Positions 1 to 64,000 of a DNA stretch of 64,000 bases are shown piece by piece. The stretch comes from Peronospora farinosa (taxonomy: Eukaryota > Oomycota > Peronosporomycetes > Peronosporales > Peronosporaceae). The notes under the pieces are model-generated. The model did no database searches and was not told the origin of the DNA. It saw only the letters and a program-made list of their open reading frames with translations. The number at the start of each line of letters is the position of its first letter. Within the stretch, counting starts at the first letter, position 1. The stretch is taken from positions 1 through 64,000 of the forward strand of contig CANTFK010000024.1 in NCBI GenBank assembly GCA_947646735.1. The letters run 5' to 3'. The position numbers and the translations under genes were made by a program.

Positions 1-1728
1 CGATTCACTGGATGTCGGTAATGACATCGGCTCTCGTATAGAGCAAGTGAAGGTTGATGACCTTGTTAGTGAGGTCACTGGTACTAGTGACTCACTGGAT
101 GTCGGTAATGACATCGGCTCTCGTATAGAGCAAGTGAAGGTCGATGACCTTGTTAGTGAGGTCACTGATACTAGTGACCCACTGGATGTCGATATTGACA
201 TCGGCCCTCGCATAGGGCAGGTGAATGTCAAGGGATCGGTTGACCTTGGGGATGATGATATCCCAAGTACTTTGAAGAGTACGGTCTCGTCAATGAGACG
301 GCAGCGTCGCCAGATGGCGGCTGCGAGACGCAAAGCGTCTGTTTTATCGCATAGTAATGTCAGTGACTAGTTGTACACCCTGGTCAACGGAGTGACAGGT
401 GATGTAGATGGTGAGGTTGAACTTGAGGCCCTCCCATCACTAAATGTTTTTTTAGAGCTAGACGAAATGTCTGTGGATGAATTTCATCAGGCCTTGAAGG
501 CAGGTGCTCTATCCGATATGGTGGTCATTCGACCTAACCTCGAGCTGAACTCATCCTCGCTTGTCGATGAGACAGTCCTTGAAGATACAAAAGCGGCACT
601 AAGTGCACGTAGTGGGACATCTATTCTGAAGGACCCTTCAGATCCCTACTATCCTTTAGTAAAGGAATTCCAGGACGTGGTGTGTCACGATCCACCGTCG
701 GTTCTACCACCTGATAGGGGTGTACGTCATGAAATTGACTTGGTTCCCGGAACCAAATACTGCGTAACACGGCAGTGGCCTTTACCAAAAGAACAGTGTG
801 ACGTCATTGACGAGTTCTTTCGTGCAAAGCACGCGGCGGGCATGGTGCGCGAGAGTAAATCTCCGCACTCGACACCCACTTTCTGTGTTAAGAAACCGAA
901 TGGTAAATGGCGTATCGTTCATGCTTATAATAAGCTCAATGCAGCCACTATACGTGCACAGACGCCAATACCTAGAAAGGATGTTCTTCAGAACAATATG
1001 GTCGGTTGTACCATGTACAGTGCGCTCGACTTAGTCGATGGTTATTATCAATTGCTCATGCGAGCTAGTGATATTCCGCTTACTGCTGTTAGTACTCCGA
1101 GCGGTATGCTCTGGGAGTGGTTAGTGATGACCCAAGGGCTATCTAATGCTCCGGCTACGTTTAACCGTTTGGTGACGCACTTGTTTCGACCCCATCGAAG
1201 TTATGCACAGACGTACTTCGATGACATTTTTGTCCATAGTCGAGCTGAACATGGGCGGTCAGATATTGAGAACCATATTGTTCATTTACGAGCTGTGCTC
1301 GAGTTATATGCTAATGCATCTAAGTGCATCTTCGGGACCGAAGAGATTCCCTTTCTAGGGTGCTTCATTGGGAAACGGGGCCTACGAGCGGATCCCGCCA
1401 AGATCAAAGCCATAGTCGATGGGGCTGTTCCACAGTCTCAGAAGGACTTGCGTAAATGGCTTGGCCTTGCCAATTACTTACACAAGTACAGCGAGAATTA
1501 CGCTGATATGGCTCGGCCGTTATCCAATCTCCTTAAAAGGATGTGGAATGGTGTTGGCACGCCGAACACGAGGATGCTATTCAAGCGGTGAAGGATAGCC
1601 TTTTTCATGATCCTATTTTGGCTTTGCCAGACCCTGATCGACCGTTTAGCGTCGTCTGTGACGCGTCGGATTTTGCCATTGGCAGTGCTCTGTTACAAAC
1701 AGATGATGAAGGCTTGTTGAGCGCGTAA
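1..1728 (+). pseudogene. Element A pol: linker, reverse transcriptase, start of RNase H
   Basis: The frame is open from the window edge to an in-frame TAG at 368-370, then open again to 1591. The RT is recognisable by [33 protein letters not shown] and the catalytic YFDD at 1214-1225, followed by the [10 protein letters not shown] thumb block. A frameshift near 1540 moves the reading into a second frame up to 1728, which carries the RNase H start (FSVVCDASDFAIGSALLQ). After 1728 the RNase H is too decayed to read. In the family this protein copies element RNA into DNA; here it is broken by at least one stop and one frameshift. Confidence 0.85.
6..236 (+). repeat. 87-bp tandem repeat in element A pol linker
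   Basis: A unit of 87 bp (29 codons) starts at 6, 93 and 180 and is repeated about 2.6 times. Each unit encodes VDDLVSEVT followed by a D/S/T-rich stretch. The unit length is a multiple of three, so copy-number change keeps the frame. It lies upstream of the RT domain, where Ty3/gypsy polyproteins have a poorly conserved linker. Confidence 0.85.
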
Positions 1729-2285
1729 TCGCTTTTGAATCTCGCCAGCTGAAAGCTGCAGAAAAGAACATTCAGTTCATGACAAAGACCCTGCGATAAT
1801 GTTAATGCTCTTGTCAAATTCTGAGTTCATCTGCTGGGCTCAAAGCACTTTGTGATCGATCACCGATCAACGCGTCGTTACGCACAGAGGCTCAGTTCCC
1901 CCATTCTCGCAGAGAATGGCCAGATAACTGTCATTCTTTGCCGAATATAGTACAGGGGTAAAGTATGAGCCTGGCGAGAAAATGCTTTGGCTGATCACCG
2001 TTTGTCACGCAGACCTGAGTATGAGCTTGCTCATGTTACGAAGTTGTCGTCTTCGATCTTTGATCTAATTCGTACAGCTTACGTTGAAGACTATCATTGT
2101 GTAGGCTTTTGGCAGTGACGAGTTAAATAATCGGACGGTAAATTGTCGGCACGATTACGTGCGAGCCTTCATCGATATTCTATCGATGAAGGGCATTGTA
2201 ATATCAATAAAGATGTTAGCGGATCCTCCGCAAATCGTGGTATTCTTCGCGGCGAGGATCTGAGGCATCATTATTCTCTAAGAAG

Positions 2286-3400
2286 TGCATGACACCGCCA
2301 TCGGGGGTCATTTAGGTCGTGAAAAGACCTATGGGGCAGTATCTCCAAAGTTATTTATGAGCTAAATTATATAAATAGGTGTTTCTATATGTGCGTACGT
2401 GTAAAACGTGTCAACAGGTGAAACCCTCGCCCCATTCAACAGCGCCGCTATTTAGTTTGCCTATTCCACTGGGTGCTGGGAGTCCATTAGTATGGACTTT
2501 GTATTTGGCCTACAGAAAGATTCGCACTTGAACAATAATTATTGTGGTCTATATTGACCGCCGATGAGGAAAATCAATAACTTAGCGGCTGTCGCAGATT
2601 CGATCGATGGTGTTGGTACAGCGGAGCTGTTGCTCGATAGCGTGTTTCGCCAACATGGCTTGCCAGTGGCAATTGTTTCTGATCGTGATCCTCGTTTCCC
2701 TGGTAAATTTTGGAGATCCGTCTTTTACGTGCTGGGGACCCGTTTGGACATGTCCACCTTGAATCATCCACAGACTGATGGTCAAGCCGAACGCGTAGAT
2801 CGCGTTGTTGAAGATATCCTACGCAGCGTTTTTAATGGCAATGCCTAAGCGATGGAGCGCTATGCTCCATGTAGTTGAGGTTGCACTCGATAATTTCGTG
2901 CACGCCTCTACCGGCTACACTCCATTCTATGTCAATGGTCTCCACACCTACGCGTTCCGTTAACGCTACCGCAAAGTGGTTCGGACTTGGTGGGAGAAGG
3001 TTGCCGATCGGCTTGCTGATGTCAGCCCTATTACTGTTAAGAAACAGGCAAATGCGTTTCTCGCAACGCCACTAATGTCTTACGACATGTGCAAGATGCA
3101 ATGGCTGATAGTCAAGATAAACAAAAGGAATATGCAAATGCGAAAGGCAGAGGTTGTGAAACCAATGATTATGAGGTCGGAGATCAAGTATTATTGAATG
3201 CTCAAAATCTACCTACCAATGTCATGACAGTATCCGCTGTCTTTAAGACGAAAAAGGATCCGCGCTTATCGGACCCTTTACGGTCATTGCCAAGAAAGGC
3301 ACACGCTGTGCCAAGCCAATTGCCGCCCCGGTTGCGTGACATCCTGTGTTCTACGTCAGCATCGCAGAAGCCGCATTGAGAGCCGTCTAAATAGACACCA
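2286..3400 (+). pseudogene. Element A integrase remnant
   Basis: The zinc-binding region is recognisable near 2286-2440 (H..GGHLGREKT, then CKTCQQVKP). The catalytic core is open from 2564 to 2848 and shows the second Asp in IVSDRDPRF and the Glu in HPQTDGQAERV. Downstream pieces in other frames (FVHASTGYTPFYVNG near 2895, and an ATPLMS..M..MQW..VK block near 3070-3130) are the usual integrase C-terminal region. Several frameshifts and stops separate the pieces, so no product is expected. Confidence 0.75.
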
Positions 3401-3559
3401 TGAAGCAAGCGCATAGGCCATTGGCATTGTCGCGGGACGAAGCATCTGCGCCAACATGTCAAGCTGACCCCACCAGATTCAGCTCTTCCGGGGACTCGAG
3501 GCGATAATTAATCGAATGCACAGTCTCAAGGAGAGACTGCGCAAAAAAGGTAGCTCGGC

Positions 3560-3913
3560 ATGAGCTTGTGTCCGGTATACCGTCCCCCTCCGGCTTTGCT
3601 TGATGGACAGAACCTTCAGTTCCATGTTGAATGCTGTTGCAGAAACGTCGCCGCCCGTGGTCAAAGGCAGTATCTGGTGAAGTGGCGGGAGTTATCCCGA
3701 GTCGTGGAATTCGCAGGGGCTTGGGAACACCCTTCGGCAGGACTGCCCGCGCCGTGGACGTTTTTGGGCGTCGTCAGCACCGTTTGCCTGTTGGCGCTTG
3801 GCACTTCCTCTTTGGCAATGGTGAGGGTAGGCGGGTTAGCGACCTTGGCCTGTCGTGGACTCGCGGCTACGGAGGTAGCCGAAACATTGGGCTGCTGGGT
3901 AGCAGACGCATAA
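3560..3913 (+). pseudogene. Element A chromodomain end of pol
   Basis: A short open frame encodes a block starting PPPALLDGQ and continuing with QYLVKWRE and AGAWEHP. This matches the chromodomain pattern (aromatic-LVKW-G/E ... W-E-P) that ends chromovirus integrases and reads histone marks during target choice. It is too diverged to judge whether the aromatic cage is kept. The sequence after about 3727 in this frame looks unconstrained. The opposite strand of the same stretch carries the end of the antisense frame described next. Confidence 0.6.
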
Positions 3914-4680
3914 TGCGTTCGTTGAGACTTCAATTTTCCCCGGGCCTTCAATTTAGCTTAATCGTAACGCATCTTCCGCTCGAGTCGAACATCTGCCACA
4001 TCGGCGCTTGCCCGTAGGACCCACATGCTGCTTAAACGTCGCGCATAATGCGCCCAGCGGCTGAAAGCCGTGTCTTCTTCGTCCTTGGTTTCCCCCGCGA
4101 ACAGAAGGATGGGAACACCCTTTATTGGAGGAACTGGCGCACCGCGCACTTTCCTGTTAAGGCGTGCCAAGTATTGGCTTTGTGTAGTGATGTGGGGTTC
4201 CAGATATTGTTGTCGAAGTGCCGTGCGCGTGGCAACATCCTCAGGTGAAATGGCCTCAGGCCCAATGGTTATACTAAAAAGGGAATGCCCAGACGCTTTC
4301 TTTAGGCGTTCTATCACCGTAGGTGGCTTGAACCTGTACTGTCGGTGGTCCTGCAGTCTCGTAATATTCTTCGTCCGGCGCTTGGCGCCTTCCTCTTGGT
4401 CGATGGTCTGCTGTTGCCGCTCGTCGAGTGGGTTGGTAACCGTTACCGTTGATGATACGTCAGGCGGGTCACGTAACGCTGTTAGCGCATCTGCAGCACC
4501 ACGTTCAGGGAACGGATTCGGTGGATTCGATGACTAGTGTCATCTTCACCCGTGAGGGTTGCTTAAGGGGATCCATCAGGTCCCACAAAGACGGTGTCAC
4601 TTTCGTAATCAACCGCTTCGTCAGGGTCACCTTTGATAAGGTTCCGTAGAGTCTGTGACTCACTGCCAGGAGGCGTCATG
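3661..4680 (-). pseudogene. Antisense reading frame at the 3' end of element A
   Basis: A reading frame opposite to pol starts with ATG at 4680, about 95 nt inside the polypurine tract and 3' LTR, and runs back towards pol. It is open to a stop near 4570, then continues in other frames as a 119-residue segment (4317 to 3958) and a last segment (3951 to 3661) that overlaps the chromodomain on the other strand. The protein is charged near the start (DPDEAVDYESDT) and then holds a block with EDVATRTALRQQYLEP and QSQYLARLNRKVRG. That block resembles by eye a block in the antisense frame of element C. I do not recognise a known domain. The element's own gag would lie upstream on the other strand, so this is an additional gene. 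Confidence 0.5.
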
Positions 4681-4790
4681 CTGTGTGATGTGAACAAACC
4701 GTGAGGTTTTAAGTGTTCGCTAAAGCACTACCTCTATGAGGAAAATTGTCGAGTGACATTCTATGGGAACGTCAGTCTGGTGGGGGAGGG

Positions 4791-5428
4791 TGTAACGGGG
4801 TTACACGACGGTTGTAGCGTCTTTCCGAGAGTTTACGGTTAAACTCCCTTTTGTATTGCATATAATGCATTATTATACTTCTCTTTAGAGAGGTATTAAG
4901 TATGAGCGTTAAGATACGGTATTCGGTAATACCGTATCTTATCGATTGAGATTCGATAAATCGATAACGCTGTACTAAGTACATCATACACAGATGTTTA
5001 GACGATACGTCGTCCAATAGCAAAGTCTGCATATAATAATTACTATTATAGTAATTAACCTAGTGTAGTGTACTTAGAGTAGGACTATTCATAAAATCTT
5101 AAAGCATAAATAAAATCAGTTCTCCTTTTGAGTTTAAGATCGCAAGTCGTTCTGACTTGTTCTCTTGTGCACTTCGTGCGTTGGTTCTCTGAACCTTAAA
5201 GCTTCTAGCTTGTTCTTGCACTCTGTGCGTTGGTTCTCTGAACCTTAAGCTTATTGCTTGCTGACTAAAAGTCTCTCCTACTTCCTTAGAACAGGGTGAC
5301 TTTAAGTCGTTTAACTAGTTTCTTAGAGCTAAGTGGCTTTTAGCCTTAACTCTATTTAGTTCCCTAGAACTAAGAGGCTTCCAGCCGAAAGTCTTCCTCT
5401 GACTAAAGCGCTGTGCAGCTCAGCTACA
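4791..5428 (+). repeat. 3' LTR of element A
   Basis: The LTR starts TGTAACGGGG at 4791 directly after a polypurine tract (GGTGGGGGAGGG, 4779-4790). A TGTA...TACA pairing puts the end at 5428, but no second copy exists in the window to prove it. It contains duplicated blocks (GCGTTGGTTCTCTGAACCTTA occurs at about 5178 and 5227). A gag coding fragment begins directly after it, so this LTR may also serve as the 5' LTR of a second copy. Confidence 0.6.
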
Positions 5429-5437
5429 GCGTGGCTC

Positions 5438-6090
5438 GTCAGCGTGGCTCGTCAGCGCGAGTGCCCTCGTCTGTGAACACGCCGGCAGCCGTCGAAGAAC
5501 CGTCCGCCCGCGAAAGAGGCGAGGCGACTGATGAAAAGAGATTCGCGGCCCTCGCCGCAGACTAACCGCCTGGCAAAGCTCGAGTCTTCGCAGCGCGTTT
5601 GGTACGAAGACAAGAGGATGCTTGGAGCTTCGAGAGCGGCATGTTGCGTCCAAGCTTGGAGCGAACATGCGTGGACGCCCCATGGCCATAGACGCGCTTG
5701 GGCCGCTGAAGGAGAAGCTAGAAGCACCTCGCGTGCGCGCTCGTTGCCCTGATAAAGGCGAGTCTAAGAACGCCTCGCTCGCGCCGCCGCGCGGACAGCC
5801 GTCAACTCAGTATTGCATGTCGGCACGAGCAATCGAGCCTATGGCCGCACCGCGTCAAGAAGCGCCGCCACCTGCGACGCAAACGGCGGCAGCGATAGGA
5901 AACTACGTAATGCACACCCCGAGTCAGCGAAAACTCAACATTCGCACATTCGATGGGACGGAGCTTTACAAAGGGCTCGGGAGCGGGTTCTTTAATTTGG
6001 GGACGCACCTTCATGCGCGCCGTGAGCCTCGCTGAAGCGATGTGTGGATTCTCGTGGACGGAGGACGTGAAGGACCCCTGCATCATAACA
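5438..6090 (+). pseudogene. Gag fragment of a second gypsy copy downstream of LTR A
   Basis: GC-rich sequence encodes, in shifting frames, a Pro/Ala/Arg-rich N-terminal region and then the block NIRTFDGTELYKGLGSGFF near 5937-5996. A frameshift leads into FMRAVSLAEAMCGFSW and EDVK. I recognise this as the capsid-like Gag of oomycete Ty3/gypsy elements, where this block precedes the LSG.A..Y motif. The match ends near 6090 and the sequence becomes AT-rich. No zinc knuckle or pol follows. Confidence 0.6.
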
Positions 6091-6528
6091 TTACAATAAT
6101 ATTATAATATATGTGCTAGCAAACCCCTTCGACCATGCGTAGATATAATCGAGATGGCAAACTGACATGGCGCGGATTGTATAGGAGTAGTAAGAGACGC
6201 AAAATAGAGTGTTGAGCCTGGAGAACATTACGTTGTGCACGAGGCTGTTTCCAAACGGTTCCTATCTTGACGATATTGAAGGCGTGCCATTAACAAGTGA
6301 CAAAGACAAAAAGTAGATTGCCTACCTGATTGTGTGTTTCTACAAAGCAGCATGTCAGCGTTCATGTACGCGTACCATACATGTACTGGTGGACAATTGG
6401 ATTTCTAGCGATTAATAGTTTTTGTCTCTCAGGTTCAGCCAAATCAAAGCTGGTAAAGAGGATAATGTGGTATTTCAAGTTATGCTCAAACATAACTCCA
6501 GCCAGTTATACCGTTTTCTTTAATTGTG
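6091..6528. other. Intergenic, no feature recognised
   Basis: The sequence is AT-rich at its left end (about 6086-6115) and has only short open frames without coding character. I see no RNA gene or repeat here. Confidence 0.4.
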
Positions 6529-7492
6529 ATGGCGACTGAGAAACGGCGCAATATGGTGCTGCATTTTGAATTGAACCGCCCTGTCATCATGTCGGATGCT
6601 GCTGGTGGTTGTAGCACGTTCGGTTGCCGTGCCAAAGAACCTGTTCTCAGTACTGCGTTGCCCAATGGATGATAAAGAGGCTTTGGAGCTACGATTGAGC
6701 CTGGTATCAGCCTGCAAAAGAGTATGCTCCCGTTCTCGTGTCCGACAATCACTTTGAGACGTGATGCAAAAGCTCCATTTACTTGACGGAAAACAACATG
6801 AAGCTACCAAGCAATTGGCTGTAACGTATCCAAGTCTCGACTACAGGAAGCGTGGAGTCAAGGACGGTACTACTTGTTGCCATCATTTTGCAATTTCTAT
6901 CTTACTTTACGTCCCTCGAAGTGACGTAAGAGGAGCTCAATGTGACGCTTGTGTTTCGTACTCTTGGTGACGATGTTGTAGAGGTTGTACAGGAATTGGA
7001 TCTCCTTGTAGACGGTCACCACCTGATCGGACTTCCAACAATGGCAGACCATTTCCGTCTCAAGCTACAACCAAGTGCTCGTTGTGTTGCTACGTTCTAC
7101 CGTGATGGATCTGAAGCTGACGACACGGCTTTAGCTTTGGGCACACTCATCAAGGTACCATTCTCCACCAAGCTCGCGAAGGAAGGGGCCTACTCACCCA
7201 ACAACTGAGAGTGATTTCCGAATACTAGTCTATCCAGGAGACGCCTGAAGGTATGCTTGAAGGTGCTAGTATACTGGCACTTCGTGACTACTAGGAGTGG
7301 TGGAGCGCCCACGCCGAAAATGGCCAGTATGGAAAATTGCTGCTTATTGATGAAGACAAGGCAGTGATGAACGGCGATGTCGCTGTCGTTTTGACTATCA
7401 CGTCGAGGCAAAGCACTCTCACAGTGTGGACGTGCGTGACATGCGTTCAGGAGCTTCTGTGGGCTTTGAAAAGTTGTGGGAAGTATTTATAG
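6529..7492 (+). pseudogene. Decayed conserved oomycete protein (HAD-like N-terminal motif)
   Basis: ATG at 6529 opens a frame with MVLHFELNRPVIMSDAAGG, which resembles the FDxNxT..GD-type N-terminal motif of a conserved oomycete protein family that I associate with HAD-like hydrolases. The frame is lost after about 6610. Further in-register pieces follow: a 6942-7208 frame with TLVFRTLGDDVVEVVQEL and FYRDGSEADDTALALGT, then a third frame with EWWSAHAENGQYGKLLLIDED near 7292-7355, interrupted by a TAG. The order and content fit one gene broken by several frameshifts. The family assignment is from memory and no function is claimed. Confidence 0.45.
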
Positions 7493-7654
7493 TGGATAGA
7501 GCTTTTGCAACCATCACGGAGTTAAAATTAATTCATTCGCTGTTCAAGATGTACACGGTGTAGCTTTGCTATGTCGACAGTGACTTGGGGCAGGAGAAAC
7601 TTGACAGAGGTTTGTGTCTCAGACCTAGCTGATGATTTGCTTATTGTATTTTGC

Positions 7655-8560
7655 TTATCGCTTGCGCCAACCTTTTTCTTCGAGACCTCGTTTTCGGTGC
7701 CGTTTTTTCCTCTTCGAAGTCAGTTGTTCTTCCTCCTGCTCAACGTTTCTCGTCTTTTTATTCTCCTCATCATCATCTTCTTTTCCGCGACTGAGAAAGA
7801 GCCTCACTATCGCTATGCTCTTCTTCGTTGCCATTACCCGTACTATCGGTGGCCGCCGCTGCTGCAGCAGCAGCACCTCGTCGTTTTTTGTTGACGTGAG
7901 CTGATACGTGTTGCTGGCAATAAGGGTCGACACCTGCGTGCCGGGGTATGTTTTGCTGGAGATTTGGTCGTTTTACTTTCTTCACGTAAATTCGAGTCTA
8001 CTTCAGAAGCAGAGGCGTCAAGACTTTCCAAGCCACTCACTTCCTTGCTCGCAGACGCAGCAGATACAGATGCGACGCGCATGCATTTTCGAGAGTTGCG
8101 CGAAGAAAGAGAGGGAGCTGCAGAACCCGTACTATCACTGGCAATACCCGTGCGTTTTCGGATTCGCTTTGACGCGCGTTGGTGTAAAACGATTCAGGGT
8201 CAAGAAATTCTTCGTTGGCTGTCTTACTTCTCGACGCGTGAGATTTAAAGCAGTGGCCTTCATTGCTTGATCATCGTTCTCGTCTGCGAAACTCTTTTCT
8301 ACCATGTCGTTATTGCTTTCTCATTGCAAACAGCTTCGTTCTCTTCTTTACGAGCCGCAGCCTCCATTTCCGCTTCAGCGTCTTCGCAAAGTGCAGCAAT
8401 TCCACACCCTTTCGTCTCGCTTCAGGCTACTCGCGATACTCTCCATCCGTCACCACATGCTGACAAAAAAGATAAATCGGTTCTGCAAACTGCATCCACT
8501 CAAAAATCACACCTTCTGCAACTCGCAACTCGATCCTTTATCTTTGTCAAGTTCACATGC
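7655..8560 (-). pseudogene. Decayed low-complexity charged protein gene
   Basis: Read on the minus strand from about 8560, coding-like segments follow one another in alternating frames: AEGVIFEWMQFAEPIYLF and CQHVVTDGEYRE, an in-frame TAG, an Ala/Glu-rich helix (CEDAEAEMEAAARKEENEA), FADENDDQAMKATALNLTRR, a Ser/Arg-rich stretch with KRIRKRTGIASDS, then an Ala run and acidic/basic clusters (KEDDDEENKK, KRKKRHRKRG). The composition suggests a nuclear, disordered protein. At least four frameshifts or stops separate the pieces. I cannot name the family. Confidence 0.35.
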
Positions 8561-8618
8561 TTCTCATCTTTTTCAGCCTACTTCTCTCCTTTTGTCAGTG
8601 TAAAGTAACTTCTTATAA

Positions 8619-8655
8619 CTAAACCCTAAACCCTAAACCCTAAACCCTAAACCCC
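8619..8655. repeat. Interstitial telomeric repeat, (CCCTAAA)5
   Basis: Five tandem copies of CCCTAAA occur without interruption and end in CCCC. The unit is the Arabidopsis-type telomere repeat (TTTAGGG on the other strand), which is also the telomere unit known from Phytophthora. The tract is far too short for a chromosome end and is embedded in unique sequence. A single AGGGTTTA follows about 13 nt later in the opposite sense. Confidence 0.9.
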
Positions 8656-8743
8656 AAAGCTTTAATCTTAAGGGTTTATTTGACTAGCTACTTAGTATAT
8701 AAAGAAAAAAAGAGATACTCGATGATATCGATATTGGCCCCTC

Positions 8744-8909
8744 TCACAACTCACTCATGGATCTGTCTAACACTTCATTAATGATTTTCCTGATACGCTC
8801 GATGCTCTTTTCATCTTCCACACAAGACAACATCTCAATAGTGGATGCCCATTCCTTCATAGCTCTCGCTTTCTCCACCGACGCATCGAAAGCCCCACCT
8901 TTTTTTTAA
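8744..8909 (-). pseudogene. Possible C-terminal coding fragment, unidentified
   Basis: A minus-strand frame ending in TGA at 8744-8746 encodes a regular, charged helix (DASVEKARAMKEWASTIEM and DEKSIERIRKIINEVL). It has the look of the end of a real protein, but it is short, has no clear start and breaks at an A/T run near 8900. I do not recognise it. Confidence 0.25.
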
Positions 8910-9023
8910 CGTGCTACTTAAAAAAGCTGCTCAATTCCAACTTCTACTGGAGGCTCGGAAGCTTCCAAAGGTGTTGTAGCGCATTTTGGCACGAGATCTT
9001 TGTTCGAGGTTCCCAGTGCGAGA

Positions 9024-9284
9024 CCGGGATGGAAATAAACTCGCTTTTTCTGACCGTCGCGTACGGAGTGTAGTGGGGCACCCTCCGACTATACTGATAA
9101 CAGTATAGTAACTGATAACAGTATAGTAACAGTATATTAACTGATAACAGTATAGTAACAGTATATTAACTGATAACAGTATAGTAACTGATAACAGTAT
9201 AGTAACTGATAACAGTACAGTCGGAGGGTGCCCCACTACACTCCGTACGCGACGGTCAGAAAAAGCGAATTTATTTCCATCCTG
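9024..9284. mobile_element. Foldback (long inverted repeat) element, about 260 bp
   Basis: Two inverted arms of about 68 bp, at 9024-9091 and 9217-9284, match almost perfectly (about three mismatches seen by eye). They contain GTGTAGTGGGGCACCCTCCG and its complement. The space between them is a tandem array built on an 18-bp unit (ACTGATAACAGTATAGTA) and shorter variants. There is no coding capacity. The structure fits a MITE or foldback element; I could not identify a target-site duplication. Confidence 0.75.
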
Positions 9285-9496
9285 GTCGTCAGGATTATGA
9301 TAACATTATAGTCTACTATCACTGATGACAGTGAAAGCAGGTGCCTCAATTACCTCACCTATACATGAGCAGAGGAAGTCAATCAACTAATGAAACGCTA
9401 AGATGAGAACAAACAAAAACTGTATATATTATAGTTAATTATTTAATAAAACTAATCTGTTATAATCTATGTTAACTATATTAAACTACAACTATG
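9285..9496. other. AT-rich spacer
   Basis: AT-rich sequence between the foldback element and LTR B1 with runs of ATTA and TATA. No gene or repeat is recognised. Confidence 0.4.
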
Positions 9497-10848
9497 TGTG
9501 GCGAAGTGAAGGAGTGAATTTCGCAAAGTGTGATCGCATATTTTCGATTAAGTCCGAAATGGCCAATATTAATGAGTCGCGATCTCGTGGCCAATATTGA
9601 TGAGTCGCGATCTCGCAGAAGGTTTCAAGTCGATGTCAAATAGGATGGAAAACAGTGAATGGTGTAGTTTGCAGTTCTATGTGGGTTCAAATATGGCCTA
9701 GGAACTACGCTATTGCGATCTCCAGTATTTCCGATGGCGATCCGCGTGAACGCGGTCGCTAAGGAGGAAGATGGGTACATCCAAGCATGTGGAAGACGGT
9801 CTGGTGTGGATCACGTCGCTATGGAGGACTGGAATGGTGGATATGACATGTCACATAGATGATCTATCTCACATGACCTGAGAAACGGTGAAGAGGACAA
9901 GTCGTGATCCGGCGGATCGCGATCCGATGCTAATTATTTAGTATCGCGATCCGATACTAATTATTAATTATCATTTTAGTACCGCGATCCGATATTAATT
10001 ATTTAGTACCGCGATCAGGTACTAATTATTAGTATCACGATCCGATATTAAATATTTAGTACCGCGATCCGATATTAATTATTTAGTACCGCGATCTGGT
10101 ACTAATTATTTAGTACCGTGATCTGGTACTAAAATGGTATTATATCCGAGTGAGGTAGCGATCCAGATCGCGGCTATATTGGAGTGGACCACATTAAAAG
10201 ATCTGATTTCTCCGAAAGGGCGATACGTGGTAACAGATCCTGAGCTACAGATAGTCAAGATCATAGGTTTTGGTATTTGATTGGTTAACATTAACAGAGT
10301 TCAATTTGCTTCTAAGTACACGTGTAGACTTCTCTTCCGGGCTGGATTCTTTGGCCTCCCGACGTCTCAAGGAAGTCTACCTACTACGCAAGTCATATCC
10401 CTGGATTGTTTGGCCAGGGATTGCAAGAATTCTCAACAAAACAAATCAAGCTGCGATTGGACGCAGAGGACTAAGAAGTCCAGATACAAGATCGCGAGAC
10501 GGCTCAAGTGGTCAGAAGATCAAATATAGCAAGCGGATCAAGTATCTACATTTTTGGACAAGGCGATCTCAAGGGAGATCAGGGCGACTCAAATAGAGCA
10601 CCCCAAGAACAACTGCGATCGTGTGAGGAATTCCACTCGATCGCCCCCCCACCTATCCCTAACACAATCAAGTTCAACATCGACTCAAGTCTACCGAGAA
10701 GAGAGCAACACGCCCTACCGACGGGTACACAAGGTGAGGAAGGAATTGCTTTACACGGAACGGAGTACCCCCTCCGATAGTCGGTCGTCTGGGCGCCAGT
10801 GGAGAGTTGGAAACGCATCAGCAATTTTACGAATCCCACTCCACCACA
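9497..10848 (+). repeat. 5' LTR of B1 with internal tandem array
   Basis: The LTR starts TGTGGCGAAG and ends CCACCACA and is followed at once by a primer-binding site. It is homologous to the two B2 LTRs. Between about 9905 and 10140 it contains a tandem array of a unit of roughly 26-30 bp that alternates CGGATCGCGATAC with TAATTATTTAGTAC-like AT-rich parts. Copy number of this unit differs between LTR copies and accounts for their different lengths (1352, 1442 and 1267 bp). Confidence 0.85.
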
Positions 10849-10870
10849 ATGGTGCGCGTGCCCGGATCTT
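10849..10870 (+). other. Primer-binding site overlapping the gag start, B1
   Basis: TGGTGCGCGTGCCCGGATC starts one base after the LTR. Its complement has the layout of a tRNA 3' end: T-stem CCGGG, acceptor strand CACGCGC, discriminator A and CCA. The first base of the site completes an ATG (10849-10851) that opens the gag frame. The same arrangement is found in B2 and in D. Confidence 0.7.
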
Positions 10871-13140
10871 CTGGTGACTCGGGATTTCACCGTGAGTCCC
10901 TGACAGAAGATGTAAAGGTCAAAATTGAACCTGGGATTGAAGCGTCAGCGGCAAAGGGATCACCGCAGACGTGTGAAGAAAAAAGATCCCCGGGTCATCA
11001 GCGTTTTGGGAGGGGCGCAGATGAAAAGAAAACCAAGGAGGAAGATCAAGAGATTGATCTGGAAGAAAAACCTCTACCCCCTCCCCAAGTCCTTTCGAGG
11101 ACCCCTGCGGATCGCGTTGCAATCGCGATCCGCTGGATAAAAATCCTACGGTTAAAACCGAAGGAAATTTATTCAAAACCACTCCGAATTCGAAGAAGAA
11201 GAAGAATTCGAAGCCATCTCGAGTGAAGATGAAGGCGCCTGAGTCGGATCATGATGATATCGACGTGAAGCCAGCGCATGAGGAAGACAAGGCGAAAGGA
11301 TGGCAACTGGATCAGATGGAATGGTGTTTTCATTGGAAGGCGCTTAAAGATCTGTTGTCAAGCGATCCCGTTCTAAAGATTTTGAAACCGAAGTTAATTG
11401 GATCGCTGCGAGGACCAATTTCAGCTCCCATTCCGACACCGAACCAGTTGGAAGCGATCCTTCGGCTTATGGAGTTGCTCCAAAACGCTGGATTCACCGC
11501 TGGAACTTTTGACGCGCAGGTGCTGTTGGAATGCGATCATGATCGGGTGATCCAAGCAGGGCGATCTCTGTTTTCGAAGCTACTTCCTCTAACTGGAGAG
11601 CGCGATCCGGTGGATCAGACGATCCAGCCGATTGCAGATATATTAAAAGGATATCATACTGGATCTTCGCAGTATATGTCAGCGGAATCCGAAGGGGAGT
11701 CGGACAACTCGATTAATATGCAGCAAATGTCACTTGGACCGGCTGGTGCAGCGCATATTCGCGAGCGACTGGCACCAATTAAGGCCGAAGAACAATCGAC
11801 GACGGCACTTACAGCTGAAGACATGAATGTGACTGGATCAGGTCAATTGCAATCCTATTTTGAAGCTGCTATGAGAAAGTACGAGCAGGATCAAGCTCGC
11901 ATGATCTCCAGTCGATCCGCGATCCCTACAAACACCCCAAAAGTTTGCATTTCGGATGTGGATATGGAATCGGCCGGATCGCGTCAATCGCGATCCAATA
12001 ATTACGATCCAGACGATTTGGGTCTGGAGTATCTAAGACGGCCACAAGTCGCAAGTGCTAGGCGCTGTACCTAATGGTGGACTTGTCACGCAGCGGATTC
12101 GAATGTCTGCGATCGCAGATCTAAAAGAATTTACAGGACGGGACAAGGATGAAGATCGAGCGAGAAGATGGGTCAACAAGGCCAAGTCTGCATTCTTACG
12201 CGACCAAGCCCCGGATAGATGAAAAATGCCTAGTATTTGGTGATTTACTTACGGGGCCGGCACGAAATTGTTATAGCCAGTTAAGTCGATCCACTCGGAA
12301 TTCATGGAAGTCGTTGCTGGAAACCTTCATGATCCAGTATTGTGGATATGGTATGTCGGTCGGGAGACAATACTATCATGCGAAGAAGCGATCTGATGAA
12401 ACTCCATTGGAATATTTGTATCGACTGAATGTGGCCGCGATCCGAGCAAAAATTCCCATTCGGGAAGGATCGCCCTCAATTCGCCGAGAGCATGTGGAAC
12501 ATTTCATTGGTACACTTGATGATCGCGATCTGGCTAAGCAGTTGACGTTGTTACGCCTTGGAGACGCCGATGATATGGAAGAAACTCTGCGAACATATCA
12601 ACGCATGGAGGGAAGACAGTATTCGAGTGCAATGGAGTCAAGCAAATTTCGTCAGCGATCTGCGTCGGCATCCACTCCGGCACCCTCGAAACCAACTCGT
12701 GCCGTGAGAGCGATTCGCCTGGAAGGCAGTAGCAGTGAGTCAGACTCGGATATTAGTGGATCAGACGCCGAAACAGATCGACGCAACTTATGTGTGGCCA
12801 CAGTCCAGATCGCGTGAAGAAATTCAGTGATCAACGCGCGGGATCGGACCATTTGGATCAAGATCGCGGTCCAGATCGCGTGGTGAATCAGAAGGCTTGT
12901 ACCCATTGTGGGCCGAAGAAACACGATGATCGTGGATGCTGGAAGAGACTAACGTGTCAGAAGTGTGGTCGTAAAGGACATCCGTCGGACAAGTGTTTTT
13001 ACACCTGTGCTGCCTGCGGAGATATCCATGAGAATGGAAAATGTCGAATGGAAGAATTCTACAACATGATACGCAAGTGGTATGTCCCAACTAAGCATGC
13101 TGGAATGCTTCCGCCGAAGGTTGAAGAAATGTTAAACTAG
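10849..13140 (+). pseudogene. B1 gag (capsid and zinc knuckles), frameshifted
   Basis: The frame starts at the ATG in the primer-binding site (MVRVPGSSGDSGFHRES). It passes through a charged region and continues from about 11070 in another frame (PTVKTEGNLFKTT, KMKAPESDHDD). The capsid-like part carries WKALKDLLSSDPVLKIL and, after another shift near 12215, CLVFGDLLTGPARN and ETFMIQYCGYGM. Zinc knuckles near the end read CQKCGRKGHPSDKCF, preceded by a Cys/His-rich CTHCGPKKHDDRGC. The shifts near 11070-11150 and at 12215 are shared with B2; the extra G near 12055 and the missing A near 12805 are private to B1. Gag packages the element RNA. Confidence 0.85.
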
Positions 13141-13183
13141 GACGCTCGCCAGGTTGGAATCTGGTACGAGCCGAGCGTTCTAG
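13131..13183 (+). promoter_or_regulatory. Predicted -1 ribosomal frameshift site at gag/pol junction, B1
   Basis: GTTAAAC (13131-13137) ends the gag frame and is followed at once by the gag stop TAG. CTAGGACGCTCG (13137-13148) can pair with CGAGCGTTCTAG (13172-13183), giving 12 pairs with one G-U and a 23-nt loop. The protease frame is in the -1 register and is open across the heptamer. GTTAAAC is a known slippery sequence in arteriviruses. The lower four pairs overlap the slip site and stop, so the effective stem probably begins at GACGCTCG. Confidence 0.7.
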
Positions 13184-13585
13184 GCTCTGCATTTATGCAT
13201 TTGTGGAAAGAAGATCGACAGATCAGGGCGTTAACACTCAGATCGACCCGAATAATACATGTGAAGATTCAAAATTCCTGCGTTCAATATCAAGCGTCGT
13301 AAGAGTTGATGAATATGCCCGATCGCCTGCGAAAATGGAGCTCGACTTAGCACCAGGTGAAGCACGGGGATATTGGAAATATCATACCCCAGGAAAATGG
13401 TTCAAGCAAGCCAAGGCAACGGGCAAGATCAACAATGAAAAGGCGATTATGTTGTTTGATTCTGGAGCCGAAGTCTCAATCGTCGACACCACCTTTGCTC
13501 GTAAGGTAGGATGTGTCATTGACGAGAGTCAGAGGCAAGAATGTGTTGGGATTGGTGAGAACACATACATGACGGATGGTCGTAC
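13141..13585 (+). pseudogene. B1 protease, truncated by element E
   Basis: The -1 frame continues from the frameshift site into the retropepsin domain. The active-site triad is visible in MLFDSGAEVSIVD near 13450-13490. The frame runs to YMTDGRT at about 13583 and is then replaced by the LTR of copia element E. In B2 the domain goes on with a second half containing ILGMDFMVPAG, which is missing here. Confidence 0.85.
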
Positions 13586-13977
13586 TGTTGTGATATGTTC
13601 CTCCCAAGTTGAAGTCGTTGGAACATTTCACGTCCGTTTACACATTTCACGTCCGTTTACCGATTCCGATGGTGAAACGTGGAAACAATGGAGAAGGGAA
13701 ACGGCGGAGATCAGAATGGGACGAGTCGACAACTGGACGAGTCGACAACTGGACGAGTCGACAAACGTTGGTGACAAGGTGGCGGCTCGCAGGTTAGCTG
13801 CAGCCGCATACATGAAAGCTCGAAAGCTCAGTCAGAAAAGTGCAAAGTGCAAGGCAAGTCGTCAGTAGCCAGAAAGAGCTAAACGAAGTAATATATATCT
13901 TTGAGTGTCAAGAGATATATCTCTATATCTAGCATAGCTGGACGCTAGAGAGACTGCAATAAAGCGAGATTGCAACA
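13586..13977 (+). repeat. 5' LTR of E, 392 bp
   Basis: It is nearly identical to the 3' copy at 18293-18668. It contains three copies of ACGAGTCGACAACTGG-like 16-bp units near 13728-13770 where the 3' LTR has two, which explains the 16-bp length difference. An inverted AGATATATCTCTATATCT block near 13910-13930 precedes AATAAAG, a plausible poly(A) signal. Confidence 0.9.
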
Positions 13978-13993
13978 GGGTTATGAGCCCAAG
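13978..13993 (+). other. Half-tRNA-type primer-binding site of E
   Basis: GGGTTATGAGCCCAAG follows the LTR directly. Its complement (GGGCTCATAACCC) is the anticodon stem-loop of an initiator methionine tRNA rather than a tRNA 3' end. Drosophila copia and yeast Ty5 are known to prime from the same internal region of initiator tRNA. Confidence 0.65.
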
Positions 13994-14125
13994 CCTGAGC
14001 AAGGCTTAAGCATAACCAAGAAACGGCGACGCATTTACAGGCTAAGGCTGTAAGTGTTTGAGTGCGAAGAAAGACTCCGTTTGTCAGGAAGGACAAACGT
14101 AAACTTACCTAAAAGCTGGCACAAC

Positions 14126-16113
14126 ATGTCAAACAAGGTAGAGCTGAACAAATATGGACGACCCGTAGGATGGCATGGGCAATCCTGGGCGTACTACAAA
14201 GGGATGATGAACTGACCTTTGAGGAAAAGGATGTGCTGGATTATGCTACGGGAAACAAGATTCTCGTAGGTAACGCAAGTGCAAACGAAGTGAAAGCGTT
14301 TCGAGAGGCGCAAGTAACAATCAAGCAGCTTATTCTTGCTTCCCTATCAATGGAGTTGGGGCAGCGTGTGATGACGAAAGCAACTGGCACCGAGATGTGG
14401 AAATACTTGGAAGACTTTTACGAGGGAAATACTAATGCTGCAACGAGAACAAACCAAGAAATTGTTCTTTACAACAAGTTAAACGCGATGAAGTGCAAAC
14501 CTAATTGGGACGTTGCGCAACACGTGGAAAACATGTTCATGATTAAAGATCAATTGGTCGCTGTGAACGCAGGTATTCGGGACCCGATCTTTACGCAGAT
14601 GTTAATTCGATCGTTGCCGGCGAATGCGCGCTTTGATCGTCTGAGAGGCATGGTTGAAAGCGGGGACGACAAGGTGGACACTTCGGAAAAATTGAAAGAT
14701 CAGATTTTGCGAATGGATAGTTTTAACAAGTGTGATCGGGAGCTTGGTGCCCATGGTGTCATTGGAAATGTGCAGGACAATGGAGGCAGTCAAACATCCA
14801 AGAACCGGCAAAACGCTAGCTGTGCAAGATCACATATCGGAACCAGAAAGTTAATAGCTGCCGACAAAGTACTCCAAAGCACGACTTCACAGGCGGATAA
14901 GCAGCATGGAAACTGCTTTAATTGTCATAAGCCTGGACACCGCATGAGAGACTGTCCTATAATGAAGAAACCAAAAACGAGTGATTATCAGGTGGCATTT
15001 GCACAGCATCCGAAGAATGAGCTTGCGGATGGATGTCAAGAAAAGCCGGATGAACTGATGGTGATGGCAAAGAACAAGCTGTCAACGAGGGAAAATACTT
15101 CAGACAGAAACTGCACACAACTACAATGGTGTCTTGACAATGCGTCGAATGTACATGTGGCTTCTGATTTACGATACTTTATTGATTATAGCGCATTTGA
15201 TAACAATGCACAAGCTCAATGTATCCGAGGATTTCAGAAGCACTTTAAAACAAAGCCGATTGGCCAGGGAACCGTTCAGATACTTGTTCAAAACGGATCA
15301 AGCAGCAACATGATAACACTTTATGACGTATTATACGTTCCTGACTGTATGAATTTAATTTCTCACACACAAGTCGAGGACCAAGGACATACTGTGAAGT
15401 ATTGCATCCGAGAGGGAGAAAGATTCTACGAGCTTTGGCAGCATAATCGGAAGCTGCTGAACATCAAAAGAGATGACTGTGGTCTTTTCACATTTAATGC
15501 CATCAATGATTTTCTATCACAAACGAGTGACAGGGGTGAACTGCTGATCACAGATAAGTGCTTCCGTCCTCAGGTAAATCATACGCGCGCACAAGGGCAC
15601 GCTGATATCCAACGGTGGCACGAAAGGCTGGGCCATCTTAATCCACAGTACGTGAAGCTCATGGCAGATCGCAAGCTAGTAGACGGAATGTCACTAAGCC
15701 CAAAACAATTTATTGATTGCGAAGCATGCCACATTGGTAAAGACCGACAACGTACACGTCATAAGCATTTGAAGCGTGATATAACGACGAAGAATCAAGT
15801 GATATTTGTCAATTTACTTTTTCCGAAGTACAGCTCAAGCCCAAGAGCGTATAAGGCGGTACTTGTTGTAGTAGATGGATACTCCCGGTATACTACGGTG
15901 TACCCACTTTACTCAAAGAACGCATCGGAAGTAAATACAGCCATCAAACGATACATTTCCTGGGCAGAGCGTCAATTTCCCGCAAATAAGGTCAAGCAAG
16001 TGATATCTGACGGCGGAGGGGAATTTGTAAATGGGGAGATTATCCTTTGGTACAGAAATGTTGGCATTGAGTTCTTACCACACACCTCATGGATCACACT
16101 TGAACCTGTGTGA
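14126..16113 (+). pseudogene. Element E Gag, protease and integrase (first part)
   Basis: ATG at 14126 opens a Gag frame (MSNKVELNKYGRPVGWHGQ) that is shifted near 14200 into the long frame reaching 16113. That frame contains the copia Gag region, a zinc knuckle CFNCHKPGHRMRDC near 14920, a protease region, the pre-integrase motif WHERLGHLNPQYVKLM near 15620, and the integrase core with VVVDGYSRY and VISDGGGEF. The protease motif expected as DSGA reads DNAS (WCLDNASNVH), so the catalytic triad is altered. The frame is lost near 16080 inside the integrase. Confidence 0.85.
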
Positions 16114-17262
16114 GAGAGCACACCAAACCCTAATTCACATGATGAAGGCAATGATGGCGTCCGCAAAGCTACCAAAATCGTTTTGGATGCATGCGCTTGA
16201 GATGGCTACGTACCTGAGAAATAGGGCATACTGTCGGTCAATCAAAGAGACTCCATACAGAATGATGATGAACAAGAAGCCAAACCTACATGGTATAAGA
16301 TAGTTTGGATCTCTCGCTTATGTCCATCAAGCGAACAACCAATCTCGGAAGAAACTAGATGATAACTGCAGAATTGGTTTTCTTTTGGGGTACCTGGAAG
16401 GACAAGCAGGATTTAAAGCTTATTTTCCAGCAGATCAAGTGGTTCAACACGTTTTGGATGCTTCGATCAATGAGGATATAGTATACGGTGACCGATATCA
16501 TGAAGGATGTGCTGTCGCCGTATCAGATTGGTTGTCACGTACAAGTACGGATGATGAAAATGGAGCGAGTATGGAAGTCGACAGCAATGACGAAAGTATT
16601 GCGTCAGATGAAGACAGATGGAAGTGAAGAATGGAAGTATTGAGTCGGATGATGACAGTATTGCGTCGGATGGTGAATCGATCCCGATTGACTATGAGAG
16701 CGAGTCATCAGCAATCGAGTCATCACCAAAGTTTGAATTAGTTGATGTGGATTCAGTGAAGACCAACATTGATATTCCTGTAATTCGGGATACACTCGAT
16801 CTGAGTAATCAGAGCCCTATGTGTGCCAATGCCAGTGATGATGCAATTCAAAAACATTATACAAGCAAGCCCTCTAGCTTGGAAAGTGAAACGACCCACG
16901 ATACCGAAACAGATGTTGACAGTCAATCAGCTGCCGAAAATTGCGACAAGGTGAGTTGTGACTATCGGTCAGAGACATCCGACACTAGTAATATCGAGAA
17001 TGAGGATGAAAATGTACATGCAGATACGGAACTACCTACCACCTCCAAGGATACAGTACATTCACGCGAGGGTGCGACGACGAGTGAGTCCAGCAATGAC
17101 CTGATGGATACGTGTATGATTCCTGAAATAATTACTGGAGAACGTAGGAAAGTTTTGGATGCGGAGCTAGAGGATGTCCAAGAGATAAAACGACGGCGCG
17201 AGAACAAAGGAAGGCCACAGAAAATGGTCTTACGCCAGTCAACAGAGCGCCGATACCCGTAG
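16031..17262 (+). pseudogene. Element E integrase end and acidic linker
   Basis: After the shift near 16080 the integrase continues (CERAHQTLIHMMKAMMASAK, ALEMATYLRNRAYCRS), meets an in-frame TAG near 16302-16304 and resumes with FGSLAYVH and GFLLGYLEGQAG. A frame from 16618 to 17262 follows; it is very rich in Asp, Glu and Ser and ends in a basic KRRRENKGRPQ cluster. Copia polyproteins have such a linker between integrase and RT. Confidence 0.75.
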
Positions 17263-17412
17263 TGGCTTGAGGGGTACCTTGTGAATGCTGCACTCCATGA
17301 AAATAGCGAAAGTCTTACAGCGAACCATAGATGGCGAGCAAATGAGACCAAGATTCCCAAAAGCTTTACTGAAGCGATGAAGACGCCGCAATAAGACGAA
17401 TGGTATAATGGT

Positions 17413-18261
17413 ATGAAAAACGAAGTGAACGCCATGTTTTCTAAGGGAGTATTGGTTCCGATTGATGAAACAGAAGCCCCGGCGAAGGCAAACAAATTAG
17501 GATTAATGTGGAGATTCCAAGTGAAGACTGATGACCAAGAATGCATTGAACCAGCTGAAGACACTGATTTTGATTATCGAGGAACTATTGGATCGTTGAT
17601 GTACTTGGCGACTACTACAAGGCCAGATATTGCGTATGCTGTGGGCTACTTGAGCCGTTTTGTGAGCAACCCATCACGAAAACACTGCGGAGCCGTCAAG
17701 CGAGTATTGCGATACCTATCTGGTACACTACAAACCGGCATAAGATACACACGAGATATGGGAGCAAACGAAGATGTTGTCATTACTGGATATTGTGATG
17801 CTGATTGGGGCAACGATCCCGACTCAAGAAAAAGTGTCACCGGATTTGTGCTTATGATGGAATCTGGAGCTGTCGCATGGGCTGCCAGACGTCAAACAAT
17901 AGTCGCACAATCAACCGCAGAAGCCGAATATGTGGCAGCATGCGAAGCGTCCATGGAGGGTCGCGGAATTGCAAATATGCTCAATGAGATTTTACACTGT
18001 ATACAGGCACATGCTGTACTAACGATGGGCATTGACAATGCGGCAGCTATTTCGTTGGCATGCAAACCCACACATAGCAGCAAAACAAGACACATTGAGC
18101 TAAGATGGCATTATGTGCGCGAACAAATTAAGGCTGGGCATATTTTGGTAAAGAAAGTGTCCGGAACAGAGAATCCTGCTGATATGTTCACAAAGGCTCT
18201 ACCGAAGCGCAGCCTAGCGAAGTATCGAGCCGACATTGGCATGAGGATTTCACAAGAGTAA
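17413..18261 (+). pseudogene. Element E RT remnant joined to RNase H
   Basis: The frame starts in the RT N-terminus (MKNEVNAMFSKGVLV, then LGLMWRFQVK) and jumps near 17520-17560 to the region after the palm (YRGTIGSLMYLATTTRPDIA). About 250 residues, including the catalytic YVDD, are absent, and the reading frame is kept. The RNase H is intact to the eye: CDADWGND, AQSTAEAEYVAA, IDNAAAISLA and the terminal TKALPK. Confidence 0.85.
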
Positions 18262-18292
18262 AGATGTTCCGACACAAGCGTCGGAGGGGGCG

Positions 18293-18668
18293 TGTTGTGA
18301 TATGTTCCTCCCAAGTTGAAGTCGTTGGAACATTTCACGTCCGTTTACACATTTCACGTCCGTTTACCGATTCCGATGGTGAAACGTGGAAACAATGGAG
18401 AAGGGAAACGGCGGAGATCAGAATGGGACGAGTCGACAACTGGACGAGTCGACAAACGTTGGTGACAAGGTGGCGGCTCGCAGGTTAGCTGCAGCCGCAT
18501 ACATGAAAGCTCGAAAGCTCAGTCAGAAAAGTGCAAAGTGCAAGGCAAGTCGTCAGTAGCCAGAAAGAGCTAAACGAAGTAATATATATCTTTGAGTGTC
18601 AAGAGATATATCTCTATATCTAGCATAGCTGGACGCTAGAGAGACTGCAATAAAGCGAGATTGCAACA
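18293..18668 (+). repeat. 3' LTR of E, 376 bp
   Basis: It begins TGTTGTGATA at 18293 after a purine tract (GTCGGAGGGGG) and ends TTGCAACA. It lacks one 16-bp unit relative to the 5' LTR. Element G internal sequence starts directly after it. Confidence 0.9.
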
Positions 18669-18748
18669 CTGACGACACAATTATCGACTCAACTGGGGAA
18701 TGTTTTTTTCTCGGGTCAGCAGAAGAGTGTATCGATCATGGATCTCCG

Positions 18749-19867
18749 TTGGACTCTCCTACCCCTAATGCCTTTATTGGTGCTGACGCATGCATCGTAC
18801 TTCAATCCCGCGACGCTAAGTTGCCAACTTCGACAAAGTGGCTTATTGACAGCGGCGCTACCCATCATTTTACGAACAACGCAGCTGCAATTATCACGCC
18901 CACACCCAGTTTCTTACGAGTCCGTGTCGCAAATGGTTCCGTGCTTCAGGCCGTTAGCAAAGGCAGCGTACTGCTAAAGACGATCACAAACGGAACGGTT
19001 ACCCGATTTGTGCTCACTGATGTGCACTACGTCCCTGCTATGCCACGAAACCTGCTTTCTGTTTCTAAGCTTATCGATCAAGACTTTGTGGTTTCATTCT
19101 CCAGTCACTGTACGCTCTCTACGAATGATCGTATCATCGCCCGTGCCTTTCGCGAATCACGTCTCTGGTCACTTTCCGCAATATCTGATACTGCTGATGA
19201 GGCTGCTGCTTTTCTCGCTCGAATTGAAAGCTCCACCCTTCGCAAGTGGCATGAGCGGCTAGGTCATCTGAACTACCAAGATGTTGTTCGTATGGCTGAC
19301 AAGGGGCTTGCCGCCGGTATAAAGCTGACAAATCGAACCATGCCTTTTTGTATGCAGTGTGCTGAAGCTAAGCAAACTCGCAACCGTCAAGGTAAACAAG
19401 ACACTTCAAGATCAGCTCCTACAGACGAGGTTGGTGCCGTCATCGGCTTAGACCTTAAAATCAACATCTCCCCAGTCGACCGGAAGGGACACAAGCACGT
19501 TCTCACCATTGTTGACTATGCTTCTGGGTACAACTGTGTCTACTTGCTGAAGACGAAAAATAAAGCCTTCGACAAATTCGTAAATTTTCACGCAATTTTC
19601 CAACGGCAATTTGATGTTTGAGTCAAATGCATTCGTTCGGATCCTGGTGGTGAATTTGTTAATGACAAGATGAGGCAATATTTGCAGCGCCATGGAATCC
19701 TACACCAGACAACCGAAACAGACACTTCCGTTCAAAATGGCAAGGCCGAGCGCTTCCATCGCACGCTGTTTAATAATGCTCTGGTCATCTGGTATGCAGA
19801 CAAAATTTTGGGGAGACGCTATACTCTACGCCAGCACAATGCGAAACTACCTCCCTACCCGCGGTAA
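18749..19867 (+). pseudogene. Element G protease and integrase
   Basis: The protease motif is intact (WLIDSGATHHF near 18840-18870). It is followed by the pre-integrase WHERLGHLNYQDVVRM and the integrase zinc Cys pair CMQCAEAK. The catalytic core shows TIVDYASGY, then an in-frame TGA at 19619-19621 where the family has Arg (a CGA to TGA change), then IRSDPGGEF and NGKAERFHRTL. Near 19800-19812, at AAAATTTTGGGG, the frame shifts. Confidence 0.85.
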
Positions 19868-22067
19868 TGCAGACCGCCGTTCACCCCTCGAAGTACTTAC
19901 GGGAAAATTACCCGACGTCAGCCACTTGCTCAAATTCGGTGCCCGCTGCACCGTAAGGCTAGAGCATGCAGTTGCAAAGTCGCTTCGTAAACGCTCCGAA
20001 CAGGCGTTCATTCTCGGCATCGACCCCGTTAACAATGGCTACAATCTCTATCTTCCCCGTACCAAGACGTATTTGACCAGCTCCAACATCCAAAATGTCG
20101 ATCACGTTGATATCGATGCCGCTGGTGACCTCGTCGACACCTTCGATACACTTGACGCTGTCCCCAGCACATTTCATCCCCAGGCTCAGCAAATGTCCGA
20201 TCGTGCCGCTACCACCGACGCTCTTCACAAGACCACGCCAGTGTCTGAGGGGGAGCCATCACCCGATCATCTTGATTGGACCAGTGAAGTTTCAGGCAGC
20301 GACGACGACGATGACTTCAAGACAGGCGAACCAATTGATGACGTCACACTGACCAAGCGCCAAATCGACAGTGTATTCGAGGTCCACAAGCGCGGTGCTC
20401 AACTTCCAATTGAAGAATTCGAGCTACCTGCGTCCCTTCTTCTCGACGTCACCGGTATTTCCGGTGCAGCAATGATGGCCCTTCATATCTCTGATGGTGT
20501 TCCGGACCCTAAAAATATTCGCGAAGCAATGGCAAGTCCATTTTGGCCACAGCTAAAGGAAGCTATGATCCAAGAGCTGGACCAGTTGTGTAAGAATGGT
20601 ACATGGGAGGAAGCCGTCCCACCACCTGGGGCCAAGGTCGTGTCAACAAGATGGGTTTTCAAGATCAAATACAACTCGATGGGAGAACTCGACAAGTTTA
20701 AGGCTCGGCTCGTGAAAAGAGGATTCACCCAACGCTATGGTGTCGATTTCAGCGAAACATACTCTCCGGTACTCAAAATGGCAAGCGCGCGATTTCTTAT
20801 TACGCTTGGAGCTCAGTGGGGCTGTAAAGTTCGCCATGGTGACGTTCCCAACGCCTACCTTCGTGCACCGATTGATCGGCCGATCTACGTGAAACCGCCA
20901 CACGGATCCCCAGACGAAGGAAGAGTTTATCGATTGCTGAAGAGCCTTTACGGATTGAAACAGAGCGGACGACTTTGGAACGACTTAATTCATAGCTTTC
21001 TTCTCGAGTGTGGTTACACACAAAGCCGCCAAGATCCGTGCGTCTACTTCAAACATGAAGCCATCGGCACTACAGTTGTCGGCCTTTACGTCGACGATGT
21101 CATTATAATTGCACAAGATGACTCCCTATCTGAGACTCTTATGCAACAGCTCTACGATAAATTCGACATCAACGATTTGGGGTTAATCAGCAAGTTCCTC
21201 GGTATTAATGTGGATACAACGGATTACGGCTACTTTCTTCAACAACAGCACAACATCGATGCTCTCCTCACTAGGCTCGAAATGAATTGTACTACCCGTT
21301 CGACGCCAAAGGAAGAAAAACACAAGCTATACGATCCAAACTCGAGCCTCTTTTCAAACAAACGACTCTACCAAGAAGTTATGGGGTCATTATTGTGGAT
21401 CTCCAACTGCACTCGTCCCGATATCACTACGACCGTGAATCTTCTGTGTAGAGCGACACACGCACCCACCACCGAACACTGGAGTTGTGTAAAGCGCCTC
21501 ATGCGATATCTCAAAGGCACTTCGACTCATGGCATTTTTATCAAGAAGCTCAATTCAGTTCAATCGCAACCACGCCTGAAATTCTACAGTGACGCATCAT
21601 GGGCCGATTCCAAGCTAGACGCTAAGTCCACGACCGGTGTTCTCCTAACAATGAATGGTTCGCCTATATCGTGGTATTCCAAGAAGCAATCCGTCGTCGC
21701 ATTATCTACCATGGAAGCTGAGTACATTGCTGGTGCAACAGGTGTGAGTGAATGCCTCTGGGTAAAAGATCTCCTATCGTAGCTTAAACTCACAACAAAC
21801 CACGAACCGCTTTCGCTAATTGTTGACAATCAAGCTGTAATTATGAACATGGAGAACAGCGTCAGCTCACCTCGCAGCAAACACATCAACATCCGGTTCC
21901 ATTTTGTTCGCGATAATGTACAAGCCAAGCGTGTCACGGTCCACTACTGCTCAACATCAGAAATGCTTGCAGACATCCTGACCAAACCACTCGGCCGTAT
22001 CAAGCATGACCGCTTCACCAGAGCACTGCACGTCATGAATCGAGATGAGTTCAAGGTTATCAGCTAA
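19692..22067 (+). pseudogene. Element G integrase end, reverse transcriptase and RNase H
   Basis: After the shift near 19805 the frame is open to 21782. It has the integrase C-terminal domain, an acidic linker, then the RT: RWVFKIKYNSMGELDKFKAR, RHGDVPNAYLRA, LYGLKQS and the catalytic YVDD at 21087-21098. RNase H follows (FYSDASWADS, STMEAEYIAG). A TAG at 21780-21782 stands where Gln is expected (CAG to TAG), and the same frame then continues to 22067 through VDNQAV and DILTKPLG. A single stop therefore separates this stretch from an intact protein. Confidence 0.9.
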
Positions 22068-22091
22068 GCCCTGCTTGACTTGTGGGGGAGA

Positions 22092-22287
22092 GTTGAAACT
22101 TCAAGTCAACAGTGGTACTATCACCAAGGCCCCAGATCATCCATTACCTTCTTTCGTGATATCACGATCTACATCATTACATGTTACAGGCAGATTAACA
22201 CAACTGCACTTCTATACATCTCATTCTGGGATTAACCCTCACGGGAACAATACACAATCTTCTTCTATCTAAAGTCCTCTGCCAACT
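22092..22287 (+). repeat. Presumed 3' LTR remnant of G
   Basis: Sequence after the polypurine tract begins TTGAAACTTCAAGTCAACAG and is taken as LTR because of its position. No second copy is available to define its ends. Confidence 0.4.
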
Positions 22288-22302
22288 CCCCCCCCCCCCC
22301 CC
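22288..22302. repeat. 15-bp cytosine run
   Basis: An uninterrupted run of 15 C marks the boundary between copia G sequence and the coiled-coil coding relic to its right. Its exact length is unreliable in any sequencing technology. Confidence 0.8.
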
Positions 22303-22816
22303 GATTATGCAAGTGTCACCCGGACGTGAGAAGCGATCCAGCTAGCGATGGAACGAGCTCAAGTTATGGAGACCCTCGCTGACAATCAAAGGGCCCTCCA
22401 GCAGGCCTATCAGGCTGAGCATGGCCGGGCCTAAGGCTTGCAGAGCCGCGTGGACGAGGTCATTCGATTTGAAAAAGTTGATTTTCCCCGGATCGAGGCT
22501 CGATTCGGAACCTCGTCCGCGACCACGTAACCGACCAGCCTACTATGGTGGAGTACCGAGATGCGCTCGCCACCAAGAAGGATTACCGCCTTGAGGTTAA
22601 AGCGTTTCGGTCAATGATTCGGTACTGGAGGGCCAGTATGAGGCCACTGTGACGAGCTTCACACTCCAGATAGAAGAGCTGGAGGCCAAGTTGGATACCA
22701 CCACGGCCGATCTTCGGTCCAAAGTATCTCAAGTATCACTACTTCGAGATGAGCTGGCCCGCTCTAAAGCCCTCGTGAAGCAAGTCGCCTGCCAACGGGA
22801 TCAGCTCCAGAAACTG
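22303..22816 (+). pseudogene. Relic of a coiled-coil frame (antisense-ORF type)
   Basis: Plus-strand pieces encode heptad-like helices: MERAQVMETLADNQRALQQA near 22348, VDEVIRF, and from about 22652 LQIEELEAKLDTTTADL followed by SLLRDELARSKALVKQ. Stops and shifts lie between them. The style (Glu/Arg/Gln-rich, RDEL..S, QRDQL) is like the coiled coil of the antisense frame of B2. I read it as the remains of such a frame from another gypsy element, cut at 22816 by the B2 LTR. Confidence 0.4.
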
Positions 22817-24258
22817 TGTGATGGAGTGGGATTCGCAAAATTGCTGATGCGATTCCAACTCTCCACTGGCGCCCGGACAACCGACTAAAGGAGGGGGTAC
22901 CCCGATTCCGTGTATAAAGCCTTCCTCACATTGTGTACCCGTCGGTAGGGCGGGTTGCTCTCTTCTCGGTAGACCTGAGTCGATGTTGAACTTGATTGTG
23001 TTAGGGATAGGTGGGGGGGCGATCGCGTGGAATTCCTCACACGATCGCAGTTGTTCTTGGGGTGCTCTATTTGAGTCGCCCTGATCTCTCTTGAGATCGC
23101 CTTGTCCAAAAATGTAGATACTTGATCCACTTGATATATTTGATCTTCTGACCACTTGAGCCGTCTCGCGATCTTGTATGTGGACTTCTTAGTCCTCTGC
23201 GTCCAATCGCAGCTTGAGTTGTTTTGTTGAGAATTCTTGCAATCCCTGGCCAAACAATCCAGGGATATGACTTGCGTAGTATGTAGACTTCCTTGAGACG
23301 TCGGGGGGCCAAAGAATCCAGCCCGGAAGAGAAGTCGACACGTGTACTTAGAAGCAAATTGAACTCTGTTAATGTTAACCAATCAAATACCAAAACCTAT
23401 GATCTTGACTATCTGTAGCTCAGAATCTACTGCCACGTATCGCCCTTTCGGAGAAATCAGATCTTTTAATGTGGTCCACTCCAATATCGCTGCGATCTGG
23501 ATCGCTACCTCGCCCGGATCTAATACCATTTTAGTACCAGATCACGGTACTAAATAATTATTACCAGATCGCGGTACTAAATAATTAATATCGGATCGCG
23601 GTACTAAATATTTAATATCGGATCGTGATACTAATAATTAGTACCTGATCGCGGTACTAAATAATTAATATCGGATCGCGGTACTAGATAATTAGTATCG
23701 GATCGCGATACTAATAATTAATATCGGATCGCGATACTAATAATTAATATCGGATCGCGATACTAATAATTAGTACCTGATCGCGGTACTAAATAATTAA
23801 TATCGGATCGCGATACTAATAATTAGCATCGGATAGCGATACTAATAATTAGCATCGGATCGCGATCCGCCGGATCACGACTTGTCCTCTTCACCGTTTC
23901 TCAGGTCATGTGAGATGGTACATATATGTGACATGTCATGTCCACCATTCCAGTCCTCCATAGTGACGTGATCCACACCAGTCCGTTTTCCACATACTTG
24001 GATGTACCCATCCTCCTCCTTAGCGATCGCGTTCACGCGGATCGCCATCGGAAATACTGGAGATCGCAATAGCGTAGTTCCTAGGCCATATTTAACCCCA
24101 CATAGAACTGCAAACTACACCATTCACTGTTTTCCATCCCATTTGACGTCATCTCGAAACCTTTCTGCGAGATCGCGACTCATCAATATTGGCCATTTCG
24201 GACTTAACCGAAAATATGTGATCACACTTTGCGAAATTCACTCTTTCACTTCGCCACA
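22817..24258 (-). repeat. 3' LTR of B2, 1442 bp, expanded array
   Basis: It is homologous to the 5' copy at 34819-36085 and longer because the GATCGCG/ATTAATATC tandem array (about 23515-23875) has more units. A purine tract (GCAGGGGACGAT on the minus strand, about 24259-24272) lies next to its inner edge, as expected for priming of plus-strand DNA. Confidence 0.85.
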
Positions 24259-24343
24259 ATCGTCCCCTGCACCGATAGCCCACATACAGTGTTGGCCTAA
24301 CTGTGCACTGTCTCGCTTCACTCTTCTCGTCACTTCGTCCCTT

Positions 24344-26666
24344 ATGGCCAGATCTACACCCGAAAACGATCGCCACCCCCAAACTGGTGTGCTCGTTACG
24401 CGCGATCCAACGATGGGTTCCTCTACCGGATCGCGTATCTTGCTCCCGTCTACCCGGATAATCCTTCCTCCCGTTGCAGATCGTCAGAACGCGATCTCGT
24501 TGGTTTCTTCATTGTATGACCGCCTGGAAGCCCAGGATACCATCGTGGGAAGCTATCACTCCATGGAAAATGCCTTACGGGAGCAGGAATTTCGTGGAAA
24601 TCAGCTGGAGACGGAACTCAATTTGTATCACGAGTTGGTACCTCGACTGTGCACATTCGTCTTGCGTCGAGATGAAGAGTTGCGTCAACAACTTGATGCC
24701 GCTCTCCACATGGCCGAAGGTCTCGACGAAGAACTGAACCAGCTAACGGATCAGTCTCAGGAGATCGCCGATCTGAAGAATGCCTTGTTTCGAGCCAATG
24801 CAGAGAAATATCGCCTGCAGGATAAATTCCGCCGTGCGGCGGCCAATCTTCAGCGAACTCTGGAAGGAAAATTCCGGCAGCAGATCGCATCCCTCCAACA
24901 GCAACTGGACTCCATCCTCGCACAGCGTAATACAGAAGACAGTGCTTTGGCCGCTGACTTTCGACGCATGAAAAGCAAGGCATCCAAGTGCAAGAAAGCT
25001 CGTTCTCAGGCCCAGCAAGCCGCGAAACAACTGCAAGAGACACTGAGCGCGCTCGAGCTTGATCATGATCGCCTCCTGAGTACGAGTATTCGGAACGACG
25101 CAGCTTTGGATCGACTTCGTACCGAAGTTGCAGATCGAGAGGCAGAGCGCGATCTGGCCATCCAGGATCGAGATTTACTTCGTTCGCATCTGGCAGAATT
25201 GGCTACGGGCTTACTTTCTTCTTCGACTAGCCTTCTCGCGCTTTCCAATCCCTCGTCACCCAATCGTAAACGTACGTCATCTTCACCGACTCTGGACGTC
25301 CCCTGTAAACGTCCCCGCAGCGATTCCGGTACTTCTGCTCAATCTGCGACCTCGGAGAGATCTGGCATTCCAGCGCGATCTAGTACTCCACCGCGATCTG
25401 GTTCTCCACCGCGATCTAGTAATTTAACGCGATCAGGTAATTCGACGCGATCTGGTACTCGGGCGCAATCTCCCAAGTCGGTGCGATCGTTATTACAACG
25501 CGACCCAATGTTTCGTCGAAAGCTAAAAGAAACGCAAAACGTGTCCCTCGCCTTCGCCTGACTCTGAGTATGACGGATGGTCTTCCGATCCCGAAGACGC
25601 TACACTTGCTGCTCTATCCGGATCGCGTTCAACCGCGAGGCGTCGCAAAACCACGACGAAACTATCTGGCAACACCGGATCGTCTCAATCCCCTATCATA
25701 ATTCACAATGGTAGCCCACCCTCCAAAAAATCACCAGTCTCGAGTCCTGCTACGCCTTCTAGCCTTACGACCAAGATTTCTAAGGTCGACCTTTTTGGCG
25801 AACCTTCTAGCGACTCAGACGGGAAAATTAGCGTTTCCAGTGACATTCGTGAAGATATAAACCAGTTGCTCACTCCCGCTCAATACGCCGACCTGCCTGA
25901 TCTCCAAAAATCACGTGATGCGTGGATCCCAGGATATCGTGAGCGAAAGCCCCGATCGTCAACTCAGGTCGCTCCATGGTCCGCCCGACGGGTCAGTCTG
26001 ACCAGTGTTGCCGAATTGGGAGTGGAGTTCTTCTATCGACACTTGTCCCGACCGAGAGGGTATATCTTCACCCCTCAAGCCAATCCCAAATCTCTTCTTG
26101 ATTCTGAGTGGATTCCCCGACTGATCACCCCGGCACAAGTTACTGCGCTTTACGATCAGAAACCGTGGAACGTCACTCGTCGGCCGATTGCTCCCATCTC
26201 CTTCCCTCTGACTGGTTGGTTCAAAGATCTAGCAGACATTTATTTCGAATTTGAAGATCGCCATAGGCAAGCCTTGTGGGAGGCAACCCACTTCCTGTAT
26301 ATCTCCCGCGAACATCGGAAGGAGTATCCAGAGCTGGCGCAATTTTGTCAGCAACGCAAGCAGCGTCGGTCGAGATCTGGACCCCGCTGGAAGACTATTC
26401 TTCGCGTTATTCTCCAAGGGATGGTCGAAGGACACTGCGATCTGGACATTTTGTTGGATCCATACTTCCTTCACTTTCCAGTGTACTCAGAAGTGCGACC
26501 ATGGTATCCTGGTTTGGATTGCAAGCAGAAAAACATTCCCAACCTGATTACTGCACTGGCGTTGTTGGATTCTGCGGATCCTTGGCGGAACCAATATCGA
26601 TCCTCTATCGCGGATCACCCCGGTTCATCCCTCGCCCGTTTATCCAGTAATTTTTTTCCCAAATAG
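24344..26666 (+). pseudogene. Antisense coiled-coil ORF of B2, about 775 residues
   Basis: On the strand opposite to gag-pol, ATG at 24344 lies 86 nt beyond the 3' LTR and opens a frame to 25561. It is shifted once near 25520-25530 in an A-rich stretch and is open again to 26666. Upstream codons in the same frame run into the LTR and look non-coding, so I chose 24344. The protein has a long coiled coil (about residues 50-290, with DLKNALFRANAEKYRLQDK and repeated Gln/Arg/Leu heptads). Next come Ser/Pro/Arg-rich repeats (RSGSPPRSSN-type) with basic KRPR and KKRK clusters that could be nuclear signals. A Trp-rich C-terminal domain ends it (LTGWFKDLADIYFEFEDRH, HCDLDILLDPYF). Pol ends 210 nt away on the other strand, so the genes converge. 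I know no family for it. Confidence 0.65.
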
Positions 26667-26876
26667 CAATCGTGATCCGATAACACTTCTTGATCGTTCA
26701 ATACAATTCCATATTGTTTCTCCTTTTCGTTAAAATTGTCTTCTTTTGTTGGGCTTCTTTAGCCGCGATCCAGTCTTCCAGACCTTCGATCGCCATACTC
26801 ATTACACACAAATTTCCTTTCCACCATCCTATGCAACCTTCTTGCATATTGTACCATCCCCAACATTCGATCTTCG

Positions 26877-28172
26877 TTAGCCACCAGATCCCTCTTCATG
26901 TGATTGCATCGCTTCAAAACGATTCCGGCTAATCTTGCCACGTTCAAAATCTCGCAATAAAGCACCACAATTTAAGTCGGCTTCATCCACCCAGGATGGG
27001 TTAGCATAACCTTTCCAGTAGACTTTAAACTGTCTATGTACTCGTCCAAAACGTGTCTTTCTATCAGACCGTACATCCACAATCTTTTCCACTTCGAATT
27101 CATCGTCTCCCAGATTACCTTCAAAACTGTCTTCCGGCAAAAGCGCTTCATCAAAATCGAATCGATATTCTTCTTCGATCGTCAGCAAATTTTTTGGACG
27201 ATCGGGGAACGTCTTTACTTTCTTCAACTTGGATATATGTACGACGGGAAATAATCGATATGGTGTACCAGCGATCTCCAGTCGGACAGCGTGATCTCCA
27301 CACATTCCTTTTTATTCGAAAAGGTCCATGCCACATATGTGCTAGCTTTCGAGCGTACCCTTCTTTCACACGATCCAAATATAACCAGACTTGCGCCCCT
27401 GGTTCAATTTCGTGAGGCTTGAGATTTTCATTGTGGCGATCAGCACGTGTTTGGATCGCAGTCCTGAGTCTCTCATTTACTGCTTCTCTCGCCCGCTGAT
27501 AATGCCGCTGCACATGATATCGCCACCTACGTGGATCGCGATCCCGACGCCTAGTACTCCCTAATGGTAATGTAGCTTCCAACGTAGATCTCGGGTCCCA
27601 ACCATGAATCAAGAAAAATGGCGTTTCGCCGCGCACCCGATCTTGGGCGGTATTGATTGCGAAAGCTAGACGTTCGGCATACTCATCCCAGTCTTGTTGA
27701 TTAACATCAGAGACATACATCTTCAATGCACGAGTCAGAGTTTACACCATACGTTCTGCAGTCCCATTCGCTTGAGGGCGATATGCCATCGTTGCCCTTT
27801 GCTTTTGCCCAATAAGTCGATTGAACGCACGAAAAAAATCCGACATAAATCCAGGTTCCCGATCGTGCCGTATCGCTTCGCTTGCACCGAATCGTCGAAA
27901 GACGCACTCCTCGTAATTCTCGGCGATCGTCTGAGCTGTTCTAGATTTGCTCGCCTTGGCAACTACATAGCCCGAAAATAGATCGACCCAGACCAATAAT
28001 TCAGTGTTGCCTTAAAAGATCTAGGCAGCGATGGAATATGATCCATGGCAACAATCTGGAACGAATAAGTAGCTTGTAAATTTCCCGGAGACTCTCCATT
28101 AATAACCGGACGTCCTTTTCCAGTCTCGCAGTCAGTGCATTTGCTCACATATCGTTGTACACTGCAATACAA
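26877..28172 (-). pseudogene. B2 integrase and chromodomain
   Basis: The integrase is spread over several frames. The zinc domain Cys pair is in VSKCTDCETGKGRP; the core has VWVDLFSGYVVAKAS and HDREPGFMSDFF, then PQANGTAERMV, which ends in a TAA where Gln is expected. The frame resumes with FAINTAQDRVRGETPFFL. The C-terminal region holds VHISKLKKV and a chromodomain: VEKIVDVR, VYWKGYANPSW. A chromodomain tethers integration to marked histones in chromoviruses. Stops and shifts make it non-functional as read. Confidence 0.85.
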
Positions 28173-28232
28173 GCCTCTCCAATGAAGACGAGATCGAATC
28201 CGTTGATACGTCCTACCGATTCCCTGGTGCCC

Positions 28233-31200
28233 TCATTCCAAACTGGCATGGTAGTGATGCAGAAAATCTTGCTGAAGAGTTTCTGGCACCACCAAACAAG
28301 CAATTCCATCGCGATCTTCCGAATTTCTCACAACTCTCGGGCAGAAAAATAGGAGATCACCTTCATCCACTTCATAATTACTTGCAATCTTGGCGCATAA
28401 CTTCGCTTCTTCCATACTGAGATTCCTTATATCACTAATCAGAAAAATCTTTAGGCTAGCGATCCAACATTCCTCATCTTGAGCTTGTCGTATACGTTCA
28501 CTTCGCATTTGCTGCACAAATTTTTCTTGCAAAATCTCGGGTAATTGACGTCTTCTCCGGGTTGATCTGGTAATTGCAGCAACTTTAACCACCGATTCGG
28601 TCTGTTTTGACTTCAACAACTCATCCAGTCTATTAAGGGTAATGAGATCTTGGCGATCTCCTTCCGAAGTGATGACCGCACCTTGTTCCTTCTGTAAAGC
28701 AGTACTCGCTAATCGATCTGCACTTTGGTTCCAGTCGCGTTTCATGTGTAAGAACTCATGGATCGGCCATGATCGAAGCTTCTCCATTGCTTTATGTCGC
28801 AACAACTGCAGTCCAGGAGCCTTGCAATCGATTTCACACCGCATCTGTCGAATCACTAGGTTGGAGTCGCCACAAATGATAACTCGTCCCCTAGTCTGAT
28901 TGTCCAACAGATCAAAGCCTAATAGTAAACCCCGATATTTGGCTTCGTTCACTGTTAAGTCCGTTGCATATTCCGATGCAGCAGCCACAATAGTCCACTC
29001 AGGAAGTTTCCATATTATCGCACTGTATGATCCACCCTTTCGATTGGTTCGTGCCGATCCATTGAAACTGACGACCAAGAGACTCTCATCTTCTTCCACC
29101 GTAGGCGGTGGCATACTTAGAGTTTGCCTTGGCTGTTTCCGGGGAGCGATCGCGATCAACACTTCATCGACTTCTTCACGGGGAGTTACACTTGCAGCCA
29201 GGGCACCAAGTATTTCATCTTCTCCCTTTTCCCATTTCTTGATCTCCAAAGTCCAGGTCGATAATAATGCGGCCCGCCTACCTAGCCTGCCATTGAGACC
29301 GGAGGATTGCACCGACCAGGCCATCGTCGAGAAACGCGTGAGAACGTTAATCTCTCGCGAGACTAGCATGCAATAACATATATCCAAAATCCGAAGTAAT
29401 GCTAGTATCTCCTTCTCGACCATTCCGTAATTGATTTCATTAGGCTTCAGCGTTCGGCTTGTAAACGTAACTGGCCAGTATGTGCCATCATACTCCTGCA
29501 ATAAAGCTGCTGAAACTGCCCATTTACTCGCATATACGACAATTACCGGAGGCCGATCTGGATCGAAGTGTCTGAGGATCGGGGTATTAGCGATCTTGGC
29601 TTTCAACATGGTAAATGCGATCATTGCTTTTTCCCATCGAGTCCGTCCTTCTGGATCTGGGTCGTCCCCTATGTCGGAATTTTGTTCCGAATCATTCCTG
29701 GTGGCGATATTCGAATCCAATGCATTCATCTTTTCAGAACAGCGGATTTCGTGGAAATCTGCTTCCCGTAATTCACATAGCACTGACGCATAAATCGCAA
29801 AGTCTTCGACAAATCGACTATAGTAATTCAAGCTTCCCAGAAACGATTGCATAGATCGCAACGTTTTTGGGAACGGAATGTTCACCAGCGATCCCAAATC
29901 CTTTGGATGAGCTTCTATTCCTGCAAGTGAGACTTGATGACCCAGGTAGTCCACCTTACGTCGTCCCCAAAAACTTTTAGCGAGACTGATCGACAAATTC
30001 CATTCGTTGCATACTTCTAGCAATCGCTTTACCTTATCATATAAGGAGGCCCACGATGTTGCTGGAATTAGTATGTCATCAATATATGACCTTCGGCCAA
30101 GCACGGATGGCTTCTGGCTAGTATCCGGTTCGCCTTCAGTGAATACATCCACCAGCTTTGGCGATTCCGTTAACGTATCAGTGGAGTCGAGTGATCCTGT
30201 GGCAATTGCGTTTGGATCGGACCGATCTTGAGGTATCCATACAGTGCATTATCAATTAGACGTTGGTAAATCTGCGGAGCGTTTTTTAGCCCAAACGGCA
30301 TTCGTAACCACTCGATCAAGCCTGACGGCGTGATAAAATCGGAAATCATCCTAGCTCTCTCGGTCATTTCCACGACCCAAAATCCACTGGCCATATCCAA
30401 CGAACAATAACACATAGCCTTATCCATATCTTGCAATAATTCGCTAATCAGAGGCATAGGATACACCATCAATCTCGTGAGTTGATTCATCCGCCGATAG
30501 TCAATGCATAACCGAATGTCGACACCATTCTTTTTTATAATTACCACAATCGGCGAAGCCCATGGTGATGTCGACGGCTGGATAATCCTGGCTGATAGTA
30601 ATTCTTTGATTAGGTCAGCTAACTTCTCGCGGAATTTGGTAGCGACCGGTCGTACTCGCTGTGCGATCGGGTGTGCTCCGCCAACATCGATATCACATAC
30701 TGCTCCTCGAGCTGCAGGAGAAAGCGCGTTTCCTTTGCCAATGAGTAAGTGTCGGTTCGCCCAAATCAATTGCCGTAGACCTTCTTGGTCCTTGGTTAGA
30801 GGAACTCCCGGATCGCCTACTTGGATTTCATCAATCGTAACTTCTTCGGTGGATGACACAATCTCAGGCAAGACAGCCATATGCTGATCCACATCTTCGG
30901 CATACAACTCACCACTCTCGTGATAATACATCGAGTCTTCAGGCTTCATCTTTACACTTCTTCCGGCTAGAATACATTCGTCGTCGATAGTAGTGGTATC
31001 ACTAGCTTGCTCCTGTTCTCGCAGATTGCGATCCAGATCGGCCAGATCGCGGTCCTCAACTACCGGATCGATCAGATCGCGGTCATTAACTACCGGATCG
31101 GCCAGATCGCAGTCCTTAATTGTCGGATAGGGGTCATCGCGATCTAGATCGCCCAGATCGCGGTCATTGATTGCCAGATCAGCCAGATCGCGGTCCTCAA

Positions 31201-31294
31201 TTGTCGGATCGCGCTCCATACATTTCGGTGTATAGTTATTGTGAGTGTAATTATCTTCACCCCACGGCCCTTGCGCGTGATCGACATTTGACAT
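28233..31294 (-). pseudogene. B2 reverse transcriptase with two RNase H domains
   Basis: A first frame (31294-30170) begins with a linker of repeated DRDLADL-like peptides and then RT blocks: RLCIDYRRMNQLT, YCSLDMASGFW, LRMPFGLKNAP. A frameshift near 30200 leads into the second frame (30152-28233) with the catalytic YIDD at 30086-30075 and QSFLGSLNYYSRF. The usual RNase H follows (VIVVYASKWAVSAALLQ). A second, archaeal-type RNase H lies downstream: VVSFNGSARTNRKGG, NEAKYRGLLLGFDLL, GDSNLVIRQM, NQSADRLA. Its first catalytic Asp appears as Asn (29063-29061). Plant Tat/Ogre elements and some oomycete elements are known to have this extra RNase H. Confidence 0.85.
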
Positions 31295-32530
31295 CCCTCT
31301 GATCGCATTGATTACCCATAAAAGATTGCGCTACTTGTTCACTTTCACCTTCGATCACCAGATCTTCTACATTGTTTCCACCGATTTCTCCTCTTATCGC
31401 ATCGCATTCATCATTGGATCGTGTCGTGGGTTTCACCGTTTCCGTAGTCCTTTCTTCTGCTTCCTCTTTTGAGCGTGTTAAGATCCTCTTCGGCGTAGGG
31501 TACGAAGGATGGTCCACTAGCGGTCCGGTATATTCCTCCAGTAGTTCTTCTTCCCGATCCGTTGTCGCTTCGAACGCTAATGTCTGCCATTCGTTATACC
31601 GACGCGATCCCACCGAGACATATCCTGGAGACCGAGGTATCATATCAGCGACCATCCACCAACCTAATGGTGGTCCATGACTTAATATCACTTCTTGATC
31701 GCCGATATTAGTCAGCTGTAGATACTTGATCTGACCTGGTCCCGTAGTTACTGTAGGTACCCACTTCGGATCGCGCCTCACCCAAATCTTGGCTTTAGGA
31801 GGACTAACCCCGATCTTCACTTCGGTCGATTTACCCACGGGAATCACCACATATTGATCTGGAATTGTGATCGCTTGTATGGTCGCCCGGTAAGGGGGTC
31901 TTCGTCCATTCAGAAGTATCCTGACCTCATCACGTAAACAAAGCGTTCCATCGGCTAAATCCAGGCGTATTCCAGCTGGGACCATGAAATCCATTCCTAG
32001 GATCGCGTCTTGACCTACTTGATCTCCTACCCAAGCATCGAAATAATAGACTAGCGATCCATTCAGCGTGATCTTGATTCTTGTACGACCGTCCGTCATG
32101 TATGTGTTCTCACCAATCCCAACACATTCTTGCCTCTGACTCTCGTCAATGACACATCCTACCTTACGAGCAAAGGTGGTGTCGACGATTGAGACTTCGG
32201 CTCCAGAATCAAACAACATAATCGCCTTTTCATTGTTGATCTTGCCCGTTGCCTTGGCTTGCTTGAACCATTTTCCTGGGGTATGATATTTCCAATATCC
32301 CCGTGATTCACCTGGTGCTAAGTCGAGCTCCATTTTCGCAGGCGATCGGGCATATTCATCAACTCTTACGACGCTTGATATTGAACGCAGAAATTTTGAA
32401 TCTTCACATGTATTATTCGGGTCGATCTGAGTGTTAACGCCCTGATCTGTCGATCTTCTTTCCACAAATGCATAAATGCAGAGCCTAGAACGCTCGGCTC
32501 GTACCAGATTCCAACCTGGCGAGCGTCCTA
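31257..32530 (-). CDS. B2 protease and downstream linker
   Basis: The -1 frame entered after the frameshift signal is open to a stop at 31257. It contains the retropepsin motif LFDSGAEVSIVD and its second half ILGMDFMVPAGIRLDLADG. A long stretch without a recognised domain follows, with WWMVADMIPRSPGYVSVGS. Unlike B1 this copy is uninterrupted. It ends in a frame different from that of the RT, so one further shift separates it from RT. Confidence 0.85.
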
Positions 32531-32537
32531 GTTTAAC
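32485..32537 (-). promoter_or_regulatory. Predicted -1 frameshift site at gag/pol junction, B2
   Basis: On the minus strand GTTAAAC (32537-32531), the gag stop TAG and the 12-bp stem are identical to B1, with no base changed although neighbouring gag sequence differs at several places. The protease frame is again in the -1 register. Confidence 0.7.
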
Positions 32538-34818
32538 ATTTCTTCAGCCTTCGGCGGAAGCATTCCAGCATGCTTAGTTGGGACATACCACTTGCGTATC
32601 ATGTTGTAGAATTCTTCCATTCGACATTTTCCATGCTCATGGATATCTCCGCAGGCAGCACAGGTGTAAAAACACTTGTCCGAAGGATGTCCCTTACGAC
32701 CACACTTCTGACACGTTAGTCTCTTCCAGCATCCACGATCATCGTGTTTCTTCGACCCACAATGGGTACAAGCCTTCTGATTCACCACGCGATCTGGACC
32801 GCGATCTTGATCCAAATGGTCCGATCCCGCGCGTTGATCACTATATTTCTTCACGCGATCTGGTACTGTGGCCACACATAGGTTGCGTCGATCTGTTTCG
32901 GCGTCTGATCCACTAATATCCGAGTCTGACTCACTGCTACTGCCTTCCAGGCGAATCGCTCTCACGGCACGAGTTGGTTTCGAGGGTGCCGGAGTGGATG
33001 CCGACGCAGATCGCTGACGAAATTTGCTTGACTCCATTGCACTCGAATACTGTCTTCCCTCCATGCGTTGATATGTTCGCAGAGTTTCTTCCATATCATC
33101 GGCGTCTCCAAGGCGTAACAACGTCAACTGCTTAGCCAGATCGCGATCATCAAGTGTACCAATGAAATGTTCCACATGCTCTCGGCGAATTGAGGGCGAT
33201 CCCTCCCGAATGGCAATTTTTGCTCGGATCGCGGCCACATTCAGTCGATACAAATATTCCAATGGAGTTTCATCAGATCGCTTCTTCGCATGATAGTATT
33301 GTCTCCCGACCGACATACCATATCCACAATACTGGATCATGAAGGTTTCCAGCAACGACTTCCATGAATTCCGAGTAGATCGACTTGACTGGATATACCA
33401 ATTTCGTGCCGGCCCCGTGAGCAAATCACCAAATACTAGACATTTTTCATCTATCCGGGGCTTGGTCGCGTAAGAACGCTGACTTGGCCTTGTTAACCCA
33501 ACTTCTCGCTCGATCTTCATCCTTGTCCCGTCCTGTAAATTCTTTTAGATCTGCGATCGCAGACATTCGAATTCGCTGCGTGACAAGTCCACCATTAGGT
33601 ACAGCGCTAGCACTTGCGACTTGTGTACGTCTTAGATACTCCAGACCCAAATCGTCTGGATCGTAATTATTGGATCGCGATTGACGCGATCCGGCCGATT
33701 CCATATCCACATCCGAAATGCAAACTTTTGGGGTGTTTGTGGGGATCGCGAATCGACTGGCGATCATGCGAGCTTGATCCTGCTCGTACTTTCTCATAGC
33801 AGCTTCGAAATAGGATTGCAATTGACCTGATCCATTCACATTCATGTCTTCAGCTGTGAGTGCCGTCGTCGATTGTTCTTCGGCCTTAATTGGTGCCAGT
33901 CGCTCGCGAATATGCGCTGCACCAGCCGGTCCAAGTGACATTTGCTGCATATTAATCGAGTTGTCCGACTCCCCTTCGGATTCCGCTGACATATACTGCG
34001 AAGATCCAGTATGATATCCTTTTGGTATATCTGCAATCGGCTGGATCGTCTGATCCACCGGATCGCGCTCTCCAGTTAGAGGAACTAGCTTCGAAAAAGA
34101 GATCGCTCTGCTTGGATCACCCGATCATGATCGCATTCCAACAGCACCTGCGCGTCAAAAGCTCCAGCGGTGAATCCAGCATTTTGGAGCAGCTCCATAA
34201 GCCGACGGATCGCTTCCAACTGGTTCGGTGTCGTAATGGGAGCTGAAATTGGTCCTCGCAGCGATCCAATCAACTTCGGTTTCAAAATCTTTAGAACGGG
34301 ATGGCTTGACAACATATCTTTAAGCGCCTTCCAATGAAAACACCATTCCAGCTGATCCAGTTGCCATCCTTTCGCCTTGTCTTCCTCATGCGCCGGCTTC
34401 ACGTCGATATCATCATGATCCGACTCAGGCGCCTTCATCTTCACTCGAGATGGCTTCGAATTCTTCTTCTTCTTCGAATTCGGAGTGGTTTTGGATAAAT
34501 TTCCCTCGGTTTTAACCGTAGGATTTTTATCCAGCGGATCGCGATTGCAACGCGATCCGCAGGGGTCCTCGAAAGGACTTGGGGAGGGGGTAGAGGTTTT
34601 TCTTCCAGATCAATCTCTTGATCTTCCTCTTTGGTTTTCTTTTTATCTGCGCCCCTCCCAAAACGCTGATGATCCGGGTATCTTTTTTCTTCACACGTCT
34701 GCGGTGATCCCTTTGCCGCTGACGCTTCAATCCCAGGTTCAATTTTGACCTTTACATCTTCTCTCAGGGACTCACGGTGAAATCCCGAGTCACCAGAAGA
34801 TCCGGGCACGCGCACCAT
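32528..34818 (-). pseudogene. B2 gag, frameshifted
   Basis: It starts at ATG 34818 inside the primer-binding site and has the same blocks as B1 gag: MVRVPGSSGDSGFHRES, KMKAPESDHDD, WKALKDMLSSHPVLKIL, CLVFGDLLTGPARNWY, and zinc knuckles with CQKCGRKGHPSDKCF and CAACGDIHEHGKC. Shifts near the charged N-terminal part and at about 33450 are shared with B1. A one-base loss near 34095 is private to B2. From 33520 to 32528 the frame is intact and ends at the frameshift heptamer. Confidence 0.85.
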
Positions 34819-36085
34819 TGTGGTGGAGTGGAATTCACAAAATTGCTGATGCGTTTCCAACTCTCCACTGGCGCCCAGACGACCGACTATCGGAGGGGGT
34901 ACTCCGCTCCGTATAAAGCAATTCCTTCCTCACCTTGTGTACCCGTCGGTAGGGCGTGTTGCTCTCTTCTCGGTAGACTTGAGTCGATGTTGAACTTGAT
35001 TGTGTTAGGGATAGGTGGGGGCGATCGAGTGGAATTCCTCACACGATCGCAGTTGTTCTTGGGGTGCTCTATTTGAGTCGCCCTGATCTCTCTTGAGATC
35101 GCCTTGTCCAAAAATGTAGATACTTGATCCACTTGATATATTTGATCTTCTGACCACTTGAGCCGTCTCGCGATCTTGTATGTGGACTTCTTAGTCCTCT
35201 GCGTCCAATCGCAGCTTGAGTTGTTTTGTTGAGAATTCTTGCAATCCCTGGCCAAACAATCCAGGGATATGACTTGCGTAGTATGTAGACTTCCTTGAGA
35301 CGTCGGGGGGCCAAAGAATCCAGCCCGGAAGAGAAGTCGACACGTGTACTTAGAAGCAAATTGAACTCTGTTAATGTTAACCAATCAAATACCAAAACCT
35401 ATGATCTTGACTATCTGTAGCTCAGAATCTACTGCCACGTATCGCCCTTTCGGAGAAATCAGATCTTTTAATGTGGTCCACTCCAATATCGCTGCGATCT
35501 GGATCGCTACCTCGCCCGGATCTAATACCATTTTAGTACCAGATCACGGTACTAAATAATTAGTACCAGATCGCGGTACTAAATAATTAATATCGGATCG
35601 CGGTACTAATATTTAGTACCGGATCGCGTTACTAAAATGATAATTAATAATTAGCATCGGATCGCGATACTAATAATTAGCATCGGATCGCGATCCGCCG
35701 GATCACGACTTGTCCTCTTCACCGTTTCTCAGGTCATGTGAGATGGTACATATATGTGACATGTCATGTCCACCATTCCTGTCCTCCATAGCGACGTGAT
35801 CCACACCAGACCGTCTTCCACATACTTGGATGTACTCATCCTCCTTCTTAGCGATCGCGTTCACGCGGATCGCCATCGGAAATACTGGAGATCGCAATAG
35901 CGTATTTTCTAGGCCATATTTGACCCCACATAGAACTGCAAACTACACCATTCACTGTTTTCCATCCCATTTGACGTCATCTCGAAACCTTCTGCGAGAT
36001 CGCGACTCATCAATATTGGCCATTTCGGACTTAACCGAAAATATGTGATCACACTTTGCGAAATTCACTCCTTCACTTCGCCACA
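34819..36085 (-). repeat. 5' LTR of B2, 1267 bp
   Basis: On the minus strand it begins TGTGGCGAAG at 36085 and ends CCACCACA at 34819, next to the same primer-binding site as B1. Its tandem array (about 35515-35700) is the shortest of the three B LTRs. Confidence 0.85.
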
Positions 36086-38267
36086 CCTCAGCGCTACGGA
36101 GGTACACCTTCGACACTTGAAGCAGGTGTTTCAAGTTATGCGCGAGAATAAATTGTATGCTAATTTGAAGAAATGTGTCTTCTGCGCTCCCGAGATTCCA
36201 GTACTCGGTTGTTACGTCAGCAAGGAAGGTGTCCGCGCTGATCCTGAGAAGATCTCATCGATCTGTTCCTGGCCAACGCCCAGGAACCAAACTGAATTAC
36301 GTCAATGGCTCGGTCTGTCGAATTACTTGCATAAGTATACGAAGAACTACGCTGAGCTAATTCAGCCATTATCGACTTTGCTCACGAAAGATGCAGTATG
36401 GTTATGGACGGCAGAACATCAATCTTCCTTCGACTCCGTAAAGAAGAGCTTGTCCGAGGCACCGGTGCTGATGTTACCTGACGACTCTAAGCCATTCTAC
36501 GTCGTATGTGACGCGAGCAATTTCGCTATAGGATGTGCCGTCATGCAATTTGATGACGAGGGTCGAGAGCGCGTCGTGAGTTTTCAATCACGACAGATGA
36601 AACCTGCCGAGAAAAATTATCCGGTACACGACAAGGAACTTTTGGCTATGCATTACGCGCTAATCAAGTTTAGAGTATATTTGCTCGGCGAAAAGATGTT
36701 TTCTATCTACACAGATCACGCATCATTGCGTACCGCCGTCAAGAGTCCTCACTTGTCCCAGCGTATGGCACGGTGGTTGTCATTTTTTGCCGAGTACAAT
36801 TTTGTGGTGCATTACAAGCCTGGCAAGAATAACATTCTCGCTGACGCGCTTTCTCGCCATCCTGATTACGATCCTCGGCGTGATATGGGTCATCAAACGG
36901 AGTATGTTGATGACGACGAAGATATCTGTGTGTGTTGTATTGAACTGGGACTTAATGCGATGATTTCGACCCCCGTGCTTTCGATCCGAACTCAGATCGC
37001 TGAATCCTACGCGAATGATTCCTTCTATGCAGGAATCATCAACTATCTCAGGGACCCGAGCGAAAAATTACTCGCGAAGTTGACGAAACCAACACGCGAC
37101 AACATCAAGCGTTACGCGCTTGACGGTCCGTTGCTGACGTACACGATGGACGTCTTCGATTCCCCGCGTGTCGTCATCCCTGCTGATGACGACCTTCGAG
37201 CCCGATTGGTTCATGAATTTCACGACAGCCCAGCTGGCGGACACCTGGGTCGCGAGAAGACGTTTGCAGCTATTTATCGCGTATTTTTCTGGCCGCGAAT
37301 GTATAAATACATCCAGAAATGGGTGCGCTCCTGTGAAACCTGTCAGCGTGTGAAGCCCGCGCCATCCTCACAAGCCCCATTGCGTCCGCTTCCGATTGCT
37401 ACGGAAGCCTGGCGCTCGGCCAGCATGGATTTTATCTTTGGCCTTCCACCGGATGAACAGAAACGCACGGGCGTATTGGTTCTAGTGGATTGATTCAGCA
37501 AAATGGTGCATTTTGCTCCGGTCTCCGCCAACATTACGGCGGAGACGACAGCAAAGATCTTCATTGATCTTATCTTTAGGTATCACGGCTTGCCAGAATC
37601 TATTGTTTCGGACCGTGACCCGCGTTTCACTTCGGCTTTCTGGGCCGAATTATTCCAGCTATTATGCACGCGGTTGCTTATGTCTACGGCGGCCCATCCA
37701 GAGACGGATGGGCAAACGGAGCGTGTGAACAGAGTGATCGAAGATTTCTTGCGCAGTTACGCAACATCGTTCTCGTCATGGAGTTCATTTCTTCCACTTG
37801 CAGAGCTTGCAATCAAGAATGCTGCTCATGCGTCAACCGGGTTGACCCCCTTTTTCGTTAACAACGCGAGGCATCCTCGCGTTCCGTCGCTGCTTGCTCT
37901 CTCAGCTTCAGAACACCTTGTTCCCAAGCTTGATGGGGGAGTATCTACGGATGGAATTGCGCCGAAACGATTGATGATTGATTACGATGCGCATAATGTT
38001 GCTGCCGATGCACCTAATACTGGTAATTTCGTGGCCAACGGCATATCGACTCCTGACGCGATGCTTTCCATCGCGTCTCCCGTTGCCAATTTTGCTCCAA
38101 AAGAGAATACGTCGCCTGTAAGTTCGGCTGCAGTGACCGAATTCCTACTATTACGACAAGGAATCACGCGTTTTGTGCGTGATGCATTACAAGAGGCAGT
38201 CGACAAGCAAAAGGAGAATGCTGACAGAAGAGGTCGAGAGAAATATGTTTATATTTCGAGAAGGTGA
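36086..38267 (+). pseudogene. Element F RT end, RNase H and integrase
   Basis: The first frame starts with the RT thumb (CVFCAPEIPVLGCYVSKEG, LGLSNYLHKYTKNY) and RNase H (FYVVCDASNFAIGCAVMQ, YTDHASLRTAV, NILADALSR). The integrase zinc domain (HDSPAGGHLGREKT, CETCQRVKPAP) and the start of the core follow. A TGA at 37491-37493 replaces the Arg expected after VLVD. The same frame then carries SIVSDRDPRFTSAFW and HPETDGQTERVNRVIEDFL. It is shifted near 38220. Apart from the TGA and this shift it reads as intact. Confidence 0.9.
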
Positions 38268-39507
38268 CAGAGTATTGTTATCAACAAGTGGATCACCGAA
38301 CACCTCAGTGACGAATTTGGGCGCTAATAAGTTAGCGCGTAGATATATTGGCCTATTTCGGGTTGTTAAGGTGCATGGTGACGCTTACACGCTAGACATA
38401 CCTACATCTATACGTTTGCACCCGACGTTCTACGTCGGGCGCCTCAAGGCTTACCTGCCGGCGGATCTCCCTTCGAATCTTCCCCGCTCTTCTGTGCCAG
38501 CTCGAAATCCGACATCCCTTAACGACGACGTTGACGACGACTGGGACCAAGACCTGCCCGAACGCGTGCAGACTCGACCTGCTGGGGTCCTCCGAACGCA
38601 GTCTTCTCAAGCTGACGTAGGCGCTCAACTAAAACCAGCTGCTCACGTCGAGTCCGCTCAGCAGCCTCAGTCGCAGCATCCGCACGATCTTGAGATCTCT
38701 CAGCCATCTCGCGAGCATCAAGTAGGGCATTCTTCGACTCCTAGGCTTCAGCGCGGAGTAGGCGCAGCTCATCATTCGACTGTACAGGCGCCCGATTGCG
38801 AGAATCGGCGCTCATCGCCAGAGGTCTTACGTCGTGATGCTCCTCCTCCCTTAGTAGATGCATCGGGTGCGCGACGCTGGATTGTCGACCGAATTGTCGA
38901 TCACGAGGATCACAAGTCCCAGGCGCCGAGTAATGACTAGGCGCCCATGAAGAAGCATATCGAGAAACATTACAGGGTTCGCTGGTTGGGATATTCCCCG
39001 GCGAACGATACATGGGAGCCACCGAGTACGCTGTCCCAAGATGTCCCGGACGTGGTCGAGGACTACGAGTCCCGTAGAAAGACGGTGACCGCGACCGACG
39101 CTGCCAGTTCCATCCCCGATCTCGCGAGCCGTAATGCTCGCGAGCAACGAAACCGCGACGAACTCCCGAGCGACTCCGAGACCGAGACCTATTACGAGGC
39201 TCGGGAGCATATGGATGATACGGTTGACGATCTTGGCTACGTGAATGCCGTCGGCGATCTTAAGGACGAGCTCTCACTCGCCATAGCTCGGACACCTGGA
39301 GGTCTGAAAGGCTTCTCTCATAACGGGCAATCCATGGACGAATATGATCGGGCATGTCTCGCGCACACACCAAGTCGTCCCATTCCTGCCGGACCGGTCG
39401 CGATCTGCCCACATTGCACGTTGGACATCCCTCATGAATTTGGACGTAACAAAGGTGATTCCCGTCACAAGTCATACGACAGATGCGCCGGCGCAGGTCG
39501 CCAATAG
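38173..39507 (+). pseudogene. Element F integrase C-terminus and chromodomain
   Basis: The frame has the capsid-like ending of chromovirus integrases (GDRVLLSTSG, LHPTFYVGRLKAYLP), a low-complexity linker and the chromodomain. That is split by an in-frame TAG at 38938-38940: RRWIVDRIVDHEDHK lies before it and YRVRWLGYSPANDTWEPPST after it. The two aromatic strands and the W-E-P motif are well preserved. A tail rich in Glu and Ser runs to 39507. The minus strand of this whole stretch carries the antisense frame. Confidence 0.85.
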
Positions 39508-39871
39508 CGTGTCTATCACGCGTTCCCTCGCGACCGTCTAACCAGGACGTGAAGGACGTTCCTTCACGCCGGTTCGCGTTCCAGCGCCTGATGAAGGCAC
39601 ACCAAGACCTCTGCAACGCATCGTCGGTATATGCGTTGTTCGTCGCTTTGCCTCTCACTGTACGGTATTGCGTAAAAAGGTACTTCATGACCTCCAGTGA
39701 CTCGGGTTCGACAGCACCTTCAAGACCATACAAGCGCCACGGTTTCAAGTCCCCATCCATAACCTGCGGCGCCTGCTTTATACGGATTGTCGCTTGGTGT
39801 TCCCAGTTCTGGTTGTCAGAGACATTGTTTCGTGGACCCTAGGGTCCATGCTGCTCAGTTAAGTCTAACTG
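38519..39871 (-). pseudogene. Antisense reading frame of element F
   Basis: A minus-strand frame is open upstream of ATG 39760 and runs to 39260. It encodes a Trp-containing region (LKPWRLYGLEGAVEP, RSWCAFIRRWNANRREGTSF) and a Cys-containing block (CYVQIHEGCPTCNVG). Later pieces in another frame include a region 39022-38741 (VQSNDELRLLRAEA) and, after one stop, a coiled coil (AERSQDRADAATEAAERTRR, EQLVLVERLRQLEKTAFG). It therefore overlaps the chromodomain coding strand over its whole second half. The start lies about 200 nt inside the 3' LTR. No known domain is recognised. Confidence 0.45.
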
Positions 39872-39961
39872 AGCAGGTTCGGAGTTACGCCGTTGGTCGA
39901 GAGGAAACTTTCTGCGATACGCGCTTACGTTGAGGTAAGCGCAACTTAAAGAGGGGGGTGA

Positions 39962-40281
39962 TGTAATGGGTCTACCTATTACATAAGTAGTTATAGGAAT
40001 AATACATAATTACATAAGTAGGCATAGGGCAGTATCCGATTAGCGGATACTGCGCGTCATTTTATTATTGGTTTATTATTGGGGTTCCAGACCCAATAAT
40101 TAGCCAATAATAAATTGACTTCCATATTGAGTGGTTCCCGTGAACCTAGGGAACATATTCGCACTTACTGCGAATTAAAACTAAAACAAAAATAAAACAG
40201 AGTTATATTTACGAGTTAATTAAGAGCGCTTCCTCAACGCCCTTTTAGTGTAAGACGGTAACGGGTCCTTAGCCCGTTACA
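39962..40281 (+). repeat. 3' LTR of element F, 320 bp
   Basis: It begins TGTAATGGGT after the purine tract AAAGAGGGGGGTGA and ends CCCGTTACA, so the ends form a short inverted repeat. It contains an ATAAAATAAA-like A-rich region in its second half. The 5' partner is missing. Confidence 0.75.
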
Positions 40282-41197
40282 GCTGATATGTCCCACTTAC
40301 TGGCATACACTACAATCACAGGCGACGTTCTGGATCAAAATGTTTAAGGGTCGGTGTTGCATCTATTTTAGCTTTTAATAGAGTGAATGCGGTCGTTGCC
40401 TTTTCCCAGCGATTTCTTCCCTCGCAACCATGATCGTCCCCTGTATTCGACTCTGGATTGATAATGTAGCCATCTCTCGATCCACTTTTAAAATCCTGAT
40501 CGATAATGTAGCCATCTCTCGATCCACTTTTACAATCCTGATTGATTTTATACTTGTCACGAAACTGGCGATCACAATTTGGTCCAGCATCAGTAGTGAC
40601 CATCTGAACATCTCCAGCCTGGCTGATCTCATGAAAATCTGCCTCCCGCAGCTCATAAAGTACGGATGCATAAATCGCAAAATCCTTAATATATCGGCTG
40701 TAGTAATTCAGACTCCCCAAAAATGACTGCATTGATCGCAACGTCCGAGGAAGTGGGACGTTCACCAGAGATTCTAAATATTTTGGATGAGCTTCTAAAC
40801 CTGCAAGCGAAACCTGATGACCCAGGTTTCTGCATTTATTACACCGTCAGGTTTGTTTGAGTGGTTACGAATGCCTTTCGGATTGAAGAATGCTCCTTAA
40901 ATTTACCAGCGATTGATTGACAATGCTCTATATGGATTTAATAATTGGTACAAGTTCTGATTCAATCACAGCTGAATTGCCAAAGCTGATCGACGTGTTT
41001 ACTGAAGGTGAACCAGATACTGATCCGAGACCATCGGTGTTAGGTCGGCGTCTCCTATATTGACGATATACTGATACCTGCTACATCGTGGAGATCCCTT
41101 TATGAGAAGGTGGAACGATTGTTGGAAGCGTGCAATACGTGGGAATTTATCAATCAGTGTGGCTAAGAGTTTTTGGGGACGTCGTAAAGTGGATTAC
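40282..41197. pseudogene. Relic H of a B-like element, partly inverted
   Basis: On the minus strand (40830 to 40316) lies the RT thumb and the start of RNase H of a B-type element (LGHQVSLAGLEAHP, QSFLGSLNYYSRYIKDFA). It includes a tandemly repeated SGSRDGYII peptide. On the plus strand (40833 to 41197) lies the part that should come just before it, from FITPSG through LRMPFGLKNAP and the YIDD-equivalent to GRRKVDY. It contains a TAA where Gln is expected, plus shifts. The two pieces meet at the codons that are adjacent in B2. Confidence 0.75.
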
Positions 41198-41659
41198 GAA
41201 TGGCCGCAGCAATTTTGGGCTTTTGAACAGCCCAGAAGCAATTAAGTTGCTTTCGTGGATACAGCATACATGTTTCAGAAGTCATCAGAAGAAATTTTGC
41301 TTCCGCCACCTGTCAACACTAATAGCGACAAGTGCGATGACGACATGGAGCCAGATATCTTCGCTTTTGCTGAAAGTAGAGTCCTACGGACCGCAGTAAG
41401 AAAAGTCGAAAAAAAAGCTCTAACTTTTTTTAACTCTTTTGCCTGTTCGCACAGACTAGTTGCCATTGGAGTGGTGGGCACTGCATCAGCTGCAATTCCC
41501 GACACTTGCAAAGATAAAAATGTTATATATGGCCATCCCCACGTCTTCAACTACATCTGAAAAAATTTCTCATAAGGTAGAAGGATATATTGGTGGGATA
41601 GAAATTCGCTTTCCTCTAAAAGCTTGAAAGGCTTCTGTGCCTCAGGGATTGGATAAGGA
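41198..41659 (+). other. Unidentified sequence left of element C
   Basis: A plus-strand frame of 101 codons (41255-41560) encodes an unrecognised protein with a Cys/Asp-rich segment and a hydrophobic stretch (LVAIGVVGTASAAIP). It has no homolog known to me and may be chance. Its neighbour on the far side of C (from 54956) was originally contiguous with it. Confidence 0.3.
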
Positions 41660-41664
41660 CACAG

Positions 41665-42273
41665 TGTAAACGGGCACTTCTACGAAGTTGCCTCGTACTA
41701 CGAGCACACACCTTATGCACAAGCGAGGAAGCGGTTAGACCGTCTTGCCTTCGCGTGCGAGGGTGGTTGGGAGGTTGGTACGGCTGCTTAAGCAGTCGTA
41801 CCACCAGTTGCCTCTCGCTTAAGCGAGAGTGCAACGAACTTCTTAACAAGAAGGCACCGACGTCACGCAGAAGCTTTTCAGCTTCTCGTGCATGGTGCGT
41901 TTGTTTAAGTAAATTCAAGACTGAGCTATATTTAATGAATTATAACTAAATATATATTTAACTACTGATTGGCTATATATATATATATATATAGAGAGAT
42001 CGGATACGCGACTCTTTAGAAGCGTATCCTGTCGCATGAACTTAAATCTAGATTTAAGATCGCAACTGACGTCCTTCTGAGACGTCGTGATGCCTAGCTT
42101 CAACTAGCGTCATCCCTTCTCATGTGAATCCATCAATGGATATCACATTCACGAGGGTGGATCACATTTGTGTATCGCACCCAAGTGACAAGTCAAAAGT
42201 AATCATGGATACTTTTAGCCCAAACATTAAGTATATTACTTAATGTTTACGTGTAACTAGATACCCTGTTACA
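41665..42273 (-). repeat. 3' LTR of element C, 609 bp
   Basis: On the minus strand it begins TGTAACAGGG at 42273 and ends GCCCGTTTACA at 41665. It contains an AT dinucleotide run (about 41973-41992). A purine tract (AAAACGGGGGATGG on the minus strand, 42287-42274) precedes it. Confidence 0.9.
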
Positions 42274-42379
42274 CCATCCCCCGTTTTAGAACGATGTTTA
42301 CATTTTGTAAAACATCGCCTAAGAGACAGAGAGACTGGCGAGACGTTATAAACGCGCCGCTTTAGTCTGCTCAGTACTC

Positions 42380-43845
42380 ATGCCACCGAAACGTGGTAAG
42401 GCTGATGGGTCGCCTGCAAAGGCACCCATGCAGTCCAGCACTAAGCGCACGCGCCGCGATTTATCGCAGCCGTCGCAAAGTGCGTCAGGCACTGGGGTGG
42501 ATCTTCCATCTCACGATAATGTGGATGAAGATCCATCTCTCATTGTAGACTACAATGAGACCACACCACTGCCATCACCCCAAAGTAGCGATGAGCATAG
42601 TGCATTGATGGGACGTATGTCCCCATCATTTGAAGCACCCGTCCTTGAGGAAGCATCTATGCTTTTTACAAGCGAAGGTAAAACCCCGTCGTCTGCGCCT
42701 ATGAGCGCAGCGGCTAAAACTGAGCGCGATACTTCGAAAGGAGTAGTCGCGACTCAGTCAGATGTAACTTCTCAAGCTGATGTCTTGACAATCCATAATG
42801 GAGAGTCAGACTCAGGTGAGTGTGAGCTTAAAGCTCCACCAAGTACACCTTCGGCCTCACTAGCCCGCCGTCGCGAGGGCGGCTACGTGAGTGGTGGCTT
42901 GCCACCAATGCCACCTCCATCTGAGTGGATGAACTCGGATGGGTCTAGCGCAGCGCTTTTGCAGCGTGCTACTATTGAAGCTCATAAGTTTTATAGCGTC
43001 TTTCCTTTGTGGAAAAAGCAGGGCAAAGCACTTGGTCGTGCTTTTCTAATTCCAGTCGTGCTGCGTTCTAACGAAACAGCCGACGACTATGAAGCTGAAC
43101 TTCGGCGCCGTGTTACCTTGCATGAAGATGCAACGAAACAGCGGTCGCAGCGAATCAGCTTCGCCATGAAGCGGGGGGCGCATGAAATTATGGGCGGTAA
43201 GCGACCCCCAATAATTCTCGCCACGCTTCTTCTGCTAGTCCTTCCGGACCTAGCAGAAAGAAGACAGCTGGTGCTGCTTCACATAATCATCCACCAGCCC
43301 AGGCACGTCGACGCTCAAAGCGTCAACAGGCTCCCATCAGTCAAAGCTTGTTAGGCAACCCTTCCACTGGACCAGGATTTGGAGCTTTCGCTTCACAAAC
43401 CGGTGGGCCAACAGCCTTCCAACAAGGAAGCGCGTATTCCCTTCCGTGTCCACCAGCACAGGTGGCGCCCGATAGGAGCGGCGGTTACGCCCACCTACTC
43501 GCGGCTGCCTATCCTGCTGCTGTTCAGTCGCAGGCTGAGTCCGCTGCGCTGAAGAGGCACGTGACAGATCTCGAGAGTCAAGTCTCGCGACTGACCTCGG
43601 ATCTGCGCGATGTGAGGGCGAGGGACCGTCAGGGGTATGACCGCCTGAAGACCCGTTTGAACATCTTAGAGCGACTAGTGATGAGAGACCCGCGTCAAGC
43701 GCAGAGTCCTCCTCGATCGCCAAGTACTCTATCGCCTCGTTCGTATACGGGGAGCCTCTCGGCTTCCAAGTCGCCTGATCGGTCGCGACGCTCGACTCAC
43801 AGTCGACGTCACCATCGGTCTCGTAAGACCGATGCGGATATGTGA
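42380..43845 (+). pseudogene. Antisense ORF of element C, about 488 residues with one shift
   Basis: On the strand opposite to gag-pol, ATG at 42380 lies about 105 nt from the 3' LTR, with a TTATAAA at 42346-42352. The frame is open to about 43205, where a single-base shift in a run of C and A moves it by one; it is then open to 43845. The protein starts basic (MPPKRGKADGSP) and has acidic and Ser/Thr-rich parts. A block with LRRRVTLHEDATKQRSQR resembles the antisense frame of A. A Gly/Ala-rich part, a coiled coil (ALKRHVTDLESQVSRLTSDL) and an Arg/Ser-rich tail (SPDRSRRSTHSRRHHRS) follow. From 43337 on it overlaps the chromodomain frame of pol on the other strand. Confidence 0.65.
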
Positions 43846-43968
43846 TCTCTTCTGGATCAACATACCTTTTCAGACGACCCACGTAAAATACGGGGTGCGT
43901 CTTCATATACGGTGGAAGAGTGAGCCTATAATTTAGGTCTCCAACCACCTCGAACACCGTAAAGAGCC
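43337..43968 (-). CDS. Element C integrase end and chromodomain
   Basis: This is the 3' end of pol, separated from the rest by element D. It starts at the insertion point and reads FEVVGDLNYRLTLPPYMKTH, HPVFYVGRLKRYV, a low-complexity linker and the chromodomain start RFLVGRLLAHRF with ILVQWKG. The last part of the chromodomain (the W-E-P region) is cut short by a stop at 43337. Ignoring D and one CAAT copy, the frame joins that of the integrase at 49167 without a shift. Confidence 0.8.
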
Positions 43969-43972
43969 CAAT

Positions 43973-45593
43973 TGTGGTAAAGTGCTTTCCTAAATTGTGA
44001 AGAACCCAGGGTCCCGTTGGATTGAAGGGACAAGGGGCCGTGGACTAGGGAGAAGGGACCACGCACCAGAGAGAACGGACCGGAGATAAAGGGAACCTCG
44101 GAGTGAAGCGACCGTTGGCTGAGAATTCGAAAGACAAACAAAGGAGAGGTCATTACCAGGGTAACGTTTAACCTGTACCGAAGGGAGTCGACCATGGCCC
44201 TCATTGGTCGACCCGGTCCCTCATTGGTCGAACAGGTCCCTCATCGGTATACCTGGGTCCCTCATCTGTAGACCTCGGCCCCTCATCGGTCGACCCGGTC
44301 CCTCGTTGGTAGACCTGGGTCCCTCATCGGTAGACCCGGTACCTCGTCGGTAGACCTGGGTCCCTCATTGGTCGAACAGGTTCCTCATCGATAGACCTGG
44401 GTCCCTCATTGGTCGACCAGGTCCCTCATCGGTAGACCTGGGTCCCTCATTGGTCGACCCGGTCCCTCATTGGTCGACCCGGTCCCTCATTGGTATACCT
44501 GGGTCCCTCATCGGTAGACCTCGGCCCCTCATCGGTCGACCCGGTCCCTCGTTGGTAGACCTGGGTCCCTCATCGGTAGACCCGGTACCTCGTCGGTAGA
44601 CCTGGGTCCCTCATTGGTCGACCAGGTCCCTCATTGGTCGAACAGGTCCCTCATTGGTCGACCAGGTCCCTCATTGGTCGACCCGGTCCCTCATTGGTCG
44701 ACCCGGTCCCTCATCGGTAGACCTGGGTCCCTCATTGGTCGACCAGGCCCCTCGGGGTTCAGCCACTCCTGACCAGTTAATACAAGGATCAGACCAGTCG
44801 ACGCAAGGAATCAGAGCTTCAGGCAAGGATAGAGTAAAGGAGTTAAAAGGATAGGACTATATTAAATACTACTCAATTTGCGATCTACTTGGCAAGTCTT
44901 CGTCGCGCTGTAAAGGAACTCTAGTCTGGCCACACGCCTGTTCCGGGGAAGGGATATATTTGGCCCCCCCCGTTGAAGACAGGCGTGTGGTCCGACACAA
45001 GTGCGAGATGAACCCCACGTGGCACGACTCCGTCACCCAAGAAGAACTTGCTCTAAGCTACTCACTGTTCCGGGAAGGGATGAATTTTGGCCCCCCGTCG
45101 AAGACAGTTGTGTAGCGAAGTTCAAGGGCGAATAGAGCTCCAGGATATATTTGGCCTGTGAGCTCGTTCGAGTAGCAACACCCTCCCCCCCAAGACCCGC
45201 TATCGGAAGCGGTCTCCCTCACCTCAAGGTCCGGGAGCAACGTAAAGGTCAGGTGGTTAATACCCCTGAAACAAGAAGGAAAAGGCCAGGGACGACAAGC
45301 GCCCCTGAAGAATTTGGCTCTAAGTCCACTCTCGACAAGGTCGATCGAGTGGCCACCTACCGGCCCACCGAGTGAAGCATATCCACTCGAGGCCCCCCAG
45401 GTCTACCTCCCTCAAGGCAGACATCTACATCGTCACCAAGTCCTCCGAAGAGTGCAACCCGCCAGCCGACGGGTACACAAGGTGAGAGAAGGTTCATACG
45501 CGGCATCGGGGTACCCCCTCCGACAGGCGGCAGTCCGGCACAGTGAGTGGTTTGGGGTCTCATCATACAATTTTGAGAACCCACTCCACCACA
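43973..45593 (+). repeat. 5' LTR of D with 20-21-bp minisatellite
   Basis: Between about 44190 and 44755 the LTR is a tandem array of variants of GGTCCCTCATTGGTCGACCC. A block of about 250 bp of this array is present twice in succession (TATACCTGGG landmarks at 44248 and 44494), whereas the 3' LTR has it once. Outside the array the two LTRs are almost the same. Confidence 0.9.
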
Positions 45594-46300
45594 ATGGTGC
45601 GCGTGCCCGGATCTTCGGAAGACGCGGGATTTCACCGCGAGTCCCAAGACGATAAAGATGTTCAAGTCAAGAAGGAGCACAAGACCGAGAGAGCCACTGG
45701 AAGACCGATCGCCAGTGACTCAAGAAGAAACAAACAAAGGATCGAAGGACCGACCGGGCCTTGGGAGGGTCCCGGTCAACATGGTCGAGGTTGAATTCAT
45801 TGAAGAAAAACCTAAATACCCTTCCTATGTCCTCGTTGAGGACACCTTGGGTCATGACGCCTATCATGATCCAGAGGACCATCAGCCGACGGTGAAAACT
45901 GAGAGGCTAAGGTCCCCAAAAAAACAACAAAACAAGATCGCGCAATCCAAGCCGACGAAGTTCCGGATGAAGGCACCCGGAAACACCAAGTCGATAGGCC
46001 CCGAGAAGTCAGGACTGCCGTCATGATCGGACGTTGACGTCACGAAGGTCTACCACCAACGCAAGCTAGACGCATTCTTGGAGAGCGACCCCGTCGCAAA
46101 GAATCTCTAGATCCAGCTGCTTGGACAGCTCACTGGCTCGGTGTTGACCCTACCCACGGCTGCAGACCGTCACAGACGCGATCACCGCGCTGTCTCCCTT
46201 CTTCGAGAAGCGACCATGGTTGCAGGACTTTTCGATCCGGACGACCTGCTTTCCCTAGGATTCGACAGAGTCACAAACGACGTTAGAGAATATACACAAA
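45594..46300 (+). pseudogene. Gag N-terminal relic of element D
   Basis: ATG at 45594 lies directly after the LTR within the primer-binding site and encodes MVRVPGSSEDAGFHRES, as in B1 and B2. A shift leads to VEFIEEKPKYPSYVLVEDTL and, in the same frame, PTVKTERLRSPKKQQNK and KFRMKAPG, which match the B gag. After a stop near 46024 further pieces (LDAFLESDPVAKNL, LLREATMVAGLFDPDDLL) match the B capsid region. Nothing of the zinc knuckles or pol is left. Confidence 0.7.
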
Positions 46301-47792
46301 CGTCTGTCGACCCTCGTCGGTACCACGCCAGCAAAGGGACACCTACCTCTGACGACAAACACACGATCACGGCTCAGGGACAGCCAGATGACGCTTCAAG
46401 ACATCGCGGTCTACCCTCAAATGTATGGAGCCGCTGTCCACCCAGGGGCGAAGCAATGTCTATCGCATCACCTGCCGATACAGCAGCAGCTCCATGGTCA
46501 CCAGGATCTTCTTCGACTGGATCAGTCACTAGGAGGTACTGGGAGGCTACTGGGACCGACAGGGGAGGCGCTGCTGAAGTTCCGAGCAAGGGGCGCGAAG
46601 CAGGAACAGCGAGCTCACGAAACGGTGACGCGTGGACGACCAACGAAAATCCAGGTTTCTGCTTGGTTGAATTTTCAGCCAATAGAAAGCTCCTTGGATG
46701 GTTGGTCATGGTCCCTCGTCGGTCGACCCGGTCCCTCATTGGTCGACCTCGGCCCCTCATCGGTAGACCTGGGTCCCTCATCGGTCGACCTCGGCCCCTC
46801 GTTGGTAGACCTGGGTCCCTCGTTGGTCGACCTCGGTCCCGTTTTGGTAAACCTCGTTCCATCTTCGATAGACCTGGGTCACTCAAGAATGCAGCTCAAT
46901 TGTATCGAAGATTAAAACCACAGCTGGAGTGACCCAGGTTGGCCACGGACTACCTAACAAGGACAAGAAGAACGACCTACGTGATTGACGTGGTGAAGAC
47001 ATGCGCGTTCTCAAGTCGCCGTACAGGAGGAGGGAAGCCCGGTAGGTAATCTACAGACCCTATCGACGCGGCAATGGCAAGATTTTTGCAAGCGCGTCAA
47101 GGACCGCAGGAACACTTTAACGGGATTGTGACCGGAGGAAGACTAGGGACGCAAGTGACTACCGCTTAAAACGACCCAAGTTCTACTGTACAAGTCACGG
47201 CTTAGCACTCGTCGCAAGGTTCATCTGCTACTAGCTATGTAACCAGGATGCCACTGGGACCGAGTGGTGCGGCGCTGCTGAAGTCCCGAGCGAGGGGCGC
47301 GAAACAGGAACAGCGAGCTCACGAAACGGTGACGCGTGGACAACCAGCGAAAGTCCAGGTTTCTGATTGGTTGAATTTTCAGCCAATAGAAAGCTCCTTG
47401 GATGATTGGCCATGGTCCCTCGTCGGTAGACCTGGGTCCCTCATCGGTCGACCTCGGCCCCTCATCGGTCGACCTCGGCCTCTCATCGGTCGACCTCGGC
47501 CCCTCATCGGTCGACCTCGGCCTCTCATCGGTCGACCTCGGCCCCTCGTCAGTAGACCCGATCCCTCGTTGGTATACCTGGTTCCCTCTTCGGTAGACCC
47601 GGTCCCTCGCTGGTAGACCTGGGTCCTTCAAGAATGCAGCTCGATGTATCGAAGATTGAAACCACAGCTGGAGTGACCCAGGTTGGCCACGGACTACCAA
47701 CCAAAGAGCAAGCAGAAAACCCTACGTGATTGACGAGGGAATACATGCGCGTGCTCAAGCCGCTGTACGGCTGAGCAAGCGCAAGGGGCGGC
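46301..47792. repeat. Internal non-coding region of D with duplication and minisatellite
   Basis: Segments at about 46540-46950 and 47250-47690 are diverged direct copies: both contain AGGAACAGCGAGCTCACGAA, a minisatellite stretch of the LTR type and AAACCACAGCTGGAGTGACC. Open frames across the minisatellite (repeats of RPGPLIG or VDLGPSS) exist in several registers on both strands and are by-products of the repeat. A purine tract (GCAAGGGGCGGC, 47781-47792) precedes the 3' LTR. Confidence 0.75.
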
Positions 47793-49162
47793 TGTGGTGA
47801 AGTGCTTTCCTAAATTGTGAAGAACCCAGGGTCCCGTTGGATTGAAGGGACAAGGGGCCGTGGACTAGGGAGAAGGGACCACGCACCAGAGAGAACGGAC
47901 CGGAGATAAAGGGAACCTCGGAGTGAAGCGACCGTTGGCTGAGAATTCGAAAGACAAACAAAGGAGAGGTCATTACCAGGGTAACGTTTAACCTGTACCG
48001 AAGGGAGTCGACCATGGCCCTCATTGGTCGACCCGGTCCCTCATTGGTCGAACAGGTCCCTCATCGGTATACCTGGGTCCCTCATCTGTAGACCTCGGTC
48101 CCTCATCGGTCGACCCGGTCCCTCGTTGGTAGACCTGGGTCCCTCATCGGTAGACCCGGTACCTCGTCGGTAGACCTGGGTCCCTCATTGGTCGACCAGG
48201 TCCCTCATTGGTCGAACAGGTCCCTCATTGGTCGACCAGGTCCCTCATTGGTCGACCCGGTCCCTCATTGGTCGACCCGGTCCCTCATCGGTAGACCTGG
48301 GTCCCTCATTGGTCGACCAGGCCCCTCGGGGTTCAGCCACTCCTGACCAGTTAATACAAGGATCAGACCAGTCGACGCAAGGAATCAGAGCTTCAGGCAA
48401 GGATAGAGTAAAGGAGTTAAAAGGATAGGACTATATTAAATACTACTCAATTTGCGATCTACTTGGCAAGTCTTCGTCGCGCTGTAAAGGAACTCTAGTC
48501 TGGCCACGCCTGTTCCGGGGAAGGGATATATTTGGCCCCCCCCGTTGAAGACAGGCGTGTGGTCCGACACAAGTGCGAGATGAACCCCACGTGGCACGAC
48601 TCCGTCACCCAAGAAGAACTTGCTCTAAGCTACTCACTGTTCCGGGAAGGGATGAATTTTGGCCCCCCGTCGAAGACAGTTGTGTAGCGAAGTTCAAGGG
48701 CGAATAGAGCTCCAGGATATATTTGGCCTGTGAGCTCGTTCGAGTAGCAACACCCCCCCCCCAAGACCCGCTATCGGAAGCGGTCTCCCTCACCTCAAGG
48801 TCCGGGAGCAACGTAAAGGTCAGGTGGTTAATACCCCTGAAACAGAAGGAAAGGCCAGGGACGACAAGCGCCCCTGAAGAATTTGGCTCTAAGTCCACTC
48901 TCGACAAGGTCGATCGAGTGGCCACCTACCGGCCCACCGAGTGAAGCATATCCACTCGAGGCCCCCCAGGTCTACCTCCCTCAAGGCAGACATCTACATC
49001 GTCACCAAGTCCTCCGAAGAGTGCAACCCGCCAGCCGACGGGTACACAAGGTGAGAGAAGGTTCATACGCGGCATCGGGGTACCCCCTCCGACAGTCGGC
49101 AGTCCGGCACAGTGAGTGGTTTGGGGTCTCATCATACAATTTTGAGAACCCACTCCACCACA
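47793..49162 (+). repeat. 3' LTR of D, 1370 bp
   Basis: It is the second copy of the D LTR, with the minisatellite (about 48010-48330) one higher-order block shorter than in the 5' LTR. It ends CCACCACA at 49162, next to the CAAT duplication. Confidence 0.9.
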
Positions 49163-51302
49163 CAATTAATCGGGGCAATAGCTTAGTAGTACCACCAGGT
49201 AGTACAGAAATTGCATGTTTAGGTAGGGTAGCAGTACTTAATAGCACTTTGTCCCCCACACTAAAGTGTTCATTGTCTTTGCGACCATGCTGGTCTGCAT
49301 ATTGTTTTTGCTTGTCCTGTGCGCTTGCCATCGCGTCACGGACTTTACGTGTGATGGCTAATCGCTCATCCACAAAGCGCTGAGCTTCGATCACGCTTTT
49401 AGCATCCAGCTCTCCTATGACGCCTCCAAGAGGTCGTTCATGGGTCGACGCTGTTAATAACACTATAGTGTCATCGTCAAGGAGCACTGGCATTTCTTGC
49501 CGTGCCTCCTTAGTGACACCTGTAGGTGTCGTGACCACTACTAAATTAGCAGTGTCACTAGGGCAACCTTGGCCCTCTTTGGCATTCGCACCGAGCGAAG
49601 TGAGGGGCCCTCCCCCACTAAGACTCGGGCTGCGTACAAACGAGACTGGCGTTCGAGGATGACGCAGTCCGTTAATGTAAAACGGTGTTTCACCCGTACT
49701 GGCGTGAACACTGTTATTAATAGCGAACTCCACGAATGGCAATTGCTTGCTCCATTCCTTAGGAGTCGCTACTGTACGCAACACATCCGCCACAACTCGA
49801 TTGGCCCGTTCTGTTTGGCCATCGGTCTGGGGATGATCAGCGGTTGACATGTGAAGCTTGCTTCCCAGCAGCTCAAACACATGTCGCCAAAAACCCGACG
49901 TAAAACGCGGATCCCGGTCCGATACTATGGACTCGGGCATCCCGTGTAGTCGATACACGTGATCCAGAAACAAGAGGGCAGCCTCTTTTCCTGAGGTCTT
50001 GGTGCTACATGGTGCCAAATGCACCATCTTGCTCAGTCTGTCTACAAAGACGACGAGCCCCGTCCTGCCTTTATGGTCAAGCGGTAAGCCAAACATGAAG
50101 TCCAAACTGACCGATTTTCAACATTCAGTTGAAATCGGCAGTGGCTTCAGTGGCGCACTGTTTGAAGGTGCAGGCTTTATACGCTGACACTCTTCGCAAG
50201 AGCGAATATAGTTGGCCACCCACCGGTATAGGTGGGGCCACCAAAATTCCTCTGACACTCGTAAGAATGTCTTAACACGGCCCAGATGCCCACTTAATGG
50301 CGCATCATGGCACTCGTGAAGTATCATCAGCTTGAGATCTGTATCATGAGGGACATAGATTCTCAAGGGATCACAGGGCGACAGTTGATACCATATCAGG
50401 CCATCACTGTAACTAAAGCGATTTAGTTTCGCTTTTAGGTGCGACGGAAGGGTACCCTTTCGTCCACCAATATGATCCAACAGCAGGCGACAATGTTCGT
50501 CCTGAATGTAACACTCCTTGATATCGGAGGCCATTGAGCTCGTCACATGGTAGGCCTTCATGGCTGCCAATGTTGACGACTCAACTTGTGCTTTCGCACG
50601 AGACACACTATCCTGGTGTCTTGCTTCGAAGTCTGGTCTGCGCGATAACGCGTCAGCCAAGACATTCGACTTACCCGGCTTATATTCAACTTTGAAATTA
50701 AATTCAGAGAAGAATCTTAGCCATCTCGCCATTCTCGGCGAGAGGTGCGGTGAATTTATAGCGGTCCGCAGTGATGCGTGATCCGTAGAAACCACAAAAG
50801 GTTCGGTGCCCAAGAGGTGCACCCGAAACTTCACAAGGGCATACTTAATTGAAAGTAGCTCCTTGTCATGCACAGGGTAATTCAGCTCGGCAGCTTTTAA
50901 AAGCCGAGACTGATAAGAAATGACACGGTCAACGCCGTTGTCATCCATCTGCATGAGCGCGCTGCCGATGGCAAAATTGCTTGCATCGCAGACGACGCTA
51001 AAGGGCTTATCCGCGTCTGGCAATGCCAAGACCGGTGCCTCTACAAGAGATTGCTTCACTGATGGGAACGCATCTTCTTGTTCCTTTGACCAAGTCCATT
51101 CTGTATCCTTTTTTAAAAGGTCAGACAATGGCTTGGTCTGCTCCGCATAATTCTTGCTGTATTTATGCAAGTAATTAGCGAGCCCAAGGAATTGGCGCAG
51201 ATCCTTCACATGACAGCCTTTACCTTTTCTGAGTCTGCTCGTACACCATGTGCACCTACGATGCAGCCCAGTACAGGTATCTCGGGGACCCCTATTACGC
51301 AC
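49163..51302 (-). pseudogene. Element C RNase H and integrase
   Basis: The frame 51302-50118 covers the RT thumb ([17 protein letters not shown]), RNase H (FSVVCDASNFAIGSALMQ, STDHASLRTAI, NVLADALSR) and the integrase zinc domain (HDAPLSGHLGRVKT, CEECQRIKPAP). A shift at about 50115 leads into the core: MDFMFGLPLDHKGRTG, FVDRLSKMVHLAP, SIVSDRDPRFTSGFW, HPQTDGQTERANRVVADVL. The frame remains open to the D insertion. It includes the usual ADQHGRKD and VGDKVLLST region. The D-D-E residues are all visible. Confidence 0.9.
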
Positions 51303-53130
51303 TTTTGCAAGTTCACGTATAATTGGGCGTCACCCAGAGTCTGCAACACAGCGTCTAAATGACGCTTGTGCGACTCTATCGCGCTCAGACCGTCCTCCGC
51401 TCTACTATGCACGAATACATCGTCAAAGTAATGGGGTGCGTAGGCACGGTGCTGACGCATCACGTGAGCCACTACTCGGTTGAATGTTGCCGGAGCATTT
51501 TTCAACCCTTGTGGCATCACAAGCCACTCCCACAGCATACCGCTTGGGGTGCTTACTGCCGTTTTGGCTACATCGGTATCTCTCATGAGAACCTGATAGT
51601 ATCCATCCTTTAGATCCAACGCGGAAAAGATAGTTGACTTTCCCATGGAATTCAACAAAACATCTTTCCGCGGGCGGCATTTGAGCCGGAATGGTGGCCG
51701 TGTTCAGCTTATTATAAGCATGAACCACGCGCCATCCACCTGTTGCTTTACGCACACAGAAGGTCGGGCTGCAGTGAGGCGACTTGCTCTCACGTACATG
51801 TCCCGCCTTGGCTCGCTTGTCGAAGAACTCATCGATGTAATCGACTTGTTCCTTCGGCAAAGCCATTTCCTGGTCACACAATACTTGGTGCCAGGCTCCA
51901 GGTCAATCTCGTGCCTAATACCCCTATCGGCCGGTAGGCGGCTCGGCACTTCTGCTGGAAACACATCACGGTGTTTCCACAGAACATCATAGAATGGGCT
52001 GTCCTTCAAGGCATCCCAGCCTTGAGCAGCGAACCGTTTCTTTTTGTCGGTCTCCAAGACGCTCTCATCCATTGTGGATGAAGAGCAACAGTCCACCACG
52101 TTCTCTTCTGGAACTGGTGCGACTATCTCGTGGATCTTTCCTTCCTTTAGTTCGGACAGGAACATATCCCACGTCATCTCCGAGAGATTTACTATCTCTT
52201 CGGCAGATGCCAAGACAAGTTGGAGCACCTCAACTGAGGATGCCTCCGGCATTTTGTCTTCGACGGCCTCGAACAACTCGTTCGTAGGTCCGTCCTCTTG
52301 GACCGAGACTGATCCAAGGGTCACTCGTTTCGACGTGCCCTTGATCGTCTTAATACGTCTGGTGCTCGTTCTTCGAGTCACCACGACTTTTGACCTGGAA
52401 GAAAGTGTCGTTGCTGTATTAGCCAACGCACTTCTTCCAACCGCACCAGGCTCTTGGCTCTGTGCCGGTTCTTGTGGCGCTTGACTTCCTGTCAGCCCAC
52501 CATCAACTGCCACAGGCTCTCGGCTCTGTGCAGGACTATTGGACGCATGACTACCTGTCATCGCCCCATTCACTATACCAGTCTTTTCGACCTGGGTAGG
52601 AATATATGTCACCTGGCTTTCCGCCAGTGCACTCACAACTACACCACTCCTTTCGAGCTGGGTAGTTCCTGGTGTCGATTGACATACCGTCATCGCACCC
52701 TCGACTGTGTTGGACACAGCATCAGCCACATAAGCCTCTCGCAAGAGCACATCCTTTCCGGTGTCTTGCGTAGAGCTAGCGACTGTGCGTGTACGCCAGT
52801 CTATCCATGGTTGGTGTTTAGCCAACCAAGGCATGCCTAGGATGAGGTCATACGGACTCTCCATACCTAGCACTGTGAACTTCTCTTTACAGGAGAAGTC
52901 ACTGAAACTGAAGGCGAGTTCAACTTGAACTCCCTCCGATTTAACGAGAGCGCCGTTCGCTAAACGAACGATCGCCTCTTCTCGCTTGCCATCCTGGCAA
53001 AGAGACTCATAACTCGCCGGTCTCCTTTTCAGAGCCGCGAGTTTCACAAAGTTTTGTGATGCACCCGAATCCATGAGAAGGGTCATAGCCTCGTACTCGA
53101 GCGCTATAGACCAAAAGGGTTGAGGTCCGA
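51206..53130 (-). pseudogene. Element C protease and reverse transcriptase
   Basis: The protease (LLMDSGASQNFVKLAAL, then YDLILGMPWLAKHQPWIDW) and a long linker lie in one frame down to about 51704. RT blocks begin at DRGIRHEIDLEPGTKYC. A shift near 51880 gives SPTFCVRKATGGWRVVHAY and another near 51665 gives [39 protein letters not shown] and the catalytic YFDD at 51430-51419. The protein is closely similar to the RT of element A. Two to three single-base shifts break it. Confidence 0.9.
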
Positions 53131-53224
53131 CCTTTCGGAACCTCAGGGACTATGCTACCCATTTGTTCGATCACTCTGAACTTAGGGGTAGCTTCAGAGT
53201 CCGCGACAGTAGGGCATCCCGCCC

Positions 53225-54299
53225 CTACTGCGCTCCCGCATTTCCCGACCCATCTTGGGCAGGTGCTGAACCCGTGCGTCGTGCACGCTTGTTCTTTGCA
53301 CCTCCCTTCGGGTTGGGAGACCTTTTGCTGGCTGCCTTAGCACCAGCAGCTACCTTGGCGTAGCAGCGAGCCATCATATGGCCTCGCTTGCCACACTTGT
53401 AGCAGATCACATCTGCATTGCCTAACTCCATAGGAGTGGCATCAGACCTCTCGGACGACGGCCTGTAATAGGCTGTCGCCGAGGCGCTGTTGTAGGATTG
53501 CTCCTCAACTAAGGCAATGTCAATTGCCTCTTCCATCGTCGCTGGCACCTTTCTGAAAAGGGCCTGACGCGATGGGCCATGCCTAAGTCCATTCATGAAC
53601 GTGGCTACCTTGATCGGTTCCCCATTGATGGACGCCGACAGCGAACGCATCTCCTGCACAAACTCTTGCAGAGAGCGTTTCGCCTGTCGTGCTCCAAAGA
53701 AGCGCGCCATAAGCAACACTTCGTTGTTAGGCGGCTGATACATGGCGCGAATCTTTGCCTTAAAGATCGCCCATGATGGAAATGCATCAGCATTAGCCAT
53801 CAGCGCAGAGTATGCCCACTCTGACGCTTTGCCACATGGCATACGACACCATTCTGGTGTCGTCTTCGATGAGCTGCGCCACTCCACATTGCTCCACTGC
53901 TAACAGCCAGTGAACAATCGTGTGAGGGCTAGTTCCATCGAACTTCGGAGGGTCCATCCGAATGGGCCTCGATTGAGCAGGCCGGGCAGAGAGCGTCTCA
54001 ACAGTCCTGTTGAGCGCCTCATTATGTGCCTGCTCAAGCCTAAGCTCATCCTGAGTCTTAGTGATGGACTCAGCGGTGGCTTGGCTGTTTACCTCGGACG
54101 CGTTTCTACGCTGTCCGAGCACAAACGCCTCAAATTGCTCCAACTGAGCAACATGTTGCTCAGGAGGGCAATGCAAGAGATTGACCAAGGCTTGTTCACT
54201 AAGCCCCTGCGCCATATGCTCTGCCAACTCCCTATGATGTTGGGAGAGGTGAGGGAAGTCACTCCAGTCCATATTAAGGACCATCTTAACCACACGCAC
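53225..54299 (-). pseudogene. Element C gag
   Basis: The first frame (54299-53793) carries a coiled N-terminal part (QFEAFVLGQRRNASEV, LEQAHNEALNRTVETL) and the capsid start (DPPKFDGTSPHTIVHWLLAV). A shift with a small deletion near 53834 leads into the frame ending at 53225 with AFPSWAIFKAKIRAMYQPPN, RSLQEFVQEMRSL and a zinc knuckle CYKCGKRGHMMARC. Basic residues follow. Because gag is present here, the opposite-strand ORF at the other end of C cannot be a misplaced gag. Confidence 0.9.
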
Positions 54300-54343
54300 G
54301 CTCAGAGAGACGGGTCGTGGGAAGGACTACGAGTGCTACCAAG

Positions 54344-54950
54344 TGTAGACGGGCACTTCTACGAAGTTGCCTCGTACTACGAGCACACACCTTATGCACA
54401 AGCGAGGAAGCGGTTAGACCGTCTTACCTTCGCGTGCGAGGTGGTTGGGAGGTTGGTCGACTGCTTAAGAAGTCGTACCACCAGTTGCCTCTCGCTTAAG
54501 CGAGAGTGCAACGAACTTCTTAACAAGAAGGCACCGACGTCACGCAGAAGCTTTTCAGCTTCTCGTGCATGGTGCGTTTGTTTAAGTAAATTCAAGACTG
54601 AGCTATATTTAATGAATTATAACTAAATATATATTTAACTACTGATTGGCTATATATATATATATATATATAGAGATCGGATACGCGACTCTTTAGAAGC
54701 GTATCCTGTCGCATGAACTTAAATCTAGATTTAAGATCGCAACTGACGTCCTTCTGAGACGTCGTGATGCCTAGCTTCAACTAGCGTCATCCCTTCTCAT
54801 GTGAATCCATCAATGGATATCACATTCACGAGGGTGGATCACATTTGTGTATCGCACCCAAGTGACTGGTCAAATGTAATCATGGATACTTTTAGACCAA
54901 ACATTAAGTGTATTACTTAATGTTTACGTGTAACTAGATACCCTGTTACA
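54344..54950 (-). repeat. 5' LTR of element C, 607 bp
   Basis: It is nearly identical to the 3' copy. On the minus strand it is followed, after two bases, by TGGTAGCACTCGTAGTCC (54341-54324), a tRNA-3'-end type primer-binding site (T-stem ACTAC, acceptor GAGTGCT, A, CCA in the complement). Confidence 0.9.
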
Positions 54951-54955
54951 CACAG

Positions 54956-55398
54956 GGTCACGTTCCTTTGTCGGCAAGGGACTAGTTTTCTTTGTCAGCA
55001 CTTTCGCTTGCCCAATTGAACTTCCCACGTGGGAGACGTAGAGTGTAAATACGTTTATTACCAGTTTTCACAATGCTTCTAAAATGTTTGGTAGTCAGCA
55101 ACTCTGCATGTTTATTGCGCGGGTAACATGGGTAATTACCCGCGGGTATGAGTCCGAGTCGTGTGTAATGAAATTCGAATAAGTCTGAGTCGTGGGTAAA
55201 CGCCATTACTTAACCCAGACTCATGGGTACCACCTCTACTGGCAAGGCTGATGATGAGAACCATGCTTCAATATAGCACCAAGACACGTGAAGCATCATT
55301 CTTTCTTCTCGCATCACTTGAATGGATATACATGAACTGCAAGAAAGCTTGTAAAAGTACTAGATCTTAGTGTGTCAGTCGCGGACGATACCGTTATA
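54956..55398. other. Spacer between element C and the PI 4-kinase gene
   Basis: The sequence contains repeats of a TGAGTC(C/T)GAGTCGTG motif near 55147-55220 and a short minus-strand frame without coding character. It was contiguous with 41198-41659 before C inserted. It must hold the 3' end of the kinase transcript. Confidence 0.4.
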
Positions 55399-57839
55399 CT
55401 ACCCACAGCGCTGCAATCTACATTCTGCACGCTCCCGTTTCTGTTCTTTTGATTGCCGTCTTTGAGCCGCCTCAATATTCTCGTCGACTAGTCGGCTTAA
55501 GATGCTAAGGAAAAGGTTTTCATCTTGCATGTCATCGTCCAGTGCATCATTCAGGACGTCAAACTCGTCCTTGTCGTTTTCGGCACCAATGAAAGACAAC
55601 ATAGGAGATCGAGCAGCACTATGCTCCATCGTGCCCTTGTGGTCATTGGATGGAGCACTTACGGGCATTGCAACTGATGCGGTATTAACCTCCACGCACT
55701 GGACAGCATCTGAAAGAGCATGCGATGCCATATCGTCCCACGTAAGCGAAATCCGCGGATCCTTCCATCCGTTATGCCTGTCTTCACTGCTAGACAGAGA
55801 ATGCTTCGGGCAGTTGCAAGTATTGTCGTCTTCTTCTTCGTCCGAGCTAAATGGAGCATAACTTGCCCAGAATCCGGGTGGAGATTGTGTACCACTAGCA
55901 ACAGGAGAACGCCCCAAGGAAAACGGTTCTCGGAGGAATGGAGGATCAATTGACACCCGCAATTTCCGGTATGCTGCTCGAGGAGAAGACAATTCATCGA
56001 TCGAAATGTTTCCATGCCCTCCTTCTGCAACAGCTAATTCGCTTGCCTTAGTCGGTGTCGGTTTGATAGTTGGATGCATGTGGCCGTGGTAAGATAGCGC
56101 TACATTTTGCGTGCGCTGCTTGACAGCTCGTAGCTGATGAAACGCATCGATGCACAACTGCTCTAATGTAGAAGGGGAGTCCAGGTCTTCACGACACATG
56201 ATCCGAGCGATCTCGAACAAAACTAGGTCTGCACGTACTCCCTTCTGCAACACCATACTAGCGATGTTCAAATTGCGTCGACACGCGCGCCGCAACGGGA
56301 TTCTTTTCGCTAATCGATTTGCGTCCTCCTGAGCTGATAATGATAACACATACGATCGGTCCTCTGCGCTTAGTGGCTGCCGAAGCTGCGGCCAGTTGTA
56401 CCAGCACCAATCGCACCAGCCGATCTCCAAGAACTGAGGAAGGCAGTAACCGTGGTCAATAGGTATCAATTCATATTCTGCGTGGCCTGTGGTAGGTGAC
56501 CTCCGCTTGCGCACGAGAATATTCGCATCATTGCGGTCCGTGTTTAAAAGCCGCATGTCTAAGAGCACAATCTTATGAACTTGATGGGTCGAAAATTGGT
56601 TTGGTGCTAGATCGCTCACCACGTCATCATGTCGTACAAATTCCTGCAGCGACCCTATTTTAAAATGTAAGGCACCTTTACTACCCGTGTAGTTAAATAC
56701 AGGATGACGCGACTCCACTAGAGACGTAGCTGGGACTCCAGCAAAGTGATCCTACAAGTCAGCGAAAAAGAAATACACAATTAGTGTAGCTATTCTATAA
56801 GCAAGACGCCGGCAAGCTCTTGCGCATGTACACCCGTCCTCAATAACTACTTTTGCGTAAACTCAGTGGTGCTGATACCTTGTCCAGTAAATACGCGGCA
56901 AGCTCACGTTCGCAAGCTTCTCCAGAAAGAATTCCTCGACGAAGGCCGCTCTGTTTGTAGCGTTCAGTATTGTAAGGATATGGGATTAGATGGCCATGAA
57001 AAACAAAAAATAGCAGTATGCTCTTTATATCCATACAAAGCACAACTTACTTGACCCAACTGACCCACCAATCCGCGTGGATTATTAGGCCCAAATGGCT
57101 CCTCGTCTTGGGGCTTAAAGCAACCCACATTGCGGTGAGATGGATCCTTGAAGAAATATGTACCACCGGTACCATCCATTGCCAGCACCGGAGCAAGACC
57201 CAAAGCAAGACCTTGTAGTGCCTTTACAAACCAATTCCATACGCGAACGACATATACATCACAACCCAAGCACGACGATCAGCGCTACACAATAAACAGC
57301 ATACAGCATACCTGGTGCATAACCTTCATGAGAGTTACTGGCAGCAAATGTGCACCATACGGGTGGATATTCACGACAGGCCTCTGTTCCGGTCGCAAAT
57401 TCGGCAGAGTGTTGCCATTCAATCGGCATGCTGCTGACCTTTTCACACCACTATCTTCACCGCTATTCCTGTCACTGCTTGCATTGCTGTCGTGGTCCTC
57501 GTCGTACTCTCGTGTGTACGCCATCATGAGGTTTTGCGGCCTTCTTGCTACAAAGTCAACCACAGCATTATCCTGGTAAATGCCACACTGCTGTAGATTG
57601 TGCCCGTTTTTTAACTCTCGTCCCTGATAGAAAAGCTTTTGCGCGTTGGACGGCACGTTAAACACGACGTGCAACTGGTCCTTGATGTCCTTAATGCTTG
57701 CCCATGGACGCAGGACGAGCTTTTTGCGGCGCTCGAGCGGGTCTCGAAAATCTTTGACAAATAGCACCACAGCTCCATGTCCACTCTCCAACCAGCCGCC
57801 AGGTAGAGAGCGCGACATCTTGGCCTCGTCCCTCTGCAT
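55399..57839 (-). CDS. Ubiquitin-like domain PI 4-kinase, type II/gamma family
   Basis: Four exons can be placed: 57839-57312, 57221-57051, 56950-56879 and 56751-55399. Their GT-AG introns of 90, 100 and 127 nt are all in phase 0, and the protein has about 707 residues. An N-terminal ubiquitin-like domain (about residues 20-100: LVLRPWASIKDIKDQL, KLFYQGRELKNGH) precedes the kinase. The kinase has GGTYFFKDP, the nucleotide-binding FKPQDEEPFGPNNPRG, SGEACERELAAYLLD, the catalytic TDRNDAN (D329) and IPIDHGYCLP (D356). This is the arrangement of plant PI4K-gamma/UbDK-gamma proteins, which phosphorylate phosphatidylinositol or act as protein kinases. The 300-residue C-terminal tail is acidic and Ser-rich with low complexity. 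The gene is intact as read. ATG 57818 is an alternative start. Confidence 0.88.
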
Positions 57840-60042
57840 TGTGATACGCGCTAGTCGCTGGGGTTATCGTCTCGACTTAGATCCCGTGGTGAGTAATCCT
57901 AATAACTAGACGAGAGGAGAGGGAGACACAGAAAACGCTTGAGGAGCAAAGAAATTGGAAACAAGATGGAGACGCAGACTCAGCGGATTACTTGCATGTT
58001 ACAACTAAATGGCCGGAGTCTGGCGAAAAAGATGGCTTAATACGATTGGATGAAATTTGTATTTGCCTTGGGGTGCACTTCGCCTTTTAAAAACGTTGGA
58101 GTTTTCTATAATTCACATAAGATGTCTTTTTCACTAGGATCGTAAACTAATTTTATTGAAAGAGTCTCGTCGATAGTCCAGTGTATCCACTTGCTATGAC
58201 ACATTTTTTTTAATCGGGGTTATCATTTAATATTTGTCCCATATATAAAGCCATGAAGCAGCGAGTTTATACTGATGGCAAACAAGCTCAAAGGCGTGAA
58301 AGTGGAGACGAGTCCGGCCTGATGACGCTCCAGTTGATAGTTTCGGCTCCTCTTCGCTCTCTCTATCCCTTCTCATCAGTCACCGCATTATCGTTCCTTG
58401 AAGTGCATCGCCTCGTTCCAGTTCCAACTTTCATCGGCGGTCCAAATGTTGTCGTTACTGTCAACACCTTATTCAGGCCCGCGTTCTGACATGTGTATAT
58501 ATATATATATATTTCGATTTCGCGTCCTTTGCTAGTAGTGCTCGCGTTGCCTTTTAATTGCAATGAAAAAAAAGTCGACTTTGCCGACGAAAGCGAGACC
58601 TGCAAACTACCCGAAATGTGTGATACAGTCGAGTGTCTCTGTCTTTTGCGGTTGTGTCGCCGCTTACGCAGTGAAACCTTCTCCTCCTTGTTTTACTCTG
58701 CCCACTTCTTTTATAGTCTTTGTTACTGATAGTACATTTAACTTTGTTGTACTTGTTTTAAATTGCGTTTGCGGGTCGAAGCTTTACGGCTTTGAAGTTT
58801 TCTTTCCACTAGTGCTGAAAGATATACTTTTTGCGAGAAAAGAAGAACATGAACGAACATCATCTAGACTTGACGAACAAGGTGACTAGACTTGACCAAG
58901 ACAATTAAGATGAAATGAAGTGCAAAAGCAGCTCGACCAAACTATTCACCAAAAATGAGTGCTAAACGAGACTTTGTTTTGCTTAGATGAAGAGACAGTT
59001 CATTACGCATTCCTACAGTTTGGTGGTGTGTTGAGTTCTTATAGGAATGAAGGACTCAGATTAACAAACTGATGAGCTTTGATCTAATAGTTCGACCAGA
59101 GAACCTGAAGATAATCGCTGGCGAGATCGATAAGTAAACTGGCAAAGAAACGCATATTTTACGGGCATCACTTGATAGTAACGAAAGCACCGCTAACGAC
59201 GTACCTCAGAATAGATTGTAAAGCTTGTCTTATTATTTGTAATCAGCACCTAATGGTAAGTTCCCCGTGTCGTTACATTTTCGGCGCTTGTTGCAATTTT
59301 CCAAGCTGCTACTTTGCCGAATCACTACGCGGCACCCAAATGTACCATATTCTTTGTCGTAAGTTGGAGGCGTGCAACACGACGTTAACAGAAGTGGGAT
59401 GAAAGATGATCCTGATTCCCTCATATACTACTCATATATATAAACGTTCTGGTGAGAGAAACAACAAGGAGCATATCAAAACCTCTTTCTTATCCAATGT
59501 ATCTGTGCTGATTACTGAAAGCAGACCGTCGAAGTTCCGTAACTCGATTAAGACAGGGCAATCTGAAACGAAGCCGTCATGACTGCGATGACCATTAAAT
59601 CAGCCAAATACATTCGTGCGCTGCATCTTGCGTAGCTCTTGAAGCTGTTAGCCGCTCTTGGACTTTGCGCTCTGTAATGTGTGTCACCGTTGCTTAAAAT
59701 TTGCATTTTTGTATTATCACATTTGACAGCATTCACCCACTCTTAGTCTTTACCCAGAGGGTTGGTGCACATGGGGTGTTTGCTGTGAGCATCTCTTAGC
59801 GCCCACGTGCTGATAGAGAATACTCATTTCGGGGACTGGTAGCTGCCGCGAATCTTCGTCATGCAGCTGCAAAATGCCATCAAAACGATTTTTGCATGAC
59901 ATGAGCGAGAAGAGGATAATAGTGGCAAAATGAATGCAGCAGATCAGGTTGACACTAAAGAGGATTAAGGGCGAAAGTATGACTCTTACACGCCAAGACA
60001 GAGTGTTCAATCGAAGAGGTGGATAAGGACTGTCCTGCCTCT
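57840..60042. other. Intergenic, no gene recognised
   Basis: It contains the presumed kinase promoter, an AT dinucleotide run (58495-58513) and short open frames on both strands without coding character. I found no RNA gene or transposon remnant that I could defend. Confidence 0.35.
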
Positions 60043-60357
60043 TCAGCAGAGTACAAAATAAGAGCAGGGTATGAAACAGGACATGTCGGAGGGAGGCGAA
60101 TGACGCTGCTCGAACAGCAATTTCGTGCATACGACAACTCGTAGAATTCGTGCAGACGGCTCGCCTGCCCATACATAAGGGTAAGCGACAGCTTTTGTAT
60201 CGTCCGACGTGCCAGCGCGCGAAGTAAAGTCTATCTGAAGCATACAAGCGAATATGATCGCTAATAAACAGATGCGATGGGCATCATAACGTAGCATGTC
60301 ATGTTTGGTCTTGGCTTGTGCATATGTGAAAACGGTGACCGCCATGGCCAACCTCAC
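60043..60357 (-). other. Weak RxLR-like secreted protein candidate (decayed)
   Basis: A 104-codon frame begins MRLAMAVTVFTYAQA, which looks like a secretion signal. A second possible start at 60297 (MLRYDAHRICLLAIIFACML) also opens a hydrophobic segment. RILR follows at residues 50-53 from the second start, in the position typical for the RxLR motif of oomycete effectors. No acidic dEER cluster follows and the frame ends 31 residues later in sequence without effector character. It may be a broken effector gene or chance. Confidence 0.25.
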
Positions 60358-60657
60358 GATTTTACAACCAACACGTGCGTTTCGAACAAAAAACGTCTAA
60401 AGCTTTTGCCGTTTGTAAATAAAACTCATACACAAATCCTATGAACTGTCGTTGTGTAAGTCGTCAGATGTAAGTAATCGATGCATTGGGACTAATCAGA
60501 ACGAGTTTAACGAAAAACAACACTGCACTGAGCTCTTCATGGCCAGCTGGTTGGATCGAACACTGCGAAGGCATCTTACGATGGGAAGTAGTGTAGCTTG
60601 ATCGTTTTAGATAATTCATTTTCGTCGCTACTTTGGCGTGCGCACTTGGCCTCGAAA

Positions 60658-61871
60658 ATGATGAATGCTGCTATTGCGTTTGCGCTTGGTGCCTGCTTGG
60701 TGGCTGTAGCTATCGCTGACATTCGAGTGATGATTGGGTCCACATACTCGGGCCCTAAAGGATTGAACGACTTAGCAACATCGATGGGGGAAAAATACAT
60801 GGGCACGACCACCGACATCAAGCAATTGAGCGACAAGTTTTACGCTACGGAGCTTAACAATACCCATAACTTTGGAATGATTAGTCCAGCAAATTCCATG
60901 ATGGTGAGTACCTTGAACTGCATACGAAAGTATACGATGTATAGAGCTGTCGTCAACTTTAAATCTGTTTGTGCTGTAGTGGGATGCTACGGAGGCCATA
61001 CAAGGCGTCTTTACGTTCGAGGATGCCGATGCAATCGTCGCTTTTGCCAGAAAATCGGGGGCCCAAGTTCGCTGCCAGACTCTGGTTTCGGTAAGTTATT
61101 ACTGATTAAAAGTGCACTCTACTAAACAACGACTAATGCGTTTACTATATTTTTGCAGCACAAGCAAGTACCGAATTGGGTACAAAGGCTGGAGAAAGCA
61201 GAGCTCCTCAAAGCAATGTCCAATCACATTACCAACGTTATGACGCACTTTGGAGACGTGTGCTCCGCTTGGGATGTCGTCAGCGACGTAATCGAAGATG
61301 ATGGATCGTACCGCCAGTCCTTTTGGTTTAAGAAGACGGGCAAGGACTACATTTCCACCGCGTTCGAGACCGCCAATGCCGTGAAAGTAAAGCTTAAACT
61401 GAAGACCCGACTGTACTACAACGACTTTGGAATCAGTATTGTCAACAAAAAGTCAGATGCAGTACTGGAGATGGTAACATCTTTGAGAAGAAAAAAATCT
61501 GGGTGGAAGGCGTCGGTTTCAAGTTGCACTACAGAGACAGCGATTCGGTAGCGGGCGCCCACATATTCAACAATTTCCGTCGTTTTACCATTAAAAACAT
61601 GGACGTCGCGATCACAAAGCTTGACGTAACGACGAGCACGGCCAACCCCACTGTGATCGAACAGCAGAAGCAGGTTGGCATTTACACCAATGTGATCTCG
61701 GCCTGCAAGAAGACCAAGCGATGCGTCGGCGTGACCATGTCGGATTTTGTGGATACGTACTCGTCGACCAAGCTGTCCGCCCCGCTGCTATTTTACCAGC
61801 CTGGTGGAGCCAACACGCACCTCGTACGGAAGGCATCGTATGACGCCATCACATCTGGCTGGATTTTATAA
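60658..61871 (+). pseudogene. Secreted GH10 xylanase-family protein with lost active site
   Basis: Three exons are visible: 60658-60903, 60980-61090 and 61159-61871, with GT-AG introns of 76 and 68 nt. Residues 1-21 form a signal peptide. The fold is clearly GH10 endo-1,4-beta-xylanase: SMMWDATEAIQGVFTFEDAD, HKQVPNWV, NHITNVMTHFGDV, DYISTAFETANAV, VGIYTNVISACKKTK and PLLFYQPGGANT. The length of about 355 fits Phytophthora xylanases. The active site is lost: WDVVNE reads WDVVSD, TELD reads TKLD, HTLVWH reads QTLVSH, and the Trp of VWDF and YSW are Ser. A one-base shift lies in the A7 run at 61491-61497, which breaks the third exon. It is either a pseudogene or, if the shift is an error, a pseudoenzyme. 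Confidence 0.85.
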
Positions 61872-63063
61872 GTTTAGTCCTTTGTTTGCAACGTCAACAC
61901 GCCACGTGCGCGTTCAACAACAATAATCTTTCCGGTGTTATACCTTTATAAGGATATCGACTGTCAGATCTTAAAGACGCAACCGGTCATGGACTCATTA
62001 AACAGCTTTTTGCACAGTTTAACAGCCTTCGTACTAGGTCACTTAGAAAAGCTTCCGAGGGTGGGTTGCAAACTGGCGAAAGAAAGGGAACAGTTCATTT
62101 ACAATTTGCGAGATGAAAGTCGGCGTGGTGCGTCTATGTATTCTCTACACCAAAATGGTAGATGCAGTTGATGGCACAACTAGGTTGCTTGGAGCTGTAG
62201 CGTCCAGTACCTAAGCAGAATTTGCTTCCGTTGAGGCGCACCTTATAGCTTATTCCTGCCAAGAGATGCAACCCTAAGAGCGCTCATAGAGCTCATCCTA
62301 TAGACACTCAACAAACAGTGCGCTGTACGAAGTGGGGACTGTAACGCGACAACAGCAAACATTTTGGGGGTTGTTTAGTTTGACGTCTGGCTTGTACCAC
62401 ACACGGTTAAAGTCGTCATGAGGAATGTTAAGTGGGTAATCATGACGGTGTTTTCATCCACAAGATACAAGTCAGTCACATCAAAAGCGTTTGGGTGTTG
62501 TAAATGTAGAGCACAATGCCTTGTCCATTTGTGGATCGTTTGAAGGCTATCATGTTAATGTCCGCTTGCTGCGTTTCTTACAAGAATCAAGCCGCTGTAA
62601 CAATGTCATAGAGATGCCTTCCGCTTGAGAGGTGTCTTGGGTCCACCAAGCTGGTACAATCGTAGCGGCAGACGATTTAAGCCACAAGTTGGTGCCCGAC
62701 ACATCTGAATGTGTTTTTGCACCCTTGGTGTGAATTCCGACCTGTCGAATGTTTGCCGTAACCTGATAGATGACGGTGTAGTAATTTCATCACCTTTTAC
62801 AATGGCAGTCTCAGTTCATAAAGTCAATGATGAATATTGCACACAACAAGCTGGATAAGTAGTACAACTAACAAACGCTAACGTAAGCAAAAAAGATGAG
62901 AATAACGTCGACACAAGTACTGACGATGGTTGAGCTGTTCATTACTTCACATTATTCTCTTGTGTGCGTGTTGTTTCTTGTTTGTGTAGTTGCGCTCGAA
63001 ATGTATCGCTTTGTTTAAAGCTTGCCCGTTGACACAGAGCAAACGATTCGATAGACTTCCGTG
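61872..63063. other. Intergenic, no gene recognised
   Basis: No open frame with coding character, RNA gene or repeat is seen. Short stretches near 62550-62720 look less random but could not be assigned. Confidence 0.35.
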
Positions 63064-63207
63064 TTAGACGTGTAGATCCTCCATTGTTGTATCTTGACCT
63101 TCGGACTGGTGCTGCAACTGCTTCTTCTTCCGATACATATTGCAGTACCCCATTGATGCACCTCCGGCGACGAAAGCGCAGAGAATTAGAATCAAGCACA
63201 CCAGCAT
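63064..63207 (-). CDS. Possible small membrane protein, 47 residues
   Basis: ATG at 63207 opens a frame with one hydrophobic helix (LVCLILILCAFVAGGASMG) followed by a basic RKKK and a polar tail. The frame also extends upstream without a stop into QVIKR. It could be the last exon of a larger membrane protein or chance. It lies head to head with the Nudix fragment, 23 nt apart. Confidence 0.25.
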   Translation of the reverse strand: MLVCLILILCAFVAGGASMGYCNMYRKKKQLQHQSEGQDTTMEDLHV

Positions 63208-63230
63208 CCTTTTAATGACTTGTTTTCCAA

Positions 63231-63545
63231 ATGAGCCAAAGAAAATTGTTCAACCGAAATGTGGGACGGAGAACAAACGGGCATCTTGAACGCATCCGCA
63301 AGCGACTAATCCGACTGCCGCCTCAGATTACTAAGGCATACTCGGCACGAGCAGCAGTTGTCATTCCGCTTTGTCGTTTTCAAGGCGAGCCATCTGTACT
63401 CTTTACATTGCGTTCACTCACTGTTGGCAAACACAAGGGCGAAGTTTGCTTTCGAGACCAAACTCCATTTGTTCTCCGTCTAATTATGGGGTTACAGCTA
63501 ACCTGGTGCTTTAGTTGCTACACAATGATTCTTGACTTGACGTAG
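63231..63545 (+). pseudogene. Truncated Nudix hydrolase (CoA diphosphatase type)
   Basis: ATG at 63231 opens a frame with IRKRLIRLPPQ, then SARAAVVIPLCRFQGEPS and VLFTLRSLTVGKHKGEVCF. This matches the first half of NUDT7/NUDT8-like CoA diphosphatases, where the sequence continues with SFPGG and the Nudix box GX5EX7REUXEEXGU. Here the similarity stops after GEVCF and no Nudix box is found to the window end, so catalysis is impossible. An intron with the rest beyond is not excluded, but no donor site is evident. Confidence 0.5.
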
Positions 63546-64000
63546 AAGTTGATCAACGGGGTTTTTATCCGACTCGGCACCTTCACCTTATAATCGTATA
63601 ATGTCTCGGCTAACGTCGCTTGTCCTGCTCAAGCTATTGCCTCTCTGATTGCGTTTCCGCCATGATGCTGAGACAGCATTTCCTTATAACGATGATTTCA
63701 ATATCAAGTTGGACTACATCAGACCATATTTGCTCCTTTGGATTCGCCTTCTAAAATCACTGTTGGCTCTACTGAACAAGCAATTGTAGCGTCTCCATCA
63801 CCACCACAAGTCAATATCTAGTGTTTAGTGCCGTTTACATCACGTTCGTCATTGTTTGTTGTAGCGTCTACACCAAATTCTGCAACTTTGACGCATGTGC
63901 TGACGCTTGACTCATATGACCTCATTTAATCCTTACATCTCAAATTGACTGCTACTTTTAGTAAGCGTTATCCATTGAAGATGGTCTTCCCGCAACAATG
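63546..64000. other. Window end, no gene recognised
   Basis: No continuation of the Nudix domain and no other coding signal is seen up to the end of the window. Confidence 0.35.

Follow-up and report, generated by a model that had tools for sequence, protein, structure and literature searches.

The window, a 64-kb stretch of the 46.85-Mb Peronospora farinosa assembly, contains four Ty3/Gypsy elements, here named A, B2, C and F, in each of which a reading frame on the strand opposite to gag-pol faces pol and starts roughly 85-110 nt inside the 3' LTR (Table 1). Mapping of the LTRs, pol domains and frames confirmed the claim of an earlier note, made from the letters of the window, that such a frame is present between pol and the 3' LTR in all four elements. 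The orientation and the start inside the 3' LTR stood as described; the location between pol and LTR was qualified by the finding that the genes of A, C and F, and also those of a second F subfamily (F2), overlap the end of pol. The frames had further been described as long and poor in stops, which was true of other copies in the genome, where they are open over 427-896 aa, but of none of the four window copies, all of which are damaged by a frameshift, stops or both.

Table 1. Positions of LTRs, pol regions and antisense genes of the four elements in the window.
Feature	Position	Strand	Content
A antisense gene	3661..4680	-	4533-3958, 3957-3661 and further stretches; broken in the window; 427 aa in open relatives
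B2 3' LTR	22817..24258	-	26/53-nt tandem array with GATC units at 23531-23866
B2 antisense gene, first part	24344..25561	+	starts at ATG; long coiled-coil-like region followed by RS-repeat linker; 405 aa in frame
B2 antisense gene, second part, different frame	25527..26666	+	remainder of linker, then conserved C-terminal domain (WIPGYR...CDLDILLDP...)
B2 pol end with chromodomain	26877..27311	-	Pfam match
B2 pol and gag frames	28233..33544	-	weak gag, protease, RT, gypsy RNase H, second RNase H (RVT_3)
B2 5' LTR	34819..36086	-	primer-binding-site-like stretch next to LTR on minus strand (by eye)
F antisense gene	38741..39838	-	39838-39260 and 39259-38741, one frame with a stop between; another stop further on
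F pol end with chromodomain	38941..39507	+	opposite antisense gene
C 3' LTR	41663..42274	-	98% identical to the other C LTR (54342..54951)
C antisense gene, first frame	42380..43354	+	frame-broken in the window; 480-481 aa in open relatives
C antisense gene, second frame	43201..43845	+	opposite pol chromodomain frame
C pol end	43337..44044	-	integrase SH3 and chromodomain (latter below cut-off); opposite antisense gene

The LTRs of B2 end in TGTG...CACA and are 92-94% alike over two aligned pieces; the 5 bases past each outer end differ, and no target-site duplication was seen. The B2 antisense gene has its ATG 85 nt from the inner edge of the LTR, and a break of frame separates the first and second parts of the window copy. 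An 18-nt tandem array with GATC units at 25359-25460 inside the gene encodes the RS-rich repeat, and the length of the B-type gene differs from copy to copy. In the F element, pol is on the plus strand and the 3' LTR extends from 39962, while in A the minus-strand frames run from 4680 down with the 3' LTR from 4791. The distance from the LTR edge to the antisense start in open relatives was 104 nt for C (locus L040), 110 nt for F (L065) and 109 nt for A (L073); in F2 (L066) an MSGDP start is located 76 nt from the edge with an additional ATG upstream. An initiator-like motif was found upstream in B2 only. Other features of the window include a decayed coding-like remnant, coiled-coil-like by eye, that adjoins the B2 3' LTR on the left (22300-22816), a Copia element with gag, integrase and RVT_2 matches (13586-21782) beside a B-type copy inverted relative to B2, a PI3/PI4-kinase-like frame on the minus strand (55399-56751), and an element nested in C (43973-49162) that has LTR-like repeats at 43973-45593 and 47793-49162, numerous repeats of 20-21 nt and an internal 263-aa frame (46141-46932).

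The minus strand of B2 matched PF17917/PF17919 followed by PF13456 within 28233-30248, a dual RNase H arrangement in which the second domain is of the archaeal type as judged by eye from its residues. The chromodomain at the B2 pol end scored 30.0 bits versus a cut-off of 25.1, and the rve, SH3 and Chromo matches of the relative L002 are in a single frame, each just below cut-off. The pol ends of C and F2 likewise gave matches to integrase SH3 and chromodomain, the chromodomain of C, as that of L002, being below cut-off. In C and F the gypsy RNase H is directly followed by the integrase zinc-binding domain without a second RNase H. The RT identity was 63-71% between A and C, 42% between A and F, and 40-52% between C and F, and that of B2 versus A, C and F was 22-35%. 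The distance of the A, C and F pol sequences from B2, combined with the RNase H differences, places the antisense gene in at least two oomycete gypsy clades. The earlier note had also stated that B2 and C retain a normal gag; the gag of C is clear (45.2 bits), but that of B2 is weak (16.9 bits, below cut-off). It further asserted that the antisense gene is not a misplaced gag; no gag family was matched in the antisense frames tested, and PF03732 is on the sense strand of C. Chronos is an oomycete Ty3/Gypsy element with a second, archaeal-type RNase H and a chromodomain, described as convergent with plant Tat elements (PMC5348765). B2 is likened to Chronos by domain set, the gypsy RNase H, second RNase H and chromodomain at the pol end being common to both. 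The word 'antisense' is absent from the main text of the Chronos paper and from PMC10508981.

Relatives riddled with stops had been named as an outcome that would count against the gene; instead, open relatives were found for each of the four types. Matches to the window antisense pieces in the assembly numbered at least 116 for type B, 124 for C, 152 for F and 151 for A. The open genes encode 837-896 aa in B (14 of 26 loci, L002-L027), 480-481 aa in C (10 of 30 loci, L031-L060, with 7 more of 381-518 aa), 465-468 aa in F, 457-493 aa in F2 and 427 aa in A, where the open loci of F (6 of 6), F2 (7 of 7) and A (6 of 6) were picked because they were listed as open. Among the B loci, L015 is also open but was not picked up by the start-motif rule, and in L012 the frame is open only from an internal position. 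In the part used as query, F2 and F share about 44% identity, and a separate F2 search listed 92 matches, 21 of them near full-length and stop-free by eye. For at least 52 of the 150 listed RT matches, a match to an antisense gene was located 2.1-3.3 kb in the 3' direction on the other strand; the same holds for at least 27 of the 81 among them with an open frame of at least 800 aa. Partners were looked up by eye among hand-picked antisense matches, hence the counts are lower bounds. No partner was found for 98 of the 150 listed, including all 16 top-scoring matches, suggesting that some RT-bearing families may lack the antisense gene. One RT match without a listed partner (L086) carries an F2-type antisense gene, frame-broken, under an open pol end. 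The 16 top-scoring RT matches are located on contigs C56, C198, C220, C229, C235, C240 and C248 of the assembly (G000), several being clustered on one contig.

The antisense gene overlaps pol in open copies by 422 nt in A (L073), 572 nt in C (L040), 1058 nt in F (L065) and 773 nt in F2 (L066), with the relative phase of the antisense and pol frames identical in all four overlaps. The antisense stop of the B-type gene in L002 is 189 nt short of pol, and there is no overlap. At the level of sequence, these results establish that several Ty3/Gypsy families carry an extra protein-coding gene opposite gag-pol that runs tail-to-tail into or across the pol end.

The pooled NG86 dN/dS of the antisense frame was 0.52 for B (14 copies), 0.59 for C (17), 0.57 for F (6), 0.73 for F2 (7) and 0.31 for A (6). 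Of the other frames, the four with third positions different from those of the antisense frame gave 0.68-1.30, and the complementary frame with shared third positions gave 0.39-0.64. Since NG86 pairs are not independent, each segregating change was classed once and the ratio of non-synonymous (N) to synonymous (S) changes was compared with that from random placement in matching trinucleotides (1000 sets). Outside pol, the A gene (859 nt) had 20 N and 32 S changes, a ratio to neutral of 0.34 (none of the 1000 random sets was as low), and the C gene (871 nt) had 109 N and 60 S changes with a ratio of 0.65 (random-set fraction 0.001). The whole B gene had 48 N and 32 S changes with a ratio of 0.67 (random-set fraction 0.031). 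The ratios of all three are in the range of those for pol-only controls from the same loci, which were 0.32 for B (9 changes: 3 N, 6 S; 0.052), 0.73 for C (0.018) and 0.56 for A (0.18), the controls of B and A themselves not being significant. No constraint was detected outside pol within F (ratio 1.88; 13 changes: 11 N, 2 S) or within F2 (1.11; about 40 changes, 27 N and 11 S), and the antisense frame inside the pol overlap was not significant in any family (A 1.44, C 0.85, F 0.77, F2 0.71). The dN/dS for the C-terminal domain of the B protein was 0.13 between the distant loci L002 and L062 (dS 1.78, near saturation), and that for the whole gene was 0.29 between F and F2 (pS 0.71). In comparison with the more distant B subfamily represented by L061, synonymous sites are saturated and the C-terminal domain is still 55% identical. 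Instead of a dN/dS near 1, the other outcome that the earlier note had weighed against the gene, non-synonymous depletion was found within families for A, B and C and, for F, only in the comparison of F with F2. The substitution patterns indicate that the antisense genes of these gypsy families are kept by purifying selection.

The frames had been characterized as rich in basic residues and serine, which is the case for the proteins of B, C, F and F2 (pI 9.8, 10.1, 10.4 and 11.2) but not for the acidic A protein (pI 5.9). RS pairs are present in B, C, F and F2, and A has 6 RS/SR pairs; the acidity and composition of the A protein make a single shared biochemical role doubtful. Coiled coil, previously noticed in B2, C and F, was indicated by a home-made heptad score in all five types. 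The B protein consists of a long N-terminal coiled-coil-like region, an RS-repeat linker and a conserved C-terminal domain with the stretches WIPGYR, RKQRRSRxGPRWK and CDLDILLDPFFLH. The F and F2 proteins have a conserved helical N-domain, an SR-rich middle and a C-terminal coiled coil. The C protein has a low-complexity N-terminus, the conserved block PIPVVLRSNETADxYEAEL, a C-terminal coiled coil and an SR tail, and the A protein is acidic at its N-terminus and has a block with weak likeness to that of C as well as a C-terminal coiled coil. Pfam matches of the antisense proteins were all below cut-off and mostly to coiled-coil or zipper families. The bZIP family (PF00170), to which HBZ of HTLV-1 belongs, scored 13.2 bits versus a cut-off of 27.6 in one homologue only (P0005). 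PF04195 (TRP28) had no match at E ≤ 1 in five antisense proteins and five homologues, no recognised nucleic-acid-binding domain was found in the antisense proteins, and no family or fold match was above threshold except for coiled-coil-type sequence matches in the PDB. Structure models of the antisense proteins were weak, including the predicted model of the F domain for which the fold search returned no match. Comparison of profiles detected no similarity of B to the other types or of F to A or C, and that between A and C had an hhalign E of 0.0012 (probability 19%). As judged by these profiles the antisense genes of the four window elements are not one gene, the similarity of A and C being suggestive.

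Database searches identified 12 B-type, at least 19 F-type and at least 15 C-type homologous proteins, the F-type and C-type searches having scored only candidates sharing most words. Those named are from Phytophthora (capsici, fragariaefolia, rubi, megakarya, idaei, ramorum, infestans, fragariae and cactorum) and Peronospora (matthiolae, effusa and farinosa), and L040 has a C-type gene whose product shares 94% identity with a Peronospora effusa protein. Nine of 13 F-type proteins (P0015-P0027) align into the part of the gene that overlaps pol in L066. The F-type protein P0021 from Phytophthora ramorum ends in FLESPDVERRV, which matches the LEAPDVERRV obtained when the pol motif HPTFYVGRL of the window F element is read on the reverse strand; P0033 from Peronospora farinosa continues opposite pol past the stop of the L040 gene. 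These matches into sequence opposite pol point to the same arrangement in those species, and it very probably exists in Phytophthora ramorum and the other species with homologous proteins.

GATC ranked first of 136 tetramers in all five B-type sequences ranked (B2, with z 17, B1, L061, L062 and L063) and in none of seven other sequences. It occurred at 3.5-5.5 times expectation in 29 of 29 B loci, with a median of 1.07 in C loci (highest 2.68), 0.97 in F/F2 and 0.12-0.25 in A. In 1-kb bins of the window, GATC density falls beyond the outer LTRs. The number of GATC sites was above the mean of synonymous-codon shuffles in all eight B coding pieces, with z 2.9-6.1 in seven and the lowest value, 2.0, for the L062 piece. 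Counts were 51 versus 29.8 in the L002 antisense gene (z 6.1, inflated by the RS-repeat array), 40 versus 20.7 in that of L061 (z 5.9), 27 versus 15.1 in RT-RNase H (z 4.3) and 18 versus 11.6 in gag (z 3.0); no such excess was seen in pieces of A, C, F or F2 (z -2.8 to 0.5). Only 12 sites coincide between L002 and L061, of 34 and 36, which indicates that the sites stay dense although many of them have changed position. Members of the B2 subfamily are specially enriched in GATCGC (28 versus 5.7 expected in L002), L061-L063 less so. The over-representation involves both coding strands and the LTRs (window 22817-36086 and 9496-13585; L002-L030 and L061-L063). The 3' regions of A (L073-L078) are nearly without GATC, as given by the A range above, and window positions 1-4790 are not depleted.

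An antisilencing or transcription regulator comparable to VANC of Arabidopsis VANDAL elements or to HBZ, which would bind a short word in its own element and shift its epigenetic state, is one explanation for the antisense gene that we regard as unlikely. It is consistent with the packing of GATC through the LTRs, gag-pol and antisense gene of the Chronos-like elements, with its excess over synonymous shuffles in the B coding pieces and with the GATC-bearing tandem array of the B2 LTR; targets of VANC are often tandem repeats and evolve with VANC (PMC5735166). However, GATC is not enriched in the A, C or F elements that also have antisense genes, the antisense proteins scanned had no bZIP or DNA-binding family above cut-off, and the antisense count for L002 is raised by its RS-repeat array. 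DAMT adenine methylases of Phytophthora methylate GATC in vitro, and 6mA peaks in Phytophthora are enriched in transposable elements that include LTR elements (PMC6211444). It is conceivable, with a low probability, that the B-type antisense protein reads a dispersed GATC code, densest in the LTR arrays and exceeding codon requirements, in DNA or RNA and couples host adenine methylation to element expression which, if true, would be a retroelement counterpart of the co-evolution of VANC with its motif.

A comparably low probability is assigned to the antisense RNA, rather than the protein, being what matters, where pairing with genomic RNA would feed silencing or self-limitation and the frame would be incidental. 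Small RNAs of Phytophthora infestans map to Gypsy elements in both directions (PMC3522703), and antisense transcription has been discussed as a possible regulator in plant elements (PMC7264820). However, amino-acid conservation across species and depletion of non-synonymous changes are unexpected for a non-coding transcript, although functions of the antisense RNA and protein could coexist. Still less probable is a structural role as a partner of Gag or an env-like particle protein. Coiled coils are suited to assembly and env-like genes are located between pol and the 3' LTR, but those in the cases reviewed are sense-oriented (PMC7264820) and the antisense proteins matched no gag, capsid or env family, the F domain with its weak model also lacking a fold match. 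It is highly improbable that the frames are a by-product of pol or of base composition holding the complementary strand open with no antisense gene, for although those of A, C, F and F2 are partly opposite pol with an antisense signal significant in none of the overlaps, B has no overlap, the clearest constraint is in the parts of A and C outside pol, and the three complementary frames of the antisense gene contain 12-15 stops in A, 17-19 in C and 22-30 in B.

We consider it probable that the elements carry a conserved antisense gene with its own antisense transcript and that its products are, for the most part, nuclear oligomeric accessory proteins that bind nucleic acid, a function that we infer. 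According to this proposal of nuclear accessory proteins, an antisense promoter in the 3' LTR, at its U3 edge, would drive the gene, the B2 LTR being a candidate source of the transcript. With a separate antisense mRNA, the protein could be made while the genomic RNA is neither spliced nor translated. The majority of the proteins, which are basic, SR-rich and coiled-coil-like, probably act as nuclear oligomers whose putative targets are the RNA or DNA of the element itself; candidate roles are to export or protect genomic RNA, to deliver the integration complex or to control LTR transcription. Broken copies may be supplied in trans. A function like that of Rev, CERV or HBZ would fit. CERV of Cer1 is a novel nuclear protein that is required for export of genomic RNA and unrelated to known retroviral proteins; it is produced from a spliced Cer1 mRNA (PMC10309623) and no sequence link to the antisense proteins was found. 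HBZ is the nuclear product of an antisense gene of the retrovirus HTLV-1 (PMC11963269), likewise with no sequence link found.

Reviews of antisense accessory genes in LTR elements have dealt mainly with plants. Grande, RIRE2 and Retand are members of Tat, and on that basis the convergence of Chronos with Tat would extend to the antisense gene. A gene of this kind would then be shared by dual-RNase-H elements from plants (Tat) and from oomycetes (Chronos), which makes the questions of why antisense, and why at this place, comparative and testable. The statement in the earlier note that antisense frames occur at the same place in plant LTR elements such as Grande agrees with the description of aORF-3R genes in maize Grande (gene23), rice RIRE2, Silene Retand, PvRetro13 and Boty of Botrytis and Sclerotinia; the Grande gene has its own promoter and a nuclear protein, and ORF2 of PvRetro13 has an SMC domain (PMC7264820). 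The oomycete genes resemble aORF-3R in their place between pol and the 3' LTR, antisense orientation, many copies per family with conservation at the protein level, and lack of clear homologues outside. They differ from the plant and fungal genes in the oomycete host, other proteins without PF04195, the chromodomains in the elements, and overlap with the pol end in four of five types. Antisense ORFs with a TRP28 domain are reported for 97% of Retand clusters (PMC11963269), to which the likeness is the presence of tandem repeats nearby, the TRP28 domain being missing here. Pol and the LTR are separated by about 2.6 kb in B2 and by about 0.5-1.1 kb in the window copies of F and C, versus the 2.9-6.6 kb reported for Retand. 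Searches of open-licence papers listed no description of an antisense gene in an oomycete element.

The presence of constrained antisense genes in at least two oomycete gypsy clades, in families of many copies, suggests a recurrent solution and no plant oddity. The antisense genes may also account for some of the unnamed gene models of Phytophthora and Peronospora. Among the homologous proteins, P0046 has a C-type start joined to a B-type domain (by eye), P0008 has RT-RNase H fused in frame to a B-type domain, and P0009 combines a GRF zinc finger with a B-type domain; candidate origins of the three are recombination, nested copies, assembly chimeras and fusion of gene models.
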